Shown: positions 1 to 64,000 of the stretch, piece by piece | How the letters are laid out: every line of letters starts with the position of its first letter | Numbering within the stretch: the first letter of the stretch is position 1 | Source of the DNA: Chitinophagales bacterium | Lineage (GTDB): Bacteria > Bacteroidota > Bacteroidia > Chitinophagales > Saprospiraceae | Length of the DNA stretch: 64,000 bases | Assembly (NCBI GenBank): GCA_026928325.1 | Contig: JAIXKS010000032.1 | Coordinates: forward strand, 105,879-169,878 | Direction of reading: 5' to 3' | Position numbers and translations under genes: made by a program | The notes under the pieces: model-generated | Seen by the model: only the letters and a program-made list of their open reading frames with translations | Told to the model about the DNA's origin: nothing | The model's database searches: none

Positions 1-258
1 GTAAATAAGATATATTCAAGTTACTTTTTATTTAATTATTGCTCAGGTAAAATTACATCTGTTATAGAGATTTGCTCAATATTTACTAATATTGATTTTC
101 CTGAATTCTCTTATAGATTAAGTTCATATTTTAGTCATACTGAAAGAAAAATGATTTTAAATTATGATTATGATTATGTTGAAGATGATGGTAATAATTA
201 TAAACGAACACAAAAGGTTTTTATTAATGATAAGGGACTTATTATCAGTATAAATTAG
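1..258 (+). CDS. C-terminal fragment of an unknown protein, cut by the window edge
   Basis: Frame 1 is open from the first base to a TAG at 256-258, giving 85 residues without a start. The product is rich in Asn, Tyr, Ile and Asp and ends in VFINDKGLIISIN. No family is recognised. The region to about 930 is far more AT-rich than the core genes downstream, which suggests recent acquisition or decay. The fragment may be the end of a longer gene outside the window. Confidence 0.4.
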   Translation, partial: VNKIYSSYFLFNYCSGKITSVIEICSIFTNIDFPEFSYRLSSYFSHTERKMILNYDYDYVEDDGNNYKRTQKVFINDKGLIISIN

Positions 259-273
259 GTATAGTTTTATTTT

Positions 274-439
274 ATGAAAATCAAGAATATTTTTTATAAT
301 TTAGTAATTGTTGTAGCGATTAATAACTGTCTATATTCTCAACCATTCGTTGATACATTGTATAGTGGGAGAAATACAGAGATTTAATCAATGGCTAAGC
401 AATTTAGGTGATGGACATTGGCATATTAAAAAACCATAA
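274..439 (+). pseudogene. Frameshifted remnant with signal-peptide-like start
   Basis: An ATG at 274 opens a 37-codon frame that begins like an exported protein (MKIKNIF, then a hydrophobic run, then LYSQP resembling a signal-peptidase site) and stops at 385-387. The next forward frame continues through RFNQWLSNLGDGHWHIKKP and stops at 437-439. The two halves read as one exported protein broken by a frameshift. The GDGHWHI string is reminiscent of C-terminal nuclease-toxin tails, but this is only a resemblance. Confidence 0.3.
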
Positions 440-533
440 ATATATATTTTTGAAAATTTAGTTATAATAATGGCCAAACTAGATTAGTTCATCAAAAATA
501 TTAAAATGATAATTAAAATATAAAAATAATATA

Positions 534-932
534 TTGAATTACTTTTTGAGTAAGGCTTCAAAAGATAACTTGTCAATAAAAGAGAACGATTTTAGTATTA
601 TAATAAAAGTTACAGAAAATAAAAATCTTAAAGTACAATTATCATTTGTAATTTGGAAAGACGAGCCAGGTAGATTAACTTTCTTTATCAACGATCTTGA
701 AGTTTCAGATGATAACGATGACATTAACGATTCTATAAAATACATTGATTATATTATTTCAAATGAAATAATAATGACAGAAAAATTTTGTAAGGACAAA
801 CTCTTAAAAAGATATTATGGATTTTATCATAGAATCAATAGTATAGAAGAAAAAGTAAAACTATATAGTGTAAATAAGATTTCCTTTTTCTGTAAACTTA
901 AAGAAAAAATTGCAGTATTTAAACCTTGGTAA
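534..932 (+). CDS. Hypothetical small protein, possible immunity-type
   Basis: A 132-codon frame starts at a TTG; no in-frame ATG exists until about codon 81, so either TTG is used or the 5' end has been lost. The product is acidic in the middle (SDDNDDINDS) and basic at the end (FFCKLKEKIAVFKPW), with no signal peptide or membrane segment. It sits between decayed fragments and a YD-motif protein, a setting where polymorphic-toxin immunity genes are common, but no immunity family is recognised. Base composition is very AT-rich. Confidence 0.4.
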   Translation: MNYFLSKASKDNLSIKENDFSIIIKVTENKNLKVQLSFVIWKDEPGRLTFFINDLEVSDDNDDINDSIKYIDYIISNEIIMTEKFCKDKLLKRYYGFYHRINSIEEKVKLYSVNKISFFCKLKEKIAVFKPW

Positions 933-943
933 ATTTTCAATTT

Positions 944-1408
944 ATGAAAAATATAATATTTATAGCATCACTTATCGTCATATCGACGACCATTTCTGCA
1001 CAATGCTACATCCAGTACACATACGATACCTCTGGCAATAGGATTAAACGAGAGTACTTGGGTGGCTGTGGCCGTCCTGCACTGACAGACGACCATGCAT
1101 CTTTAGCGGATACATTACGACCTGAAGAAGCCTTTATAAGGACAGAGCTTGTTCGATTAGACATTGAGTCAGAGATAAGCGTTTATCCCAATCCTACCGA
1201 CGGATATCTGTCCGTAAGATTGAGCAGCCCGGATCCTCATTGGATATATCGGCTGAGCACGGTCTCCGGACAGATCATACGACAGGACAACATCGTACAG
1301 GACGAATTTCTCATAGCCATGGACAATCTTCCGGGAGCTATGTACATATTTGCCATCCTTGATCCTGCAGGAGTTGTCATTTATAGAACTAAAATCATCA
1401 AGCCATGA
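944..1408 (+). CDS. Secreted mini-protein: YD-like motif plus T9SS type A sorting domain
   Basis: The ATG at 944 gives MKNIIF followed by a hydrophobic stretch and TISAQ, a clear signal peptide; a TTG at 926 is a weaker option. The mature protein opens with YTYDTSGNRIKREYL, the typical YD/RHS-repeat core, and after a short linker has a T9SS type A C-terminal domain (ISVYPNPTDGYLSVR, then LPGAMYIFAI and a basic KIIKP end). The protein should therefore be exported by Sec, crossed over the outer membrane by T9SS and anchored or released. At about 154 residues it is nearly all sorting domain, so it looks like the shortened end of an RHS/YD protein or a minimal cell-surface protein. It overlaps the next gene by 4 nt (ATGA). 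Confidence 0.7.
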   Translation: MKNIIFIASLIVISTTISAQCYIQYTYDTSGNRIKREYLGGCGRPALTDDHASLADTLRPEEAFIRTELVRLDIESEISVYPNPTDGYLSVRLSSPDPHWIYRLSTVSGQIIRQDNIVQDEFLIAMDNLPGAMYIFAILDPAGVVIYRTKIIKP

Positions 1409-2052
1409 AAACATCATTTTATCACTATATCAATTTTATACCAATGAATAAGTCACTAATCTCATTTTTTACCGTTGCTTTTGTCATGACAATAGCTTGT
1501 GGTTGTACAGCACAGGAAGATGATGATCATACACCAAACATTATCTCCGAAAAATATGAGCCTTGCTGCTCCGACGCATCAGAAGTCAATTTTGAACTCA
1601 CAGAAGGCTTTAATGTTTACATTCCCAATGTATTTACACCGAATGCCGATGGCATTAATGATTATTTTTACCCAATTTACGACACCAAATGGATCGGAGG
1701 CGTTAATATCACGTATTTTGTGCTTTATGATTCAGACGATCACAGCAAAAGACGGGTTATTTTTCACAGAGACTGGTTCAATCCTAATAATATAAAAGAC
1801 TATGCCTTTGACGGATATTCTCAAAAGGAAGGCAATCGTAAGCTATGGGAAGGTCAGTTTTGGTATGAAATCTGGATATCCATCCCAGAGACTGGACAGA
1901 TAAAGCTGAAAGGATCGGCCTGTAGCGTGGTATGCGATGAAGAGTCAGCAATATTTAAAGGTAAAAAGGGCTGCTTTTATCCTGCACAAGTGACAGATAC
2001 ATTTAAGGGTGATAATAAAAAGAGCCACTTAGAGAAAGATTGCTTTAAGTAG
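1405..2052 (+). CDS. Surface lipoprotein with gliding-motility-associated (CHU_C-like) domain
   Basis: The frame starts at an ATG overlapping the previous stop; a second ATG at 1444 gives a tighter signal sequence (MNKSLISFFTVAFVMTIACGC), which looks like a lipoprotein signal. Residues about 70-175 contain YIPNVFTPNADGINDYF, the hallmark opening of the CHU_C domain that marks T9SS type B cargo in Bacteroidota. The usual domain end is followed by an extra charged, Lys-rich tail with two Cys. The TAG stop falls on the boundary of the IS5 element, but the sequence joined without the element also reads TAG, so the protein appears unchanged by the insertion. It is likely translated together with the upstream T9SS mini-protein. 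Confidence 0.65.
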   Translation: MKTSFYHYINFIPMNKSLISFFTVAFVMTIACGCTAQEDDDHTPNIISEKYEPCCSDASEVNFELTEGFNVYIPNVFTPNADGINDYFYPIYDTKWIGGVNITYFVLYDSDDHSKRRVIFHRDWFNPNNIKDYAFDGYSQKEGNRKLWEGQFWYEIWISIPETGQIKLKGSACSVVCDEESAIFKGKKGCFYPAQVTDTFKGDNKKSHLEKDCFK

Positions 2053-3563
2053 CCGTCTATTAAAAACGATTCAAAATGCTGATTATCAAAACATTAAACC
2101 GTAAATAGCTTTTAAAATAATGCAAGATATTGTATCTTTACGTCGTAAACCTTGCATATTTTAAATGATTCCACAGGCAAAAAACACCAATCAGATTAGC
2201 TTTTTCTCTTCATTAGAGGGTATGCTCAACGCTAAACATCCTTTATATGTCTTAGCCAATAAAATTGAATGGAAAATATTTGAAGAAGCCTTTTTACCCT
2301 TGTATAGCCAAAACAATGGGCGACCTGCCAAGCCCATAAGGCTCATGGTAGGCTTGTTGATACTCAAGCACATCCGCAATGTATCAGATGAAAGCGTGGT
2401 AGAACAATGGAGTGAAAATATCTACTATCAATATTTATGTGGAGGAACAACCTTTACACCGGGTAAACCTTGTGAAGCATCAGAGTTAGTACATTTTAGA
2501 AAACGTATAGGCGAAAGTGGAATAGAGCTAATTTTAAAAGAAAGTATACGAATCAATGGAAAAGATGGAGATGATGACAATGTCAATGTTGACACAACAG
2601 TTCAGGAGAAAAATATAACCTTTCCGACAGATTCCAAACTTCATCACAAGATCATCAAGAAGTGTAAGCAAATAGCCAATAGCGAACAATTGCCTGTGCG
2701 TCAGACATATACGCGAGTATTAAAACAGCTTCGACTAGACCAAAGATTTAGGAATCATCCAAAAAACAAGTCAAAGGCAGGCAAAGCAGACAGAAAAGTA
2801 AAGACCATAGCAGGTAGACTGGTCAGAGAGTTAGAACGCAATTTGACACCGAATTCAAAGTACCAAAGGGAATTGGAATTGTATCAACAGATATTGTCAC
2901 AGACCCGAAGTACAAAAAACAAGATATACTCCATACACGAACCCGAGGTATGCTGTATTTCAAAAGGAAAAGAACACAAAAAATATGAGTTTGGCAATAA
3001 AGCTTCGTTTGTAAAAACAGATACGGGAGTAATCGTAGGAGCGATGGGCTTTAGGAATGAATATGACGGACACACACTACCGCAGGTATTTGAACAAGTA
3101 AAAAGACTGATAGGAAAGGAACCCAAAAGGGCAAAAGCGGATAGAGGCTATCGCGGAAATAAGAAAATAGGAGAAACAGAGATATTAATACCAACGACAC
3201 CAAGAAAATCAGATAGTTATTACAAAAAAAAGCAAATAAGTAAAGCCCATAAAAAAAGAGCAGCTATTGAACCGATAATAGGCCATATCAAATCAGATCA
3301 CAGACTCAACCGTAACTTTTACAAGGGAATAGTGGGCGATAACATCAATATTATGTTGGCAGCCGCAGCATTTAACTTCAAAAGGATGATGAACAAATGG
3401 AAATCATCATTTTTATACTTTTGTCAAAGCCTAATATTGTCCATTGCCTATCATATACGATCAAAACGAGTTTTAATGAGAGATATTTTCGGCATGAATA
3501 CACATGTCACCATCCCATTTTTGAGCTTATCATAATTAAATAAGACTTTTTAAGGGACGACTA
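2050..3563. mobile_element. IS5-family insertion sequence with imperfect terminal inverted repeats
   Basis: The left end reads GCCGTCTATTAAAAA from 2052 and the right end, reverse-complemented from 3561, reads GTCGTCCCTTAAAAA, an imperfect inverted repeat. A TA (2050-2051 and 3562-3563) flanks both sides and may be the target duplication; a 3-nt TAG duplication cannot be excluded. One full-length transposase lies between the ends. The element looks intact and may be active. Confidence 0.8.
2165..3535 (+). CDS. IS5-family DDE transposase
   Basis: This is a 456-residue transposase. The N-terminal third carries the DUF772-type region (RPAKPIRLMVGLLILKH and HFRKRIG, residues about 53-115). The catalytic triad is visible as D143 in VDTTVQ, D326 in KADRGYRG and E369 in RAAIEPIIGHIK. 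A His/Lys-rich insert (residues 155-250) separates the first Asp from the central domain. The gene is complete with no frameshift, so the element could be autonomous. The start ATG lies about 110 nt inside the left inverted repeat. Transposition by cut-and-paste in the cytoplasm is the family's known role. Confidence 0.92.
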   Translation: MIPQAKNTNQISFFSSLEGMLNAKHPLYVLANKIEWKIFEEAFLPLYSQNNGRPAKPIRLMVGLLILKHIRNVSDESVVEQWSENIYYQYLCGGTTFTPGKPCEASELVHFRKRIGESGIELILKESIRINGKDGDDDNVNVDTTVQEKNITFPTDSKLHHKIIKKCKQIANSEQLPVRQTYTRVLKQLRLDQRFRNHPKNKSKAGKADRKVKTIAGRLVRELERNLTPNSKYQRELELYQQILSQTRSTKNKIYSIHEPEVCCISKGKEHKKYEFGNKASFVKTDTGVIVGAMGFRNEYDGHTLPQVFEQVKRLIGKEPKRAKADRGYRGNKKIGETEILIPTTPRKSDSYYKKKQISKAHKKRAAIEPIIGHIKSDHRLNRNFYKGIVGDNINIMLAAAAFNFKRMMNKWKSSFLYFCQSLILSIAYHIRSKRVLMRDIFGMNTHVTIPFLSLS

Positions 3564-3714
3564 GTTAGTAAATAACGAACAAGAGGCCCAATACATTCAA
3601 ACACTCATACAAATTACTATTATTCAATATACTATACATTACATTAATTTTTATGTTATTTAGCATTAAAATTGTGTTATGTTCATCTGGCTTTTCGTTT
3701 TACCTTTGTATTAT

Positions 3715-3868
3715 CAAATTTGAGATAAGACTCAAAGGATATAAATTAGAGAGTTTTGGTTATATACATATTATGAGCTTTTATGCTCCGAAAACGACTA
3801 CAACACATACATATTAAGAGATTGAGTTGGATTAAAAAAAATGGTCAGAATTCTGACCATTTTTTTTT
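3715..3868 (+). ncRNA. Candidate small RNA with own promoter and terminator
   Basis: No ORF is present between the IS5 right end and the MFS gene. A strong Bacteroidota -7 box (TACCTTTG, 3701-3708) is followed by GTATTATCAAA and about 150 nt ending in a perfect terminator. Internal pairing is visible: ACTCAA (3730-3735) with TTGAGT (3822-3827), and an inner hairpin GAGC (3775-3778) with GCTC (3785-3788) extended by GTTTT/AAAAC. A second locus at 54783-54940 has the same box, initial sequence and terminator style. A 6S-type regulatory RNA is one possibility; this is inference. Confidence 0.5.
3833..3867. terminator. Bidirectional intrinsic terminator
   Basis: A perfect 20-nt palindrome (ATGGTCAG AATT CTGACCAT at 3841-3860) is flanked by an A-tract on the left and a T-tract on the right. 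It can end the candidate sRNA on the plus strand and the MFS gene, which ends at 3870, on the minus strand. Confidence 0.85.
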
Positions 3869-3869
3869 A

Positions 3870-5048
3870 TTAATAGGCATATCTTCTTAATGTCGGATTT
3901 TTTATCCAAACATAGGATGCTACAAATATCGTCATCAGGCCGCCAAAAATCACAGAAGGAACGGTGCCCATCACTGTAGCGGCAACGCCACTTTCGAATT
4001 GTCCAAGCTCATTGCTCGAGTTGATGAAGATAGAATTAACAGAGGACACTCTTCCACGAATATCGTCTGGAACTAAGATTTGAAATATAGTACTTCTTAT
4101 GATGACACTTACACCATCGAGTAATCCACTCACAAAGAGCGCAAGAAAACTGAGCAACACCGATTTTGATAACGCAAAAACGATGATGCAAACGCCAAAC
4201 CCGGCGACACAGTAAATGAGCTTTTTGCCGTGGTTTTTTCGCAAGGGTTTTAAGGTTAGCATTAGGATAGAAATAAAGTTACCCAAATAGGTAGCCGACA
4301 TTAAAATACCAAAGGCTTGCGGTCCCGCATGAAGTATATCCTTAGCAAACACCGGAAGCATCGCTACCGCACCGCCAAATAAAACGGCAAACATATCCAA
4401 AGACATCGCACCTAAGAGATCCTTTTTATTCCATACAAATTCGAGGCCTTCTTTCACACTATCCCAAGTCCTATTATCGCCTTTCACAAAAGTAATTGGC
4501 TTGGGTGCTATCTGCGCAAAGGATATAATGGCCAGCAACAACAATATAAAAGCAACTCCAAACACCTGCCAGACTTCAAGATATCCCACCACAAACCCTG
4601 CAACGGTAGGTCCGATAATCGCACCTAATAAGAAGGTCATACTATTCATCGATGCACCCTTAACTAATGCTTCTCTTTTGATGATTTGAGCCAAGATGGC
4701 AACATAAGCCGGCCCCAAAAACGCCCTTACGGCGCCAGTACATGCCACCAACAATAAAAACATGGCGGTAAGGAGGTGTTTATTTTCAAAAAGATTGCCA
4801 TATAGCGATAGCAAACTAAATCCCGTAATCACTAGCAAATACATGGAGAGCGTCCTAATTATCAAGGTGCGCTTCGCACTTGAATCTACTTTTACTCCTG
4901 CTGGAAGTGCCAACAATATAGCTGGAATGACTTCACTCAAACCCAACATACCTAATACAAACTTACTTCCGGTCAATTCGTATAAATGCCAGCCCAACAG
5001 CACGGGTACCATGCGCATCGCTAGGGTAAACATAAACCTAGATGCCAA
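3870..5048 (-). CDS. MFS transporter (exporter-like, MFS_3 type)
   Basis: The product has about 11-12 hydrophobic segments arranged in two halves with a central basic loop near residues 190-210. GWHLYELTGSKFVLGMLGLSEVIPAILLALPAG and the later LVPDDIRGRVSSVNS are typical of the EntS/MFS_3 group of drug or siderophore exporters; substrate is unknown. The listed start is a TTG, but the reading frame stays open upstream (ARKLINREFSFFLASRF), matching the usual N-terminus of this family, and reaches the previous gene without any ATG, GTG or TTG. An AAGGAGG stretch near 5091-5097 precedes an in-frame ATA, so a non-standard start or a small sequence change near the true start is likely. It lies 56 nt after the sugar isomerase gene and is probably co-transcribed. 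Confidence 0.8.
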   Translation of the reverse strand: MASRFMFTLAMRMVPVLLGWHLYELTGSKFVLGMLGLSEVIPAILLALPAGVKVDSSAKRTLIIRTLSMYLLVITGFSLLSLYGNLFENKHLLTAMFLLLVACTGAVRAFLGPAYVAILAQIIKREALVKGASMNSMTFLLGAIIGPTVAGFVVGYLEVWQVFGVAFILLLLAIISFAQIAPKPITFVKGDNRTWDSVKEGLEFVWNKKDLLGAMSLDMFAVLFGGAVAMLPVFAKDILHAGPQAFGILMSATYLGNFISILMLTLKPLRKNHGKKLIYCVAGFGVCIIVFALSKSVLLSFLALFVSGLLDGVSVIIRSTIFQILVPDDIRGRVSSVNSIFINSSNELGQFESGVAATVMGTVPSVIFGGLMTIFVASYVWIKNPTLRRYAY

Positions 5049-5104
5049 AAAAAAGCTAAATTCTCTATTGATCAGCTTTCGGGCTATATATCCTCCTTCC
5101 CGTA

Positions 5105-5992
5105 TCAGAACTTCATACTTTTTAAATGATCAAAGCTAATTTTTACACTTTCAAAAGGCGCATACTTGATCATATCGTCTTGTTCTACATAGAAATACTC
5201 TAATCCAGCCTTTTGAGACAACTTGAATATCTGCTTCCAATCGATCACGCCGGTGCCTACCTCCGTAAAGGGTTTTTCCGGTGTATCTGCCATATCCTTG
5301 ATGTGAAATAGCGGAAAGCGTCCTGCATAGATCTCAATCAACTTGGTAGTATCCATACCTGCCTTATGCGTCCAATAAATATCCAACTCAAAATGGACAA
5401 AGCTAGGATCTGTTTCTTCAGCTAAAATATCAAAAGGGAGATTTCCATCCATGGGCTCAAACTCAAATGCGTGGTTATGATAACACATCTTTAAGCCATG
5501 CGCTTGTGCAGTTTCTCCACATCGGTTTAATACTCCTGCCGCCTGCTTAAAAGTGTCTATTGACGCTCTTTGAGACTTGGGTAATATTGGGCAGACTATC
5601 ATCTTTTGACCGATAAAAGCTGCGTCGTCACATACTTGCTCCCAATTGTTAAGCATATCGTAACTATCCTTATGATCCGGCGAACCAAAGTTGATGTGAT
5701 TACTATACATCTTCAGCCCCGAATCCTCTAGGATATTTAGAAAATCTTGACGAGACAAGCCATAAAATTTTCTATTTGCATAGCTTGCTCCTTCTACATG
5801 GCTAAAACCTATGGATTTCACTTGATTCAATGTCTTGACCAAGTCGCTTTCCATCTCTTGGCGTACCGTATAAAGCTGTAAACCTATCTCCGAAAATTCT
5901 GAATGATTCAACAAGTGCATCAACCCTGAAGGACTCAAATAACTGCCTATGGTTCCTACTGATGCAAATTTTAAGAATGTTCTCCTTTCCAT
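5105..5992 (-). CDS. Secreted sugar phosphate isomerase/epimerase family protein (TIM barrel)
   Basis: The 295-residue product belongs to the xylose-isomerase-like TIM-barrel family. The start MERRTFLKFASVGTIGSYL is a twin-arginine-type signal (ERRTFLK), so export to the periplasm is expected. Metal-binding signatures include EIGLQLYTVR near residue 35, CYHNHAFEF (about residues 168-176), FELDIYWTHKAG and HIKDM near 230, and YVEQDD near 270. Such proteins isomerise or epimerise free sugars or keto-sugars; the exact substrate cannot be read. The MFS gene follows directly, suggesting a sugar-derivative uptake or export pair. Confidence 0.85.
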   Translation of the reverse strand: MERRTFLKFASVGTIGSYLSPSGLMHLLNHSEFSEIGLQLYTVRQEMESDLVKTLNQVKSIGFSHVEGASYANRKFYGLSRQDFLNILEDSGLKMYSNHINFGSPDHKDSYDMLNNWEQVCDDAAFIGQKMIVCPILPKSQRASIDTFKQAAGVLNRCGETAQAHGLKMCYHNHAFEFEPMDGNLPFDILAEETDPSFVHFELDIYWTHKAGMDTTKLIEIYAGRFPLFHIKDMADTPEKPFTEVGTGVIDWKQIFKLSQKAGLEYFYVEQDDMIKYAPFESVKISFDHLKSMKF

Positions 5993-6025
5993 TTTCTATA
6001 ATATATTACCTTGAAACCATATTGA

Positions 6026-8365
6026 TTATTCCCATATCAAACGATAACTCAACACCGGAAGTATTTCCAATTGAGGATAATAAATTAAATCCTGCTTCAA
6101 AAAATCATAAGACCGATACATAATAGTATTGTTATTGTTTACATTTTGGATATCTAGCGACCAAACGTGGCGCAATCGGCTCGTGACCTTTTTTCTATCA
6201 TATACTATCCGGAAGTCCAGCCTTGCATAATCCTTATTTTTTATAGACAAACTACGGTCAAAATCATAGAGTTGATCTAAAGAAGTAGCACGCATATTGA
6301 TCCAAGGTTCAAATTGTCCACCTCTATTGTGAATGGCAGCACTAAGGATTAATTTTTGTACTTTTTCTGTTTTAGATAAATATCTTTCGTAGCTCGCACT
6401 TAGATTGGCTATCGTTTTATAATTGTATCTACCGTCATAATCTCCGGTTATCCTTTGAGCTTCTCTATTTCTATAAGTAGCAGAAAATATCGATAGATTA
6501 TAACCAATGGTCCAGTTATGGTTGCTATAAGGATACGTTCTAAAATGATAAAACTCAATGCCTTTTGTCGAGGCTGTTCCTGTACCGTCTGGAATCCACA
6601 TCGGGCTCAATAATTGATCATATCCCAAATTGGAACCATTAAATGCGGATGAATAACTCTTACTTTGCCCTTCATAGACAAACTTAGCAACATCCCATAG
6701 ATGCGAATAAAACAGATTTCCTCCTATAGAACGATGATCGGCTTCGTATTTACCACTCAATTGCACATGTCCAGACTTGATTCTTACGGATTGATATGGA
6801 CCTACAATGTATCTTAAATCAGTATAATCCTGAAGCGAAGAAAGGCGTGAAGACAATCCTAGAGACACCTTATTGGACAATTTCCAATCTAAGGCTACTG
6901 CTGGCTCAATGGTAAATTCCTGAGTCAAGTCATCATACATTGTTCCTATACCTAGTACATAATGCCACTTATTTAAAGGACTATTTTCTAGCTGCACATA
7001 TGGATAAAGGCTAAAATAAGATTGTTTGATTAACGCTCCATTAATGCGGTTTTCATCTATATGATAATTTGCCCGCAACCCAGCACTCCATTTGAATGTA
7101 GGTAAATCCCACTTGAATTGATTGTGAAATGACCATAATCCCTTTTTGATTTCTTGATCGTCAGCATGGTCAAAATTGGTATTTTGCTTAAAATAATCAA
7201 GCGTATATTCTTCCCTATTATCTTGCCTTGAGGAAGCAATCAAAGTCGCTTTATAGCTAAAATTGTGGTTTTTTTGCCAAATAAACTGGCTACCTACGAT
7301 ACCCAATTTGCTCTTATAGGTGATATGCTGCAAATCTTTAAATCGCTCCGGCTGATCCGTTGAGTCTATACCTGTAAAGTAGTTATGACTTGCTCCCAAG
7401 GTAGCAAAAACCTTTAAATGGACCTTCTCCGATTTTAACAATTCGCCAAAAGCGCTTAAATCTTGATACCCTATTTTTTCATTGCCGAAGTCGATTCCAA
7501 ATTGATTTAACAAGCCTGTAAAACTATATCGATAGGACGCATAAACGTTTTTCCCACGAATATTTGTGCCCAATCCGCCTTCTAGACCAATCAAATTGAG
7601 ATCTAAATAAGAATGCATCGATGATGCCATCTTCATATCTGAAACGCCAGACATGATATTGCCATAGGATACATTTGCCGGGCTTGCTTCAAAATGGTAG
7701 TAATCCAAGACAGCGCCATTCAAGGCATTGACACCACCGGCATAGTTTGTCGCTAAATCATTGGCTGTGCCGGCATTTGACAGGTGATTTGGATTGACAA
7801 TGTCTGCTCCGAATAATTGCCATCGTGCTGCTTCGGGTGGCATACCCCGATAGACAATACTATTAGCACCATCATTAGCCGTCGAAAAACCGGGATATCG
7901 GATGATTATCCGGGAAGGATCTTGAAAAGAGGCTGGCATCGTTTTAAATTGGCGTTGCGTCATGGTTAAATCTCCCATGCGATAAGCATCCTCATGAATC
8001 GTCACGTGAGCCAAAGCTTGAACTTCCTGAGCCAAAAACACATCCACATTTAAGATTGCATCTTCGGGAAGATCCAACGTCATATAGCCGGTATAACCCT
8101 CATAATAATAGCTGATATCGTATTTTCCAGCCTTCTGAAGATGGATTTCATAATATCCCAGGCTATCGGATTCGGTTTGTATGACTGCGAAACTATCCTG
8201 CGAAACGGATATCATGGCTAAAGGTGCTTGAGTTTTACTTTCCTTGAGTAAAACCCTTCCTTTTATGGTTTGACCTATTCCTTGCACGGATATACAAACG
8301 ACACACAAAAGCAACCCAAGAAACTTACGGAGACTATGTAATGCTACACCTCGAACTCGAATCAT
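6026..8365 (-). CDS. TonB-dependent outer-membrane receptor with carboxypeptidase-regulatory-like domain
   Basis: The ATG at 8365 gives a basic n-region and a hydrophobic core (FLGLLLCVVCISVQGIGQ), a good signal peptide; a TTG 24 nt further upstream is less convincing. Residues about 35-115 form the carboxypeptidase-regulatory-like domain (IKGRVLLKESKTQAPLAMISV, later GYYEIHLQKAGKYDISYYY). A plug domain follows (PGFSTANDGANSIVYRGMPPEAARWQLFGADI), then a long beta-barrel of alternating residues ending in an aromatic strand (VLSYRLIWE). It imports a large or metal-chelated substrate with TonB energy. It lies just upstream of, and in the same direction as, the isomerase and MFS genes, which may handle the same compound. 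Confidence 0.88.
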   Translation of the reverse strand: MIRVRGVALHSLRKFLGLLLCVVCISVQGIGQTIKGRVLLKESKTQAPLAMISVSQDSFAVIQTESDSLGYYEIHLQKAGKYDISYYYEGYTGYMTLDLPEDAILNVDVFLAQEVQALAHVTIHEDAYRMGDLTMTQRQFKTMPASFQDPSRIIIRYPGFSTANDGANSIVYRGMPPEAARWQLFGADIVNPNHLSNAGTANDLATNYAGGVNALNGAVLDYYHFEASPANVSYGNIMSGVSDMKMASSMHSYLDLNLIGLEGGLGTNIRGKNVYASYRYSFTGLLNQFGIDFGNEKIGYQDLSAFGELLKSEKVHLKVFATLGASHNYFTGIDSTDQPERFKDLQHITYKSKLGIVGSQFIWQKNHNFSYKATLIASSRQDNREEYTLDYFKQNTNFDHADDQEIKKGLWSFHNQFKWDLPTFKWSAGLRANYHIDENRINGALIKQSYFSLYPYVQLENSPLNKWHYVLGIGTMYDDLTQEFTIEPAVALDWKLSNKVSLGLSSRLSSLQDYTDLRYIVGPYQSVRIKSGHVQLSGKYEADHRSIGGNLFYSHLWDVAKFVYEGQSKSYSSAFNGSNLGYDQLLSPMWIPDGTGTASTKGIEFYHFRTYPYSNHNWTIGYNLSIFSATYRNREAQRITGDYDGRYNYKTIANLSASYERYLSKTEKVQKLILSAAIHNRGGQFEPWINMRATSLDQLYDFDRSLSIKNKDYARLDFRIVYDRKKVTSRLRHVWSLDIQNVNNNNTIMYRSYDFLKQDLIYYPQLEILPVLSYRLIWE

Positions 8366-8470
8366 AAAAATTCCTTTTGCTGCCTTCAATAATTTAGCAA
8401 TTCAAGCTTGAAAGAAAAAACATAAAATTGCCTTACAAACCACTATTATGCTGCCGAATAAACGTCCGAT

Positions 8471-10048
8471 TTAATTTGGAATAATCTGAAATTCAGTCCT
8501 TCTATTTTTAGATCGACACGCTTCATCTTGATTTGCTGCACATCCTTCTACCGGCTTTGAAAAGCCATTACCGATGATAATAAACCTATTCTCCGGCATA
8601 TTGTATTGTTGTTTGAGATAATCCGCCACCGCTTTTGCTCGCTTTTGCGAAAGAATGACATTGGATTCAGAACTACCGACATTGTCAGTATTTCCTTCAA
8701 TTCTAATCTTAGCATTAGCAAAACTCTTTGCTAAATCGGCAAATTGCAAATCAATAATCGTCTTGGCATTTTCGTCCAAGTTATAACTTGCAGTTGGGAA
8801 GTTTATACTTACCGGCTTCGAAGCAATTGCTTCTGCTGAAACTTCCTTTACTGTTGTCTTATTAAACTCTTTAGACTTTTCAGCATCATATTGCGGTTCC
8901 TTTAAATTGTCGCTAGCTGCTAAAATTGCACCTGTATAGATGACGGAGCGCCATGCCGGAGCAATTTTTGGAGCATCGCCGGTTTCAACAAATTTTTTGG
9001 CCATTTTTTCATATAAATCCTGGCCTTTTTGACCCTTATATGCAGAGTTTAGTCCGAAAAAATTGACATTATCACCATGACCGGTCAAATAGACATTTTC
9101 CATCATGCCGATGGCATCGTCAATGGTCAAACTATTGGCTTCAGCCAGATATCTTGCCGCCTTATTGCGATTTGATTCATTCGCATTGAGCTCTGCAACG
9201 GCCTTCATCCATCCTTCGTATAAGCCATGAAACATGTTTTTCTTCTCTTGAATAACGTTTTCGCTGGCGAACATGATGCCTCCCAAAGTATGAGACTGAT
9301 CCTTGGTCGTCAACAAAATCTTTGAACCCGGAACATCGGCTGTTGCCAATAAATCATCCGGACTCCACACCACAGCAGCATCCACATCGTCGGTACGGAA
9401 GAGTTCGGCAGCTTTTAGATTATCACTTGTAGGTACGACTTTTACGTCACTGTATTTCAATCCTGCGGCTTCTAGTGTATTATTCAACAATGTTTGAGCC
9501 GGAGAAGGCACAGCTACTGCTACTCGTTTTCCTTTGAGGTCATTGGCCCGATTGATGCCTCTTTTTACAATAACGGCATCGCCACCACGCGACCAATCCG
9601 TCTGTAAAAATGCCAAAGGTTTAAAAGCATTGATATCGTCTGCTGAAGTAAATAGAGGAAAGGCATCTGCGGTTAATACCAAAGCATCGTATTCTCCTGC
9701 CATCCATCCATTCATCGCATTCAGTAGGTCATTTTCTATTTTAAAATCGACTTTAAATCCATAATCCTTATAGAATCGGGATTGTGTATTGGCTGCTGCC
9801 CCTTCATTGTAATACAAACCAGGAGCAAATCCACCCCAAGTCACTAACTGTACTCTCAAGGTATTAGGATCTCTCTTCCCCTTCTTTTGTGAAGTATTAT
9901 TATCTGAGTTGCTTTCTTTCTCAGCCTGATTTTTAAGGTCTTGCCCTAGGTTGGTATTGTTAAGGATATATTTTCCACCAAAAAAAACACCGGCAAGGAT
10001 GAGTAATGTTATCAATAGTTTTGAAAAACTCGTTAATTTAGTTGCCAT
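8471..10048 (-). CDS. Membrane-anchored substrate-binding protein fused to an OmpA domain
   Basis: The 525-residue product has an uncleaved-looking N-terminal membrane segment (LLITLLILAGVFFGGKYIL), a charged linker, a periplasmic substrate-binding domain of the nitrate/sulfonate ABC type (about residues 65-385; VQLVTWGGFAPGLYYNEG, LKGKRVAVAVPSPAQTLLN, DVDAAVVWSPDD), and an OmpA peptidoglycan-binding domain (about 415-525; IRIEGNTDNVGSSESN, LSQKRAKAVADYL, KNRRTEFQI). No ABC permease or ATPase lies nearby, so the binding domain probably senses rather than imports. It is the third gene of a minus-strand operon with two coiled-coil proteins (gaps 30 and 92 nt). The fusion would bind a ligand, the inner membrane and the cell wall at once. 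Confidence 0.85.
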   Translation of the reverse strand: MATKLTSFSKLLITLLILAGVFFGGKYILNNTNLGQDLKNQAEKESNSDNNTSQKKGKRDPNTLRVQLVTWGGFAPGLYYNEGAAANTQSRFYKDYGFKVDFKIENDLLNAMNGWMAGEYDALVLTADAFPLFTSADDINAFKPLAFLQTDWSRGGDAVIVKRGINRANDLKGKRVAVAVPSPAQTLLNNTLEAAGLKYSDVKVVPTSDNLKAAELFRTDDVDAAVVWSPDDLLATADVPGSKILLTTKDQSHTLGGIMFASENVIQEKKNMFHGLYEGWMKAVAELNANESNRNKAARYLAEANSLTIDDAIGMMENVYLTGHGDNVNFFGLNSAYKGQKGQDLYEKMAKKFVETGDAPKIAPAWRSVIYTGAILAASDNLKEPQYDAEKSKEFNKTTVKEVSAEAIASKPVSINFPTASYNLDENAKTIIDLQFADLAKSFANAKIRIEGNTDNVGSSESNVILSQKRAKAVADYLKQQYNMPENRFIIIGNGFSKPVEGCAANQDEACRSKNRRTEFQIIPN

Positions 10049-10071
10049 ATATTATAAGAATTTGCTCATTT

Positions 10072-11079
10072 TTATTTAAATAAATTATCGTATTGATTCG
10101 TAGAAGATTCATTTCTCAATTCTGGTTCTGCCATTGACTCATTGATATCTAATATCTGCTCTTTCAATAAAGTATCCTTTTCACCGCCCAATAGTAAGGA
10201 AATACTTTCATTTTCCCATTTTTCGAGCATTGCCAGACCTTCTTCTTCAAAAATACCATTTTGTAAATCTATGGATTGCATAAAACTCTGTGATAAATCC
10301 ATAAATCGCTCCATTTCTCCAACTTTCTGGCTGACATCCTCAGCTATCATTTCAAGTGAAGCGTCAAACATCGCCTTTTTGTCAGGATCTCCCTTGATGA
10401 CTGACATAGCCGATTTAATCGCAGAATGACCTGCCATGATCGCTTTTCGTTCCTGCTCTTTAACATGAATTTGGTCTTGAACATCCTCGACTAGGACTTC
10501 AGAATTTTCATACATTTTGTTGAGCACTCGGTAAAGCACATCCATTTTTTTGTACAAATCCTCTAATTTCATATTGGAATCCTGCAATCGCCCGGCTTTT
10601 CTCGTTTTTAAGATCACATGGGCCTGTTTGTTGGATTGGGCAGCCTCGCTAGCCATATTGAGATTGGTATTAATCTCCTTTTTGTTATTTAATATCAACT
10701 CTTTCAATTGGTGCATTTGCCCTCGTAGCGAAGCGATTTGTCGGTTCATCTTCTTCAGATTGAGTTTCATATCTTCGATGTAGGACCTCAATATGCCCAT
10801 AGGATCTATTTCTACAAACAAGCTCGTCAACCATCGCATCGCACTTTGATACATATAACTGATGAGAGTTCTTGTTTTACTATCTAGCGCCGCAAAGATA
10901 ATTGTACCTAAAACCAACAACGATACTATCGCTCCCGTTTGCGTCGAAACAAAAGCAGCAATAGCACCTATAAAGGTTAATGTCAAGTATAGGATACCAC
11001 CGGATAGCAACCCTAAAACTACTAATCCCAATATACCTTCAGGTCTAGACCAAAATGATTTTGTCATTTTTTTTGACAT
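10072..11079 (-). CDS. Membrane-anchored coiled-coil protein, PspA/ESCRT-III-like
   Basis: The ATG at 11079 (MSKKMTKSFW) is preferred over a TTG 12 nt upstream. Two hydrophobic segments lie near residues 15-37 and 40-60, then a short amphipathic stretch, then a long all-helical, Lys/Glu/Gln-rich region (residues about 90-310: RSYIEDMKLNLKKMNRQIASLRGQ, KLEDLYKKMDVLYRVLNKMYE). The MGILRSYIEDMK to LRGQ part resembles the start of PspA/IM30-type helical hairpins, which remodel stressed membranes, but here tied to the membrane. Middle gene of the operon. No enzymatic motif is visible; function in envelope maintenance is inference. Confidence 0.7.
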   Translation of the reverse strand: MSKKMTKSFWSRPEGILGLVVLGLLSGGILYLTLTFIGAIAAFVSTQTGAIVSLLVLGTIIFAALDSKTRTLISYMYQSAMRWLTSLFVEIDPMGILRSYIEDMKLNLKKMNRQIASLRGQMHQLKELILNNKKEINTNLNMASEAAQSNKQAHVILKTRKAGRLQDSNMKLEDLYKKMDVLYRVLNKMYENSEVLVEDVQDQIHVKEQERKAIMAGHSAIKSAMSVIKGDPDKKAMFDASLEMIAEDVSQKVGEMERFMDLSQSFMQSIDLQNGIFEEEGLAMLEKWENESISLLLGGEKDTLLKEQILDINESMAEPELRNESSTNQYDNLFK

Positions 11080-11171
11080 CTGCTCTATCAATTAAAACTC
11101 AAATGTACGGCTTCAATACAAAAATATCGTAAATAATGGCCGTAAAATTGTCCATTATTAAAAAATACATA

Positions 11172-11849
11172 TTAAATATTCTTATTTATCTTCTCTATAT
11201 CTGATTGGATTTGTCCTGTGACGTAATGGTAAGAAGCCATAAATTGCTTATTGGTTAACTCTATTTTTTGAACTTCCTCACTAATCTCTTTTTTTAGTTC
11301 TCCCATTTGGGTATTCATGGTCTCAAGTTCCTTATTGAGATTTTCGATCATCTTCTTTTTATCAACGACACTTTTTTCTAATTTTTCTATCGAATCTACG
11401 CGAGCTTGGATTTGCTTACCCTTTTGGTTTTCAAGCGCTTCCATAAATTTCTTTTGCTCCCCGACTAAGATATTCATATAATACTCTGCACTATCCAGCA
11501 GTTTGCGCTTATCCAATCCCATCGTCTTGGCCATTTCAAATGCAGATTTGTACCGCATCGTTTCATCTGCGATCACATTTGAGATAGAAAGCAAAGAGTT
11601 TTTATATTCAAGATAATCAAAACCTTCAATATTATTTTGCTCTAACGCATGCATCAGAATTTGGATATGCTTTTCGTTATATCCTGTCGAATCTTGCGCT
11701 TCAGAAGTAAAAACGGGCTGTCCGGAAGGTTTTTTCACCTGCTCGACAGTCGATGACACCTCGGTTTTTTGCGTCGTATCTCCAGCCGCACCACTTTCAG
11801 TGACGATAAAAAGTCCTTTTATTCTTTTTAATAAATCCTTATTTTCCAT
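11172..11849 (-). CDS. Soluble coiled-coil protein of the SBP-OmpA operon
   Basis: The 225-residue product starts MENKDLLKRIKGLFIV, then has a disordered Thr/Ser/Lys-rich linker (residues 20-50), a compact helical part (residues 60-120) and a long coiled coil (about 130-210; heptad-like KLEKSVVDKKKMIENLNKELETM). No signal peptide or membrane segment, so it is cytosolic. It is the first gene of the operon with the PspA-like and SBP-OmpA proteins, and probably partners with the former. A -7-like box (TATATTTG on the minus strand, 11928-11935) lies about 80 nt upstream without a clear -33 box. Confidence 0.7.
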   Translation of the reverse strand: MENKDLLKRIKGLFIVTESGAAGDTTQKTEVSSTVEQVKKPSGQPVFTSEAQDSTGYNEKHIQILMHALEQNNIEGFDYLEYKNSLLSISNVIADETMRYKSAFEMAKTMGLDKRKLLDSAEYYMNILVGEQKKFMEALENQKGKQIQARVDSIEKLEKSVVDKKKMIENLNKELETMNTQMGELKKEISEEVQKIELTNKQFMASYHYVTGQIQSDIEKINKNI

Positions 11850-11940
11850 CTATGTATTAAAACATTTAGATCGTTAAAAAAACTCCCTTAAACGAGCATT
11901 TATCGACGAAATTAATTATTTTTAGTACAAATATACACAT

Positions 11941-13026
11941 TTATCCAATGTTAACATCAGGTTCTTGTTGGCTTAAGCAATGAAAACTACCCAATCCCCA
12001 GATTATATCCACCGAATCAATCCCTACGACCTGTCGATCTGGAAAACATTCCTCTAAAATTTCGAGGGCTTCCTCATCATTTTTATCATCTCTAAACGTA
12101 GGTACAATGACTTTTTCATTCGAAATATAAAAATTGGCGTAAGATGCGGGAAGCTGTTCTCCTTCATAAATCACCGGCTTAGGCATAGGTAGCGTTACGA
12201 CATTGAGCGATCGGCCATCTTGCAACTCCATGCCTTGCAGTAACTTCAGATTCTGTCTTAAAATGTCATAATTTTCTTCCGACTTATCCTTTTCTATGAC
12301 GGTGACGACGGTATCTTCATTGACAAATCGGGTTATATCATCGATATGTCCGTCTGTGTCATCTCCGATGATGCCCTCTTCCAGCCACAATATGTGTTCA
12401 ACACCATAATACTCGATGAGGTATTGCTCGATTTCATATTGGCTCAAATGTGGATTTCTATTTTGATTCAATAGGCAAGACTTCGTCGTCAGCAAAGTGC
12501 CCTTGCCGTTAAACTCCACACTACCGCCTTCCATGACGATTTTAGGGTAAAAAACGGGTATATTCAGCTTTTGCCCTATCAAAGTCGGGATGTTATCATC
12601 CAAATCATAAGGCGGATATTTGTCGCCCCAGGCATTATAACCCCAATCCACGATCGCTTTCGAACTATTATCTTTATGGATCAAAAACGCCGGTCCATGG
12701 TCTCGACACCAAGCGTCATTGGTCGGATGGTAGTAAAAAACGATGTTGTCCACCAATGCATCTAAATCCTTTACCTGCTTGGCATAGGGACTATTTACGA
12801 TTTTGTCAATGGCAAAGTGATGCATAGCACCATCGTTGACATTGATGCAGACCCGCTGATGATCGGCGATCTGGAGTATAAACTCGGCATAAGGATTGTA
12901 AATGGTATCAATCTTACCGGGCCAAGAGGCTTCTTTATGTGGCCATGAGAGCCATAAAGCAACCTGACGATCAAACTCCGCCGGAAAATAATACCCCAAC
13001 TCTCTAGGCGTAAAATCAATCTTCAT
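11941..13026 (-). CDS. aguA: Agmatine deiminase
   Basis: The 361-residue product converts agmatine to N-carbamoylputrescine and ammonia in the cytoplasm. It belongs to the PPADI/guanidine-modifying superfamily: the N-terminal PAEFDRQVALWLSWPH, the substrate-contacting NDAWCRDHGPAF, VMEGGSVEFNGKGTLLTT, the catalytic His in GDDTDGHIDDITRF and the nucleophilic Cys (C350) in GLGSFHCLSQQEP are all present. It overlaps the upstream aguB by 11 nt, so the two are translationally coupled. Together they form the plant-like two-step route from agmatine to putrescine. Length and motifs are normal. Confidence 0.95.
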   Translation of the reverse strand: MKIDFTPRELGYYFPAEFDRQVALWLSWPHKEASWPGKIDTIYNPYAEFILQIADHQRVCINVNDGAMHHFAIDKIVNSPYAKQVKDLDALVDNIVFYYHPTNDAWCRDHGPAFLIHKDNSSKAIVDWGYNAWGDKYPPYDLDDNIPTLIGQKLNIPVFYPKIVMEGGSVEFNGKGTLLTTKSCLLNQNRNPHLSQYEIEQYLIEYYGVEHILWLEEGIIGDDTDGHIDDITRFVNEDTVVTVIEKDKSEENYDILRQNLKLLQGMELQDGRSLNVVTLPMPKPVIYEGEQLPASYANFYISNEKVIVPTFRDDKNDEEALEILEECFPDRQVVGIDSVDIIWGLGSFHCLSQQEPDVNIG

Positions 13027-13891
13027 CGATATATCTTTTGGTTATAGGTTGATAACTATCTATCCTTCGATCGCGCAAAAATGGCCAGTGAATGCGAAAT
13101 TCATTGGATTGCTTCAGGTTGACCTCAACGACTTTCGTTTCTTCTTGATCATGAGATGCCAAATACAGCAATTTTCCTTGACCATTGGCTACAAAAGAAC
13201 CGCCCCAAAACTTCATCAATCCATCTTGTTCGTACCCTACTCTATTGACGCTGACTACAGGCACGCCATTCGCTACAGCGTGAGATCGCTGGATAATCTG
13301 CCATGAATCATATTGATCGCGATTGGTTGCTTCATCTTGTGAGGTTGCCCAACCTATAGCTGTTGGATAAAACAAAATTTCGGCACCCATCAAAGCGGTT
13401 ATTCTACTGGCTTCCGGATACCATTGATCCCAACAGATCAATACACCAACCTTGCCATACCGTGTATCGAACACTTTATACCCTAGATCTCCTGGCGTAA
13501 AATAAAACTTTTCATAAAAGGCGGGATCGTCCGGAATGTGCATTTTGCGATATTTACCGAGATAACTACCGTCTGCATCTAAAACGGCCGTAGTATTGTG
13601 ATATAATCCTTCCGCGCGCTTCTCAAACAAGGAAGCGATGATGACTACATTTAGTGACTTAGCCAAGGCACCCAAGGTATCCGTAGATGGTCCGGGAATA
13701 GCTTCTGCTAACTCAAAGTTGTCGTAATCTTCGACATCACAAAAATAAAGAGACGTAAATAATTCTTGCAAGCAGATAATCTGTGCACCATCGTGAGCTG
13801 CCTTTCGGATTTCGCGAATCGCTTTGTCCATATTCGTTTTTGGATCCTGAACGCAAGACATCTGCACAAGGCCTATTTTTACTATCGACAT
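13016..13891 (-). CDS. aguB: N-carbamoylputrescine amidase
   Basis: The 291-residue product is a carbon-nitrogen hydrolase (nitrilase superfamily) that releases putrescine, CO2 and ammonia from N-carbamoylputrescine. The catalytic triad is visible: E43 in CLQELF, K116 in KYRKMHIPDDP and C153 in VLICWDQWYPEA. The motif HIPDDPAFYEKFYFTPGD is characteristic of the AguB branch. It is the first gene of the aguBA pair and overlaps aguA. The upstream region holds a -7 box. Confidence 0.95.
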   Translation of the reverse strand: MSIVKIGLVQMSCVQDPKTNMDKAIREIRKAAHDGAQIICLQELFTSLYFCDVEDYDNFELAEAIPGPSTDTLGALAKSLNVVIIASLFEKRAEGLYHNTTAVLDADGSYLGKYRKMHIPDDPAFYEKFYFTPGDLGYKVFDTRYGKVGVLICWDQWYPEASRITALMGAEILFYPTAIGWATSQDEATNRDQYDSWQIIQRSHAVANGVPVVSVNRVGYEQDGLMKFWGGSFVANGQGKLLYLASHDQEETKVVEVNLKQSNEFRIHWPFLRDRRIDSYQPITKRYIDED

Positions 13892-13923
13892 ATCTATAAA
13901 TATTAAAATTTAATAAGAACCGA

Positions 13924-13931
13924 CAAAGATA
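13924..13931 (-). promoter_or_regulatory. Bacteroidota -7 box for aguBA
   Basis: On the minus strand the sequence reads TATCTTTG, a perfect TAnnTTTG box, 32 nt before the aguB ATG. No convincing TTTG -33 box is seen at the usual distance, so this is a partial promoter call. Confidence 0.45.
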
Positions 13932-14106
13932 ACGATTTAATCAATAAATTGGTTTCATTTAAAATATCAGGATAAGGTTGGAGTATTTTTTTAGGGTAAT
14001 TCAAACGAGGTAATGTAGTTTAGATTTAATGTTGGAATTTATTGAGGCTTATTAAGTGAGTTGAGAAATATAGGAGTAAACAAGCTAAGATTGATTCTGA
14101 AAATAT

Positions 14107-15072
14107 TCATTTTGATATTGAATATTTTTCATTCAACAATGCTATATATTCACCAAATATCTCCTCCAATTGCTCCTTATTCCTGAGTCCATCTATATAC
14201 TTTTTAGGAATAGCATTATATCCAAATTTTGCACCTAAGATGCTTCCAGCCACGCAGGCATTGGTATCTGCATCGCCGCCTTCGTTTATGACTTTCAATA
14301 CTCCGGCTTCAAAGTCACTTGCATGGAAGTACGCCCATAGTCCTGCCGACAGCGCTTTGAGCGTATAACCCACGGCTGTCGGTTCGTCTAAATTCAGGTG
14401 CTCAATCGGCAAAGAATAAGCATTTTCGATATATTCGCGTATGCTATCATCGTACTCGTCAGCTATATGACAAAGTTGTGCTACGTCCATGAACTTCCTT
14501 TCTGCGAGTATAGAAGCAATCAAACGGGTCACCACCACACAAGAACCCACGCACCTTGGATCCCAGTGTGTCACTCGTGCTATTTTTTCAGTATTGCGTT
14601 GCACTTGGTCATCGTCCCAAAAGTGATAAGTACCCAAAATGGAAGTGCGCATGATCGCTCCATTAGCCGCATTTTTGCCACCGGATATTTTCCATACTAA
14701 CTCCGCAGCTTTGTGTGGATACAACGTGAATTGTGGCATAGAAACTACCTTATAAACCGTATTTCCTATGCCCATTGGATTACCTTTAAACCATCCATAA
14801 AGCTCTTCTGCAAAGGCAAATTCATCCACTTTCTTTGACCTCAATATAGATCTGCAAATACACAGAAATTGATCCGTATCATCTGTCCAATCGCCCATTT
14901 TCCATCGACTACGATGCTTGTCCTGGATGATCTGTGCATAGTCAGAAAGCCCATCAGGATAGTGGATTGAGATATCCTTTTTACTTAAAAACTCTGTACC
15001 AAGTCCTAAAGCGTCACCGATAGCTTGACCGTAAAAGAGGCCTTTGATTTTGTCTGATTGGGTTTTTGTCAT
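14107..15072 (-). CDS. ADP-ribosylglycohydrolase family protein
   Basis: The 321-residue all-helical product carries the two magnesium-binding signatures of the ARH/DraG family: WTDDTD (residues 62-67) and, near residue 270, EGGDADTNACVAGSILGA, plus the N-terminal GLFYGQAIGDALGLGTEF. Family members remove ADP-ribose from proteins or nucleic acids or hydrolyse ADP-ribose derivatives. It stands alone between aguBA and a lipoprotein, at the edge of the accessory island. A role in reversing ADP-ribosylation by a toxin or in NAD metabolism is possible; substrate is unknown. Confidence 0.88.
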   Translation of the reverse strand: MTKTQSDKIKGLFYGQAIGDALGLGTEFLSKKDISIHYPDGLSDYAQIIQDKHRSRWKMGDWTDDTDQFLCICRSILRSKKVDEFAFAEELYGWFKGNPMGIGNTVYKVVSMPQFTLYPHKAAELVWKISGGKNAANGAIMRTSILGTYHFWDDDQVQRNTEKIARVTHWDPRCVGSCVVVTRLIASILAERKFMDVAQLCHIADEYDDSIREYIENAYSLPIEHLNLDEPTAVGYTLKALSAGLWAYFHASDFEAGVLKVINEGGDADTNACVAGSILGAKFGYNAIPKKYIDGLRNKEQLEEIFGEYIALLNEKYSISK

Positions 15073-15274
15073 TGTACCTATATAAAATATGAATAGTCAA
15101 CAAATTAACACATAAATAGAATACTAAACTTTATTTTATACCAGTTACTTAGAAATTCTTCAACAAAATTCTTCAACTTTTGTTTGGTTGCTTTATTGAA
15201 GTACTATTTGTTTACTATGATTTCTAAATTTAGATTTATTTAAACGACATTACCATATTTTAGTAAAATAGCTC

Positions 15275-16021
15275 ATGAAATATTCTATCTATCTTTTTGT
15301 TTTATTTATCATATCAAGTTGTATGAATTCTCCTATAGTTGGAATAAATAGAAATATTAATTTACAAATAGAAAATGAAATTTCTATAGAAAGGGTGAAT
15401 GTAGAGAGAATAGAACTAAAGAAAATATGTTTTGAAATTGGTCGCTCCTCATATCCTAAAATAGTTGGAATGGATGACATGATATTTCAAGAACAATTAA
15501 ACAATATTTTTAAATCCAAGTTTGAGGAATTTATAGAGTCGGAAAAAAAGTCAATGTCAGGAGATCCTTGTGATGAAAATGAGGGTTCTTTCTTATCTAC
15601 TATACCACCTTCTGTGAGTAGTTCTTTTGATATATTAACTCATAATGATAGTATCATATCAATTGTTCAATATTTTGCATCAACTACAGGTGGAGGAGGA
15701 AATGCAATGGACATTTCATCTTCAATTGTAAACTGTGATTTAAAAAATAGAATAGTTTTAAGCAATTTTGCACTAGGTATGAGTTATAATAAATTAGATG
15801 ATGTTAATCAAAAAATGATTTATTTCTTTGACACTATGTTTCCCGAATATACAGAAAATGAAAAAGATTATCCTGTTATTTCGGGTGAAGAAAGATTTAA
15901 TAAATTAAGTTTTGGGTTACAAAATGACAGTATAGTACTCTTTATTGAAGCAACTCCAATATATTTTCGCTATTCACACGATATATATAGAATTCCGATA
16001 GATAAGTGGAATATACATTAA
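15275..16021 (+). CDS. Lipoprotein, RsiV/DUF3298-like
   Basis: The 248-residue product begins MKYSIYLFVLFIISSCMN, a lipobox signal with Cys at residue 16. The remainder resembles the DUF4163/DUF3298 periplasmic fold seen in RsiV and PdaC proteins (ISIVQYFASTTGGGGNAMDISSSIVNCDLKN and a C-terminal FIEATPIYFRYSHDIYRIPI). It would be anchored in the envelope. Composition is AT-rich. It converges with the helicase gene. The family assignment rests on overall pattern only. Confidence 0.55.
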   Translation: MKYSIYLFVLFIISSCMNSPIVGINRNINLQIENEISIERVNVERIELKKICFEIGRSSYPKIVGMDDMIFQEQLNNIFKSKFEEFIESEKKSMSGDPCDENEGSFLSTIPPSVSSSFDILTHNDSIISIVQYFASTTGGGGNAMDISSSIVNCDLKNRIVLSNFALGMSYNKLDDVNQKMIYFFDTMFPEYTENEKDYPVISGEERFNKLSFGLQNDSIVLFIEATPIYFRYSHDIYRIPIDKWNIH

Positions 16022-16127
16022 AACTAAATTGGTAATACATTTTCATCCAAAAATTATCAGAGAAATATTGCATGTTATTATCATATGGATTGCTTTTATA
16101 AATCTATTGAATTTGATTAAACGACAC

Positions 16128-18434
16128 TTAATAATATTTCTTCTGTTTCAAAAAGTCTTTCAATGTAATTGTCGTTATGTCCAAACCTTTTGCTTTAATT
16201 TGAAGTCCGTTGTCAGATGTTAGCATAATTGGGTTTTCGTTTTTGTATTTCAATGCTACGGACAAAATAAAGTTGTCAGGCGATTTTTTGTTAAAGTCGT
16301 CTGGAAGCAAGGTCAAGTCTGCCCTGTCCATTTTGAGATTTCGTTTGTCAAAACTATCGTTGATTTGTTTGATTGCTCTATGAACGTTTTTCTTTTGTTC
16401 TTCGGTCAATGAAATTTTCAAATAGTCCAATTCATCAATGACTTTTGCAGATAAAACGATTTGATATTGTTTGTCAATTTTTGAAATGATGTCGGGATAA
16501 TCAACAAAAACATTCGTGTCAATTATGTAAATGTTTTCCTTGTCTTTTTTGATTTCCTTTTTCGGTTTCTCAAATTTTGAAAGGTCTATTTTATCAACGA
16601 TTTTTAGAACTTGTTTGGACTGGGTATCATTATTCTCAGGGCTTTCAACGTGAATTGATTCTGCTAAGTTTTTTTTATTAATGCCCTTATTATAAGTCCC
16701 TAACGAATTATTCATTAGACTTTGATTAGGCACTCCCAACTCACATTTTGAGATAAACTCATCGACTAAACCTTTATAAGGTTTGACAATGCTATATGCT
16801 TTATCTAATAAAATTAAGGTGCAATATCTTGATCTACTGGTTGCTACGTTAAACCTGTTTAACTTAAATGAGAAACTTGGGCTACCTTCCGAATATGTAA
16901 AATAGAAACAAAAATCAACCGTGAGTCCTTGAACGCCATCTACAGTATTAACAACAATTCGATTTTGTGTATCATTAAATTTAAAAAGCAAATTATCTCT
17001 CAACAATTTCACTCCTTTTTTAGTAGAAGATAAAAGGGCTATTTCGAAATTTGGATTAAGATGAAGCAATGTAGTTACTTCTGTATAAATGAAATCAAAC
17101 ATCTTTTTCAAATCACTTGAATCGTAATAGAACAAAGAACTCCCTCCTTCATTGTTGTATATAGCCGAAAGTTTATTTAAAACTTGGTTGTCTTTTTGTA
17201 TTTCTGATTTTGATTTAAGGCTATTCTCGTAAAATGTATTTGTTTGCCTACAAGCATTTTCAGAAAACCTATAAGTGGTTGTAAATCGAAATTTAGGACA
17301 GCTATGAGTTGATGCATAATAAGAGAATGAATCTAGCATCAAATCAATACTATTAGAAATCCTATTTGGATTATCTTGATTGACAACAGGTGGAAGTTGT
17401 AAAGGGTCTCCAACCAAGATTACTTTTTTACCCAATAATTTTGCGATTGCAATAGTTCCTAAAAAACATTGACTTGCCTCTTCTAAAATCACATAATCAT
17501 AAATAGGACTGGAAATTTTCTCTATTGCCAAACCACTCATTTTATAAAACGTAGTCAGTAGAATATTACCCTCGGTCGGCAGAAAATCCTTTGGAACTGA
17601 TTTCAAACCTTTTACTTCTTTTGACTCTTCCAATGTAAGGTTTGACTTATATACGACCTCTTTATTTGAATCGGAAATTGAAAAATATTTTTTAGCAAGC
17701 TCAAGAAGTGACCTATTGGCTAATGTAGCTACCAATACAGATTTTCTGTCTTTAGAAAATTCAGCAATTAACCTTGAAATAAAAAATGTTTTACCTGTTC
17801 CGGGAGGGCCTTGAATTATAATTGTTTCCTCATTGTGCAGTTCATCTTTATACCGTCCTATTAATTCTAATGAATTTTCGATATGAGTGGGATTAAAATT
17901 ACCTAAATCATATTTACTCAATAAGATATCATCAACAATACTTGATTTTATATTGTTTTTAGTAACCTGTATTAGGTTATAATAATATTTCAAAGGTGGA
18001 TCAGAAATACCAAAAACTATTTTATCTTCTTTTTGTAATACGTTTAAGAAATCAACATCAACACTATTAAATCCAACATTAAATTTCCCATTCGTTTCAT
18101 GGTAATAGACACCGTAACACTCAGAAGATGATAACACATCATTTTTTCTATAGTGACTATATGTGTTCTCTTTAAAAGCACTCTTAAACACCTCAGTCGT
18201 TTTAGGCTTTGTTGCGGTTAATGGAATTTTAGTTTTAGGTAAGTTTTCTTTAGAAAATGAAAAGATAACCTGATTTCTCAATTCATCAATATACTCAAAC
18301 GCACCTATATACAATTCTCCTTTATTTAACAAATCAATACACTTCGAATCAAGATACGCTTTATAATCCGACAATATCTTTTGTATCTCTCTATTGTAAA
18401 ATTCTATTTGTTGTTCTCTTCTAAGTGATTTCAT
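16128..18434 (-). CDS. SF1 (UPF1/DNA2-like) helicase fused to a C-terminal PIN nuclease domain
   Basis: The ATG at 18434 lies 2 nt after the upstream stop (TGATAATG); the TTG two codons earlier is not needed. Residues 1-190 are an accessory N-terminus. The helicase core has Walker A GPPGTGKT (209-216), motif II as EEAS (318-321) instead of the usual DEAS, motif III GDPLQLPP (342-349), TTYRF near 387, motif V VDGVQGLTVDF and motif VI NRFNVATSRSR. A charged linker leads to a PIN domain (about 634-768) with acidic residues D639 (IIDTNVF), E668 (KVIDELDYL), D720 (SPDNFIL) and D741 (LTSDNGL), all expected for an active RNase. It should unwind and cut RNA or DNA. It forms an operon with the sacsin-like ATPase; defence role is inferred. 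Confidence 0.88.
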   Translation of the reverse strand: MKSLRREQQIEFYNREIQKILSDYKAYLDSKCIDLLNKGELYIGAFEYIDELRNQVIFSFSKENLPKTKIPLTATKPKTTEVFKSAFKENTYSHYRKNDVLSSSECYGVYYHETNGKFNVGFNSVDVDFLNVLQKEDKIVFGISDPPLKYYYNLIQVTKNNIKSSIVDDILLSKYDLGNFNPTHIENSLELIGRYKDELHNEETIIIQGPPGTGKTFFISRLIAEFSKDRKSVLVATLANRSLLELAKKYFSISDSNKEVVYKSNLTLEESKEVKGLKSVPKDFLPTEGNILLTTFYKMSGLAIEKISSPIYDYVILEEASQCFLGTIAIAKLLGKKVILVGDPLQLPPVVNQDNPNRISNSIDLMLDSFSYYASTHSCPKFRFTTTYRFSENACRQTNTFYENSLKSKSEIQKDNQVLNKLSAIYNNEGGSSLFYYDSSDLKKMFDFIYTEVTTLLHLNPNFEIALLSSTKKGVKLLRDNLLFKFNDTQNRIVVNTVDGVQGLTVDFCFYFTYSEGSPSFSFKLNRFNVATSRSRYCTLILLDKAYSIVKPYKGLVDEFISKCELGVPNQSLMNNSLGTYNKGINKKNLAESIHVESPENNDTQSKQVLKIVDKIDLSKFEKPKKEIKKDKENIYIIDTNVFVDYPDIISKIDKQYQIVLSAKVIDELDYLKISLTEEQKKNVHRAIKQINDSFDKRNLKMDRADLTLLPDDFNKKSPDNFILSVALKYKNENPIMLTSDNGLQIKAKGLDITTITLKDFLKQKKYY

Positions 18435-18436
18435 TA

Positions 18437-21400
18437 TCAAAAATTATATTCATCATATAAATCTTCTTTTTCAAAAACGGACTTATAACTAATTGCTGTT
18501 TTTGTATGTTCATTGACTATAAATACAAAATGCCATTTTCCTTTTTCTTCTATATCTGCTAAAGTATTGTAATGTTCAAGACTATAATCCTTTGGCATTC
18601 TCAAAATACCAAATCTATTTTGAGGTTGAGTAAATTCTATTAAATCTTTCTGTGAGTCAAATAAATTGATTTTGTTATTTGTATAAACAGCTAATCTAAC
18701 ATTGTTTTCATTTAGTTTGTTCCAATGATGTATATCAAAAAACAGTAAACCATTTTGAGCCGAACGAACGATTATTTCGTCTGCTTCTGCTTTTAAATGA
18801 TAGCCAATATCTTCTATTTGCTCTATATCATATTCGTGTTTAATAGCTAAAAGAGCTTTAATTTTAGCTGTAGTGTTAATGTCAACCTTATTGTCCAAAT
18901 CATATTCTCCTTTGATTATCCCTTTGATAAAAGTTTTATCGTCTTCTGTAATATTACTAAACGGATTATCAGGATTATCTTCTTCTAATTCTTCTTCTAA
19001 CTCTTCATCTATTTCTTTAGCGTTCGTTTTATAAATCTCCCAAGGTGTTTTACCAAAGTCATCTTCAAGTCTGTGAATGATATCTTCATCATCCCAACGG
19101 TTCATAACATTATCAAACCAAATTTTTGTAACCTTTTCTTTTTGGATTATATCATATAAAAAGTTTGTAACTTCTCTATTTGATTTCCAATAACCTGTGT
19201 AATATATTTTGTTTTCCTCTGTATCGTAAAAAAACTCAATCTGAGTTGTAAAAACTGGAGTTGATTCATTAGGGAATACTTTCTCAATTGACTCTACTTC
19301 ATAAAAACTATATTGATTGATATTTTCAATTAATTCTTGCTCTATTTGCTGATAATTAGTATCATCAATTTTAAAAGCTAAATATCTTGCTTTTTCACAA
19401 AATGTTTCTTTGATTTCATCTATGATTCTTGGGTTTATTGGCTCAGTTTTTAATTCAAATCCATCTTTGGATAATCTTGGAACACCAAAATTATCTGTAA
19501 TAGAATAAAAATCTTGATGTAAAATTCTATCAGGATCTATTTCAAATTCATCATCAATAGAATAACATAGTTCGTCTATAGGTTTCCACTCTTGGTTCTT
19601 ATTTAACAAGAATAACTCTTTCTTTTGTTCATTTGTAGGTATATATTCTTTCAGAATTTCTACTATATTTAGCTCTTGTACTTCTTCGTATGAAATCCTA
19701 TTATCTCTTCTTTTTAGGAGTTGGATACAATGTTCTTCAGAGAGTTCTTGTCGAATACCAATTAATTCTTCAATAGATTTTTCTAATTTAAAATTGTTAC
19801 TATAATCGAATTTAGGCAATAATGACTTATCATTAATGTAGTTTGAATGCTTGAAAGAATACAATAACACAGGACTTACATAAACACCATTACAATTTTC
19901 AACGGTTTTATTGTGTTTAATAAAATGTAACATTTGATTATCACATGAATCATAAACCCTCCTGTTATTTACAATTTTTGTTGGAATAAAATACTCATCT
20001 CTTCCTTCTAACACCTGATCAAAAAATTGCTGATTATATTTCTGCACAATTGATTCGGACAGGATTGGATAACAATTAATATGGTGCTCAAAAGTAGTAT
20101 AATTTTGAATTTGACTAAGAGTATATCCTCGAGACAATAAATAATCCTTAGTTGTTTTAAATCCATGACCACCGAAAAGTAACTCTTTAATCGGTAAACA
20201 ATCAAAGTCATCAAATTTTAATTTTTCTATTATTTCGAGTTTAAAACTGTCATTAACACCTATTTTACTCAAAAGAAATTTATTTACATCGTTAGACGCA
20301 TATCCGTCATTCAAAAAAACAAACTCGTTACAGAATTCTTCATTTTTTTGCAAATCTAGCTTAGGCTTATAATTAGATGAAAAATGTACCTGATTTGGCA
20401 ATAGCCAATCTCCTTTATTTGTTTTTAACTTTAAATTATAAAGGCTATCGAAAGAAAGATTATTATCCTTTTTCTCTTTAAATAGTTTGGATAGAGTCTT
20501 TAAAATTTCAAAATGGTTTTCTCTGAAGTTGTCTTGGTGTTCTATTAAATAATCAACTTTTATTTCAAAAACTTCTTTTTTCTCCGAAAGCAATTGACAA
20601 CCAATCAACCTAAAATAATTATTCCAATCAACTACATAATTTGGTCTTTTTTCATATTCATCAGTGATTTGGTTTGGAAGATCTATTTCAGAAATAACCT
20701 CATTGATAATCGAAGTTGTTGTATAATGGTCAGAAATAAAGCACTTGTTACTTGCTCTAAAAGAGTTGTCAATGCATTTAATTTTCAGATTCTTTGAAAC
20801 TGTTTCAATTTGTTCAGATGATAGCTGGGTTTCCTTATCTCTATTTTCTTTCCAATATTTAAATATTTGTTTGCCGACTTCCAGATGCTTTGTTTCATCA
20901 TCTATAGAAGGAAGCTTCTCGATTAAGTTGCTAATTACCCCCTTTAAATCAGTAATAACTCCTAATTTTTTAAATATCTTTCTCCATTTTTCAATTTCCT
21001 CTATTTTGGAGATGATTTTTTCGGAAATGAAAGAAACCTTCGTAATGCCAATATCGTTGATTATTGATTCAATATTACTTTCATTATCAAATTCAGTCGA
21101 TAAATATGTAGAAGAAATTGCTTGATATGACAGATCTTCACTCTCAACTGATTTGCAAAGTATAAATATGTTTTTAAGGCTATTGACTACATCTTTTTCT
21201 TCTTTGAGCCTTCCCCAATTATTATATACGAACCTCCAAAAATCCAACAAGTTGATTCCAGATATTAGTAATGAATTTACGGTCTGTTCTTTACCTACGA
21301 TATTGGTTGTATAAAACGTAATTGGATCAAATTCTAAAAGTTTGAGCGAAACATTTTTTTCTTCAAGCTTTGCTAACAATTCTGAATTTATTACACTCAC

Positions 21401-23263
21401 GCCAAGAAATGAAAGTTCTTTTGGAATACCCTTATAAAGTGAAGTAAGATTTGAAAGTCTTTTATTTGAATCAATAATAACATCTTCTTTTTTCAATATA
21501 TCTTTTAATTCATCGTTTGATTGAAAGTGAGTTATAATTCGGAAGTTGTTTTCAGGAATTTTTAACCACTCTGCGAATTTTTCAGTTTTTAAAGAGGATA
21601 TTAAATTTTCTTTCCCAAAAATATAACCAAGCTCCAATTCCTTATGTAAAAAAAGATACTCACTTACCAAACCAGAACCAATATCTAAAGGTTTCCTTTT
21701 CGTACCCAAAAGTTCGAGAAACGATTGTTCTGGAATAATTTCATATAGTTTAGTTTCATCAAAGAATACTTCAGTAATTGAGTCTACCTCTCCAAGGTGT
21801 GTTGGAAATATTTTCGATTTTTCAATATTTTTAAGAAAAGACTCTCGTACCTTATCTTTAAATTGGTTTACTCCTGTTTCAAAATTAGGGAATAGACGTG
21901 TGATTTTTTTAAAATCTTTATTGAGAGCAAAAGTCTCACATGCTTTTATAAGTTGTGCTCCAGAAAAATCAGCTAATTTGAAATTATACGATAAGTTTTC
22001 AATAATATTTGAGCGGTCGAGATTCGGAATAAAATCAGCATTTACTATGTAATCAAGTTGTAATTTGGTAGATGACAAAGGTAAGTATGCGAACAAATTA
22101 ATTGGATTTTCTATCTGTTCATTTGGCACTATTATATCAATTTTAGGGCTTCTGAATTGTCTAAAATGATTTGGAATAGATTTATTGTTTTCATCAAGCA
22201 ACTCATCAATTATATCTTGGTCTTTAATAGAGTAGGTATTAGTGAATGAAACCCACTCTGAACAAATAATGTCATTTATTTTTAACTGAATAGTATTATT
22301 TCCATTATTATCTGTGATTATTTCTTTTTCAAAATCGTGTTCCTCGTTTGGTATAGTAATCTTAAGTCTTCGTAACTTATCTAAAAATATGAGAAGATAT
22401 GGGTTCTGAGATAACTCGGTTAAATATCCAATTACATCATTTTTATGAGCTTCTGAAGTAAATTCAAACGCAAAAGCTACAGGAGAATTAAAAAAGTCAA
22501 ATTGTGGTATCTCATCAATTTTGTCTATTTCATTCTGAAATACAGGCATCACTTCCCAAGGTTTGTTTTCACCGGTTTGCCTATTGAAAGAAAAACTAAA
22601 ATTACCAGAGCGAACATAAACATTGTTGGTATGACGGAACACAGATTTAAAACCTATTCCTTTATATCCAATTCTATTTGCATCAGTTTCTTTCGTCTGT
22701 TCTCCAAACAATATTCCACAAATTGAATTAAAATTGTTTTCAGTAAACAACGAACCATTATGTTTTAACAATAAATAGTTATTAAAAACCTCAAAATGAA
22801 CAGAAACCTCATTATTAAAATTATTGTTAGGATGGTCTACTGCGTTTTGAAGCAATTCGTATAAAAATGTTAAGCCTGTTGAAGCTAAGTCTCCTCTTAA
22901 CCTATCTAAAATATTCCTATATTGAGTTAGGTGATCCGGATGAATATCCCCATAAAAACTAAATTTATCTTTTATAATTTGATTACATTTTGTAAAAGAT
23001 AAAACATTGTCAAGTGAATTTCGGAATACTTTAGTACTAAGTTCAAAGTACTTCTTTTCTTCATTAAAATCTGTTGTCAAAACCGTAACTTCATGACCAA
23101 CATCAAAAAGGTCAAACATTTTTTGACTCAAAATAGAGTTGTTAGATAAATTTCTTTTATGAAGTCTCGCACTTACGTTATCCCCAACATCAAAAATTAG
23201 AAGATCATGTTCTTCTATTTTTTTTGATAATCTTAACTCGTATATATTTTCTATTTCTAACAT
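18437..23263 (-). CDS. Giant sacsin-like HATPase protein
   Basis: The 1608-residue product has a GHKL (Hsp90/histidine-kinase-type) ATPase near the N-terminus: N-box FLYELLQNAVDH with E136 and N140, and IGYKGIGFKSVF (198-209), the signature of sacsin N-terminal ATPase-like proteins in prokaryotes. Residues about 24-80 look like an S1/OB fold (VGDNVSARLHKR, then FDVGHEVTVLTTDFNEEKK and ELSTK). The next 1200 residues are helical and acidic without a recognised enzyme, with an Asp/Glu-rich patch near 1410-1450. The last 150 residues (RSAQNGLLFFDIHHWNKLN onward) resemble an alpha/beta module. No transmembrane segments. The helicase-PIN gene follows after 2 nt, so both are one unit. Large ATPase-plus-nuclease pairs are typical of antiphage systems. 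Confidence 0.85.
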   Translation of the reverse strand: MLEIENIYELRLSKKIEEHDLLIFDVGDNVSARLHKRNLSNNSILSQKMFDLFDVGHEVTVLTTDFNEEKKYFELSTKVFRNSLDNVLSFTKCNQIIKDKFSFYGDIHPDHLTQYRNILDRLRGDLASTGLTFLYELLQNAVDHPNNNFNNEVSVHFEVFNNYLLLKHNGSLFTENNFNSICGILFGEQTKETDANRIGYKGIGFKSVFRHTNNVYVRSGNFSFSFNRQTGENKPWEVMPVFQNEIDKIDEIPQFDFFNSPVAFAFEFTSEAHKNDVIGYLTELSQNPYLLIFLDKLRRLKITIPNEEHDFEKEIITDNNGNNTIQLKINDIICSEWVSFTNTYSIKDQDIIDELLDENNKSIPNHFRQFRSPKIDIIVPNEQIENPINLFAYLPLSSTKLQLDYIVNADFIPNLDRSNIIENLSYNFKLADFSGAQLIKACETFALNKDFKKITRLFPNFETGVNQFKDKVRESFLKNIEKSKIFPTHLGEVDSITEVFFDETKLYEIIPEQSFLELLGTKRKPLDIGSGLVSEYLFLHKELELGYIFGKENLISSLKTEKFAEWLKIPENNFRIITHFQSNDELKDILKKEDVIIDSNKRLSNLTSLYKGIPKELSFLGVSVINSELLAKLEEKNVSLKLLEFDPITFYTTNIVGKEQTVNSLLISGINLLDFWRFVYNNWGRLKEEKDVVNSLKNIFILCKSVESEDLSYQAISSTYLSTEFDNESNIESIINDIGITKVSFISEKIISKIEEIEKWRKIFKKLGVITDLKGVISNLIEKLPSIDDETKHLEVGKQIFKYWKENRDKETQLSSEQIETVSKNLKIKCIDNSFRASNKCFISDHYTTTSIINEVISEIDLPNQITDEYEKRPNYVVDWNNYFRLIGCQLLSEKKEVFEIKVDYLIEHQDNFRENHFEILKTLSKLFKEKKDNNLSFDSLYNLKLKTNKGDWLLPNQVHFSSNYKPKLDLQKNEEFCNEFVFLNDGYASNDVNKFLLSKIGVNDSFKLEIIEKLKFDDFDCLPIKELLFGGHGFKTTKDYLLSRGYTLSQIQNYTTFEHHINCYPILSESIVQKYNQQFFDQVLEGRDEYFIPTKIVNNRRVYDSCDNQMLHFIKHNKTVENCNGVYVSPVLLYSFKHSNYINDKSLLPKFDYSNNFKLEKSIEELIGIRQELSEEHCIQLLKRRDNRISYEEVQELNIVEILKEYIPTNEQKKELFLLNKNQEWKPIDELCYSIDDEFEIDPDRILHQDFYSITDNFGVPRLSKDGFELKTEPINPRIIDEIKETFCEKARYLAFKIDDTNYQQIEQELIENINQYSFYEVESIEKVFPNESTPVFTTQIEFFYDTEENKIYYTGYWKSNREVTNFLYDIIQKEKVTKIWFDNVMNRWDDEDIIHRLEDDFGKTPWEIYKTNAKEIDEELEEELEEDNPDNPFSNITEDDKTFIKGIIKGEYDLDNKVDINTTAKIKALLAIKHEYDIEQIEDIGYHLKAEADEIIVRSAQNGLLFFDIHHWNKLNENNVRLAVYTNNKINLFDSQKDLIEFTQPQNRFGILRMPKDYSLEHYNTLADIEEKGKWHFVFIVNEHTKTAISYKSVFEKEDLYDEYNF

Positions 23264-23291
23264 AATATTTTTAAATTAATTCAAATTAAAT

Positions 23292-23408
23292 TTAGGATAA
23301 TTTCAAAGGTGTAAACCAAGCAACAACTACAAGGATTGACTTATCAGCAGATACAATTTCTTCCTTGATGTGTTTTCGTATATCTTGAAAATATGCTTGG
23401 GATGTCAT
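23292..23408 (-). pseudogene. Truncated N-terminus of a phospholipase-D-like nuclease gene
   Basis: A 38-codon frame from an ATG at 23408 encodes YFQDIRKHIKEEIVSADK followed by SILVVVAWFT, the standard first helix and strand of PLD-like (PLDc_2) proteins found in defence operons. It then ends with PLKLS and a TAA, before any HKD catalytic motif. It lies 28 nt upstream of the sacsin-like gene in the same direction. The most likely reading is that a PLD gene once led this operon and was deleted, keeping its start and promoter region. Confidence 0.6.
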
Positions 23409-23747
23409 TCGTTTCTTATTATGGTAATCTACAGTTTAGAAGTACTTTCGATTAGTTTGATGTAAAAGTAAATATTTTACAACTATATTCACAATTAATT
23501 AATATCATTCTTTTAAATTCTATTGTCTAAATGGATAAAATCTCATAAATGAACTATTTTTCAACCATATAAATATACATTTTAGTGTTGTAAAATTGTG
23601 GATGTGGTATAAATGGAAGTGTACTAATTGCCGACTTATTGCAAATAAATTTGCAAAGCCATGGTATCAAAACTTATAAACTTACTTCGGTATTCTATTT
23701 TTAATGCGTTATTGTAATTTGATTCAAATATTTCCACTAAATTTGCA
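23409..23747. other. Gene-free AT-rich region
   Basis: About 340 nt without a supported ORF between the PLD remnant and the DUF4143 repeat. It should contain the promoter of the minus-strand defence-like operon, but no complete TTTG/TAnnTTTG pair is evident; a TACTTTTA box on the minus strand near 23465-23475 is the nearest match. Confidence 0.5.
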
Positions 23748-23750
23748 TTT

Positions 23751-23803
23751 TATCATGATATTTTGAAGTATAACTTCATTTTATCATGATATTTTGAAAT
23801 ACA
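23751..23803. repeat. Paired TATCATGATA palindromes upstream of the DUF4143 ATPase gene
   Basis: TATCATGATA occurs at 23751-23760 and again at 23782-23791, a 31-bp step. Between them GAAGT ATA ACTTC forms an inner inverted repeat, so the block is nearly symmetric. The second copy ends about 20 nt before the ATPase start codon. The same 31-bp-spaced block recurs in the same orientation just after the gene. It could be an operator, or the end of a mobile unit. Confidence 0.8.
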
Positions 23804-23816
23804 AAAAAGGGATGTC

Positions 23817-24962
23817 ATGATTTACGATCGGTTACAAAATTTTCCTGATTCAGGATCAGAAAGCTTGTTTTTATGGGCGCCACGCCAGACAGGAAAAAGT
23901 ACCCTTTTAAAGGCATTGTTTCCTCAGGCACTTGTATTTGATCTGCTACTTAGTGATGAGTATGAGCGTCTCAGGGCACGACCGTCATTGATCAGAGAGA
24001 TACTATTGGCAGATCCTACGATTGCCGTAGTCATCATTGATGAAGTCCAGAGGATGCCGGAATTACTTAACGAAGTTCATTGGCTCATGGTCAATACTGG
24101 TACAAAATTTATACTGAGTGGTTCGAGTCCTCGGAGAATCCTCCGTTCTGACACCAATCTCTTGGGTGGTCGTGCGCTTCGGTATGAACTCTTTCCTTTA
24201 GTTAGTCGTGAGATCCCGGATTTTGATTTGATGCGTGCGTTAAATAATGGTCTTTTACCACGACATTATCTTGCTAAAGATGCACGAAGGATGATAGCTT
24301 CTTATGTTGGAAATTATCTGCAAGACGAATTGATCAGAGAAGCACAAATCAGAAATGTGTCCATTTTTTCAAAATTTTTGGTGTCCGTAGCCTTTTCAAA
24401 TGCCGAAATGGTCAATTATACTAATATTGCAACGGATTGTGGTGTGAGTTCAAATACGGTAAAATCTTATTTCCAAATCTTAGAAGAGACGCTCATAGGT
24501 AGGTTCGTATCTGTATATCAAAAAAGACCAAAACGTAGAGTCATTCAGGCTCCTAAGTTTTATTTATTTGATGTCGGCTTGGTCAATCACTTGCTCAAAA
24601 GAGGAAAGATTTTATATAAAAGCGAAAGTTTTGGTCATGCTTTCGAGCATTTTATCTATCAGGAGATATATGCTCACAGTCACTATTCGGGATTAGATTA
24701 TACTATCAGTTATTGGCGTACAGCATCTCAGATAGAAGTCGATTTCATCTTAGGAGAACATGAAATCGCTGTCGAAGTCAAAGCCAGCGAAAACATCAGT
24801 AGCCGGCATTTAAAGGGACTACAAGCATTCATGGAGGAATACACAGTCAAAAAAGCAATCGTAGTTTGCACCGAACCACGAGCCAGAATGGTTGACGGCA
24901 TCCACATCCTACCATGGCAGGATTTTTTAAATCAACTTTGGGACGGGAAATTGATGAGCTAA
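23817..24962 (+). CDS. AAA ATPase with DUF4143 (PD-(D/E)XK-like) C-terminus
   Basis: The 381-residue product is an AAA_14/DUF4143 protein. Walker A is APRQTGKST (21-29), Walker B VVIIDE (71-76), sensor 1 FILSGSS (98-104). Residues about 195-235 form a winged helix (YTNIATDCGVSSNTVKSYFQILEET). The C-terminal domain has E277 (GHAFEHFIYQE), D309 (QIEVDFIL) and E320-x-K322 (VEVKAS), the restriction-endonuclease-like core. The family is widespread and mobile but its function is unclear; DNA or ligand-linked switching has been proposed. The start ATG lies close behind a palindromic repeat that is duplicated after the stop, so the gene plus repeats behave as a unit. Confidence 0.9.
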   Translation: MIYDRLQNFPDSGSESLFLWAPRQTGKSTLLKALFPQALVFDLLLSDEYERLRARPSLIREILLADPTIAVVIIDEVQRMPELLNEVHWLMVNTGTKFILSGSSPRRILRSDTNLLGGRALRYELFPLVSREIPDFDLMRALNNGLLPRHYLAKDARRMIASYVGNYLQDELIREAQIRNVSIFSKFLVSVAFSNAEMVNYTNIATDCGVSSNTVKSYFQILEETLIGRFVSVYQKRPKRRVIQAPKFYLFDVGLVNHLLKRGKILYKSESFGHAFEHFIYQEIYAHSHYSGLDYTISYWRTASQIEVDFILGEHEIAVEVKASENISSRHLKGLQAFMEEYTVKKAIVVCTEPRARMVDGIHILPWQDFLNQLWDGKLMS

Positions 24963-24983
24963 TAGCTTATACCAATTGCAATA

Positions 24984-25029
24984 TATCATGATAATTTGAA
25001 GTACAACTTCATTTTATCATGATATATTG
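24984..25029. repeat. Second copy of the paired TATCATGATA palindromes
   Basis: TATCATGATA at 24984-24993 and 25015-25024, again 31 bp apart, with GAAGT ACA ACTTC in between. It begins 21 nt after the stop of the DUF4143 ATPase gene and is a direct copy of the upstream block with a few changes. Confidence 0.8.
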
Positions 25030-25086
25030 AAGTTATGGCTATAAAAAGCTTATATATTAGAAGCCAGAACTACTTTTATGTATAAG

Positions 25087-25136
25087 GCATTGTTTTGTCC
25101 GTGTTGTCGAGACGACAAACACTAATATTAAGCTTA
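25087..25136. repeat. Hairpin-bearing direct repeat, copy 1
   Basis: A 50-nt stretch contains the stem TTGTCG AGA CGACAA (25103-25117) and shares most of its bases, including the ends GGCAT and TTAAGCT, with a copy at 25498-25547. The two copies bracket the DUF433 gene. Confidence 0.65.
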
Positions 25137-25170
25137 GCGAGGACGCTAAACTTATCGGATATTTTTAACA

Positions 25171-25398
25171 CTATGCGACATTTTCTATAGAATGTCCTGA
25201 TAGTTCCAACTTAGCATATTGCAAACAGGCCAGAATATCTTCTTTTTCGAGCTCAGGGTGGTCTTCTATGATTTCTTCAATCGTCATACCCGACCCAAGC
25301 ATATCAATAATGATTCCTACTGTCCAGCGCATACCGCAAACTATCGGCTTACCGTGCATAATGACCGGGTCTATGGAAATTCTTGATAACAAATTCAT
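25171..25398 (-). CDS. DUF433 family antitoxin-like protein
   Basis: The 75-residue product fits DUF433: RISIDPVIMHGKPIVCGMRWTV, then a helix-turn-helix-like IEEIIEDHPELEKEDILACLQYA. Family members are usually the DNA-binding antitoxin next to a PIN-like DUF5615 toxin gene. No such partner is found on either side here (only repeat-bearing DNA), so it is an orphan or the toxin gene was lost. It is small, cytosolic, and enclosed by a duplicated 50-nt hairpin repeat. Confidence 0.85.
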   Translation of the reverse strand: MNLLSRISIDPVIMHGKPIVCGMRWTVGIIIDMLGSGMTIEEIIEDHPELEKEDILACLQYAKLELSGHSIENVA

Positions 25399-25497
25399 CG
25401 TTATAACATTTTGAACTACAAATTTACATAAAATATCTCAATAGGTAATAAATCAATTAAAAGGTTGTATAAGGACATATAGTTACGATTATTTAAT

Positions 25498-25547
25498 GGC
25501 ATGGTTTGGCTCGTGTTGTCGAGACGACAAGCACAAATTTTAAGCTG
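25498..25547. repeat. Hairpin-bearing direct repeat, copy 2
   Basis: Contains the stem GTG-TTGTCG AGA CGACAA-(G)CAC (25513-25534). Same orientation and layout as copy 1 at 25087-25136. Confidence 0.65.
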
Positions 25548-25633
25548 AATAAGAAAGATGTTATGGACTTAAATTCACCACCAAACCTATCCAACTAAAT
25601 CTAAATATTCAACAGAGATTGTTGGTTAAAGAT

Positions 25634-26896
25634 TTAAACCAACATCATCACCGGATTTTCTAGGTATTGCCTTAACGTATGTAAAAATTGAGCGCCTGTA
25701 GCTCCGTCCACTACTCTATGATCGCAGGATAAAGTTACCTTCATCATATTTCCAATGGCCAATTCGTCATTTTTAACGATTGGTTTTTTGATAATGGAAC
25801 CTACTGCTAGGATACATGCATCGGGCGGATTGATGATGGCTGTAAACTCTTCTATGTCAAACATCCCGAGATTAGAGATGGTAAATGTATTACCTTGCAT
25901 CTCTTGTAAGCTCAGTTTTTTGGATTTAGCCTTGCCGGCAAGTTCTTTGACCTCTTGATTGATCACTGACATTGGTTTCATATCTGCGTGATAGACGACA
26001 GGAACTAGAAGTCCTTCATCAACGGCTACTGCTACGCCAATATTGATATCTCGGTGGTAGGTTATCTTATCTCCCAACCATGAGGAATTGACGGCAGGGT
26101 GCTTTCTAAGTGCCGCAGCACTGGCTTTTACGACAAAGTCATTAAATGAGATCTTTACATCTCCGGATTGATTGATTTGGGTTCTTGCCTTCATGGCATT
26201 ATCCATGTTGATCTCAATCGTTAGATAAAAATGCGGCGCTGAAAATTTACTTTCACCCAATCTTCGAGCGATGGTCTTTCGCATTTGAGATACCGGAACG
26301 TCACCGTAATTAAAACTTGTAGCCGGAACATATTCCGATGAAGTAACGGCTGTTGCTGGTGCGCTTCCTTGTTGAGATATATATTGTTCGATGTCTTTTT
26401 TTGTAATTCGGCCATAATCTCCCGTACCTGCCACAGCACTCAAGGAGATGCCTGCTTCTCTAGCAAGAGATTTGGCTAGTGGAGAAGCTTTTACTCTTCC
26501 ATCACCTGCACTTTCTTGAACAGCAGCAGCTACATCCGGTTTAGGCGTTGCAACTGTTTCGGTAACGACCGGAGTTTTGCTGGCTTCTTGCGTAGGTGCT
26601 GAAGTTGTCGCTTTTGCTACAGGGCCATTGGATTCCTTAATAAGGCTTTGATAATCTTCATCTTTATTTCCTATGACTGCGATGATACCATCGACAGCAA
26701 CTGCACCTGATTCTACAGCGATATATAATAAGTACCCATTAAAGAAGCTTTCTAGTTCCATCGTTGCCTTGTCTGTTTCTACTTCTGCCAAAACATCGCC
26801 GGCTTTTACAGGGTCTCCGACCTTTTTTTGCCATGCTACGATATTGCCTTCTTCCATGGTATCACTCAACCTCGGCATTCTGATTACTTCAGCCAT
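25634..26896 (-). CDS. pdhC: Dihydrolipoamide acetyltransferase (E2) of a 2-oxoacid dehydrogenase
   Basis: The 420-residue product has one lipoyl domain (residues 1-75; lipoylated K43 in ETDKATME), an Ala/Pro/Thr linker, a peripheral-subunit-binding domain (about 133-170; ASPLAKSLAREAGISL, GTGDYGRITKKDI) and the catalytic core (about 195-420) with the active-site SCDHRVVDGA (H393). It transfers acetyl (or a related acyl) groups to CoA as the core of the complex. Single lipoyl domain and MRKTIARRLGESK match the Bacteroidota pyruvate dehydrogenase E2. No E1 or E3 gene is adjacent. A branched-chain or 2-oxoglutarate specificity cannot be excluded. Confidence 0.9.
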   Translation of the reverse strand: MAEVIRMPRLSDTMEEGNIVAWQKKVGDPVKAGDVLAEVETDKATMELESFFNGYLLYIAVESGAVAVDGIIAVIGNKDEDYQSLIKESNGPVAKATTSAPTQEASKTPVVTETVATPKPDVAAAVQESAGDGRVKASPLAKSLAREAGISLSAVAGTGDYGRITKKDIEQYISQQGSAPATAVTSSEYVPATSFNYGDVPVSQMRKTIARRLGESKFSAPHFYLTIEINMDNAMKARTQINQSGDVKISFNDFVVKASAAALRKHPAVNSSWLGDKITYHRDINIGVAVAVDEGLLVPVVYHADMKPMSVINQEVKELAGKAKSKKLSLQEMQGNTFTISNLGMFDIEEFTAIINPPDACILAVGSIIKKPIVKNDELAIGNMMKVTLSCDHRVVDGATGAQFLHTLRQYLENPVMMLV

Positions 26897-27071
26897 TTTA
26901 CTAAGATTTTATTTTGAAAGGTCAAAATTACTACTTCCTAATTGATATTACAAAGAATTCGTTCAGAAACGTTAAAATGAGCCCAAATTGTGGATAAGAA
27001 AATAGTCGAACTCCAACTGCATTTCCAATCCTAATACTTAATTCCAACACATCCCTATACTTTAAATCCCG

Positions 27072-29459
27072 TTATACGCCGTATGGGATCCAAATATTTT
27101 TTATCTCGGTCGCATGTCGTAAAAAATCTTCGCCTTGACCTTGTGAAGATTCGTACCAATCTCTATATTTACCATCGCTGACCCATGTTCGTTTGAGATT
27201 TCCGACCGATTGCAACTCTACTTGCGCACTACCTTCCTTCGTACCAAAATACCACAAACCATCCAAGTTATCGTGTTTTGCTAATACGTCGGTTAGTTCA
27301 TCTTTCAGTCCTGTGATGATATTGACTGTTCCTCCAGGTACATCCGATGTTTCTAAAATTTGATAAAAATCGGTTGCTATCAAAGGATATTTTTCTGATG
27401 GAATAACGATGACATTATTGCCCATGGATATGGCCGGAATGACCGTAGAAACAAATCCTAGTAGCGACATTTCTTCCGGACAAACGATACCGATCGTACC
27501 GACTTTTTCCGGCATCGCTAAGGTGACATTACGAGCTACGGTATGATGCACCTTGCCATCGTACTTATCTGCCCAAGCAGCATAATAATAGATTCGATCA
27601 ATGGCACATTGTACTTCTTTTTTGGCTTCGCTCACAGTTACATTCGTTGTTGCTACGATCCGATTGGCAAATTCTTCGCTTCTTATGGCAAGATTTTCTG
27701 CAATGTAGAACAACACTTGCGCACGAGCATGTCCCGTCATACTTCCCCAAGCTGTATTGGCATGCGCCGCTTCGACTGCATTTCGAATATCTTTACGATT
27801 GCCTTTAGGTACTTCTCCTACAGTATGACCATAAAAGTCTGTGATAGTCAAACTATTGCCACCATCGGGTCTCACTTGCTTTCCGCCAATATAGATTTTA
27901 GGAGTTCTATCGATTTGCGGCAAAGATTTATTATTATTCTTAGCTGCTGGTTCGACCGTTTTTAATTGTATCGGAGAAGACGCGAATGTACTTTCTACCT
28001 TTAACTTGATGTATTCGTATAGGCCTTCCTTGCCGCCTTCTCTCCCAAATCCGGACTCTCTATATCCTCCAAATCCGGAAGCGGCATCAAAAACATTAGA
28101 GCAATTCACCCAAACCGTTCCTGCTTTAATCTTAGGTGCTATATCCAAGGCTAGGTTGATATCTTCTGTCCAAATACTTGCGGCAAGACCATAGCGGGTA
28201 TTATTGGCTAATTTTACCGCTTCGGAATGAGAACGGAAGGTCATTGCCACCAAAACCGGTCCAAATATCTCTTCTTGTGCAATAATCGAAGCAGGCGATA
28301 CATTGGTAAATAAGGTTGGCGGATAAAAATATCCTTCCAATGGACAAGCCCACGAAGGCTGCCAACAGATATTGCCTTCATCCTTTCCTTGTTGTACTAA
28401 ATCTTCAATCGTCTTCAACTGTACGGGAGCTACAATGGCGCCTATATCTACAGATTTATCCAAGGAATTGCCAACACGCAACGTTTCCATGCGTGCACGA
28501 ATTTTGGCATATAATTTTTCAGCGACACTCTCTTGGACGAGCAATCTTGAACCCGCACAGCAAACTTGTCCTTGGTTAAACCAGATGGCATCTACTAAGC
28601 CCTCGACGACACTATCCAAATCTGCGTCATCAAACACGATAAATGGCGATTTGCCGCCCAATTCGAGCGAGATTTTCTTTCCGGAACCTGCCGTTGATTT
28701 TCTGATAATCTTACCAACTTCAGTCGATCCTGTGAAGGCTATCTTAGCTATATCCGGGTGATTAACGATATCCGCTCCTGTTTGTCCGTGGCCGGTAACG
28801 ATATTGACAACGCCATCCGGCAAACCTATTTGTTGACAAATTTCGGCAAATAACAAGGCGGTCAAAGAGGTGTATTCCGCAGGTTTGAGGACGACCGTAT
28901 TTCCCATAGCTAAAGCTGGCGCTATCTTCCAAGACAACATCAGCAAGGGAAAATTCCAAGGGATAATCTGTCCCACCACACCTAGTTCTTGATAATCGGC
29001 TAATTCTGTATCCATCAATTGTGCCCAACCGGCATGATGATAAAAATGTCGAGCCACTAATGGAATGTCGATATCTCGGGTTTCACGAATCGGTTTTCCA
29101 TTGTCCATAGATTCGAGGACAGCATATAAGCGTGCGTGTTTTTGGATCTGCCGCGCAAGTGCATACATATATCTTGCACGACCATGACCGCCCAAAGCTT
29201 TCCAATCTTTCAAAGCATTTTTGGCTGCCTTTACGGCTTTATCTACATCCTTGTCATTGGCTTCAGCTATCTGAGCCAAGTGTTCTTTGGTAGCTGGATT
29301 GATGGTATCAAAGTAAACATCTGCTGTTGGTTTCACCCATTTGCCATTGATATACAATAAAAATTTGCGCTTGTGTTTTTCTAAAAATTCGACACTTTCC
29401 TTATTGCTTTCCGGTGCCAAACCATATTCCATGCTCTTATATATGTCCAAAACTTTCAT
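27072..29459 (-). CDS. ALDH16-like double-domain aldehyde dehydrogenase
   Basis: The 795-residue product contains two aldehyde-dehydrogenase domains. The first (about 35-500) is complete: N169 in PWNF, E266 in LELGGK, C300 in NQGQVCCAGS, and EEIFGPV. The second (about 530-795) keeps the NAD-fold shape (IYIGGKQVRPDGG, GTIGIVCPEEMSLLGF) but lacks the catalytic Cys and Glu and is shortened. This layout is that of the ALDH16 group. It closes the deo operon, about 240 nt after deoC with a MITE in between, and likely oxidises the acetaldehyde made by deoC to acetate or handles deoxyribose-derived aldehydes. The inactive domain is a family trait, not damage. Confidence 0.88.
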   Translation of the reverse strand: MKVLDIYKSMEYGLAPESNKESVEFLEKHKRKFLLYINGKWVKPTADVYFDTINPATKEHLAQIAEANDKDVDKAVKAAKNALKDWKALGGHGRARYMYALARQIQKHARLYAVLESMDNGKPIRETRDIDIPLVARHFYHHAGWAQLMDTELADYQELGVVGQIIPWNFPLLMLSWKIAPALAMGNTVVLKPAEYTSLTALLFAEICQQIGLPDGVVNIVTGHGQTGADIVNHPDIAKIAFTGSTEVGKIIRKSTAGSGKKISLELGGKSPFIVFDDADLDSVVEGLVDAIWFNQGQVCCAGSRLLVQESVAEKLYAKIRARMETLRVGNSLDKSVDIGAIVAPVQLKTIEDLVQQGKDEGNICWQPSWACPLEGYFYPPTLFTNVSPASIIAQEEIFGPVLVAMTFRSHSEAVKLANNTRYGLAASIWTEDINLALDIAPKIKAGTVWVNCSNVFDAASGFGGYRESGFGREGGKEGLYEYIKLKVESTFASSPIQLKTVEPAAKNNNKSLPQIDRTPKIYIGGKQVRPDGGNSLTITDFYGHTVGEVPKGNRKDIRNAVEAAHANTAWGSMTGHARAQVLFYIAENLAIRSEEFANRIVATTNVTVSEAKKEVQCAIDRIYYYAAWADKYDGKVHHTVARNVTLAMPEKVGTIGIVCPEEMSLLGFVSTVIPAISMGNNVIVIPSEKYPLIATDFYQILETSDVPGGTVNIITGLKDELTDVLAKHDNLDGLWYFGTKEGSAQVELQSVGNLKRTWVSDGKYRDWYESSQGQGEDFLRHATEIKNIWIPYGV

Positions 29460-29502
29460 GAATTGCGCTATTTGATTTTTTAAATTTATTTTATAATTAC
29501 TT

Positions 29503-29662
29503 GTGCTCTGTCTATAAAAAGATTTAAATTATAATGGAAGTTAATTTTTTTAAAGATCAAGGCAAAAAACGCAGGCATAGTGGTAACTATGACGAGTATT
29601 TTTAACGATGAGATTTGAAAAAAGAACAACATTTTATTAAGATTTTTTTGTGGATGGAGCAC
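29503..29662. mobile_element. MITE-like element with GTGCTC terminal inverted repeats, copy 1
   Basis: A 160-nt non-coding element begins GTGCTCTGTCTATAAAAA and ends TTTTGTGGATGGAGCAC, whose reverse complement matches the start. Two other near-full copies exist in this window (35655-35813 and, inverted, from 63858). It lies between deoC and the ALDH gene. Confidence 0.75.
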
Positions 29663-29703
29663 TAGGTAGGATGCCATTTCCCGAAAGGGTAACCCTCTAA
29701 AAA

Positions 29704-30702
29704 CTAGGATATCGGATGTCGATAATCTGCTGAATATCTTCCAGTTACATAATGCTCGAGTTGTCGTTCGATATCACTTAGCAAGCTACTGGCGCCAAAT
29801 CTAAACAAATTGGGTTCTAACCAATCATTGCCCAATTCCTCCTTGATTAAGATTAAATAATTGAGGGCATCTTTGGCTTTAGAGATACCTCCGGCCGGTT
29901 TATAGCCCACTTTTATCCCGGTCAATTCGTAATAGGTTCGAATCATCCTCACCATCACCAAGGTAACAGGTAATGTCGCATTGACACTTTCTTTGCCGGT
30001 GCTTGTCTTAATGAAGTCCGAGCCTGCCATCATAGCGACCATACTGGCTTTAGCCACTTTAGTCAATGTCGGAATTTCTCCTGTAGCAAGGATGGTCTTC
30101 ATATGCGCCTCACCACATGCCTGCCGACATGCAGCAATTTCGTCGTACAAGGCTTTCCAATCCGAATTCAACACATGAGCACGGCTGATAACGATGTCTA
30201 TTTCTTTAGCACCCGCAGCAACGGAAGCTTCAATCTCCTTCAATTTTTGTGCAAGACTGATTTGCCCTGCCGGAAAACCTGTAGAAACGGCTGCTACCGG
30301 AATACCACTACCCTGCAAAGCTTCGACAGCATAAGGAATCAGATTGTGATATACGCAAACTGCACCTGTCGTCAGCTTTAAATCTGCAACACCTAAGGCC
30401 TCCAAAATATCTACTCTAACCGGTTTTCTCGCCTTGGCACATAACCGAATGACATTGCCTTTCGTATCATCACCTGCCAAGGTCGTCAAATCGATACAAG
30501 AAATCGCTTTCAACAACCATGCTGCTTGATATTCCTTTTTGACAGAACGACGGGTTCCTATCGTAGCGGCACGACGCTCGACAGCACTTTTATTGATTTT
30601 GATTTGTTCAAACCAGGAGGCGTCAAAGGGAACACCGGCATTGCGTTCATGGACGATCGGCTGGTTGTGTGATAAGGCATCAATGGATTTATTTTTAGTC
30701 AT
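29704..30702 (-). CDS. deoC: Deoxyribose-phosphate aldolase
   Basis: The 332-residue product cleaves 2-deoxyribose 5-phosphate to acetaldehyde and glyceraldehyde 3-phosphate. The Schiff-base lysine is K232 in GSDFIKTSTGK and the partner lysine is K268 in VGYKPAGGI. An early DLTTLAGDDT and STGFPAGQ complete the class I aldolase barrel. It has a ~60-residue N-terminal extension relative to the short bacterial form, as in the eukaryote-like DeoC group. It follows deoA by 25 nt in the operon deoB-deoA-deoC-ALDH. Confidence 0.95.
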   Translation of the reverse strand: MTKNKSIDALSHNQPIVHERNAGVPFDASWFEQIKINKSAVERRAATIGTRRSVKKEYQAAWLLKAISCIDLTTLAGDDTKGNVIRLCAKARKPVRVDILEALGVADLKLTTGAVCVYHNLIPYAVEALQGSGIPVAAVSTGFPAGQISLAQKLKEIEASVAAGAKEIDIVISRAHVLNSDWKALYDEIAACRQACGEAHMKTILATGEIPTLTKVAKASMVAMMAGSDFIKTSTGKESVNATLPVTLVMVRMIRTYYELTGIKVGYKPAGGISKAKDALNYLILIKEELGNDWLEPNLFRFGASSLLSDIERQLEHYVTGRYSADYRHPIS

Positions 30703-30727
30703 TTCGACGGTATTTTCGGATGATTAA

Positions 30728-32026
30728 TTATTGAATTGCTTTATAAATCAACGGATAAGGTTCAGGTTTAGTTGTACTTATCACGAAGGCTTCATCGAGA
30801 TAATGGGCTGCTTTCGCAAATAATGAGGTGTCATTGGCGTATAAAACTGCGAGTGGCGCTCCGGCTTCCACCCAATCTCCCATCTTCTTTTTGAGGAGGA
30901 TACCGGCACCTAAATCCAATACGCTATCTTTCGTTTCTCGACCAGCACCCAATTTTACGGAGGCTAATCCTATATCCATAGCGCTGAGATGGCTAATATA
31001 TCCACTGGTCTTCGCTTCATAAACATGGCTAAAAGACGAAGTTGGGAGTTTTTCAGGATTTGTAATGTAGGAAGTATCACCACCTTGAGATTGTACCATT
31101 TCTACAAATTTGGCGAAAGCCTGACCTTGAGCTATCACTTCCCGCAAAGTTTCCTTCCCTGCTTCATGCGAAGTCGCTTTACCAGCCATCATCAACATAT
31201 AACTGCCCAAACTCAAACACAATTCCGTCAAATCCGCAGGTCCGTGCCCCTGTAAAGTCTCAATCGCTTCACGGACTTCCAAGGCATTGCCGATATTGTA
31301 ACCTAGAGGTTCTTCCATGCCACTGATTACGGCAATGAGCTTTTTATTCATCTGCTTGGCCGTATTGATCATGATTGTGGCTAGTTTGTCGGCATCTTCG
31401 ACTGTTTTAACAAAGGCACCATCACCCACTTTCAAGTCTATCAAAATAGCATCCGCACCACATGCCAACTTTTTACTCATAACGCTAGATGCAATTAAAG
31501 AAATGTTGTCCACCGTAGCTGTAACATCTCTAAGGGCATATAATTTTTTGTCTGCGGGCACCAATTTTTCGTTTTGGCTACAGATCGCCAGATGATGCGC
31601 CTTAACACGCTCGATAAATGCTTCGGTCGTCATATCCGTTTTAAAACCAGGAATGGATTCTAATTTATCCAAGGTGCCGCCGGTATGACCGAGCCCACGG
31701 CCGGACATTTTAGGCACATAAACTCCAGCTGCGGCGACAAGTGGTCCTAATACTAAAGTCGTCTTATCTCCTACACCACCTGTACTATGTTTGTCAACTT
31801 TGATACCCGGAATATCATTCAAATCTATAAGATCTCCTGAACGCATAATTGCATCAGTGAGTATCGCTGTTTCCACATCATCCATGCCTCTAAAAAAGAC
31901 AGCCATCAACCATGATGCAATCTGATAGTCCGGAATAGATTCATCCACAAAGCCTCGTATGATGGTTCTTATTTCTTCTTCACTAAGGGCGTGACCATCT
32001 CGCTTTTTTTTGATTAATTCAATCAA
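30728..32026 (-). CDS. deoA: Thymidine/pyrimidine-nucleoside phosphorylase
   Basis: The 432-residue product splits thymidine or other pyrimidine nucleosides into base and (deoxy)ribose 1-phosphate. The phosphate/nucleoside-binding signature KHSTGGVGDKTTLVLGP and the family motif MSGRGLGHTGGTLDKLE are intact, as is LIDLKVGDGAF. The start is a TTG (MIELIKKKRDG); no ATG lies in frame upstream, and the N-terminus matches homologues. It lies 35 nt after deoB. Whether it prefers thymidine or also uridine is not decided by sequence alone. Confidence 0.93.
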   Translation of the reverse strand: MIELIKKKRDGHALSEEEIRTIIRGFVDESIPDYQIASWLMAVFFRGMDDVETAILTDAIMRSGDLIDLNDIPGIKVDKHSTGGVGDKTTLVLGPLVAAAGVYVPKMSGRGLGHTGGTLDKLESIPGFKTDMTTEAFIERVKAHHLAICSQNEKLVPADKKLYALRDVTATVDNISLIASSVMSKKLACGADAILIDLKVGDGAFVKTVEDADKLATIMINTAKQMNKKLIAVISGMEEPLGYNIGNALEVREAIETLQGHGPADLTELCLSLGSYMLMMAGKATSHEAGKETLREVIAQGQAFAKFVEMVQSQGGDTSYITNPEKLPTSSFSHVYEAKTSGYISHLSAMDIGLASVKLGAGRETKDSVLDLGAGILLKKKMGDWVEAGAPLAVLYANDTSLFAKAAHYLDEAFVISTTKPEPYPLIYKAIQ

Positions 32027-32061
32027 TGTTGGTCCATTTTTATGATTAATTTACAAATTTT

Positions 32062-33240
32062 TCAGCCTACATCTTTTGAATGTAGGCAACTATCTGATAT
32101 TGTTTCAAAATCTATGCCTAAAACGTGGGCGATTGTGGCAGCGATACAAGTAAAACTCTTTTGGGTTTCAAAGGCTCTAGGCTCCAAATGGTGGTTGTAA
32201 ATTAAAATTGGAATGTATTCTCTCGTATGATCATTGCCTGTCCATGTCGGATCATTACCGTGATCGGCCGTTATAATCAATAAATCATCGGCTTGCAAAG
32301 ATTCCAACAATTCTGGTATATAACTATCAAAATCCTCTAAACATCGCGCATATCCTTCTACATCCCGACGATGACCGTACAACATGTCGAAGTCCACGAG
32401 ATTGGTAAAAATCAAACCTTGGCCATTTTCTTTGATTGCTTGGATGGTGTTTTGGATACCTTCTGTATTATTGGCGGTTTTGACATATTGACTGATACTT
32501 TTTCCTGCGAAAATATCGTGAATCTTACCAATGGCATAGACTTCCATGCCTGCATCCATGATGGCTGTAAGTACATTATCTGGTGGTAGAGTTGCAAAAT
32601 CTCTTCTGCGGGATGTTCTCGTATATTGACCATTTGATCCTACAAATGGTCGTGCTATCACTCGGCCTACTTCGAGTGGTCCTGTGAGCATTTGACGGGC
32701 GATGGAGCAAATTTCGTATTGTCTTTCTATAGGGATGACATCTTCGTGCATCGCAATCTGAAAGACACTATCCGCTGAAGTATAGACAATGGGAAAGCCC
32801 GTTTGAACGTGTTGATCACCGAGTTCGTTGATGATGACCGTTCCTGAAGCTGAATAATTGCCTATCGTCTTAGTACCAATCGCTGCCTCAAAATCATGCA
32901 TAAAAGACTCGGGAAAACCATCATGAAAAACGGGAAACGGCTGATCTAAGACCGAACCTGCGATCTCCCAATGTCCGGTAGTCGTATCCTTACCGGAAGA
33001 CATTTCCGCTGCCTTTCCGTAGAGGGCTATGGGTGCATTGGTCATCGGTAGCGCATTAGATGGATCGATATTACCGAGTCCAAGTTGTATCAGATTAGGT
33101 ATATGAAAGTTGGGATAATTTTCAGCAATATGTCCCAAGGTATTACTGCCCTCGTCCCCGTAATCAGGCGCATCGGGAAGATATCCGATGCCTACGCTAT
33201 CAAGGACTATAAGTATCACTCTTTTTATGGATGGTTTCAT
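32062..33240 (-). CDS. deoB: Phosphopentomutase
   Basis: The 392-residue product interconverts (deoxy)ribose 1-phosphate and 5-phosphate. It is an alkaline-phosphatase-superfamily enzyme: metal site VLDSVGIGYLPDAPDYGDEGSNTLGH at the N-terminus, phosphorylated Thr in GKDTTTGHWE (about residues 83-92), DMLYGHRRD near 285 and ITADHGNDPTW(TGNDHTRE) near 325. It is the first gene of the deo operon, which then supplies deoA and deoC with their shared intermediate. Confidence 0.95.
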   Translation of the reverse strand: MKPSIKRVILIVLDSVGIGYLPDAPDYGDEGSNTLGHIAENYPNFHIPNLIQLGLGNIDPSNALPMTNAPIALYGKAAEMSSGKDTTTGHWEIAGSVLDQPFPVFHDGFPESFMHDFEAAIGTKTIGNYSASGTVIINELGDQHVQTGFPIVYTSADSVFQIAMHEDVIPIERQYEICSIARQMLTGPLEVGRVIARPFVGSNGQYTRTSRRRDFATLPPDNVLTAIMDAGMEVYAIGKIHDIFAGKSISQYVKTANNTEGIQNTIQAIKENGQGLIFTNLVDFDMLYGHRRDVEGYARCLEDFDSYIPELLESLQADDLLIITADHGNDPTWTGNDHTREYIPILIYNHHLEPRAFETQKSFTCIAATIAHVLGIDFETISDSCLHSKDVG

Positions 33241-33318
33241 GAATTGTGTATTTTATCGTTGATTATGTGCTAATGAATGAGGAAAGCATGGATGTGCCTT
33301 CTGATATCATCGCTTTTC

Positions 33319-35577
33319 TTACTTGATTCCTGGTCGATAGGTCTTTTTTGCATGTTTGCGAATATCCTTAGGATAGAAAAACACGTCTCTGAATTTCCCT
33401 TGTGCATAGGATGCGCCTTGATCAAAAAAGTGAGGTGAAGATTCATCACCACTTTGTCCACCAGCAAGCAAGGCCTTAGCTTTGATTTTCTTGCCAAATT
33501 CTACGGCACAGACAAAACTATTGCCACCATATCCATAACGCTTTTGGGTACCGGAATATCTTCGACTTACAAAAGATGGCAAGGTACCCCAGGCAGAAGA
33601 GCCAAACCCAACCGGAATACTAGGCAATGTATCGTCAAATCTATTGTCCATATCGGTCGATATCCGCTGAAAACGGTTGATTTCACCCCATTTAATCATC
33701 CAAGTACCATACCTCTCCACTAAATCTTGCAAGGTTGCTTCCATCGTTTGGATCATGGTCAAAGTATTGTTTTCCGACGCAAAATATTCGGTTTTAGTTA
33801 CAAAATCCATCATACTCATTTCGTATTGAATGTCTATGGTATTGATATAAGACAGTAAGCGCTCGCCCCACTCTATCGCCAGCGTGGTTTCTATAGATTG
33901 TGCATCACATCGGTAATCCCAATTATAGAATAAGGTGATCGCATCTGTTAGCGCTAAACTAACAGCATTACCATTTCGAGCAAAATCGAAGTAAGCGGTT
34001 ATAAGTTTGGGTATTAAGACTTCGAAAGCTGCCATCCTTGTGTCATATCCGGCTTGAATCACTTGATCGAGGTCAAATGTCTGGATTTCTCCTAAAACTC
34101 TCACCGCATTCTTTCCCCGAAAATTCTCGCCATCTGGTGCCATATACTTGGGATATTGCCGGCGTTGCGGGCTATAATTTCCAGCACAAGTGAAAGGTGT
34201 TGAGTTGCAATTTTGCAGCCATCCATTCGGTGGATTGATTTTGTGTACAATCTCCGACATCGAGTGATATCCCTTCCAGTCTGTTTTCGATGTCGATCCG
34301 TCAACCGGTTGGCTCCAATCTAAGGTCGTATCTCGAACCGGGATTCTATTTCCGTGCCAATAAGCTATATTGCCATCTCGATCTGCATACACAGTATTAT
34401 TAGAAATATTGCCTTTTAATTCGAGGGAATTCATGAAGTCTTGAAAGGTCTTGGCTTTGGTACGATCCCAACATTGTTGAAGACCTTCCATCAGCCGATT
34501 ATCTTGCTTAACGCTTAGGTATTGTCCATTTCGCTTGGTCATGATCGGTCCGTGATGCGTGTAGAATGTTTTAATGGATTTAGATTTAATGTCGTCTCCA
34601 TCTTTGTATCGCAAGTGGATTACTTTTTCTATCAATGGTAGGTATGCATCATCATAGAGGTAAAAATACGTACCATCCTTTTTGATGATTTTTTCAATGT
34701 ATAAGTCTGCTGCATCGACATAACTACTTGTATGCATCCAACCGCAAAACTCATTAAATCCTTGATAGACAAAAAACTGCCCCCACGTGACAGCGCCATA
34801 AGCATTCAAACCTTCTTTGCTGACCATATGAACTTCTGGTCTAAAATATATGGTAACATGCGGGTTGATATACAACATCGAGTTTTTAGATGCGGTCTTA
34901 GATGGTGCTATTGCAAATCCATTGGAGCCATCCAAATTTTCTTCAGTGGCTACATCCTGCTTCGATACGCTTTTATAGGACAACAAATCATCCTTCTGAC
35001 TATAAAAAGCACCCAATTCCTCTGCGGTTACATCTGCTGTATTGATGGCTCCGATGCTCCCATCCGTCCACAACAAGGGAAACCAAGGCTCATATCTATG
35101 AAGCAAGGCCGATTGATTATCAGGATGTTTATACAAATAATAATTCATGCCATCCGCAAATGCCTGACACAATTTCTGCATCCATTTAGGAGCTCGCATA
35201 TAATCTTGAATGGCATCAGCCGAGTCGATGACCATCCGGATTAACAAATCATCATGGAGGTAGGCTTTGCCCTTAACTTCAGCCATACGACCAAGTTTTT
35301 CGATATAATTCATCTCGATACGCTTGTAGTCATCTTCACATTGCGCATACATCAAGCCAAAAACAACATCCGCATCGGTTTTCCCATAAATATGCGGTAT
35401 TCCGTGAATATCTCTCGTGATTTTTACGGATTTGGCTTGCTTTTCCCATTGGGCGATTTCAGTTGGCGTAAAGGATTGAGCGTAAATATGCTGTGGCAAA
35501 ACTATCAGCCAAGCAATTAAAACAACGTATATTGAGATTGTAAAATTCGATTTTACTCGAGCCATTATATATTCCAT
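33319..35577 (-). CDS. Penicillin-acylase/acyl-homoserine-lactone-acylase family Ntn hydrolase
   Basis: From the ATG at 35577 the product is 752 residues; a second ATG at 35565 is equally plausible. A signal peptide (VVLIAWLIVLPQHIYAQ) directs it to the periplasm. The alpha part contains ITRDIHGIPHIYGKTDADVVFGLMYAQCEDD; autocleavage should expose the catalytic Ser218 in LDGSNGFAIAPSKT, which starts the beta chain. Other conserved parts are NPHVTIYFRPEVH, NGWLQNCNSTPF and AWGTLPSFVSRR. The family removes acyl chains from amides such as beta-lactams and homoserine lactones or peptidic antibiotics; the substrate is unknown. It lies 78 nt upstream of deoB but seems unrelated in function. Confidence 0.88.
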   Translation of the reverse strand: MEYIMARVKSNFTISIYVVLIAWLIVLPQHIYAQSFTPTEIAQWEKQAKSVKITRDIHGIPHIYGKTDADVVFGLMYAQCEDDYKRIEMNYIEKLGRMAEVKGKAYLHDDLLIRMVIDSADAIQDYMRAPKWMQKLCQAFADGMNYYLYKHPDNQSALLHRYEPWFPLLWTDGSIGAINTADVTAEELGAFYSQKDDLLSYKSVSKQDVATEENLDGSNGFAIAPSKTASKNSMLYINPHVTIYFRPEVHMVSKEGLNAYGAVTWGQFFVYQGFNEFCGWMHTSSYVDAADLYIEKIIKKDGTYFYLYDDAYLPLIEKVIHLRYKDGDDIKSKSIKTFYTHHGPIMTKRNGQYLSVKQDNRLMEGLQQCWDRTKAKTFQDFMNSLELKGNISNNTVYADRDGNIAYWHGNRIPVRDTTLDWSQPVDGSTSKTDWKGYHSMSEIVHKINPPNGWLQNCNSTPFTCAGNYSPQRRQYPKYMAPDGENFRGKNAVRVLGEIQTFDLDQVIQAGYDTRMAAFEVLIPKLITAYFDFARNGNAVSLALTDAITLFYNWDYRCDAQSIETTLAIEWGERLLSYINTIDIQYEMSMMDFVTKTEYFASENNTLTMIQTMEATLQDLVERYGTWMIKWGEINRFQRISTDMDNRFDDTLPSIPVGFGSSAWGTLPSFVSRRYSGTQKRYGYGGNSFVCAVEFGKKIKAKALLAGGQSGDESSPHFFDQGASYAQGKFRDVFFYPKDIRKHAKKTYRPGIK

Positions 35578-35654
35578 TTTCAAAATATTAAAACCACATG
35601 TTCTGCAAGAATCCGTCCCAATGGTAAATCGGGATATTCCTAAATCATATCCTA

Positions 35655-35813
35655 GTGTTCTGTTTATAAAAAGTCTTAAATTATAATGGAAGTTATTTTT
35701 TTAAAGATCAAGGCAAAAAACGCAGACATAGTGATAACTAGGGTGCGTATTTTTAACGATGAGATTTTAAAACATAACAACATTTCATTAAGATTTTTTT
35801 ATTGATAGAGCAC
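35655..35813. mobile_element. MITE-like element, copy 2
   Basis: A 159-nt copy in the same orientation as that at 29503, from GTGTTCTGTTTATAAAAA to TATTGATAGAGCAC, with shared inner text GATCAAGGCAAAAAACGCA and TATTTTTAACGATGAG. It fills about half of the gene-free gap 35578-35933. Confidence 0.75.
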
Positions 35814-35933
35814 TTGTAAATCCATATTAGGGTATGATTGGAATGATTCTTCGACAAAAATACAAAAATCCTGCTTTACTTTTCCAAAAAAAATAAATCC
35901 ATTCAAAAATGCGGCGGATTATCTAAGTTGATT

Positions 35934-37757
35934 TCAATCGGAAGCCTGTCTTTTGACGACAACTCCACTAAATGGCGCCATCAATAATACGTCTTCCAGC
36001 ACTTCGATATCGGTATTATATCTAAAGAGGATTACACCATCTTTGAAGGGCAAAAAAGCTTCATTAAACTCTTGATGGTTGTTAATTATAATCCATACTT
36101 GACTTTCGGCAGTTTTCCTACTATAAGCCAAAACCGTATGATTTACCGATACATCCAACATTTCAACGCTTCCATATACAAAAACCATATCTGATTTACG
36201 TAGGTGAATCAGCGATTTGTAGTAATCAAACATTTCCTTATCAAAAAATGGTTGATAAGCATATTTATAGCTTGAAAAATCGGATTGCGTTTCAAGATCA
36301 AAGGCGATATCCGGCCATGGAAGCGGTTTGCGGTTATCGGGATCATCTGCGCCCAACATGCCCATTTCGTCGCCATTCCATATATGCGGCGCGCCTATAA
36401 ACGTAAACTGATGCAATAAAAAAAGCTTTACACGATGATAGGTAAATGTACCCGGAATATCTGTTCGATAATTTTTATCTTCCTGCGGTTTGCAATGAAA
36501 TTTATACTTATTGTGATTAAAAAATGCTGAAAGTAATCTAGGAGAGTCATGAGAGGACGCCAAATTCATCAAGGCTTGCGCTGTGGTTGGTCGATACTTT
36601 GAAAATAGTTTGTGTAGCTGCTCCTTGAAGGCAAATAGAGATATTTTATCGGTAGGTTCGGCAAAATATGATCGCGCAGCCTTAAACCAATGATAGTGCA
36701 TGACAGCATCGAACATATCACCTTGCACCCAAGGCTGTGGATCCATCAATTTATCGGGCCATGCTTCCCACCAACATTCGCCCACAAGATAAAATTCAGG
36801 ATTCAACGCACGGACAAATTGCCTAAAATCCTTCCAAAATCCTTTAGGTATATGTTCCGCAACATCTAGGCGCATACCATCAATACCAAACCTAAAATCG
36901 CCATTTCCATAAGGGTCAATCCACCTTTTGCAAACATCAAAAATATGATTTTTTATTCCATCGTGGAGATTGCCTTCATATCCCATCCCGGGCTTTTTAA
37001 CACCAATCTTTACCTTTCTCAATTCGGGCAAACTGGTGATACCCATCCAGCCATCATATCGAAGCACCTTATTGGGATCTCGTGCTCGGTTATCAATATG
37101 CACATGATACCATTCCTTATAGGCTGAAGCATCAAGCTTCTGTTGCAAATCCTTGAAAGCCCAAAAATTTGTACCCGTATGATTCCAAGAGAAATCCAGA
37201 ATAACTCGGATCTTGTGTTCATGCAATAATCGAACAAGCATCAAAAACTTTTTATCTGCACTCGTCCACTTCCATGTTTTAGGGTTAGAAGGGTCTTCTT
37301 GCGCCATAAGTAATTGATCCGCTTCTATATTATCTCCAAAAGTTACATCTATGTGATGATAATTTCTCGCATCGTACTTGTGTAAGGATGGCGCATCATT
37401 GAGTGGATTAAAATAAATGGCTGTAATACCAAGTTCGACGAGATACGGTATTTGCGCGATAACGCCATCCAAATCACCTCCATACCTTCTCATTTGTATC
37501 TTCCGATAAAAATCCAATCCTGTCTTTTTTGCCCATGGCTCTTGTTCGTACCAATTATGTCCCCAAGGCGTGACCGACCAATCCTCCGGCAAGGGATCAA
37601 TCAAAGCATTATCACAAGTCTGTCTAGTTGGGTTAACCTCTGGATTGCCATTTCTAAATCTTTCGACCATGATTTGATACCAAATTGCTTCCCTAGCCCA
37701 TGTGGGTGGTTCGTGAAAAGGAAGCATTTCTTGATGATCGTTATGACTTATATCCAT
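35934..37757 (-). CDS. GH13 alpha-amylase-family glycosidase (cyclomaltodextrinase/neopullulanase-like)
   Basis: From the ATG at 37757 the product is 607 residues and has no signal peptide, so it acts in the cytoplasm. The four GH13 regions are visible: I DFSWNH (D188-H193), II GMRLDVAEH (nucleophile D298), III YLVGECWWEAW (acid/base E327) and IV ASSHDSPR (H403, D404). RRYGGDLDGVIAQIPYLVELGITAIYF and HKYDARNYHHID are typical of the barrel start. It hydrolyses alpha-glucans or maltodextrins. It is flanked by a MITE on one side and a MITE derivative on the other and has no carbohydrate-gene neighbours. Confidence 0.9.
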   Translation of the reverse strand: MDISHNDHQEMLPFHEPPTWAREAIWYQIMVERFRNGNPEVNPTRQTCDNALIDPLPEDWSVTPWGHNWYEQEPWAKKTGLDFYRKIQMRRYGGDLDGVIAQIPYLVELGITAIYFNPLNDAPSLHKYDARNYHHIDVTFGDNIEADQLLMAQEDPSNPKTWKWTSADKKFLMLVRLLHEHKIRVILDFSWNHTGTNFWAFKDLQQKLDASAYKEWYHVHIDNRARDPNKVLRYDGWMGITSLPELRKVKIGVKKPGMGYEGNLHDGIKNHIFDVCKRWIDPYGNGDFRFGIDGMRLDVAEHIPKGFWKDFRQFVRALNPEFYLVGECWWEAWPDKLMDPQPWVQGDMFDAVMHYHWFKAARSYFAEPTDKISLFAFKEQLHKLFSKYRPTTAQALMNLASSHDSPRLLSAFFNHNKYKFHCKPQEDKNYRTDIPGTFTYHRVKLFLLHQFTFIGAPHIWNGDEMGMLGADDPDNRKPLPWPDIAFDLETQSDFSSYKYAYQPFFDKEMFDYYKSLIHLRKSDMVFVYGSVEMLDVSVNHTVLAYSRKTAESQVWIIINNHQEFNEAFLPFKDGVILFRYNTDIEVLEDVLLMAPFSGVVVKRQASD

Positions 37758-37962
37758 CAATAATAAAGGCTTAATACGAAAGTGACATTCAAAAGTAAGA
37801 TAAATATCTCACTCAGCCAACAAGTTTTGAATAAAATATAGTCGGATTGTTTCGATTTTATCCATAGATGCACTTTCCTACTCAATCACTAAGTCCAATC
37901 TCCATGTGATCACCAAAACAAGTGCATTTCTATATCTTGGATCAATGCATATACATAGTCAT

Positions 37963-38014
37963 CGGTCAACAAAAGGTTCTTAATAAAATGTCGTTCTTTT
38001 TATGGACAGAGCAC
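37963..38014. mobile_element. Deletion derivative of the MITE-like element
   Basis: On the minus strand, from 38014: GTGCTCTGTCCATAAAAA joined directly to AACGACATTTTATTAAGA, which in the full copies lies close to the other end. The inner ~100 nt are missing and the far terminus is degraded. The element begins inside the TAG stop codon of the next gene. Confidence 0.6.
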
Positions 38015-38238
38015 TAAAATCGCTCAATGGTATTACATTTTAGCTTTTCTCCCGTTTTGATGACTGAAATGTCCTTATAGATAATATTGCCTCCGGACAT
38101 GGCTTCAAATTGCTTAGCCTTTTTATTGGCATATTCCGGTGTATATCCTACCGCTACCACGACTTTATGTCCGTTACACATACCCATAGCAAGATAGAGA
38201 TAGGTTCCTAATGGTAATGCGTCAATTTCTATATCCAT
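38014..38238 (-). CDS. Small hypothetical protein
   Basis: A 74-residue product, MDIEIDALPLGTYLYLAMGM onward, with alternating hydrophobic strands (KVVVAVGYTPEYANKKAKQFEAMSGG), likely a small alpha/beta domain. No signal peptide or known motif. Its TAG stop is formed by a TA plus the first G of the MITE derivative, so the original C-terminus may have been different. No neighbours suggest a function. Confidence 0.5.
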   Translation of the reverse strand: MDIEIDALPLGTYLYLAMGMCNGHKVVVAVGYTPEYANKKAKQFEAMSGGNIIYKDISVIKTGEKLKCNTIERF

Positions 38239-38712
38239 GTTCTTAATCTTTCATTTGTATTAGCGGCATATTACCTAATATATACAAGAACGATTGCTTC
38301 TGATACAATATATGGTGCATTCGCTAATCTGATTTTTAAAAATATTATTTGTAAATCTTTAAAATCATACGGTGACCACAGATGAAGGTCGTTTTATTGA
38401 ACAGCAATTATTCAAGCCAAATGACGCTTCAAATAGTTGAACCGTGCATATGATTAAACCCGATTTTAAAAAGACAAAAATAAATAATATTTTTACATTT
38501 AAGACTTTTTTATCTTATTATAAACAATTTTGATAAATGGCCGATAAAACTCATTATCGGATAAGAAAAAGGAACAAAAGGCCAATTTAAGGAGCATGTA
38601 CAATTAAGCCACATTCAACGCTAAACAATCTTAGCGGCGCTTCAGGAAAACGGACTTTTGGCCTACTTAATTAGCAATTATGTATTTGATTATTTATTGC
38701 TTCAAATCATCA
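38239..38712. other. 474-nt gap without a convincing gene
   Basis: AT-rich on the left, more mixed on the right. A short ATG frame at 38537 (MADKTHYRIRKRNKRPI) stops after 17 codons and the same frame continues for 28 more codons to a TAG, which may be a decayed small gene. Nothing else is supported. Confidence 0.45.
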
Positions 38713-39330
38713 TTATTCATCAACATCATCTCCGCCATTTCCATCCCATTCCTCTCCAGCCGGTTTTTGTGGATAGTTGGCTTGACGAAGCATCTTGATC
38801 TGCATACTATTATCGCCATAAGTGCTTTGACCAACAAGAACAAGTGCTGATTCGTTATACTTAACTTCGAATTCTTGCGGTTTAATCCGCTGATCATCAT
38901 CCAATAACAACAACAAGTTATTGTCCGTAGTATAGACGAACTTACCGGTGCCATAGGTTTCCTTATAGCTTCCGTAGGCGTACTTATGTCCATCTTCAAA
39001 TTTAAACCAAAATCCATGTACATCCGAAGCGAAAAACATTTCACTTCCTCGTAGGAATGCGTCCACATGCCACATATCCTTCGCTAAAACATTGGTCATA
39101 GTTGGATCTACCTGCTTAATGCGATGGTCGAGAATACTCAAGGCCGCTGCTCTTTGCTGTTGAATCAAATCTTCATTATTGGCAAATTGATTATGAAAAA
39201 TATACTTTTCCATGACGGGTAGTACTTTGGTTGTAAGCGATGCCTTGTCCGAAGTTGTTTGAGTTTCAGACTGTTTGCAGGATATCAGCACGCTGAAAAA
39301 CAGAATTATACTTAGGTTTATGTATTTCAT
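38713..39330 (-). CDS. Hypothetical lipoprotein
   Basis: The 205-residue product begins with a lipoprotein signal (MKYINLSIILFFSVLISCKQ, Cys18). The mature part has helices around residues 35-85 and beta-rich segments later (FFASDVHGFWFKFEDGHKYAYGSYKE, YTTDNNLLLLLDDDQ), ending in a Gly/Asp-rich tail. No known domain is recognised. It is transcribed away from tilS. Confidence 0.7.
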   Translation of the reverse strand: MKYINLSIILFFSVLISCKQSETQTTSDKASLTTKVLPVMEKYIFHNQFANNEDLIQQQRAAALSILDHRIKQVDPTMTNVLAKDMWHVDAFLRGSEMFFASDVHGFWFKFEDGHKYAYGSYKETYGTGKFVYTTDNNLLLLLDDDQRIKPQEFEVKYNESALVLVGQSTYGDNSMQIKMLRQANYPQKPAGEEWDGNGGDDVDE

Positions 39331-39458
39331 ATTATAGATAATTACGATATATTAAATAAAAATTTGTACTTCTATCCGTTCGCTATCCGAAATCATTGTA
39401 TTTTTGTCACATCAATCAAGATTGCACCCTAGGGATATCGGCTGAAAATGCAAAAGTA

Positions 39459-40775
39459 ATGCTTCATAAGTTTTTATCATATATAGAACAGAAAAAATTA
39501 ATCCAACACGGATCAAAAACCTTGTTGGCCGTATCCGGTGGTAAAGATTCTATGGTCATGCTAGACCTCATGCTTCAGGCAGGTATGAATATCGAAGTTG
39601 GACATATCAACCATCATCTTAGAGGTGAAGAATCAGAAGAAGACGCCTTATTTGTAAAAAATCATTGCAAGAACAGAAGCATTTCATACCACCAATACGA
39701 TATTGATCCTTATCTATTGGCACATGGTAATCTCCAAGATAAGGCTCGACAGATTCGTTATCAGCAGTTCGCCCAATGGGCATCCGAGCACAATTGCCAA
39801 CAAATAGCGACCGCGCACCACCTCAATGACCGAATTGAAACCTTTCTCATGTTTGCCATGCGTGGTACCGGACTAGACGGCATGGCATCTATTGCTGCGA
39901 AACACGGTCAAATTATCCGTCCGCTATTGTGGGCAACGTCGGATGAGATTTCAGATTATATCCGTAAAAATAACATCCCTTTTAGAGAAGACAGCAGCAA
40001 TGCTTCTGATAAATACTTACGCAATCAAGTTCGACATCACATTATTCCTGCAATGGTGCAAGCGGATAGTCGCTCGCTTCAAGGGTTGAAGCAGACCATT
40101 CAACATATGGAATCAACGTCCATTATTTTCGATTTTTTGATGGAAAACTTGGCCAACCAAGTAGTCCGTCATCAGCGTGGCATGAAAATCATCGATATTC
40201 AGGGCTCTATTTTACCGCATCCTTTTGCGGCTGACCTCTTATATCAATTGATAAAAAATGATGGTTTCAATTTTTTTCAATGTTCAGACATAGTTAGGGA
40301 TCAACGTGGCCATTATTATACTACGAGCCATGAAGCAATCCTGCACCAAAAAAACCTCATCATCCGCCCTATCCAAGAAGCCATTGTCATTGCGCCTATC
40401 ACGGTGGATACCTTACCGTTTTCGTGTAATTTTAACGGCCAAAAAATAGAAATATCCTTTACAGATGAAAAACCTCATGAATTTCACGCAAACGATACCT
40501 TTTTCTTAGATGCAACTTCTATCCAATGGCCATTAACCCTCCGAATGAGAGCGCCTGGTGATACCTTTAGACCTTATGGTATGGAAGGGAAAAGTCAAAA
40601 AGTCAAAGACTACCTCATCAACCGCAAATTATCTGCTTATGACAAGGAAGCTATCCTCATTCTCGAAGATGCATCACAAATAGTATCGGTACTTCCTCTG
40701 ACGATCGCAAACGGTGTACAAGTCCATAAGGATACAAAAAACATGGTAAAAGTTGAAGTAAAAAACATTGATTAA
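39459..40775 (+). CDS. tilS: tRNA(Ile)-lysidine synthase
   Basis: The ATG at 39459 (MLHKFLSYIEQKKL) is preferred over a TTG at 39396. The 438-residue product ligates lysine to C34 of tRNA-Ile(CAU). The PP-loop LAVSGGKDSMVMLDL (SGGKDS at 26-31) and GHINHHLRGEESEEDALFV are present, as is TAHHLNDRIETFLMFAMRGTGLDGM. The C-terminal TilS_C domain is visible (RMRAPGDTFRPYGMEGKSQKVKDYLINRKL). The gene is essential in most bacteria. It is divergent from the lipoprotein gene. Confidence 0.95.
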   Translation: MLHKFLSYIEQKKLIQHGSKTLLAVSGGKDSMVMLDLMLQAGMNIEVGHINHHLRGEESEEDALFVKNHCKNRSISYHQYDIDPYLLAHGNLQDKARQIRYQQFAQWASEHNCQQIATAHHLNDRIETFLMFAMRGTGLDGMASIAAKHGQIIRPLLWATSDEISDYIRKNNIPFREDSSNASDKYLRNQVRHHIIPAMVQADSRSLQGLKQTIQHMESTSIIFDFLMENLANQVVRHQRGMKIIDIQGSILPHPFAADLLYQLIKNDGFNFFQCSDIVRDQRGHYYTTSHEAILHQKNLIIRPIQEAIVIAPITVDTLPFSCNFNGQKIEISFTDEKPHEFHANDTFFLDATSIQWPLTLRMRAPGDTFRPYGMEGKSQKVKDYLINRKLSAYDKEAILILEDASQIVSVLPLTIANGVQVHKDTKNMVKVEVKNID

Positions 40776-40827
40776 TATCCGAAATTTTCTGTTTTATCTG
40801 TTGTGCCTACATGCCGTTATTCGATAG

Positions 40828-40908
40828 CACGCTGATGACGCGGATTGAACGGGTTTTCACGGATTCTTATCTGCGATTATCTGCTGTATCTGTGGCATCT
40901 GCGTTCCC
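40828..40908. repeat. Dispersed intergenic repeat remnant
   Basis: The text CACGCTGATGACGCGGATT, GGGTTTTCACGGATTCTTAT, CTGCGATTATCTGCTGTATC and TGTGGCATCTGCGTTCCC is a phrase family (ATCTGCG, GATGACGCGGAT) that recurs between genes in many environmental bacteria. It lies in the 185-nt gap between tilS and trmD. Identification is from memory of such repeats, not from a second copy in this window. Confidence 0.4.
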
Positions 40909-40960
40909 TTATGGATAGCCAAAAGATTCATTCAGACATTCAGATTCGATTCACCTTTCC

Positions 40961-41638
40961 TTACTCTTCCAACAAATCTGGCCTTTTTTGTTCTGTGATT
41001 CGATAGGCTGCTTCCTGTCGCCATGTCTCAATCAGTCGGTCATTGCCCGATAAAAGTACATCCGGGACTTTCAATCCTTTGTATTCTGACGGCCGAGTAT
41101 AAACAGGAGGCGCTAGTAAATCGTCTTGGAAAGAATCTGTCAGCGCACTGGTTTCATCACTCAAAACACCCGGAATCAATCGTCCTACTGCATCCGTTAT
41201 CAATGCAGCTGCCAACTCTCCTCCTGAAAGCACAAAATCACCAACGGACAACTCCATCGTCACGTGCATATCCCTGATTCGTTGATCGATACCCTTATAA
41301 TGGCCACATATCAACATCAAATGATCCATACATGAAAGCCGATTGGCAATCTTTTGATTGAAGGTTGTACCATCTGGCGTTAAATAGATGATTGCATCAT
41401 AATTTACTTGCGATTTTAAATCTTCTATACAACGATCCAAGGGTTCACACATCATAACCATCCCTGCTCCACCACCATACTGATAATCATCCAACTGCTT
41501 GTGTGGTCCAAGGCCATAAGGACGCAGCGGAATCACATTGACCTCCAATAATCCCTTCTCTAAAGCTCGTTTCATAATCGAATGTTGAAAAGGACTTTGG
41601 AGTAACTCAGGGATTACGGTAATGATATCAATTCTCAA
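40961..41638 (-). CDS. trmD: tRNA (guanine-N1-)-methyltransferase
   Basis: The 225-residue SPOUT-class product methylates G37 of tRNAs with SAM. The signatures RIDIITVIPE, DDYQYGGGAGMVMMCEPL, YLTPDGTTFNQ, LICGHYKGIDQRIRD and ELSVGDFVLSGGELAA are intact, including the trefoil-knot part. The start is TTG; no in-frame ATG precedes it. The usual rpsP-rimM-trmD-rplS grouping is absent here. Confidence 0.95.
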   Translation of the reverse strand: MRIDIITVIPELLQSPFQHSIMKRALEKGLLEVNVIPLRPYGLGPHKQLDDYQYGGGAGMVMMCEPLDRCIEDLKSQVNYDAIIYLTPDGTTFNQKIANRLSCMDHLMLICGHYKGIDQRIRDMHVTMELSVGDFVLSGGELAAALITDAVGRLIPGVLSDETSALTDSFQDDLLAPPVYTRPSEYKGLKVPDVLLSGNDRLIETWRQEAAYRITEQKRPDLLEE

Positions 41639-41685
41639 ATCTAACTTTATTAGCGCATTTTTGCTCGATGTACGAAAAATCTAAA

Positions 41686-43080
41686 TCAACTATTTTGCTT
41701 GAAAGCAGCATAATGCTGATAAAAATATGGAATGGTCTCAATTCCCTTGAAGTAATTGAATACGCCATAATGTTCATTGGGTGAGTGGATATCATCCGAA
41801 TCCAAGCCAAATCCCATAAGCACAGTTTTTACCTTTAAGACATCTTCAAATAAAGCTACGATTGGAATACTTCCTCCACTTCGTACCGGAATAGGCTCTT
41901 TGCCAAAGGTTGCTTTCATCGCCATAGCAGCGGCTTTATATTCAGGTGTATCTGAAGGCGTTACAGCTGCTTCACCACCATGATGCGGTTTTACTTCAAC
42001 TTTTACACCGGCAGGCGCAATGCTTTCAAAGTGTTTTTTAAACAACTGTGTGATGGTTTCGCTTTTCTGATTTGGTACAAGTCGCATACTGATTTTTGCA
42101 TACGCCTTGGAAGGCAATACGGTTTTCGCTCCTTCGCCGATATATCCGCCCCAGATACCATTCACTTCAAGGGTTGGACGTATAGAGGTTTGCTCTAGGA
42201 CGGTATATCCCTTTTCACCCATTGTATCTTCAATCCCTAGACCTTTCATATAGTCAGCTCTATCAAATGGCGCTTGATTCATGGCTTTTCTATCTGCATC
42301 GGAGACTATGACAACATCATCATAAAACCCAGGAATGGTAATATGCTTATTTTCATCTTTCAAGGAAGCTATCATATCGCACAATACTTGTGCGGGATTG
42401 GCTACTGCACCACCATAAACGCCCGAATGCAAGTCCTTATTAGGTCCCGTAACTTCAACCTCTACATAGCTCAATCCTCGCAATCCTACTGTAATAGATG
42501 GCGTATCATTAGCTATGATGGAAGTATCGGAGATAAGGACGACATCACATGCCAACATATCTTTGTACTCATTACAGAATATACCGAGATTGGAGGAGCC
42601 TATTTCCTCCTCGCCTTCTATCATAAACTTGACATTACAAGGCAGCTGGTTGGATTGAATCATCGCCTCGAAAGCTTTAACATGCATGTACATTTGCCCC
42701 TTGTCATCACAAGATCCACGAGCGAAGATAGCGCCATCCGGATGCCGTTCAGTCTTTGTTATGACGGGTTCAAAAGGCGGACTATTCCACAAATCCAAGG
42801 GATCAGGTGGTTGCACATCATAATGTCCATAAACCAATACCGTCGGCAAGCTAGAATCTATCGTATGTTCGCCATAAACGATGGGATGCCCAGCTGTCGG
42901 GTATATTTGCACATGGTTACAACCTGCATTTTTCAAACTGTCGGCTACAGCTTCTGCGGTTTTGGCTACATCTCCCTTGTATTTTGGGTCTGCACTGATG
43001 GATGGGATGCGCAATAAGGCTAGCAATTCATTTAAAAAACGATCGCTGTTATCTTTAATATATTTTTGTACTTCTTGCAT
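41686..43080 (-). CDS. M20 family dipeptidase
   Basis: The ATG at 43080 (MQEVQKYIKDNSDRF) fits homologues; the frame extends 19 codons further but without a better start. The 464-residue product has the M20 di-zinc site: GHYDVQPPDP, GSCDDKGQMYMHV, IEGEEEIGSSN, LISDT and the final DSDDIHSPNEH. The dimerisation (lid) domain occupies about residues 195-350 (GLRGLSYVEVEVTG). It hydrolyses dipeptides with broad specificity in the cytoplasm. The adjacent S9 peptidase gene lies 7 nt upstream; they likely form a peptide-degradation operon. Confidence 0.92.
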   Translation of the reverse strand: MQEVQKYIKDNSDRFLNELLALLRIPSISADPKYKGDVAKTAEAVADSLKNAGCNHVQIYPTAGHPIVYGEHTIDSSLPTVLVYGHYDVQPPDPLDLWNSPPFEPVITKTERHPDGAIFARGSCDDKGQMYMHVKAFEAMIQSNQLPCNVKFMIEGEEEIGSSNLGIFCNEYKDMLACDVVLISDTSIIANDTPSITVGLRGLSYVEVEVTGPNKDLHSGVYGGAVANPAQVLCDMIASLKDENKHITIPGFYDDVVIVSDADRKAMNQAPFDRADYMKGLGIEDTMGEKGYTVLEQTSIRPTLEVNGIWGGYIGEGAKTVLPSKAYAKISMRLVPNQKSETITQLFKKHFESIAPAGVKVEVKPHHGGEAAVTPSDTPEYKAAAMAMKATFGKEPIPVRSGGSIPIVALFEDVLKVKTVLMGFGLDSDDIHSPNEHYGVFNYFKGIETIPYFYQHYAAFKQNS

Positions 43081-43087
43081 AAGATGT

Positions 43088-45232
43088 TTATTTTTTTGTT
43101 GGATTAATATATGTTTTACCCATATGGTACAAAGCAAAACAATATCTATCGGTCGCTTCTTCGATTACTTTTGACGTAGGCTTTCCTGCACCATGTCCTG
43201 CACTTTTATCGATTCTGATTAGTACCGGGTTAGTGCCAGATTGGTGTTTCTGTAATTCGGCAATAAATTTATATGAATGTGCTGGAACAACTCGATCATC
43301 ATGATCTCCTGTTGTCACTAACGTTGCCGGATATGAGACACCTTGACGAACATTGTGAACAGGAGAATACCCTTTAAGGTAGCTAAACATTTCTTTACTT
43401 TGATCTGCTGTACCGTAGTCATAAGCCCACCCTGCACCTGCTGTAAAGGTATGGTATCTCAACATATCCAAAACACCAACTGCTGGAAGTGCTACACGGA
43501 ACAATTCAGGGCGCTGCGTCATACAAGCACCAACTAAAAGGCCTCCATTAGAACCACCGGATATTGCAAGATTGGCAGAAGAAGTGTATTTGTTTTTGAT
43601 TAGATATTCAGCCGCAGCGATAAAGTCATCAAAAACATTTTGTTTCTTCATTTGGGTACCTGCATCATGCCATTTTTTACCGTATTCGCCACCACCTCTC
43701 AAATTGGGTACTGCGTAAATGCCTCCGAGCTCTAGCCAAACAGCATTAGTTACGCTAAATGACGGTGTCAAACTGATATTAAAGCCTCCATATCCATATA
43801 AAATTGTCGGATTGGTACCATCTAATTTAATACCCTTTTTATAAGTAATCATCATGGGCACCTTGGTTCCGTCTTTAGAAGTGTAGAATACTTGCTTGGA
43901 TTCGTACATGTCGGAATTAAAGTCCACATTGGGCTTAACATAGATTGAGGAAACTCCGGTAGCCGGATCAAATTTAAAAATACTAGCCGGTGTTGTATAA
44001 TTGGTAAATGAAAAATAGAGCGTTTTGTCCGATTTTTTACCACCGCCCATAGAAACTGTGCCCAATCCTGGCAATTGGACTTCTCGAATCATTTTTCCAT
44101 TATAATCGTATTGCTTGACCACAGACAAGGCATCTTTCATATAATGCGCAAAGATATATCCGCCTCCGGTTACCACGCTCAATACTTCTGTCGTTTCAGG
44201 GATAAAATCTACCCATTTTTCTGGTCTTGGATCACTTGCATCTACAGTAACTAATCGCTGATTAGGTGCCTTATAATTCGTAAGTATAAATAGTTTTGTA
44301 CCTTGATTATCCAAGACGTAGGAATTGCTTGCCATATTGTCCATAATCGGCACTAGACCAGACTTTCCACTGTGCAAATCCTGCATATAGAGTTCATTGC
44401 CAGAAGTCGCATTTGCTGCGGTTATAAATAGGTATCTATTGTCATCCGTAACGCTGCCACCCACATATCTTCGCTTGATATCGCCTCCAAATACGATTTT
44501 ATCATCCTTCTGTTTGGTACCTAATTGATGATAGTACAACTTATGTTGATCGGTCTTTGCTGATAATTCGCTACCCTGAGGTTTTTCATAGCTTGAATAA
44601 TAAAAGCCATCATTTCCTTTCCACGAAAGTCCGCTAAATTTAACATCGACTAAGGTATCTTCCATGATTTTTTTAGAAATCGCATCCATTAAAATCACTT
44701 TTCTCCAGTCGCTGCCACCTTCAGAAATCTGATAAGCCACTTTGGACCCATCCTCAGAAAATTCTATTCCTGACAACGAAGTAGTACCGTCTTTCGAAAA
44801 TTTATTGGGATCTAGAAAAACAGAAGGTGCCATGCCTGGTTTCTCTCGATAGAGCACGGATTGATTTTGCAAACCGTCATTTTTAAAGAAATAAGTATAT
44901 TCGCCTTCCTTAAAAGGTGCTGAAAATCTCTCGTAATTCCATAGCTGTTCGAGTCTGTTTTTAAATGCATCCCGAAATGGAATCTTGTCCAACATTGTAA
45001 AAGTGACCGCATTTTGTGCATCTACCCATTGTGCTGTCTCTGCTGAAAGGTCGTCTTCCAACCATCGATAAGCGTCAACTACGGTCGTTCCGAAATAATC
45101 AGTTTTTACAGGGACAACCTTGGTCTTAGGATACTTTATTTGTTCTTGCATGGTAGGTTTTACGGGTATTTCTTTAGTTTTACTGCACGCCAATATTGAA
45201 ATCACGGCTAAAAATGCAATATATTTATTCAT
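43088..45232 (-). CDS. Prolyl oligopeptidase family (S9A) lipoprotein
   Basis: From the ATG at 45232 the product is 714 residues. A lipobox ends the signal ([13 protein letters not shown]). The N-terminal part has the S9A start [28 protein letters not shown] and a seven-bladed propeller. The C-terminal hydrolase has nucleophile Ser561 (SGGSNGGLL), Asp in [17 protein letters not shown] and His680 (KSAGHGAGK). It cleaves short proline-containing peptides, here anchored in the periplasm or outer membrane. The M20 dipeptidase gene follows within 7 nt. Confidence 0.93.
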
Positions 45233-45371
45233 TTGCCTTAATATTTTAGAATTCAAAAAATAAAGCGTAAAGCTAATGATTTTTTCAGAATAAAAACTTA
45301 TTCTTCAACATTATCTTTACATATCAAACCTCAAGATATGGCCTAAAAATGGTCTTCAGTCCTTGGAAGTT

Positions 45372-45923
45372 TTAATTTCCTCTAACTAGGGTGTTAAAAT
45401 GTTTTTCTTTCGAATATTCGCAGACAAATCGCTTCCAAAGGATGCGCTTATAATAATCGCCTGCATAGTACGCAAGCAACATTCTAAAATTATCTTGTTC
45501 TATAAACTGGTTGTAGGAAGTAATCTTATCGAACTGCTCATCCATAAAGACGATGGAAGGAAAGGTCATATTGCCATTGAGTAATCGAATCGCCAATTCG
45601 CTAAATTCATGATTACCCTGCTGTTTTGCAGCATACGTTTTATCGTTGATGACTATTTTTTCTTTAGAGGATGCATTGAGTCGGAGCGGAATAAAATTAG
45701 AGTTGACAAATTGTGCTATCTTACTATCGGAAAAGGTAGAATCTTCCATTTGACGACACCATTTGCATCCTCCATAACATATATATATCATGAATTTTTT
45801 ATCTCCCTTTTGTATATACTCATCTACCGCATCCCAAGAAGCCCATTTTATTTTATTCTGGGCATCCGCTGGAAATATAAAACCAATAATAAAACTAAGA
45901 ATTAGTCCTTGATATAACCTCAT
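45372..45923 (-). CDS. Secreted thioredoxin-like protein (CKWC)
   Basis: The 183-residue product has a signal peptide (LILSFIIGFIFPADAQ) and a thioredoxin fold with redox-active C53-K-W-C56 (YICYGGCKWCRQME) and cis-Pro in MTFPSIVFMDE. It resembles thioredoxin_7/DUF255-like proteins that reduce or isomerise disulfides in the periplasm. The C-terminal 50 residues are a helical extension (LLAYYAGDYYKRILWKRFV). It is a single gene; partner is not evident. Confidence 0.82.
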   Translation of the reverse strand: MRLYQGLILSFIIGFIFPADAQNKIKWASWDAVDEYIQKGDKKFMIYICYGGCKWCRQMEDSTFSDSKIAQFVNSNFIPLRLNASSKEKIVINDKTYAAKQQGNHEFSELAIRLLNGNMTFPSIVFMDEQFDKITSYNQFIEQDNFRMLLAYYAGDYYKRILWKRFVCEYSKEKHFNTLVRGN

Positions 45924-46082
45924 AATATGTTTGTACTCAAAAGGTCGAAACCTGTTAACAGAAACAAAGTTATGATTTTAACCTGAGAATAGGTCTAAAT
46001 GCTGCCGCAAAACACCCTACTTTAATAAAATTTTAACAGTCGAAATTACCTATGCTAACAATAAAAAGAAAAAATTAATATT

Positions 46083-46301
46083 TTATCTAAAATTAGCTAC
46101 TTCAAAAATAGTTTTAAAAACCTTACAAACGAACTGTACTTCAGGCATATAACGCTGCTCATGAATTGATTTGTCTAAAGAAACTGTGTATTCAATATCG
46201 GGTGATATTTTGGGCGCATTTTGGTTGACGTAGATATAGCTGAACAAGCTAAACAAACACGAAACGATGACCACAACTCGGGTTCTATTCTTATGCTTCA
46301 T
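46083..46301 (-). CDS. Small exported hypothetical protein
   Basis: An ATG at 46301 gives 72 residues beginning MKHKNRTRVVVIVSCLFSLFSYIYV, an N-terminal membrane segment or uncleaved signal. The rest (SPDIEYTVSLDKSIHEQRYMPEVQF) is unrecognised. The frame continues upstream for 37 codons of hydrophobic sequence without RBS support. It could also be chance. Confidence 0.35.
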   Translation of the reverse strand: MKHKNRTRVVVIVSCLFSLFSYIYVNQNAPKISPDIEYTVSLDKSIHEQRYMPEVQFVCKVFKTIFEVANFR

Positions 46302-46539
46302 AGTAGTTAAATTTAAACAAACGGTTAGTAAAAAACGAAAAACCGCTACATTAAAATACGTCAAAATCGACATAATAATTGTAAAGGTAAACAATTTTTT
46401 GATAATTGGCACTATTAAATTGCAAAAAATATACTAAAACCCTATAAAAAACCACTCAAATCCACCGTGACCCACTCAAATTAGCCAATGCAGGACGAAG
46501 ACCCAAAATATAAAAAATCTGTAATTTATCATTAAAATG

Positions 46540-46572
46540 ATTGCGTTTTCATCATATGAATTCGTACTTTTG
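46540..46572 (+). promoter_or_regulatory. Bacteroidota promoter of the tnaA operon
   Basis: ATTG at 46540-46543 and TACTTTTG at 46565-46572, 21 nt apart, match the -33/-7 consensus and lie 24 nt before the tnaA GTG. Start of transcription is expected near 46579. Confidence 0.65.
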
Positions 46573-46595
46573 CCATTCAACAAAATAAGTTAATC

Positions 46596-47969
46596 GTGAA
46601 AACCATCATTGAGCCGTTTAAAATAAAATCTGTAGAACCCATTCACTTTAGTGATGAAGCGTATAGAATTCAAGCCCTAAAGCGGGCATTTTACAACCCA
46701 TTTCTGATCCCATCCGATGATGTCATGATCGACCTATTGACGGATAGCGGTACTTCTGCCATGAGCTCTGCGCAATGGGCAGGTATCATGATGGGTGACG
46801 AATCCTACGCAGGAAGTCCGAGTTTTTATCGATTTGAAAAATCCGTGAAGGACATTACAAAAATGGATTTTGTCATTCCTACGCACCAAGGGCGTGCGGC
46901 AGAAAAAATATTGTTTTCTATCTTAGGCGGAAAAGATCGCGTGGTCATTTCCAATACACTTTTTGATACTACCCGAGCCAATATCGAATATTCTGGAGCC
47001 GATGGCGTTGATTTAATCTGTGAAGAGGGAAAACATCCTGCCATTCCGGCGCCTTTCAAAGGGAATATAGATACGGAAGCTCTAAAAAAATATATTGCCA
47101 CACATGGCACGGAACATATCGCCATGGTCATCATCACCGTTACTAATAATTCGGGAGGTGGTCAGCCGGTTAGTATGGCTAATATTCGAGAAACTCAAGC
47201 TATCTGCCGACAACACAATATCCGATTTTATATCGATGCCTGTCGCTTTGCTGAAAATGCTTATTTTATCCAGCAGAGAGAAGCAGGTTATAAGGATAAA
47301 TCCATTTTAGAAATAGCCAATGAGATGTTTTCTTATGCCGACGGTTGTACCATGAGTGCTAAAAAAGACGCTTTTGGAAATATCGGAGGATTTCTAGCGC
47401 TTAATGACGAAAAACTCGCTACAGAATGCCGAAATCTCCTTGTGATTACGGAAGGCTTTCCTACTTATGGCGGATTAGCGGGAAGAGATCTCGAAGCCCT
47501 AGCTATTGGACTTAAAGAAATATTGGAACCAAGTTATCTTCAATATAGAATCAGGAGCATAGAATATCTGACGGAAAAACTCCTAGCAGCAGGTGTTCCC
47601 GTCATGGTTCCGGCTGGTGGTCACGCCGTTTATCTCGATGCTAAAGCCTTTTTGCCGCATATACCTCAAGATCAGTATCCAGGACAAGCGTTGGTTTGTG
47701 CACTCTATACCAAGGGCGGTATTCGTGGCGTTGAAATCGGTTCTTTGATGTTTGGAAAATACGACGAGCAAGGAAAACTCATCCCTGCCGGTCTCGAATT
47801 AGTTCGTCTTGCCATTCCTCGTCGTGTATATACTCAAAGCCACATAGACTATGTCGGAGAAGTAATCATAGAAGTGTTTGAAGGCAGAAACGCCATCAAA
47901 GGCCTCAAAATCATAGAAATAGCACCTTTATTAAGACATTTTACAGCTAAGCTCGATTTACTTTCATGA
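46596..47969 (+). CDS. tnaA: Tryptophanase (tyrosine phenol-lyase family)
   Basis: The 457-residue PLP enzyme starts at a GTG. Lys257 (CTMSAKKDAF) holds PLP; TNNSGGGQPVS, IDACRFAENAYF and EGFPTYGGLAGRD are conserved. Length and numbering match tyrosine phenol-lyase, but the residues that set specificity are those of tryptophanase: D124 (LFDTTR, where TPL has Thr124), I381 in GVEIGS (TPL Arg381) and H448 in RHFTAKL (TPL Phe448). It should therefore cleave tryptophan to indole, pyruvate and ammonia. No TnaC-like leader is seen. It overlaps the U32 gene by 4 nt. Confidence 0.88.
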   Translation: MKTIIEPFKIKSVEPIHFSDEAYRIQALKRAFYNPFLIPSDDVMIDLLTDSGTSAMSSAQWAGIMMGDESYAGSPSFYRFEKSVKDITKMDFVIPTHQGRAAEKILFSILGGKDRVVISNTLFDTTRANIEYSGADGVDLICEEGKHPAIPAPFKGNIDTEALKKYIATHGTEHIAMVIITVTNNSGGGQPVSMANIRETQAICRQHNIRFYIDACRFAENAYFIQQREAGYKDKSILEIANEMFSYADGCTMSAKKDAFGNIGGFLALNDEKLATECRNLLVITEGFPTYGGLAGRDLEALAIGLKEILEPSYLQYRIRSIEYLTEKLLAAGVPVMVPAGGHAVYLDAKAFLPHIPQDQYPGQALVCALYTKGGIRGVEIGSLMFGKYDEQGKLIPAGLELVRLAIPRRVYTQSHIDYVGEVIIEVFEGRNAIKGLKIIEIAPLLRHFTAKLDLLS

Positions 47970-49204
47970 AAAGGCCCGAATTACTAGCACCTGTTGGTTC
48001 CTTTGAGTCATTGCATGCTGCAATCCGAGGTGGAGCTGATGCCATCTATTTTGGTGTAGAACAATTGAACATGCGAACCAAGTCGGTGCCTACGATTACT
48101 GTTGAAGACATAGCAGAAGTAGCCGAAGTCTGTCACAACAACGGTATCAAGGCTTATTTGACCCTCAATACCGTCATGTACGACCACGACATGCAATTGG
48201 CAGGCCGCATCATTAAGGCTTGTAAGACGGCCGGAATTGATGCGATCATCGCCTCTGACTATGCGATCTTTGGTATGTGTCAAGCACAGGGTATGCCCTT
48301 GCACATCAGCACCCAAGCCAATGTCAGTAATATCGAGTCCGTATCTTTTTTTGCCAGCATGGCTGACGTGATTGTTTTGTCACGTGAATTAACAGTAAAA
48401 CAAGTTGCTCATATCGTTGCAGAAGTAGCAAGGAGAAATATCCGGGGCATCTCTGGTCAGTTGATGAAGATAGAGGCCTTTGTCCATGGAGCTTTGTGTA
48501 TGGCTGTTTCTGGCAAATGCTATATGAGCCTTCATGAGAAAAATGCTTCCGCAAATAGAGGAGCATGTGTTCAAAACTGTAGGAGACCTTATAAAGTAAC
48601 CGACTTAGAGACTGGAAATGAAATGGTGATTGACAACGAATACATCATGTCTCCCAAAGATCTATGTACCATTGACTTTATGGATCAGATGATAGAAGCA
48701 GGCATCGACGTTTTCAAAATCGAAGGTCGTAGCAAATCCGCAGAATACGTCTATGCGACGACTAAGTGCTATCGTGAAGCTATCGACGCTGTCTTAGACG
48801 GATCTTATAATCAGGATCGAGTGGCGATTTGGATGGAAGAATTGGAGAAAGTGTATAATCGCGGTTTTTGGGGTGGCTATTTTATGGGAAAAAAATTGGG
48901 TGAATGGTCTCAAATTCCCGGGTCAATCGCCACAGAAAAAAAAGTTTATATCGCAAGATGTTCTAAATACTATCCTAAAATCCAGGTCGCCGAATTCACG
49001 ATCGAAAGTGGTCAACTCAAGGCTGGCGATCCGCTATTGGTCTTAGGGCGCAACACAGGTTCTGATAAGCTCAACCTAACGGCATTAGTCGTCAATGGCG
49101 AACCTGCGGAAGTAGCCATCAAAGGAGATAAAATCACTTTCCCTTTTGAAAATGCCCTACGACCCGGTGACAAATTGTATAAATTAGTTAGCGAAAATGC
49201 CTAA
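47966..49204 (+). CDS. Peptidase U32 family protein (TrhP/YegQ-like)
   Basis: The 412-residue product begins KRPELLAPVGSFESLHAAIRGGADAIYFG, the U32 start, and holds the family signature EAFVHGALCMAVSGKCYMSLH (about residues 170-190), with Cys clusters RGACVQNCRRPY that probably bind an Fe-S cluster, and the FKIEGRSKSAEYV motif. Members hydroxylate tRNA U34 (TrhP) or rRNA rather than act as simple peptidases. The stop overlaps the following ferredoxin by 8 nt, so the ferredoxin likely supplies electrons to it. Upstream tnaA overlaps by 4 nt. Confidence 0.88.
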   Translation: MKRPELLAPVGSFESLHAAIRGGADAIYFGVEQLNMRTKSVPTITVEDIAEVAEVCHNNGIKAYLTLNTVMYDHDMQLAGRIIKACKTAGIDAIIASDYAIFGMCQAQGMPLHISTQANVSNIESVSFFASMADVIVLSRELTVKQVAHIVAEVARRNIRGISGQLMKIEAFVHGALCMAVSGKCYMSLHEKNASANRGACVQNCRRPYKVTDLETGNEMVIDNEYIMSPKDLCTIDFMDQMIEAGIDVFKIEGRSKSAEYVYATTKCYREAIDAVLDGSYNQDRVAIWMEELEKVYNRGFWGGYFMGKKLGEWSQIPGSIATEKKVYIARCSKYYPKIQVAEFTIESGQLKAGDPLLVLGRNTGSDKLNLTALVVNGEPAEVAIKGDKITFPFENALRPGDKLYKLVSENA

Positions 49205-49421
49205 GATTGTTCACTATCGAGATAGATGTATCGGCTGTAATATCTGTTATGAAATGCAGCCAGAATATTGGCGCTTGTCTAGAAAAGATGGTAAGGCAAC
49301 ATTGATCGGGAGCAAACTCAAAAAAGACACACATATCTTAGATATTCCTCTGGTAGATGTGGAAATGAGCCAAGCGGTAGCCGAACATTGCCCGGTCAAG
49401 GTCATTAAAGTATTTAGCTAA
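49197..49421 (+). CDS. Single-cluster [4Fe-4S]-type ferredoxin
   Basis: The 74-residue product has C11, C14 and C17 (CIGCNIC) and C65 (AEHCPVKVI), the ligand set of a one-cluster ferredoxin. Start ATG lies inside the U32 gene (8-nt overlap). It is expected to carry electrons to the U32 protein; a link with tryptophanase is only positional. Confidence 0.85.
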   Translation: MPKIVHYRDRCIGCNICYEMQPEYWRLSRKDGKATLIGSKLKKDTHILDIPLVDVEMSQAVAEHCPVKVIKVFS

Positions 49422-49646
49422 AAATGTATTATCGTATCTCGATTTTTAGATAGTTTAGAGCCCAATTGGGTTTAACCCAAATTATGATGTTTCGTAGGAT
49501 GCATCGAAAGACGAATTATAAAATCACTTTCCTGTAAAATCAATTCTAAAAAAAATAAAATCCCTAGTTTTTCGTTTATTTTGATAGCTTTGTTTCATTA
49601 TATGCTGATAACATTGTATTTTTGAGCCATCAATTTAATATTGAGT

Positions 49647-50294
49647 ATGAAATATATTAGTTTTTTTTTAATACTATTGACAATCGCCATTGCTAGCTGC
49701 ACCAAAGAAACACCGCGCACGCTAGAATATCCGACAACTTTTACGTTTAACACGCCATTATTAGACGACCGTGGCGTTTTTGTTATCGAAAATGGAGGTA
49801 ATAATACTTGGACTTTTAAGCAAATTATTGACGAATTAGGTTCTTTCAATCGTTCGGATGCAGTCATTTCTGATACGCTAAATCAGATGATTCGAGAAGA
49901 ATTTTCAAATAATATGATTAGCAAAATAACGCTTTTGAGCCCAAATCAAATGGAAATCACTAGAGCTAGATTAATATTAAATCCTTCAGGACATCTAAAA
50001 GACTCGATAGAAGTCATTCAAACTGAAACAGTCAATTACCAAGCTAATGGAAATGTACTCATGCCTGGCATGTTTTTAACCAATGAGTTCAGAGATATTT
50101 ATATCTGTAATGAATTTATTTATGCAAATGCGCGTATCAATCCGGATTCTCTATATTTTGGCTATTTTAGAAATGACTGTAATGGCAGAGATTATAATGG
50201 AACGCTCAATAACTTTGTTAGAAACAATAATTTCTTAAAATTTGATACAGCATCGGTTGAATATATCAATTACATCTTTTCGAGCTATAAGTAA
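49647..50294 (+). CDS. Hypothetical lipoprotein
   Basis: The ATG at 49647 gives MKYISFFLILLTIAIASCTK, a lipobox signal; a TTG two codons earlier is not needed. The 215-residue product is beta-rich with a repeated ITRARLILNPSGHLKDSIEVIQ-like pattern and aromatic strands at the end. Not recognised. It starts an AT-rich stretch of Bacteroidota-specific small genes. Confidence 0.65.
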   Translation: MKYISFFLILLTIAIASCTKETPRTLEYPTTFTFNTPLLDDRGVFVIENGGNNTWTFKQIIDELGSFNRSDAVISDTLNQMIREEFSNNMISKITLLSPNQMEITRARLILNPSGHLKDSIEVIQTETVNYQANGNVLMPGMFLTNEFRDIYICNEFIYANARINPDSLYFGYFRNDCNGRDYNGTLNNFVRNNNFLKFDTASVEYINYIFSSYK

Positions 50295-50309
50295 ACGTAG
50301 CGTTAAAAA

Positions 50310-50757
50310 ATGTATGAATATATAAAAGTTCTACGGATTTTTTGAAGAAGTATGTAGTTATTTCGTTGACAAAATCATATACTCCGTACTTTTATACGAA
50401 AGCCTTACCGGTATAAAATTTAAAAAAATCAAACATGTGATAAGTTCCGGAAATTTCGAAATTTATCCTGATGATGTGATATTACCGTCATACAGACAGT
50501 TTATTGTTGAAGGAATTGCTTTTAAATATGATTTTGGCATCTATACCACTAAAAATGGAATTGGATTTTTAATTCTATCCGAAAAAGCGCTGAAAATTCT
50601 TTTAAACAGGAATTGCCTGAATAATACGGGGGAGAAAATTCCAACCAATATTGACTTAGAGGCTTATTTTCAAGGTGCTGTTACCAAACTAAGAACCGCA
50701 CAGTTTTATCCATACTTCCATGTCTCCATGTTTTATACTAAGACTAAATATAATTGA
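50310..50757 (+). pseudogene. Unknown gene interrupted by a one-base homopolymer frameshift
   Basis: An ATG at 50310 encodes MYEYIKVLRIF and meets TGA at 50343-50345, inside a run of six T (50338-50343). Removing one T joins it to the open frame EEVCSYFVDKIIYSVLLYESL, which continues to a TAA at 50757, for about 148 residues. A GTG at 50437 could start a shortened 106-residue protein. The product is unrecognised. It may be a sequencing slip, a phase-variable gene or true decay. Confidence 0.5.
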
Positions 50758-50821
50758 TTTTGGTCATAGATTTTTACCGCCGAAGCGATAATTTAAAATA
50801 ATAGCAATTCAAATAAAAAAT

Positions 50822-51208
50822 ATGCATTCAAAATATTTTCACATTAGTTTTTACGCTCAGGATTTAATAGATAATGACGCTCGTTGGAGTTTTGATACGA
50901 TCACTTATTCCAATGTAGGTTTTGTAATAAATTCTATTTATATAGATGAAATTATTGATAGTTTTGGAGCTATAATTGTTACTGAGATATCAATTCATCC
51001 GTCACATCTCTACAAAAACTGGAATGAAGATTTCTGGCGCATAAAACCACCAGAATTCAGAGATACAAGACCTTTTGACCTTTTGGATAGGGATACCCTT
51101 GACAGAAAATACAAGGAACTTAAAAAATCCGATGCCGATCTTTCCGGAATTGGATATGAGTACAACATCAGAGGAATAGAATTGCCTAAAAAGTTTTTAT
51201 TCTGGTAG
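50822..51208 (+). CDS. Hypothetical protein
   Basis: A 128-residue product beginning MHSKYFHISFYAQDLIDND, without signal peptide or membrane segments, with mixed strands (FVINSIYIDEIIDSFGAIIV) and a charged helical end. It follows the frameshifted gene by 64 nt in the same direction. No family is recognised; the size and context would suit an immunity or accessory protein. Confidence 0.5.
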   Translation: MHSKYFHISFYAQDLIDNDARWSFDTITYSNVGFVINSIYIDEIIDSFGAIIVTEISIHPSHLYKNWNEDFWRIKPPEFRDTRPFDLLDRDTLDRKYKELKKSDADLSGIGYEYNIRGIELPKKFLFW

Positions 51209-51295
51209 GGAAATACAGCGTATTGGCTGTTTGATTTTTTTTGTAAGATGAAATGGGTTAATGTCAGCTAATTTTGATAATCGAGGCGTTTGTTT

Positions 51296-51362
51296 GACCC
51301 GTTCCGGGTCGTATGTTTGTAGCGAAATGGTTATCTTACAAACATACGACCACGTCGTGGTC
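51296..51362. repeat. Three overlapping inverted repeats with alternative folds
   Basis: GGTCGTATGTTTGTA (51307-51321) pairs perfectly with TACAAACATACGACC (51337-51351), a 15-bp stem. Its two ends also belong to smaller hairpins GACCCG TTC CGGGTC (51296-51310) and GACCAC GTC GTGGTC (51348-51362), which exclude the long stem. It is the main feature of the 348-nt gap 51209-51556; it may end transcription or be a dispersed repeat. Confidence 0.7.
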
Positions 51363-51556
51363 GCACCATTGGCTTGTCAACTAAACTACAATGATGCTCA
51401 GAATATGAAAACTATCAAATATTAATAAAATGTTTACTAAAACGATTCGTTTATACGCATTCGGAAGTAAAAATATCCAAATGAAATACACGCTCTAAAA
51501 TTCTGCCTTTTAGGACTCAATCAATCATTAATACAAGGCCCAGATTTCAAAACGCA

Positions 51557-52246
51557 TTAAAACACATAAGCATATCCTCCCGAAATGGCAAATCCTTTGT
51601 TTTTAGAGGATATATCAATGATGGTATTCTTTAACATATCTGTAATACCTGCATTGTATCTAACATCAGCAAAGATTTTTCCTGGCCCTGCTTTTACTTC
51701 ACCACCGATGCCAAGCGTAGCCGCTACTTCAAATCGCTGATAGATATCGTTGTCTAATGGAAGTTTAATTTTAGGTAGATTAACTTGTACAATCACATTT
51801 GCTACCGGGCGAACATGGCCGTCTAAAGCATATCCAAAGGTCGGTCCAGCAAGGAAGTAAACTTTTGCAAGGTCATTTCCAAGACTGTATTTGAATAGCA
51901 AAGGCACATCTATATAATTATATCGAGTTTTCGCTTTTGCACCAAGATTAGTACCAACACCAAAAATATCCAAATCATAAACACTGATGTCCGTAATAAA
52001 ACCCTTTTGAGTATAGTTAATTTCCGGTCTAAAGGTAAAGCCATTCTGTAAAGGAATTTCTCCGATAAGACCCGCAGTAAATCCTGTATATACATCTTGA
52101 TCCGGCAAATATCCTTCTTGTATTCCACCAATCGAAGTATTGGCAAAATTAGCTCCTAATTTTACTCCAACGGCATATTGTGCATGTACGAGACTTGACA
52201 TCCCTAAACCCAAAACTACCAATAAAATTGTCTTCAACCTATTCAT
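51557..52246 (-). CDS. PorT-like outer-membrane beta-barrel protein
   Basis: The 229-residue product has a signal peptide (LLVVLGLGMSSLVHAQ) and a beta-barrel with VGVKLGANFAN, TFRPEINYTQKGF, YNYIDVPLLFKYSL and AISGGYAYVF, matching the PorT/OMP_b-brl_2 family. It lies in the outer membrane; role is structural or unknown. It stands alone. Confidence 0.88.
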   Translation of the reverse strand: MNRLKTILLVVLGLGMSSLVHAQYAVGVKLGANFANTSIGGIQEGYLPDQDVYTGFTAGLIGEIPLQNGFTFRPEINYTQKGFITDISVYDLDIFGVGTNLGAKAKTRYNYIDVPLLFKYSLGNDLAKVYFLAGPTFGYALDGHVRPVANVIVQVNLPKIKLPLDNDIYQRFEVAATLGIGGEVKAGPGKIFADVRYNAGITDMLKNTIIDISSKNKGFAISGGYAYVF

Positions 52247-52399
52247 AATAATTTATATTTAATATTTTAAAATCATGTTCGAATATCAATAAGACGTTTC
52301 TACTTGATCAAAAATACGTTAATCAGATTATAAAATAATAATGGCGACGTTAAAAATCTGTTAAGCGTGGCGACATTCAAAAAAGAAGGATACATGTAT

Positions 52400-52437
52400 A
52401 AAAAACGCCAAACCGAAAAAAATCGATTTGGCGTTTA
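52400..52437 (-). terminator. Intrinsic terminator after tRNA-Lys
   Basis: On the minus strand AAACGCCAAA pairs with TTTGGCGTTT across a T-rich loop and is followed by TTT. It directly follows the tRNA 3' end. Confidence 0.75.
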
Positions 52438-52438
52438 G

Positions 52439-52511
52439 TGATCTGGCTGGGACTTGAACCCAGGACCCATACATTAAAAGTGTATTGCTCTACCGACTGA
52501 GCTACCAGATC
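52439..52511 (-). tRNA. tRNA-Lys (TTT anticodon)
   Basis: On the minus strand the acceptor GATCTGG pairs with CCAGATC, the D arm is GCTC/GAGC, the anticodon stem ATACA/TGTAT encloses CTTTTAA (anticodon TTT), and the T arm is CTGGG TTCAAGT CCCAG. Length is 73 nt with discriminator A. CCA is not encoded. A perfect promoter lies upstream and a terminator downstream. Confidence 0.97.
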
Positions 52512-52538
52512 TAAAAGTGCTATTCTTCAAAAGCGACG

Positions 52539-52568
52539 CAAAGGTAAACCTTATTTTTATTTTTCAAA
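52539..52568 (-). promoter_or_regulatory. tRNA-Lys promoter (TTTG-N18-TACCTTTG)
   Basis: On the minus strand TTTG (52568-52565), 18 nt, then TACCTTTG (52546-52539), a near-ideal Bacteroidota housekeeping promoter. The -7 box ends 28 nt before the tRNA. The remaining bases up to the NlpC gene (52569-52848) are AT-rich and show nothing else. Confidence 0.8.
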
Positions 52569-52848
52569 AAATAATTAATACTTTTTTATAATAAAAAATT
52601 TAACCATCCGCTCAATTCAATACACCTTCTGAGCAGCCACCCTATATATCCACCTAAATATCAATAGGTTGCAACCAAAAACTACAATCTTTATTTTCTT
52701 TACTATTACCTCATAATTATTTATAAATACTTATACCCTAGACCGAATGACCATGAATAGGGCATGATATTTGATATAATAAATTATTTTAAAGTGTATT
52801 GCACTGATATAGTTTAAATTTAGTCATCAATATCTTAAATCTTGTCCC

Positions 52849-53463
52849 ATGATTCATTCGCAAAAAAAATATGCTTTACCTTATCTCCTACTCCTTTTGC
52901 TTGTAGTTTTTATCTCTTCATGTAATACAACCAATCAAGCAAGATCGGGTAAATATTCTTCCGCAAATAAAAGAAAGGCGAATACTTACGTAACAAAAGA
53001 AAAAAAGAGCAACAAGCTCCGATCGACCTCAAAAAACACAAAGCGTACGGAAACTGTAGCCGATGCTTCCTCTTCAGATATGCGGGCTTCTATTGTGAAT
53101 TATGCACTGCAATACAAAGGTACCAATTACCGATACGCTGGAAAATCTCCCGACACTGGTTTTGATTGTAGCGGATTCACCGGATTTGTGTTCTCTCAAA
53201 ATGGCATTCCTGTATCGGGTCCTTCTGATAAACAAGCCCAAATGGGGCAGCCTAAAAGCATCCACCAATTAATGCCCGGAGACTTGGTGTTTTTTGGAGA
53301 CAAAAAGAAAATATCTCACGTTGGAATTGTTGCGGCTCGGTCTGATAACCAGATCCAAGTGGTACACGCCACTACTTCTGCCGGTGTTCGTGTCGATGAA
53401 ATCCTAGGTTCTGAATACTGGAACACTCGGATTTTATACGGAAGGGACTTGATTTCTAAGTAG
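52849..53463 (+). CDS. NlpC/P60 (C40) lipoprotein endopeptidase
   Basis: The 204-residue product has a lipobox at Cys25 (VVFISSCN), a basic disordered linker (residues 26-75) and an NlpC/P60 domain with catalytic Cys107 (FDCSGF), His157 (ISHVGIV) and His173 (VVHAT). It cuts peptidoglycan stem peptides in the periplasm, as Spr/MepS do. It is a single gene followed by repeat-rich DNA. Confidence 0.93.
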   Translation: MIHSQKKYALPYLLLLLLVVFISSCNTTNQARSGKYSSANKRKANTYVTKEKKSNKLRSTSKNTKRTETVADASSSDMRASIVNYALQYKGTNYRYAGKSPDTGFDCSGFTGFVFSQNGIPVSGPSDKQAQMGQPKSIHQLMPGDLVFFGDKKKISHVGIVAARSDNQIQVVHATTSAGVRVDEILGSEYWNTRILYGRDLISK

Positions 53464-53589
53464 ATGGATCGTGGTTTAAGAGTTAAATTTTTTAATGTTG
53501 ATTTGTCAAGTCGTTAGATTTGTCGAGTCGATTTTGATAATTTAAAGGTTTAAGGGTGTAATTTTTAATTGTTGATTCGAGGATTCGTA

Positions 53590-53675
53590 GGATTTGTACT
53601 AAGGGTTTAAAGGTGTAAAGGATTAAAGGTTTAAAGGTTTAAGGGTGTAAGGGTGTAAGGGTTTAATTTTTAATT
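53590..53675. repeat. GGTTTAA/GGTGTAA microsatellite
   Basis: About 85 nt of AAGGTTTAA, AGGGTGTAA and AAGGATTAA units of 7-8 nt. The same units recur in and around the tandem repeat at 56694-58129. It is part of the gene-free stretch 53464-53919. Confidence 0.75.
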
Positions 53676-53782
53676 GTAGATTCGTGGATTCGTAGGATTT
53701 GACGAGTCGTTCGAGACTATCTAATCAATGCCATTATTTGAAATTATTGCTCGCTCAGGTAATGAATCTAATATCCAATTTT

Positions 53783-53863
53783 AGATTCTTCGTTACACTC
53801 AGAATGACTATGTCCCTCTCGCCCTTTGTCCCTATGAGGTCATTTCGAACAGAGTGAGAAATC
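53783..53863. repeat. REP-like imperfect inverted repeat
   Basis: AGATTCTTCGTTACACTCAG AATGAC (53783-53808) is an imperfect inverted match to GTCATTTCGAACAGAGTGAG AAATC (53839-53863). Such GTCATTTCGA/GAGTGAGAAATC phrases are common intergenic repeats in diverse bacteria. Confidence 0.55.
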
Positions 53864-53919
53864 CCTTTTATTTTGGATGCATTTATTTTTGATGTGGATT
53901 TGCGGATTCGTTGAATTTA

Positions 53920-54408
53920 CTAATATAGAATGGTACGGAGCATGGCTTTAGCTTCTGCTTCTGTATAATCCCTTCCAGCACCAGAGATAAAACTGATTTC
54001 TTGGTCGCCAACAATTTTGACGGCAAAAAAACCATAAGATAGGTTTCCGGTTGAGCCATACATCTCATAGAGGAATCCTTCGTTATATTCTTCTACAATC
54101 TTTATAAATCCCGGATAAAAAGAAACTTCTTCCTTCTTAAATTGCTTCAATCGATCCATATGCTTGGTTTGGGCTCGCGACATAAAGATCATGATGTCGT
54201 AATTGGTATTATTAGTCAACTTTAAGTCAACCATTTGGCCGCCGCCTATTTGAGTGGCGATTACATCATCGGGCGCAAAAATAGTATATGGAATCCCGTA
54301 TTTCATCAAATCCATGCCTTGATGCTTTGACTTTTCCGGCTTACAGGAGTAGTAAAAAAACACTAGACCGATAGATATTAAGAGATGAAGACTGATCCAC
54401 TTTTTCAT
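53920..54408 (-). CDS. Hypothetical lipoprotein
   Basis: The ATG at 54408 gives MKKWISLHLLISIGLVFFYYSCKPEK, a lipobox at Cys22; the frame extends 12 codons upstream. The 162-residue product (IPYTIFAPDDVIATQIGGGQM, EVSFYPGFIKIVEEYNEGFLYEM, FFAVKIVGDQEISFISGAGRDYT) is mostly alpha/beta and unrecognised. Confidence 0.65.
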   Translation of the reverse strand: MKKWISLHLLISIGLVFFYYSCKPEKSKHQGMDLMKYGIPYTIFAPDDVIATQIGGGQMVDLKLTNNTNYDIMIFMSRAQTKHMDRLKQFKKEEVSFYPGFIKIVEEYNEGFLYEMYGSTGNLSYGFFAVKIVGDQEISFISGAGRDYTEAEAKAMLRTILY

Positions 54409-54782
54409 TTTTATATATTTACTGCACAAAGCTAAAAATTTCATCCATAATATTTTTTATCCAACAAGGATTTTCACCCAACTTTTATTAAATATAGCAA
54501 AATTGCACGCTCATTATGCACTTGGGCGGTGGTAGGCGTGGCTAAGGATCCTAATAGTTATCATAAATATCATAATTTAATAAATATTTTTTCATGAAAT
54601 CTTGTGTTGATTCAAGTATAAACACCTCTACTCGACACAATATCACTACCAAAAGCAACATTTAAACAATTGATTATCACAAAATTAATCAAACATATAA
54701 TTCATATTGTATTTTTTTATATGTTATTATATTGAATTTTTGTATTTTTTTACGCTTCCGAGTCATACTATCTTTGTATTGT

Positions 54783-54940
54783 CAAACGGTGGTAAAAGAT
54801 ACTGCCAAATAAAAAATAGAGATTGAGTTTTGAGTTATTATATAGTCTTCCGGGGTGAGAGCCGGATTGACGATTGGTTTTTGGATATGTTTATGGGATT
54901 ATAATTTGTAAATGGTCGCTGGGGGGCGACCATTTTTTTT
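54783..54940 (+). ncRNA. Candidate small RNA, related to the one at 3715
   Basis: A -7 box TATCTTTG (54769-54776) is followed by GTATTGTCAAA, nearly the same as at the first locus, then AATAGAGATTGAGTTTTG, an inner hairpin TCCGG/CCGGA and a strong terminator. No ORF fits. It lies in a 603-nt gap (54409-55011); the rest of the gap is AT-rich and shows nothing firm. Confidence 0.5.
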
Positions 54941-54941
54941 T
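54912..54941 (+). terminator. Intrinsic terminator of the candidate sRNA
   Basis: ATGGTCGC (54912-54919) pairs with GCGACCAT (54926-54933) over a TGGGGGG-type loop, followed by a run of T. The outer bases ATGGTC/GACCAT are the same as in the terminator at 3841-3860. Confidence 0.85.
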
Positions 54942-55011
54942 GTACCTATTCTAAAATTTTTGTTTCAAAATTTTCGCCAAGCGTGGAGATTCTGTTGTTT
55001 TTAAACTACGA

Positions 55012-55683
55012 CTACTTCAATTGTTTGTTTTTCAAAGCCGAAATAATTTTATCTGCCGGTGCGTATCCATTTGTCACAAGATAGACTTTTCCTTGTATTT
55101 TGGCCAATAAGGTTGGAAAACCGCTGACGCCCATATTTTTAGCGGCTTCAAAGTCGCTACGTGTTTGCTTTTTGATAGCATCGCTTTCAAACATCGCCTT
55201 AAAGTCTTTTTCGCTGACGCCAAATTGTGTCGCAACTTTTGCGTATGTTGCTGCCAAACCCGGCACATCATTATGATAATAAAAGGATGCTTGCACGGCT
55301 TTAAAAAATTCATATTGTACTTCAGGCTTGAGTTTGCTCATAGTGACTACGGCTCGACATGCTGGTTCGGTATTATACACGACTGACGCCTGCTTTAATA
55401 TACCGTTTTTAAACTTCTGTCCTGTCCTTTCGTTTATTTCTACCCAATGGTCGTGCAAAAATGCGCCCAAATCTCCCATGGTTTCAGTTCCATCAATGCG
55501 CAATCCGCCCATGATCATTTTAACAGGAACATTGGGAAAAGCAGCTTTTACCTTATCGAGTTCAGGGCTAAATCCATAACACCACGAGCACATAGGATCT
55601 CCGACATATATCAACGTATCTCTTTGGCTATTCATTTTAAAAGCGATTAAACTTAAACAAATCATTAAAACAGAAATTCTCAT
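55012..55683 (-). CDS. Secreted DsbA-family protein (CSWC)
   Basis: The ATG at 55683 gives a signal peptide (MRISVLMICLSLIAFKMNSQ). The 223-residue product holds the redox motif C-S-W-C in YVGDPMCSWCYGFSPEL, the helical insert, and cis-Pro GVSGFPTLLA. It fits the FrnE-like DsbA group, acting on disulfides in the periplasm. Single gene. Confidence 0.88.
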   Translation of the reverse strand: MRISVLMICLSLIAFKMNSQRDTLIYVGDPMCSWCYGFSPELDKVKAAFPNVPVKMIMGGLRIDGTETMGDLGAFLHDHWVEINERTGQKFKNGILKQASVVYNTEPACRAVVTMSKLKPEVQYEFFKAVQASFYYHNDVPGLAATYAKVATQFGVSEKDFKAMFESDAIKKQTRSDFEAAKNMGVSGFPTLLAKIQGKVYLVTNGYAPADKIISALKNKQLK

Positions 55684-55844
55684 GACCGATATATTAATAT
55701 TTATTATTTTACTATAGAACAACGTTTATTCCGACCTTTTGTTGAGGCCTCTCCGGCGACCAATTGAGGATTTCGTGAGCAATCCATCGCATCGATGGTG
55801 AGACCTACGACATGCCGCAATGCAACGAAAGATAACCAAGGGTC

Positions 55845-56501
55845 TTACTCTTGAATTGCAACGGCCTTCATGTGGAGTATCTTATCTTTTAGGTAGGAAA
55901 TGAGCATATCTCTACCTTTATCGTAAGACTTATTATTATTGATGATCAGATCCACTTTATTTAAAAAAGGATGAATATAACTTTCAAAAGCCGGTAATAC
56001 ATGATGCTCATAGCGATACAAGACATCTTCCAATGGATAATTACGCTCTACCCGATCGCGTTTGATACGGCGGATGATTTTCTGAGTATCTGTAGCATGA
56101 ATGATAATGCGCAAGTCCATCATATCAAAAAGTTTAGGGTCATTAAACACAAACAATCCTTCTACGATGATGATAGGCGCAGATTTAAAAACAATCTTTT
56201 GCGGCTCTTTTAGATTATTATTATAAGTATATTCTGTTCTTTCTACTTCAAGACCATTAGTCAACTTGACCAGATCTACAAAATAAGCGTCCATATCAAT
56301 GGATTCCGGTAAGTCAAAATTTTTTATTCCGTTTTCATCTTCCTTTTGCTGCTCACGAGGTTTGTAATAATCATCCTGAGATAAAAAGCAAATCTCATCA
56401 GAAGAAAAGTGGGATTTAATATCTCGGATGAATGACGTCTTTCCCGATCCGCTTCCTCCGGAAATTCCTATAATAAAATGGTTTGAATTTATCAGGCTCA
56501 T
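55845..56501 (-). CDS. udk: Uridine kinase
   Basis: The ATG at 56501 (MSLINSNHFIIGISGG) fits homologues. The 218-residue product phosphorylates uridine and cytidine. P-loop GISGGSGSGKTS, SQDDYYKP, the uridine-binding FDLPESIDMDAY and IIVEGLFVF, and RRIKRDRVERNY are present. It belongs to pyrimidine salvage, as the deo operon does, but is far from it. The tandem repeat lies just upstream. Confidence 0.93.
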   Translation of the reverse strand: MSLINSNHFIIGISGGSGSGKTSFIRDIKSHFSSDEICFLSQDDYYKPREQQKEDENGIKNFDLPESIDMDAYFVDLVKLTNGLEVERTEYTYNNNLKEPQKIVFKSAPIIIVEGLFVFNDPKLFDMMDLRIIIHATDTQKIIRRIKRDRVERNYPLEDVLYRYEHHVLPAFESYIHPFLNKVDLIINNNKSYDKGRDMLISYLKDKILHMKAVAIQE

Positions 56502-56693
56502 GCTAAGAACTATTCGATGAAAATCTCCTTTAAGGCTACAAAATAACAAATTTTGTTTAACTTTTTGGCTATACCATAGTTACATATATTTTACAATAAC
56601 ATATATCTAATTAATCTACAATTTGTTGTAATAAAATAAAAAATAATTCGCACTACATTTATTTATAGATTTAAGGTGTAATTTTAATTGTTA

Positions 56694-58129
56694 ATTCGTC
56701 CATTCGTAGGATTGTAATAAAGGTTTAAGGGTGTAAGGTTTAAAGGTTAAAAGGTGTAATAGTAGTATCACTTGTAGAAATTCCCTTTTTCGCTTTGCTC
56801 CTATCATAAAGGACGTCGAAAATAAATTGAACAACAGCTGCGAAAATCCATTTTGAACCCTTTCAGGGTCAAGGCAAAAAAAATGGATTTTCATTGTTTG
56901 ATTTGTTGCTTAAATTGTTGATTCGTCCATTCGTAGGATTGTAATAAAGGTTTAAGGGTGTAAGGTTTAAAGGTTAAAAGGTGTAATAGTAGTATCACTT
57001 GTAGAAATTCCCTTTTTCGCTTTGCTCCTATCATAAAGGACGTCGAAAATAAATTGAACAACAGCTGCGAAAATCCATTTTGAACCCTTTCAGGGTCAAG
57101 GCAAAAAAAATGGATTTTCATTGTTTGATTTGTTGCTTAAATTGTTGATTCGTCCATTCGTAGGATTGTAATAAAGGTTTAAGGGTGTAAGGTTTAAAGG
57201 TTAAAAGGTGTAATAGTAGTATCACTTGTAGAAATTCCCTTTTTCGCTTTGCTCCTATCATAAAGGACGTCGAAAATAAATTGAACAACAGCTGCGAAAA
57301 TCCATTTTGAACCCTTTCAGGGTCAAGGCAAAAAAAATGGATTTTCATTGTTTGATTTGTTGCTTAAATTGTTGATTCGTCCATTCGTAGGATTGTAATA
57401 AAGGTTTAAGGGTGTAAGGTTTAAAGGTTAAAAGGTGTAATAGTAGTATCACTTGTAGAAATTCCCTTTTTCGCTTTGCTCCTATCATAAAGGACGTCGA
57501 AAATAAATTGAACAACAGCTGCGAAAATCCATTTTAAACCCTTTCAGGGTCAGGGCAAAAAAAAATGGATTTTCATTGTTTGATTTGTTGCTTAAAATGT
57601 TAATTCGTCCATTCGTAGGATTGTAATAAAGGTTTAAGGGTTTAAGGGTGTAAGGTTTAAAGGTTTAAAGGTTTAAGGGTTTAAGGGTGTAAAGGTTTAA
57701 AGGTTTAAGGGTTTAAGGGTGTAAAGGTTAAAAGGTGTAATAGTAGTATCACTTGTAGAAATTCCCTTTTTCGCTTTGCTCCTATCATAAAGGACGTCGA
57801 AAATAAATTGAACAACAGCTGCGAAAATCCATTTTGAACCCTTTCAGGGTCAAGGCAAAAAAAATGGATTTTCATTGTTTGATTTGTTGCTTAAATTGTT
57901 GATTCGTCCATTCGTAGGATTGTAATAAAGGTTTAAGGGTGTAAGGTTTAAAGGTTAAAAGGTGTAATAGTAGTATCACTTGTAGAAATTCCCTTTTTCG
58001 CTTTGCTCCTATCATAAAGGACGTCGAAAATAAATTGAACAACAGCTGCGAAAATCCATTTTGAACCCTTTCAGGGTCAAGGCAAAAAAAAATGGATTTT
58101 CATTGTTTGATTTGTTGCTTAAAATGTTA
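56694..58129. repeat. Six-copy tandem repeat of a 227-bp unit with strong hairpins
   Basis: Units start at ATTCGTCCATTCGTAGG at 56694, 56921, 57148, 57375, 57603 and 57902 (steps 227, 227, 227, 228, 299). The fifth is longer through expansion of GGTTTAA/GGTGTAA microsatellite (57630-57735). Each unit has a 13-bp stem (unit 1: GAAAATCCATTTT 56842-56854 with 56880-56892) enclosing ACCCT TTC AGGGT. The copies are almost identical, pointing to recent amplification. Short minus-strand frames in each unit are probably not genes. Confidence 0.95.
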
Positions 58130-58323
58130 ATTTGACGATTCGTAATATTGGTTTATAATTTGTCGAAAGCGAGCAATCCCATGCAACCTCAAAAGGGAAA
58201 TATTGGTCAATAATTTTAAATTTATCATAAGATGGCATAATTATTTAGAAAAATATAAAATTCTTATTATCTTGCATGCTATAAAATAGATAATTTATTT
58301 GCTAACCCTTAAAAGTATATACA

Positions 58324-58764
58324 ATGAACGAAAGTGTAACAACAATAATGATTAAGGACTTAACCACCTTACACCCTGATGACAAAGTAGGTCGGGCAGC
58401 CGAGATATTTAAGTCTAAACGCATTCATCATCTTCCAATCGTGGAAGGCGGTGATTTAGTAGGTTTGATCACGACTCATGACCTTTGGAATAGACACATT
58501 CCGCCAAGTGATTTCGAAAAAATCGATATCAAAGACATCATGAGCAAGAAACTCATCAAACTAACTCCGGAAGATAAGATTGGAACTGCCGCAGAGCTAT
58601 TCCTTGACAACCGGTTTCATGCACTTCCTGTCGTAGATGGCTCTAAAATAGTAGGTTTGATTACTACTTTTGATGTATTGAGATATATGTTTAAAAAAGA
58701 GTATCCAAATCCAATTCTTTTTAAAGACGAGTTGGATGGGGATATGGATTCTTTGAATAGATAA
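58324..58764 (+). CDS. CBS-domain protein
   Basis: The 146-residue product consists of two CBS domains: VTTIMIKDLTTLHPDDKVGRA... HHLPIVEGGDLVGLITTHDL (residues 4-62) and IKDIMSKKLIKLTPEDKIGTA... HALPVVDGSKIVGLITTFDVL (68-125). Such stand-alone pairs bind adenine nucleotides and regulate partner proteins. It has its own terminator and no close partner. Confidence 0.92.
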   Translation: MNESVTTIMIKDLTTLHPDDKVGRAAEIFKSKRIHHLPIVEGGDLVGLITTHDLWNRHIPPSDFEKIDIKDIMSKKLIKLTPEDKIGTAAELFLDNRFHALPVVDGSKIVGLITTFDVLRYMFKKEYPNPILFKDELDGDMDSLNR

Positions 58765-58786
58765 GATATAAAAATCATGAAAAGCA

Positions 58787-58827
58787 AAAGGCTTTAAACA
58801 ATTACAAGGTGTTTAAAGCCTTTTTTA
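58787..58827 (+). terminator. Intrinsic terminator after the CBS gene
   Basis: AAAGGCTTTAAACA pairs with TGTTTAAAGCCTTT across a short loop, followed by TTTTT. It can act in both directions. Confidence 0.9.
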
Positions 58828-58905
58828 TTGTTTTGTTAAAATGATTCAAAGTAATTGATTGGGATTTAAACATTTGGTTTACATCCCCTGGAGGTGTGTT
58901 TGCTA

Positions 58906-59397
58906 TCATTTTAAAGCTTTTTTAATAACCTTTATTGCCCAATCATAATGGCTCGATGTTGCAGAAATCAGATAAGCAGCAAGCGAAGTTGTTCCTGTCC
59001 ATTTGTATTTTTTCTTCTCGAACAATTCTTCATTCGTATGCTTTTCAATAATTTGCTGAATTTCCGTGTAGGAATTTTTCAATAAGTTTTTTGAGTCCTT
59101 TAAGCTTACTCTTTGATAATCTTCCCAAATCTTTTTATTCAGACTTGGAGTATCTTTCCACGTATAACCTTTGGCAGGTATATCGGGTTTTTCACCTTTC
59201 ATTCCAACATTGTACCAATCCATCACCATCAAATGCCAATGATGCAAATGCGTCAAAACATCTCTAACATTTCTGTTCATTGTTCCTACAGGAAATTCGA
59301 CATTCTCATTTTCCATAGTTCCAATCATATCGAAAAGTTTTTTGAAATTATCCCGACTTAATTTTATTAGTTCTTCTTTATTTGTTGGCCTTGCCAT
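58906..59397 (-). CDS. ClbS/DfsB family four-helix protein
   Basis: The 163-residue product starts MARPTNKEELIKLSRDNFKKLFDMIG and has LTHLHHWHLMVMDWY, PAKGYTWKDTPSLNKKIWEDYQ and SHYDWAIKVIKKA, matching the ClbS/DfsB (DUF1706) branch of DinB-like proteins. ClbS protects against colibactin by hydrolysing it; most relatives have unknown substrates. It is cytosolic. The gene stands alone. Confidence 0.88.
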   Translation of the reverse strand: MARPTNKEELIKLSRDNFKKLFDMIGTMENENVEFPVGTMNRNVRDVLTHLHHWHLMVMDWYNVGMKGEKPDIPAKGYTWKDTPSLNKKIWEDYQRVSLKDSKNLLKNSYTEIQQIIEKHTNEELFEKKKYKWTGTTSLAAYLISATSSHYDWAIKVIKKALK

Positions 59398-59571
59398 TTA
59401 GCTAATGATTTAAATTTTATATTGCCGTTATGATATCAGATATTGTTTAAATTTACAAAAAAGGTTGTTGCTTCCCTTTTAGTCTGCTTGATCAATTTGT
59501 ATTTTGTCTGTCGGTTGGGCGTTCTGCCATTGTCACTAACAACTACTTAAATCATTGTAATATACTAATCC

Positions 59572-60942
59572 CTACATCTTCACAAACTTCCTACTGATGA
59601 TAGCTCCACTTTCCGACCTGAGCTGTATGAAATACATGCCGTCACTCAAATGATCCACCTGGATATCCGAGTCTGTCATTCCTGACATCATATTGATACC
59701 GCATGCATTATAAATCTCGTACTGCATGACTTTATCCATTCCTTTGATCCGTATGTAATCCATAACAGGATTGGGTGACAACGTTATCTCTTTTTCGTCA
59801 GTATCAGATGTCGATACGGTGGCGCAATACTTCAATACCTCGGCTTTGGTACACAAACCTGCATTATTGGATATTACAACCTCGTCAGGATATTTCTTTA
59901 ATACTTCGCACAAAAAAGAAACATTACAGTTCCGCAGCTTAGGATTATCTCTAATTTGAACCAGGTACGCCCAAGTTTTCGGATCTGTCGGTTCCGGAGC
60001 TTTAACGCCTTCCAAAAAATCCAGATTATCAACAAAATTATCCCAAGATAAGGTAAAGCCATAATTCACCCGCTTTAGATTAGGTAACAAAGCATTATAA
60101 TCTATACCTTCGATATTGATATTACCTAATGATATAGCATCCATTTCTTCAATATGACTCAAACCAGCTCCGTAATTATTCCCGCCTAAATCGTTTTTAA
60201 TATTCAAACTCTTTAAAGCCGTAATTTTGGAAATGCTACTTAAATCACTGTTTTGATGATAAGCAAAGCTTAAATTCCTTAATTCATCCGGCAAAGGAAA
60301 CCAATCTAAGTTAAAGCTGTCAACAGGAAATAAAGTTAATGAAATATTCTTACTAAAATCGAACTTAGATGCTACAGCCGCTACACAATCCCGATATGCC
60401 GTACTATATGATGTACCTACTAATTTTGAGAAAGTTATATCAAAATCTTCTCCCGTAGTAAAAGAGGGCATTTCTTCCGTAGAACATGTTGTAGTTGTAA
60501 GATTTATCGATAAATAACGTTCTATATGCTTCAGGTGCCTAAACTGTGCGAAAGAACCTTCATTTGAAGCTAAAGATAGCTGATCAATAGTATCTAATGC
60601 ACTGAAAAAACCACGCACATTTAAAAGTCCGTAACTCAATTGATTCACATACCTGAGATTTTTCAGCCCGGATATATTCTTTTCTTTCGAATTAGTTATG
60701 TTACGTAAATCAAGATGATCATTAACACGTGTTATATGGTAGAGGCTGTCAAAATTGACAATATCATTATCCCTATCTCTAATGGTTAAGTTATCTACTT
60801 CACTACATGTGCCATAATTCTTAATAAAATCATTGATTTCTTGCTGATTATTCAACCTTATATCACCACATTGCGAATAGGCATTGTAAGAAAATAAGAT
60901 ACCCATTAAAAACAATAAGAAAACATATCGATTCGGATTCAT
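59572..60942 (-). CDS. T9SS-sorted surface protein with leucine-rich-like (receptor L) repeats
   Basis: The 456-residue product has a signal peptide (YVFLLFLMGILFSYNAYSQ), then irregular leucine-rich repeats of the receptor-L-domain kind (ISGLKNLRYVNQL, LSSISKITALKSLNI, NPKLRNCNVSFLC), and a T9SS type A sorting domain (about 385-456: EITLSPNPVMDYIRIKG, HLSDGMYFIQLRSESG, SRKFVKM). It is exported to the cell surface, where the repeats probably bind a ligand. Paired Cys near 335-370 may form disulfides. Confidence 0.87.
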   Translation of the reverse strand: MNPNRYVFLLFLMGILFSYNAYSQCGDIRLNNQQEINDFIKNYGTCSEVDNLTIRDRDNDIVNFDSLYHITRVNDHLDLRNITNSKEKNISGLKNLRYVNQLSYGLLNVRGFFSALDTIDQLSLASNEGSFAQFRHLKHIERYLSINLTTTTCSTEEMPSFTTGEDFDITFSKLVGTSYSTAYRDCVAAVASKFDFSKNISLTLFPVDSFNLDWFPLPDELRNLSFAYHQNSDLSSISKITALKSLNIKNDLGGNNYGAGLSHIEEMDAISLGNINIEGIDYNALLPNLKRVNYGFTLSWDNFVDNLDFLEGVKAPEPTDPKTWAYLVQIRDNPKLRNCNVSFLCEVLKKYPDEVVISNNAGLCTKAEVLKYCATVSTSDTDEKEITLSPNPVMDYIRIKGMDKVMQYEIYNACGINMMSGMTDSDIQVDHLSDGMYFIQLRSESGAIISRKFVKM

Positions 60943-61173
60943 AAATATTGGTTTTTAATTTATAATTACTTAGAATAATAATATACAATTTCAAGACGTC
61001 AAAAATGATCTTCTAAACTACACCTTTACATGCCCAACTTCATGATGACTTGGCAAATATAAAATTTCAATTCAAAAAAAAAAAAAAAATTATTATTATT
61101 TTTAAAAAAAATACTTAAAAAACAGTATTTAGTTAATTTTCAAAATTTAAAATTGTTAAATCGAAATATTTTG

Positions 61174-62208
61174 TCATTTTATATTCAGGCTATTTAACCA
61201 TTTTGAAAACTGATCTGCATTTTTGAGATGCTCAGAATAGGTGACTGCAAAGACATGAATGCCGCTATTATCCGGTCTTGCACAAAAAAACTTATAATCA
61301 TGTTGTTCAGGATGGATAGCCGCTTCAATACTTGACATAGACGGCATACATATCGGTCCAGGAGGCAAGCCAGCATACTTATAAGTATTATAAGGAGAAT
61401 CCGTTGTGAGATGCTTAAATAATACACGTTGGAGCGTAAAATCTCCAAGTGCATAGACAACCGTGGGATCAGCTTGTAGTCGTTCGCCATCCTTGAGTCG
61501 ATTTAGATAAACACCGGCGATTGTTGGTTTTTCGGGCGCATAGTTGCTTTCTTTATCAACGATGGAAGCTAAAATATAAGCTTCAGTTGGCGTTAGGTTG
61601 TTTTCAGCGATTTTGATTTTTCGAGATTCAGTCCAGAATGCATCATACTCCTTTTTCATACGCTTGACAAAGGCTTCCGGAGTTGTCGTCCAAAACATTT
61701 CGTACGTGTTAGGAATAAACATTGTCAAAAAATCCTCCTGATTAAATCCATAGGATTGAGCTGTTATAGGATCCTTTAAATAGGATAAGATTTGAGTAGA
61801 GTCGCTTTCGATATACTTGGCTACTTTACCGGCCAAGTCACTGATCATCCGGATATTATTGATTGTAACCTTTTGAGGGTCTTGATCGCCAGATCTCAAC
61901 TTTGTTATAATCTCACGATTATTAAGATTTGGCCGAAGTGTGTATTTACCTGGCTTAACAAGAGCATCATATTTCATAAATCCTGCTACCGCCTTAAGGG
62001 TAGTCATATTCTTGACTACTTGGCTATCCTGCATCAGTTGCATTACATCATCAAAATCGGCATGAGAAGGTATATAAATGGTCTTTGAGTTATCACCAAG
62101 TATATTATTGCTCTTAAAATAATACACAAACAAGAGAAAAACAGCAATACTCAACGTAAAGAGGATTCCTATACCAAGTTTAAGGTATTTTGACATACGA
62201 CACATCAT
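61174..62208 (-). CDS. mltG: Endolytic murein transglycosylase
   Basis: The 344-residue product has one N-terminal membrane anchor (LGIGILFTLSIAVFLLFVYYF), a LysM-like part and the YceG/MltG domain with the catalytic Glu in ILASIVDKESNYAPEKP, GVYLNRLKDGERLQADPTVVYALGD, and SPYNTYKYAGLPPGPICMPS. It cuts nascent glycan strands and sets chain length. The usual VEKET is VDKES here. It follows panB by 20 nt. The gap downstream holds a run of 15 or more A at 61074-61090. Confidence 0.93.
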   Translation of the reverse strand: MMCRMSKYLKLGIGILFTLSIAVFLLFVYYFKSNNILGDNSKTIYIPSHADFDDVMQLMQDSQVVKNMTTLKAVAGFMKYDALVKPGKYTLRPNLNNREIITKLRSGDQDPQKVTINNIRMISDLAGKVAKYIESDSTQILSYLKDPITAQSYGFNQEDFLTMFIPNTYEMFWTTTPEAFVKRMKKEYDAFWTESRKIKIAENNLTPTEAYILASIVDKESNYAPEKPTIAGVYLNRLKDGERLQADPTVVYALGDFTLQRVLFKHLTTDSPYNTYKYAGLPPGPICMPSMSSIEAAIHPEQHDYKFFCARPDNSGIHVFAVTYSEHLKNADQFSKWLNSLNIK

Positions 62209-62228
62209 TAATAGAGATAACTAAAAAT

Positions 62229-63047
62229 CTAATACTGCTCATCTTTAGAAGGAAAATCACCGGACTTCACATCACTTATATAATTTTCTACAGCGACCTT
62301 AATGGTCTCATACAGATTGAGGTATCTTCGCAAAAATCTTGGATTAAAATCTTTGGTGATACCTAACACATCGTGCACGACTAGCACTTGACCATCTGTA
62401 TCTCCTCCAGCACCGATACCAATCACAGGAACGGGAACAGATTCCGCCACTTTTTTACCCAAAGCAGCAGGTATTTTTTCTAAGACTATAGCAAAGCAAC
62501 CCAATTCTGCAAGCAACATGGCATCATCTATCAATTTTTGAGCCTCAGCATCTTCCTTTGCGCGGACACTGTAAGTGCCAAATTTGTAAATGCTCTGCGG
62601 TGTTAGACCTAAGTGGCCCATAACCGGCACTCCGGCTGATAAGATACGGCGAACAGACTCTTCTATCTCCGCACCGCCTTCAAGTTTGACCGCATGTGCA
62701 CCCGATTCTTTCATAATGGCTATAGCCGAATTGAGTGCCTTGGTACTATTGCCCTGATACGAACCAAAAGGTAGATCGACTACCACAAAAGCCCTTTCGA
62801 CACCACGAATCACAGACTGAGCATGATAAATCATTTGATCTAAAGTAATCGGCAAGGTCGTCTCATGGCCGGCCATAACATTAGAAGCCGAATCTCCCAC
62901 AAGCAATATGTCAATGCCGGCAGCATCTAAAATCCTGGCCATACTAAAATCATAAGCCGTCAGCATCGATATTTTTTCACCTTGCTCCTTCATGGCTTGC
63001 AAAACATGAGTGGTTATTCTTTTAATTTCTTTTTTAGCGACAGACAT
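62229..63047 (-). CDS. panB: 3-methyl-2-oxobutanoate hydroxymethyltransferase
   Basis: The ATG at 63047 ([14 protein letters not shown]) fits; a longer frame has 12 extra codons. The 272-residue product makes ketopantoate for coenzyme A. Motifs: [70 protein letters not shown] and [19 protein letters not shown], with the catalytic Glu in VLEKIPA. It leads an operon with mltG. Confidence 0.95.
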
Positions 63048-63080
63048 GACCGATTTATTTTTTAGAAGTGAATAAGATTG

Positions 63081-63112
63081 CAAAAGTCTTAAAAAATGAT
63101 TATTATACCAAA
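63081..63112 (-). promoter_or_regulatory. Promoter of panB-mltG
   Basis: On the minus strand TTTG (63112-63109), 20 nt, then GACTTTTG (63088-63081); one mismatch to TAnnTTTG. It lies 33 nt before the panB ATG. Confidence 0.5.
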
Positions 63113-63296
63113 TTTACACCAAAAATAAGCAAAGACAAGTGAATTATACATTTTTATATCCTTTGATCCAAACTCAATCCTACAGCCGATCCGGAATCTA
63201 TGTCCGTAGCTTTCTATAAAAAAATTCTGACTTAATCACAAACTATTAAAACCTTAGACCACGTTATTATTGTTATACCTAGCAAACAAATGATTT

Positions 63297-63842
63297 ATGC
63301 ACAAAGTATTGCATCTTATTTTTTTCGTCTTACTATCCTTTATACACACCGCCCAAAGTCAAGACAAAGCACCTTGGAAATGGTTTAGCCCTAAAGGAGA
63401 ACCTTTCGAAGTGACCGTACCTTATGACATGCAATCCGAAGAGAAAAAAGTATTTACCGAAGTAGGTGCGATGCATCCTGTGACCTGGATTTGCAAGGGG
63501 CAAGAAGGCGATTTTAATCATCTATTTATGTTCTCCTATGTCGATTACCCTAAGGAAGTACTCCATGGTGACTCTACGGATCTCATGAGAGCCATGCTTC
63601 ACGAAAGCATGACAGCTCACCTAGAAAATTTGAATGCCGAACTCGTTTATGAAAGTACATTGGATTATGGAGCACATCCGGGCATCATCTATCGGGCTAC
63701 TTATCGCGATAATAATGTATCCGTAAAATGTCGCATGATCATCATCGGTCATCGATTTTACTCCCTGCAGGTGTATTGCCCAGCGATATGGGGCATGAAT
63801 ACCGAAATGGATCGATATTTAATGTCATTTAGAATAAAATAA
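63297..63842 (+). CDS. Secreted hypothetical protein
   Basis: The 181-residue product has a signal peptide (LHLIFFVLLSFIHTAQSQ) and a compact domain: WFSPKGEPFEVTVPYDM, GDFNHLFMFSYVDYP, YESTLDYGAHPGIIYRATY and RMIIIGHRFYSLQVYCPA, resembling small PsbP/DUF1795-like secreted proteins. The function is unknown. Confidence 0.7.
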   Translation: MHKVLHLIFFVLLSFIHTAQSQDKAPWKWFSPKGEPFEVTVPYDMQSEEKKVFTEVGAMHPVTWICKGQEGDFNHLFMFSYVDYPKEVLHGDSTDLMRAMLHESMTAHLENLNAELVYESTLDYGAHPGIIYRATYRDNNVSVKCRMIIIGHRFYSLQVYCPAIWGMNTEMDRYLMSFRIK

Positions 63843-63857
63843 GACTGCTATAATCTA

Positions 63858-64000
63858 GTGCTCTGTCCACAAAAAAATCTTAATGAAATGTCGTTCTTTT
63901 TTCAAATCTCATCGTTAAAAATACTCGCCATAGTTACCACTATGCCTGCGTTTTTTGCCTTGATCTTTAAAAAAAATAACTGCCATCATCATTTAAGTCT
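63858..64000. mobile_element. MITE-like element, copy 3 (inverted, cut by window end)
   Basis: GTGCTCTGTCCACAAAAAAA begins the element, which matches the reverse complement of the copy at 29503 to the last base of the window; about 17-20 nt more are expected beyond it. Confidence 0.75.

Follow-up and report, generated by a model that had tools for sequence, protein, structure and literature searches.

The two genes at the locus

The stretch of DNA analysed here, 64,000 nucleotides long and hereafter called the window, carries on its reverse strand two adjacent genes with the following features:

18437..23263, (-) strand: gene for a TmtA (Tiamat)-type giant GHKL/sacsin-like ATPase of 1608 aa, assigned from its open reading frame and the PADLOC model PDLC03972 (E 5.4e-105)
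22634..22876, (-) strand: predicted GHKL/sacsin nucleotide-binding region of the ATPase, residues 130-210, with the N-box ELLQNAVD and the motifs HNG and GYKGIGF
18437..19039, (-) strand: C-terminal tail of the ATPase (last 200 aa), whose similarity tracks the helicase clade in Mantel tests
16128..18434, (-) strand: gene for a predicted UPF1-like SF1 helicase with a C-terminal PIN nuclease domain, 768 aa
16607..18434, (-) strand: helicase part, comprising an N-terminal beta domain, two RecA-like domains and a variable linker
16128..16606, (-) strand: PIN cassette, residues ~610-768, starting just before the DLSKFEKPKKEI motif and ending at the stop codon

The original prediction of a 1608-residue protein with GHKL ATPase motifs is borne out by the open reading frame, by the invariance of the key residues and by a match of residues 132-217 to the NCBIfam model P_loop_sacsin (NF047352) that exceeds its cut-off (E 4.6e-18). 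E136, Q139, N140, A141, D143 and G199/G202/G204 are invariant in ten of ten ATPases (see below), the exception among the GHKL positions being G170, which is altered in one of the ten. The Pfam SACS model aligns with residues 128-221 at 28.5 bits, below its cut-off of 32.8, and sacsin is the best solved-structure match for the profile of the ATPase family (E 1.3e-9, PDB profiles). By profile comparison the ATPase is a member of a named family, TmtA of the Tiamat system: the window protein aligns with PDLC03972 in three stretches, the best of which places residues 108-775 on positions 19-678 of the 1302 in the profile. All ten ATPases scanned with PADLOC, the window's included (ten of the eleven loci, L030 being left out), match TmtA models, the best model being PDLC03972 for the window, L017, L029 and L054, PDLC03970 for L005, L007, L008 and L026, and PDLC03967 for L006 and L049. 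Across the loci the ATPases are 1083-1686 aa long. A PHROGs search gave no match for the ATPase.

The second gene had been predicted to encode an SF1 helicase with a C-terminal PIN domain whose four acidic residues are intact, and this too holds. The helicase part matches Pfam AAA_11/AAA_12 and the C-terminus matches PIN_4 (E 5.1e-20, at residues 638-760 of a 770-aa form); D639, E668, D720 and D741 are conserved in 13 of 13 PIN domains. The SF1 motifs are intact, with the Walker A motif and the motif VI arginine conserved in 11 of 11 helicases. The closest solved helicases by sequence profile are SMUBP-2 (E 4e-28), SEN1 (4e-20) and UPF1 (9e-19), and judged from its sequence the helicase is of the UPF1-like SF1 type; DNA2 is also among the solved-structure matches, and in a predicted-fold comparison UPF1, SMUBP2 and SEN1 are present without being singled out. 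The protein is 768 aa long if it starts at an ATG and 770 aa if it starts at a TTG further upstream. With the ATG the gap from the ATPase stop codon is the 2 nt originally noted; the TTG start would overlap the ATPase gene.

When both proteins are searched against defence-system profiles, the ATPase leads to TmtA and the helicase-PIN protein to matches at the level of the superfamily, as it does in PHROGs. The suggestion that the pair is not a named system therefore fails for the ATPase and stands for the helicase-PIN gene and the pair as a whole, neither of which matches a named system in the libraries used.

Distribution and genomic setting of the pair

By means of the helicase-PIN gene we gathered 11 distinct loci (the window, L005, L006, L007, L008 from genome G1021, L017, L026, L029, L030, L049 and L054), ten of them from Bacteroidota and one (L026) an IMG/VR contig. 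At all 11 an ATPase of the TmtA-type family is encoded immediately upstream in the same orientation, with a spacing that ranges from a 14-nt overlap to a 3-nt gap; the tightly spaced pair is conserved at every helicase-PIN locus of the set. The ATPase of L005 lacks its start at the end of the contig, and that of L030 is cut by a contig end to its last 224 aa, which match the window tail at 25% identity over 209 aa (E 4.9e-9).

In a sample of the class, the ATPase profile has matches at E 1e-12 or better in 20 of 287 genomes, and we examined the neighbourhoods in nine of the 18 ATPase-positive genomes that remain when the window's genome and G363 are set aside. In L090 and L091 the ATPase and an SF1 helicase form a single polypeptide with no PIN match; in L089 a helicase N-terminus comes after the ATPase and breaks off at 292 aa, near the end of the contig; and six of the nine have no helicase-PIN match in the stretch examined, some of these contigs being short. 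As the nine include fusions and cases free of helicase-PIN, the profile-found ATPase occurs in other settings too. No ATPase match at E 0.001 was obtained in nine genomes of the same genus, two of which are under 90% complete.

Close relatives of the PIN domain were found in 5 of 395 class genomes (E limit 1e-10) and, at an E limit of 1e-15, in 3 of 395 genomes of the phylum, in 4 of 298 of the order and, for four further orders, in 3 of 291, 1 of 46, 1 of 12 and 1 of 148. There is overlap between these samples, and the genome of the window or the centre genome is part of every count. Of the genomes counted, G671 and G1162 hold only a distant PIN from another system. The PIN query gave one distant match in the plasmid collection and none in the phage collection, and the helicase query hit 29 plasmid records, all below 60% identity and none with 80% query coverage. 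Scans of IMG/VR found the pair on a single contig (L026), together with four weak PIN matches at 25-30% identity and, among the matches listed, six to the helicase only. The pair is thus rare and accessory rather than core.

The AT-richness that had been noted is confirmed, the GC content of the pair being 0.285-0.31 against 0.39 and 0.42 in the flanking core blocks; the adjacent PdaC-domain gene is similarly low (0.27), unlike the DUF4143 gene (0.40). Downstream of the latter, a palindrome around gtgttgtcgagacgacaa occurs twice between genes, at 25095-25125 and 25508-25536. Among congeners, contig L098 shares the window block 6026-13891, L097 and L099 share its end genes up to the contig limits, and L100 shares just its last two genes, which are 76-87% identical in congeners. 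Beyond the point corresponding to 13891, L097, L098 and L099 continue for 8.8-10.9 kb, in which none of nine genes taken from that side of the window has a match; the L100 contig stops after 267 bp.

Mobile or defence-like neighbours had also been predicted. The support for them is weak at the window, where the pair adjoins genes for an ADP-ribosylglycohydrolase, a PdaC-domain protein and a DUF4143 ATPase (a PDC-S01 candidate), and better at the related loci. Of ten neighbour proteins scanned with PADLOC, seven, from five loci, have matches; since the ten were picked by eye, this tally does not amount to an enrichment test. The matches comprise AbiEi and AbiEii (L006), GmrSD/HEC-06 (L008), a type III restriction enzyme whose gene runs together with the pair (L017), an Argonaute gene 25 nt before the ATPase (L029), and PDC-M21A and PDC-M21B (L054). 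The neighbour proteins scanned from L007, L026 and L049 have no PADLOC match, although the one from L026 is GmrSD_N according to Pfam (E 2e-21). In L029 (2059-11012) the Argonaute, ATPase and helicase-PIN genes apparently form a single transcription unit. In L017 (7200-18376) the genes for the type III restriction enzyme and a DUF4268 protein precede the pair at spacings of 2-7 nt, so the pair may belong to a restriction operon. Tiamat is placed often in defence hotspots of Pseudomonas islands in a passage of an earlier study (PMC12629846).

Apparent module exchange in the ATPase and the helicase-PIN protein

The main result of the analysis, absent from the original prediction, is that parts of these proteins appear to be exchanged as modules. 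The helicases fall into clade A (window, L017, L054), clade B (L005, L029) and clade C (L006, L007, L008, L026, L049), with L030 standing apart. L008 and L049 have helicase-PIN proteins that are 97% identical and ATPases that match only over their C-terminal ~400 residues, at 39% (BLASTP, E 1e-5); their DNA identity climbs above 0.9 at the ATPase/helicase junction. The L026 ATPase is 62% identical to that of L005 over residues 1-1340, most of the front being shared at the DNA level, and its last ~210 residues instead match L006 (63%). From the tail through the helicase, the L026 DNA matches L007 at 78%, and its helicase is 72% identical to that of L006, 79% to L007 and 38% to L005.

Mantel tests over ten loci generalize this pattern. 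Distances in the ATPase tail (last 200 aa) correlate with those in the helicase (r 0.73, p 0.0002), whereas those in the ATPase front (r 0.11, p 0.21), the ATPase middle (r 0.14, p 0.15) and the PIN domain (r 0.10, p 0.22) do not, nor do front and tail correlate with each other (r 0.05, p 0.34). The coupling to the helicase is r 0.61-0.73 for segments inside the last 300 residues and r 0.07 for those at 200-400, which places its limit 200-300 residues from the ATPase C-terminus. Closeness on the DNA could add to the linkage of tail and helicase, yet the PIN is equally close and is not linked. Helicases of clade B are paired with ATPases of the models 03970 and 03972, and those of clade C with 03970 and 03967. 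At the level of sequence these comparisons establish that the ATPase front is inherited independently, that the tail and the helicase are inherited jointly and, with the data below, that the PIN is inherited independently of the helicase. The tail has a weak PD-(D/E)XK-like predicted fold and is probably an inactive docking domain of that type.

A stretch upstream of the ATPase is 87-89% identical between L008 (4794-4934), L049 (5919-6060) and, in part, L007 (4289-4360), in which the ATPase fronts differ; it may be a shared promoter or a foothold for recombination. Other sacsin-type ATPase genes were encountered in different company. In L018 (854-9260) a short piece resembling the C-terminus of an SF1 helicase lies downstream past two genes, which we take to be an IS21-type transposase pair, and in L019 (264-12335) and L020 (5331-16104) the ATPase genes are inside Wadjet-like runs, their neighbours presumably being SMC-like and JetD-like proteins.

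With L030 and L049 set aside, the PINs of the other nine loci are 79.6% identical in 10 within-clade pairs and 79.7% in 26 between-clade pairs, as against 69.3% and 33.7% for the helicases of the same pairs. The nearest PIN belongs to another clade or architecture at seven of the nine loci and to the own clade at L006, with a tie at L026 between an own-clade PIN and one from another architecture. Between clades and architectures, the listed pairs share a DNA block of ~435-598 bp over the PIN, and some additionally share a 53-151-bp block in the helicase. In blastn pairs with the window, the PIN block has its 5' edge between window positions 16604 and 16618 for 10 of the 11 pairs and at 16593 for the pair with L005; the bounds given for the cassette are based on these edges, on the pairwise identities and on AU tests, in which each of the helicase clades A, B and C is rejected by the PIN DNA (p 0.0002, 0.0009 and 0.00006).

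The cassette is also found outside the helicase: copies 86-91% identical to that of the window terminate two proteins with unrelated N-termini (L009 and L010). Window and L009 PINs share 91% of protein, 88% of DNA and 83% of four-fold sites (35 sites). Unrelated genes thus appear to trade the PIN tail of the helicase, a pattern suggesting that such defences are assembled from interchangeable parts. The L009 carrier, of 385 aa, matches HD weakly (E 0.024) and lies in a run of genes (772-10522) that further encodes an MkoA-like SF1 helicase, a 1487-aa DarT-domain protein and a macro-domain protein; this helicase matches MkoA at 2e-98, far better than the window helicase-PIN gene does. The L010 carrier (405-1490, 361 aa), which is followed by a DUF4041/T5orf172 gene, has in its N-terminal part a GQDPYP motif, presumably that typical of uracil-DNA glycosylases; there is no Pfam match in this part, and the glycosylase label comes from the motif and one match at E 1.5.

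We read the layout as an exchangeable ATPase/sensor front, a matched core of tail and helicase, and an exchangeable PIN effector. The wider proposition, that this is an immune system which diversifies by recombination of three modules within and between two genes and whose ~475-bp PIN cassette jumps onto unrelated proteins, seems to us evenly poised.

A proposed mechanism, its alternatives and known systems

The pair probably serves in anti-virus defence. We lean slightly towards a Tiamat-type two-gene anti-phage system of exchangeable modules, in which the ATPase front, that is the GHKL domain and a fast-diverging body, would recognise infection; a nucleotide-driven change would then pass through the tail, acting as a dock, to the matched UPF1-like helicase; the helicase would deliver the PIN nuclease at its C-terminus to a nucleic acid, RNA being the likelier one; and cleavage by the PIN might halt the growth of the phage or the cell itself, an abortive outcome. 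SMUBP-2, SEN1 and UPF1 are RNA-acting or RNA-binding, and UPF1 works together with PIN proteins in mRNA decay. RNA is preferred as the substrate because these three helicases are the nearest by sequence and because of this partnership of UPF1. The nucleases of the nonsense-mediated decay (NMD) pathway are identified as PIN domains in a passage of PMC3710099.

A tenable, if unlikely, alternative keeps the rest of this mechanism and has the cassette cut DNA, flapped or nicked in the manner of FEN/XPG-like enzymes, so that the pair would destroy invading DNA. It could draw on the company that the cassette keeps, namely the glycosylase-type motif of the L010 carrier and the DarT-domain, macro-domain and SF1 helicase genes adjoining the L009 carrier, and on DNA2 among the helicase matches. 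However, the glycosylase label of L010 comes from the motif and the E 1.5 match described above, the best helicase profiles are those of the RNA-directed enzymes, and the Pfam match of the cassette is PIN_4.

It is less probable still that the ATPase restrains a constitutively toxic helicase-PIN in the way of an antitoxin and that the locus persists by addiction rather than by defence. The ATPase gene is always first and adjacent, the nuclease residues are intact and one locus is on an IMG/VR contig, all of which would fit; but antitoxins are normally small, whereas an ATPase of such length, whose front is exchanged freely, resembles a sensor, and the two ATPase-helicase fusions have no PIN match.

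That the PIN merely evolves slowly and was never exchanged is very improbable. In its favour, four-fold sites are close to saturation in many PIN pairs (pooled identity 0.36-0.39, where 0.29-0.30 is expected) although the proteins are ~80% identical, which points to strong purifying selection, and the AU tests of clades A, B and C on the PIN protein are weak (p 0.020, 0.041 and 0.146). Slow evolution, however, sits badly with a PIN divergence that is flat with respect to helicase divergence, with the rejection of the three clades on PIN DNA and with the four-fold sites shared by the window and L009 despite unrelated N-termini, and it leaves the fusions in L009 and L010 unexplained. The near-saturation of many pairs rather suggests that strong constraint and exchange act together. 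Scarcely credible is a housekeeping helicase-nuclease for RNA surveillance or stress akin to PhoH2, which likewise has helicase and PIN in one protein and whose model gives a weak match, in view of the lack of an ATPase match in the nine congeners searched, the few class genomes with a close PIN, the low GC, the defence neighbours and a domain order opposite to that of PhoH2.

Tiamat, reportedly from Millman et al. in 2022, is a single-gene system, and to our knowledge it has no published mechanism. The ATPases of the ten scanned loci resemble it in their matches to TmtA models and their intact GHKL motifs, and differ in being followed by a helicase-PIN gene in every locus of a set that was gathered by means of that gene; since this partner is present at 11 of 11 loci of the set, we class the pair as a variant with a TmtA-family ATPase and not as Tiamat itself. 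In a literature search that covered few subscription journals, we found no description of the pair, its architecture or the module exchange, and no paper on Tiamat TmtA. The ATPase family was thus already known, and what we did not find in print are the constant helicase-PIN partner, the coupling of tail and helicase, and the portable PIN cassette. Read as a Tiamat-type defence, a helicase-nuclease partner inherited with the ATPase tail gives Tiamat a testable mechanism of tail docking, helicase motor and PIN cutting, and the pattern of exchange indicates ahead of experiment which part would be sensor, interface and effector. As a nearly identical nuclease cassette at the end of proteins otherwise unrelated, the PIN would lend itself to use as a portable effector, and with the helicase-PIN fusion bacteria provide a simple setting in which to study how a UPF1-like helicase guides a PIN nuclease.

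On the reading as three recombining modules, the bacterial fusion would be reminiscent of how UPF1 and PIN proteins pair in eukaryotic mRNA decay. The likeness to NMD by UPF1 with SMG6 or with the PIN protein Nmd4 lies in a UPF1-like helicase joined to a PIN domain. The Nmd4-Upf1 complex is the subject of PMC11463774. The system described here differs in that helicase and PIN are fused in a single bacterial protein, which has a separate giant ATPase as its partner, and the sequence link of its PIN to SMG6 is weak (E 0.25).

PhoH2 combines PIN and helicase in one protein in the opposite order and with a different helicase family, and its model NF053827 scores 13.9 bits against a cut-off of 680 (E 0.021). 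The SF1 helicase core is common with MkoA of Mokosh (E 6.8e-24), the match being partial (residues 309-540 on positions 786-1069 of 1112). Type II and III CoCoNuT systems, in passages of PMC11090510, likewise have a UPF1-like SF1 helicase, CnuH, predicted to act on RNA, beside a partner NTPase; in those systems the partner is the GTPase McrB, which carries coiled coils. The main text of that paper does not contain the word sacsin, and the passages found in it with HSP90 and PIN belong to its reference list. With Pfam, no CnuB/McrB GTPase with a coiled coil was detected among five window genes, namely the pair and three neighbours.

Two genomes of the window's class and one Polaromonas plasmid carry a further conserved run of genes with a PIN_4-type protein (L048, 4160-12262; L055, 3934-12819; L103, 2116-11410), whose PIN is distantly related to the cassette. 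The first gene of this run encodes a protein of 1216-1376 aa, an SF1 helicase in L048, which is followed by the PIN_4-type protein of 740-821 aa, with a 212-367-aa protein and an AAA-type ATPase as further members.
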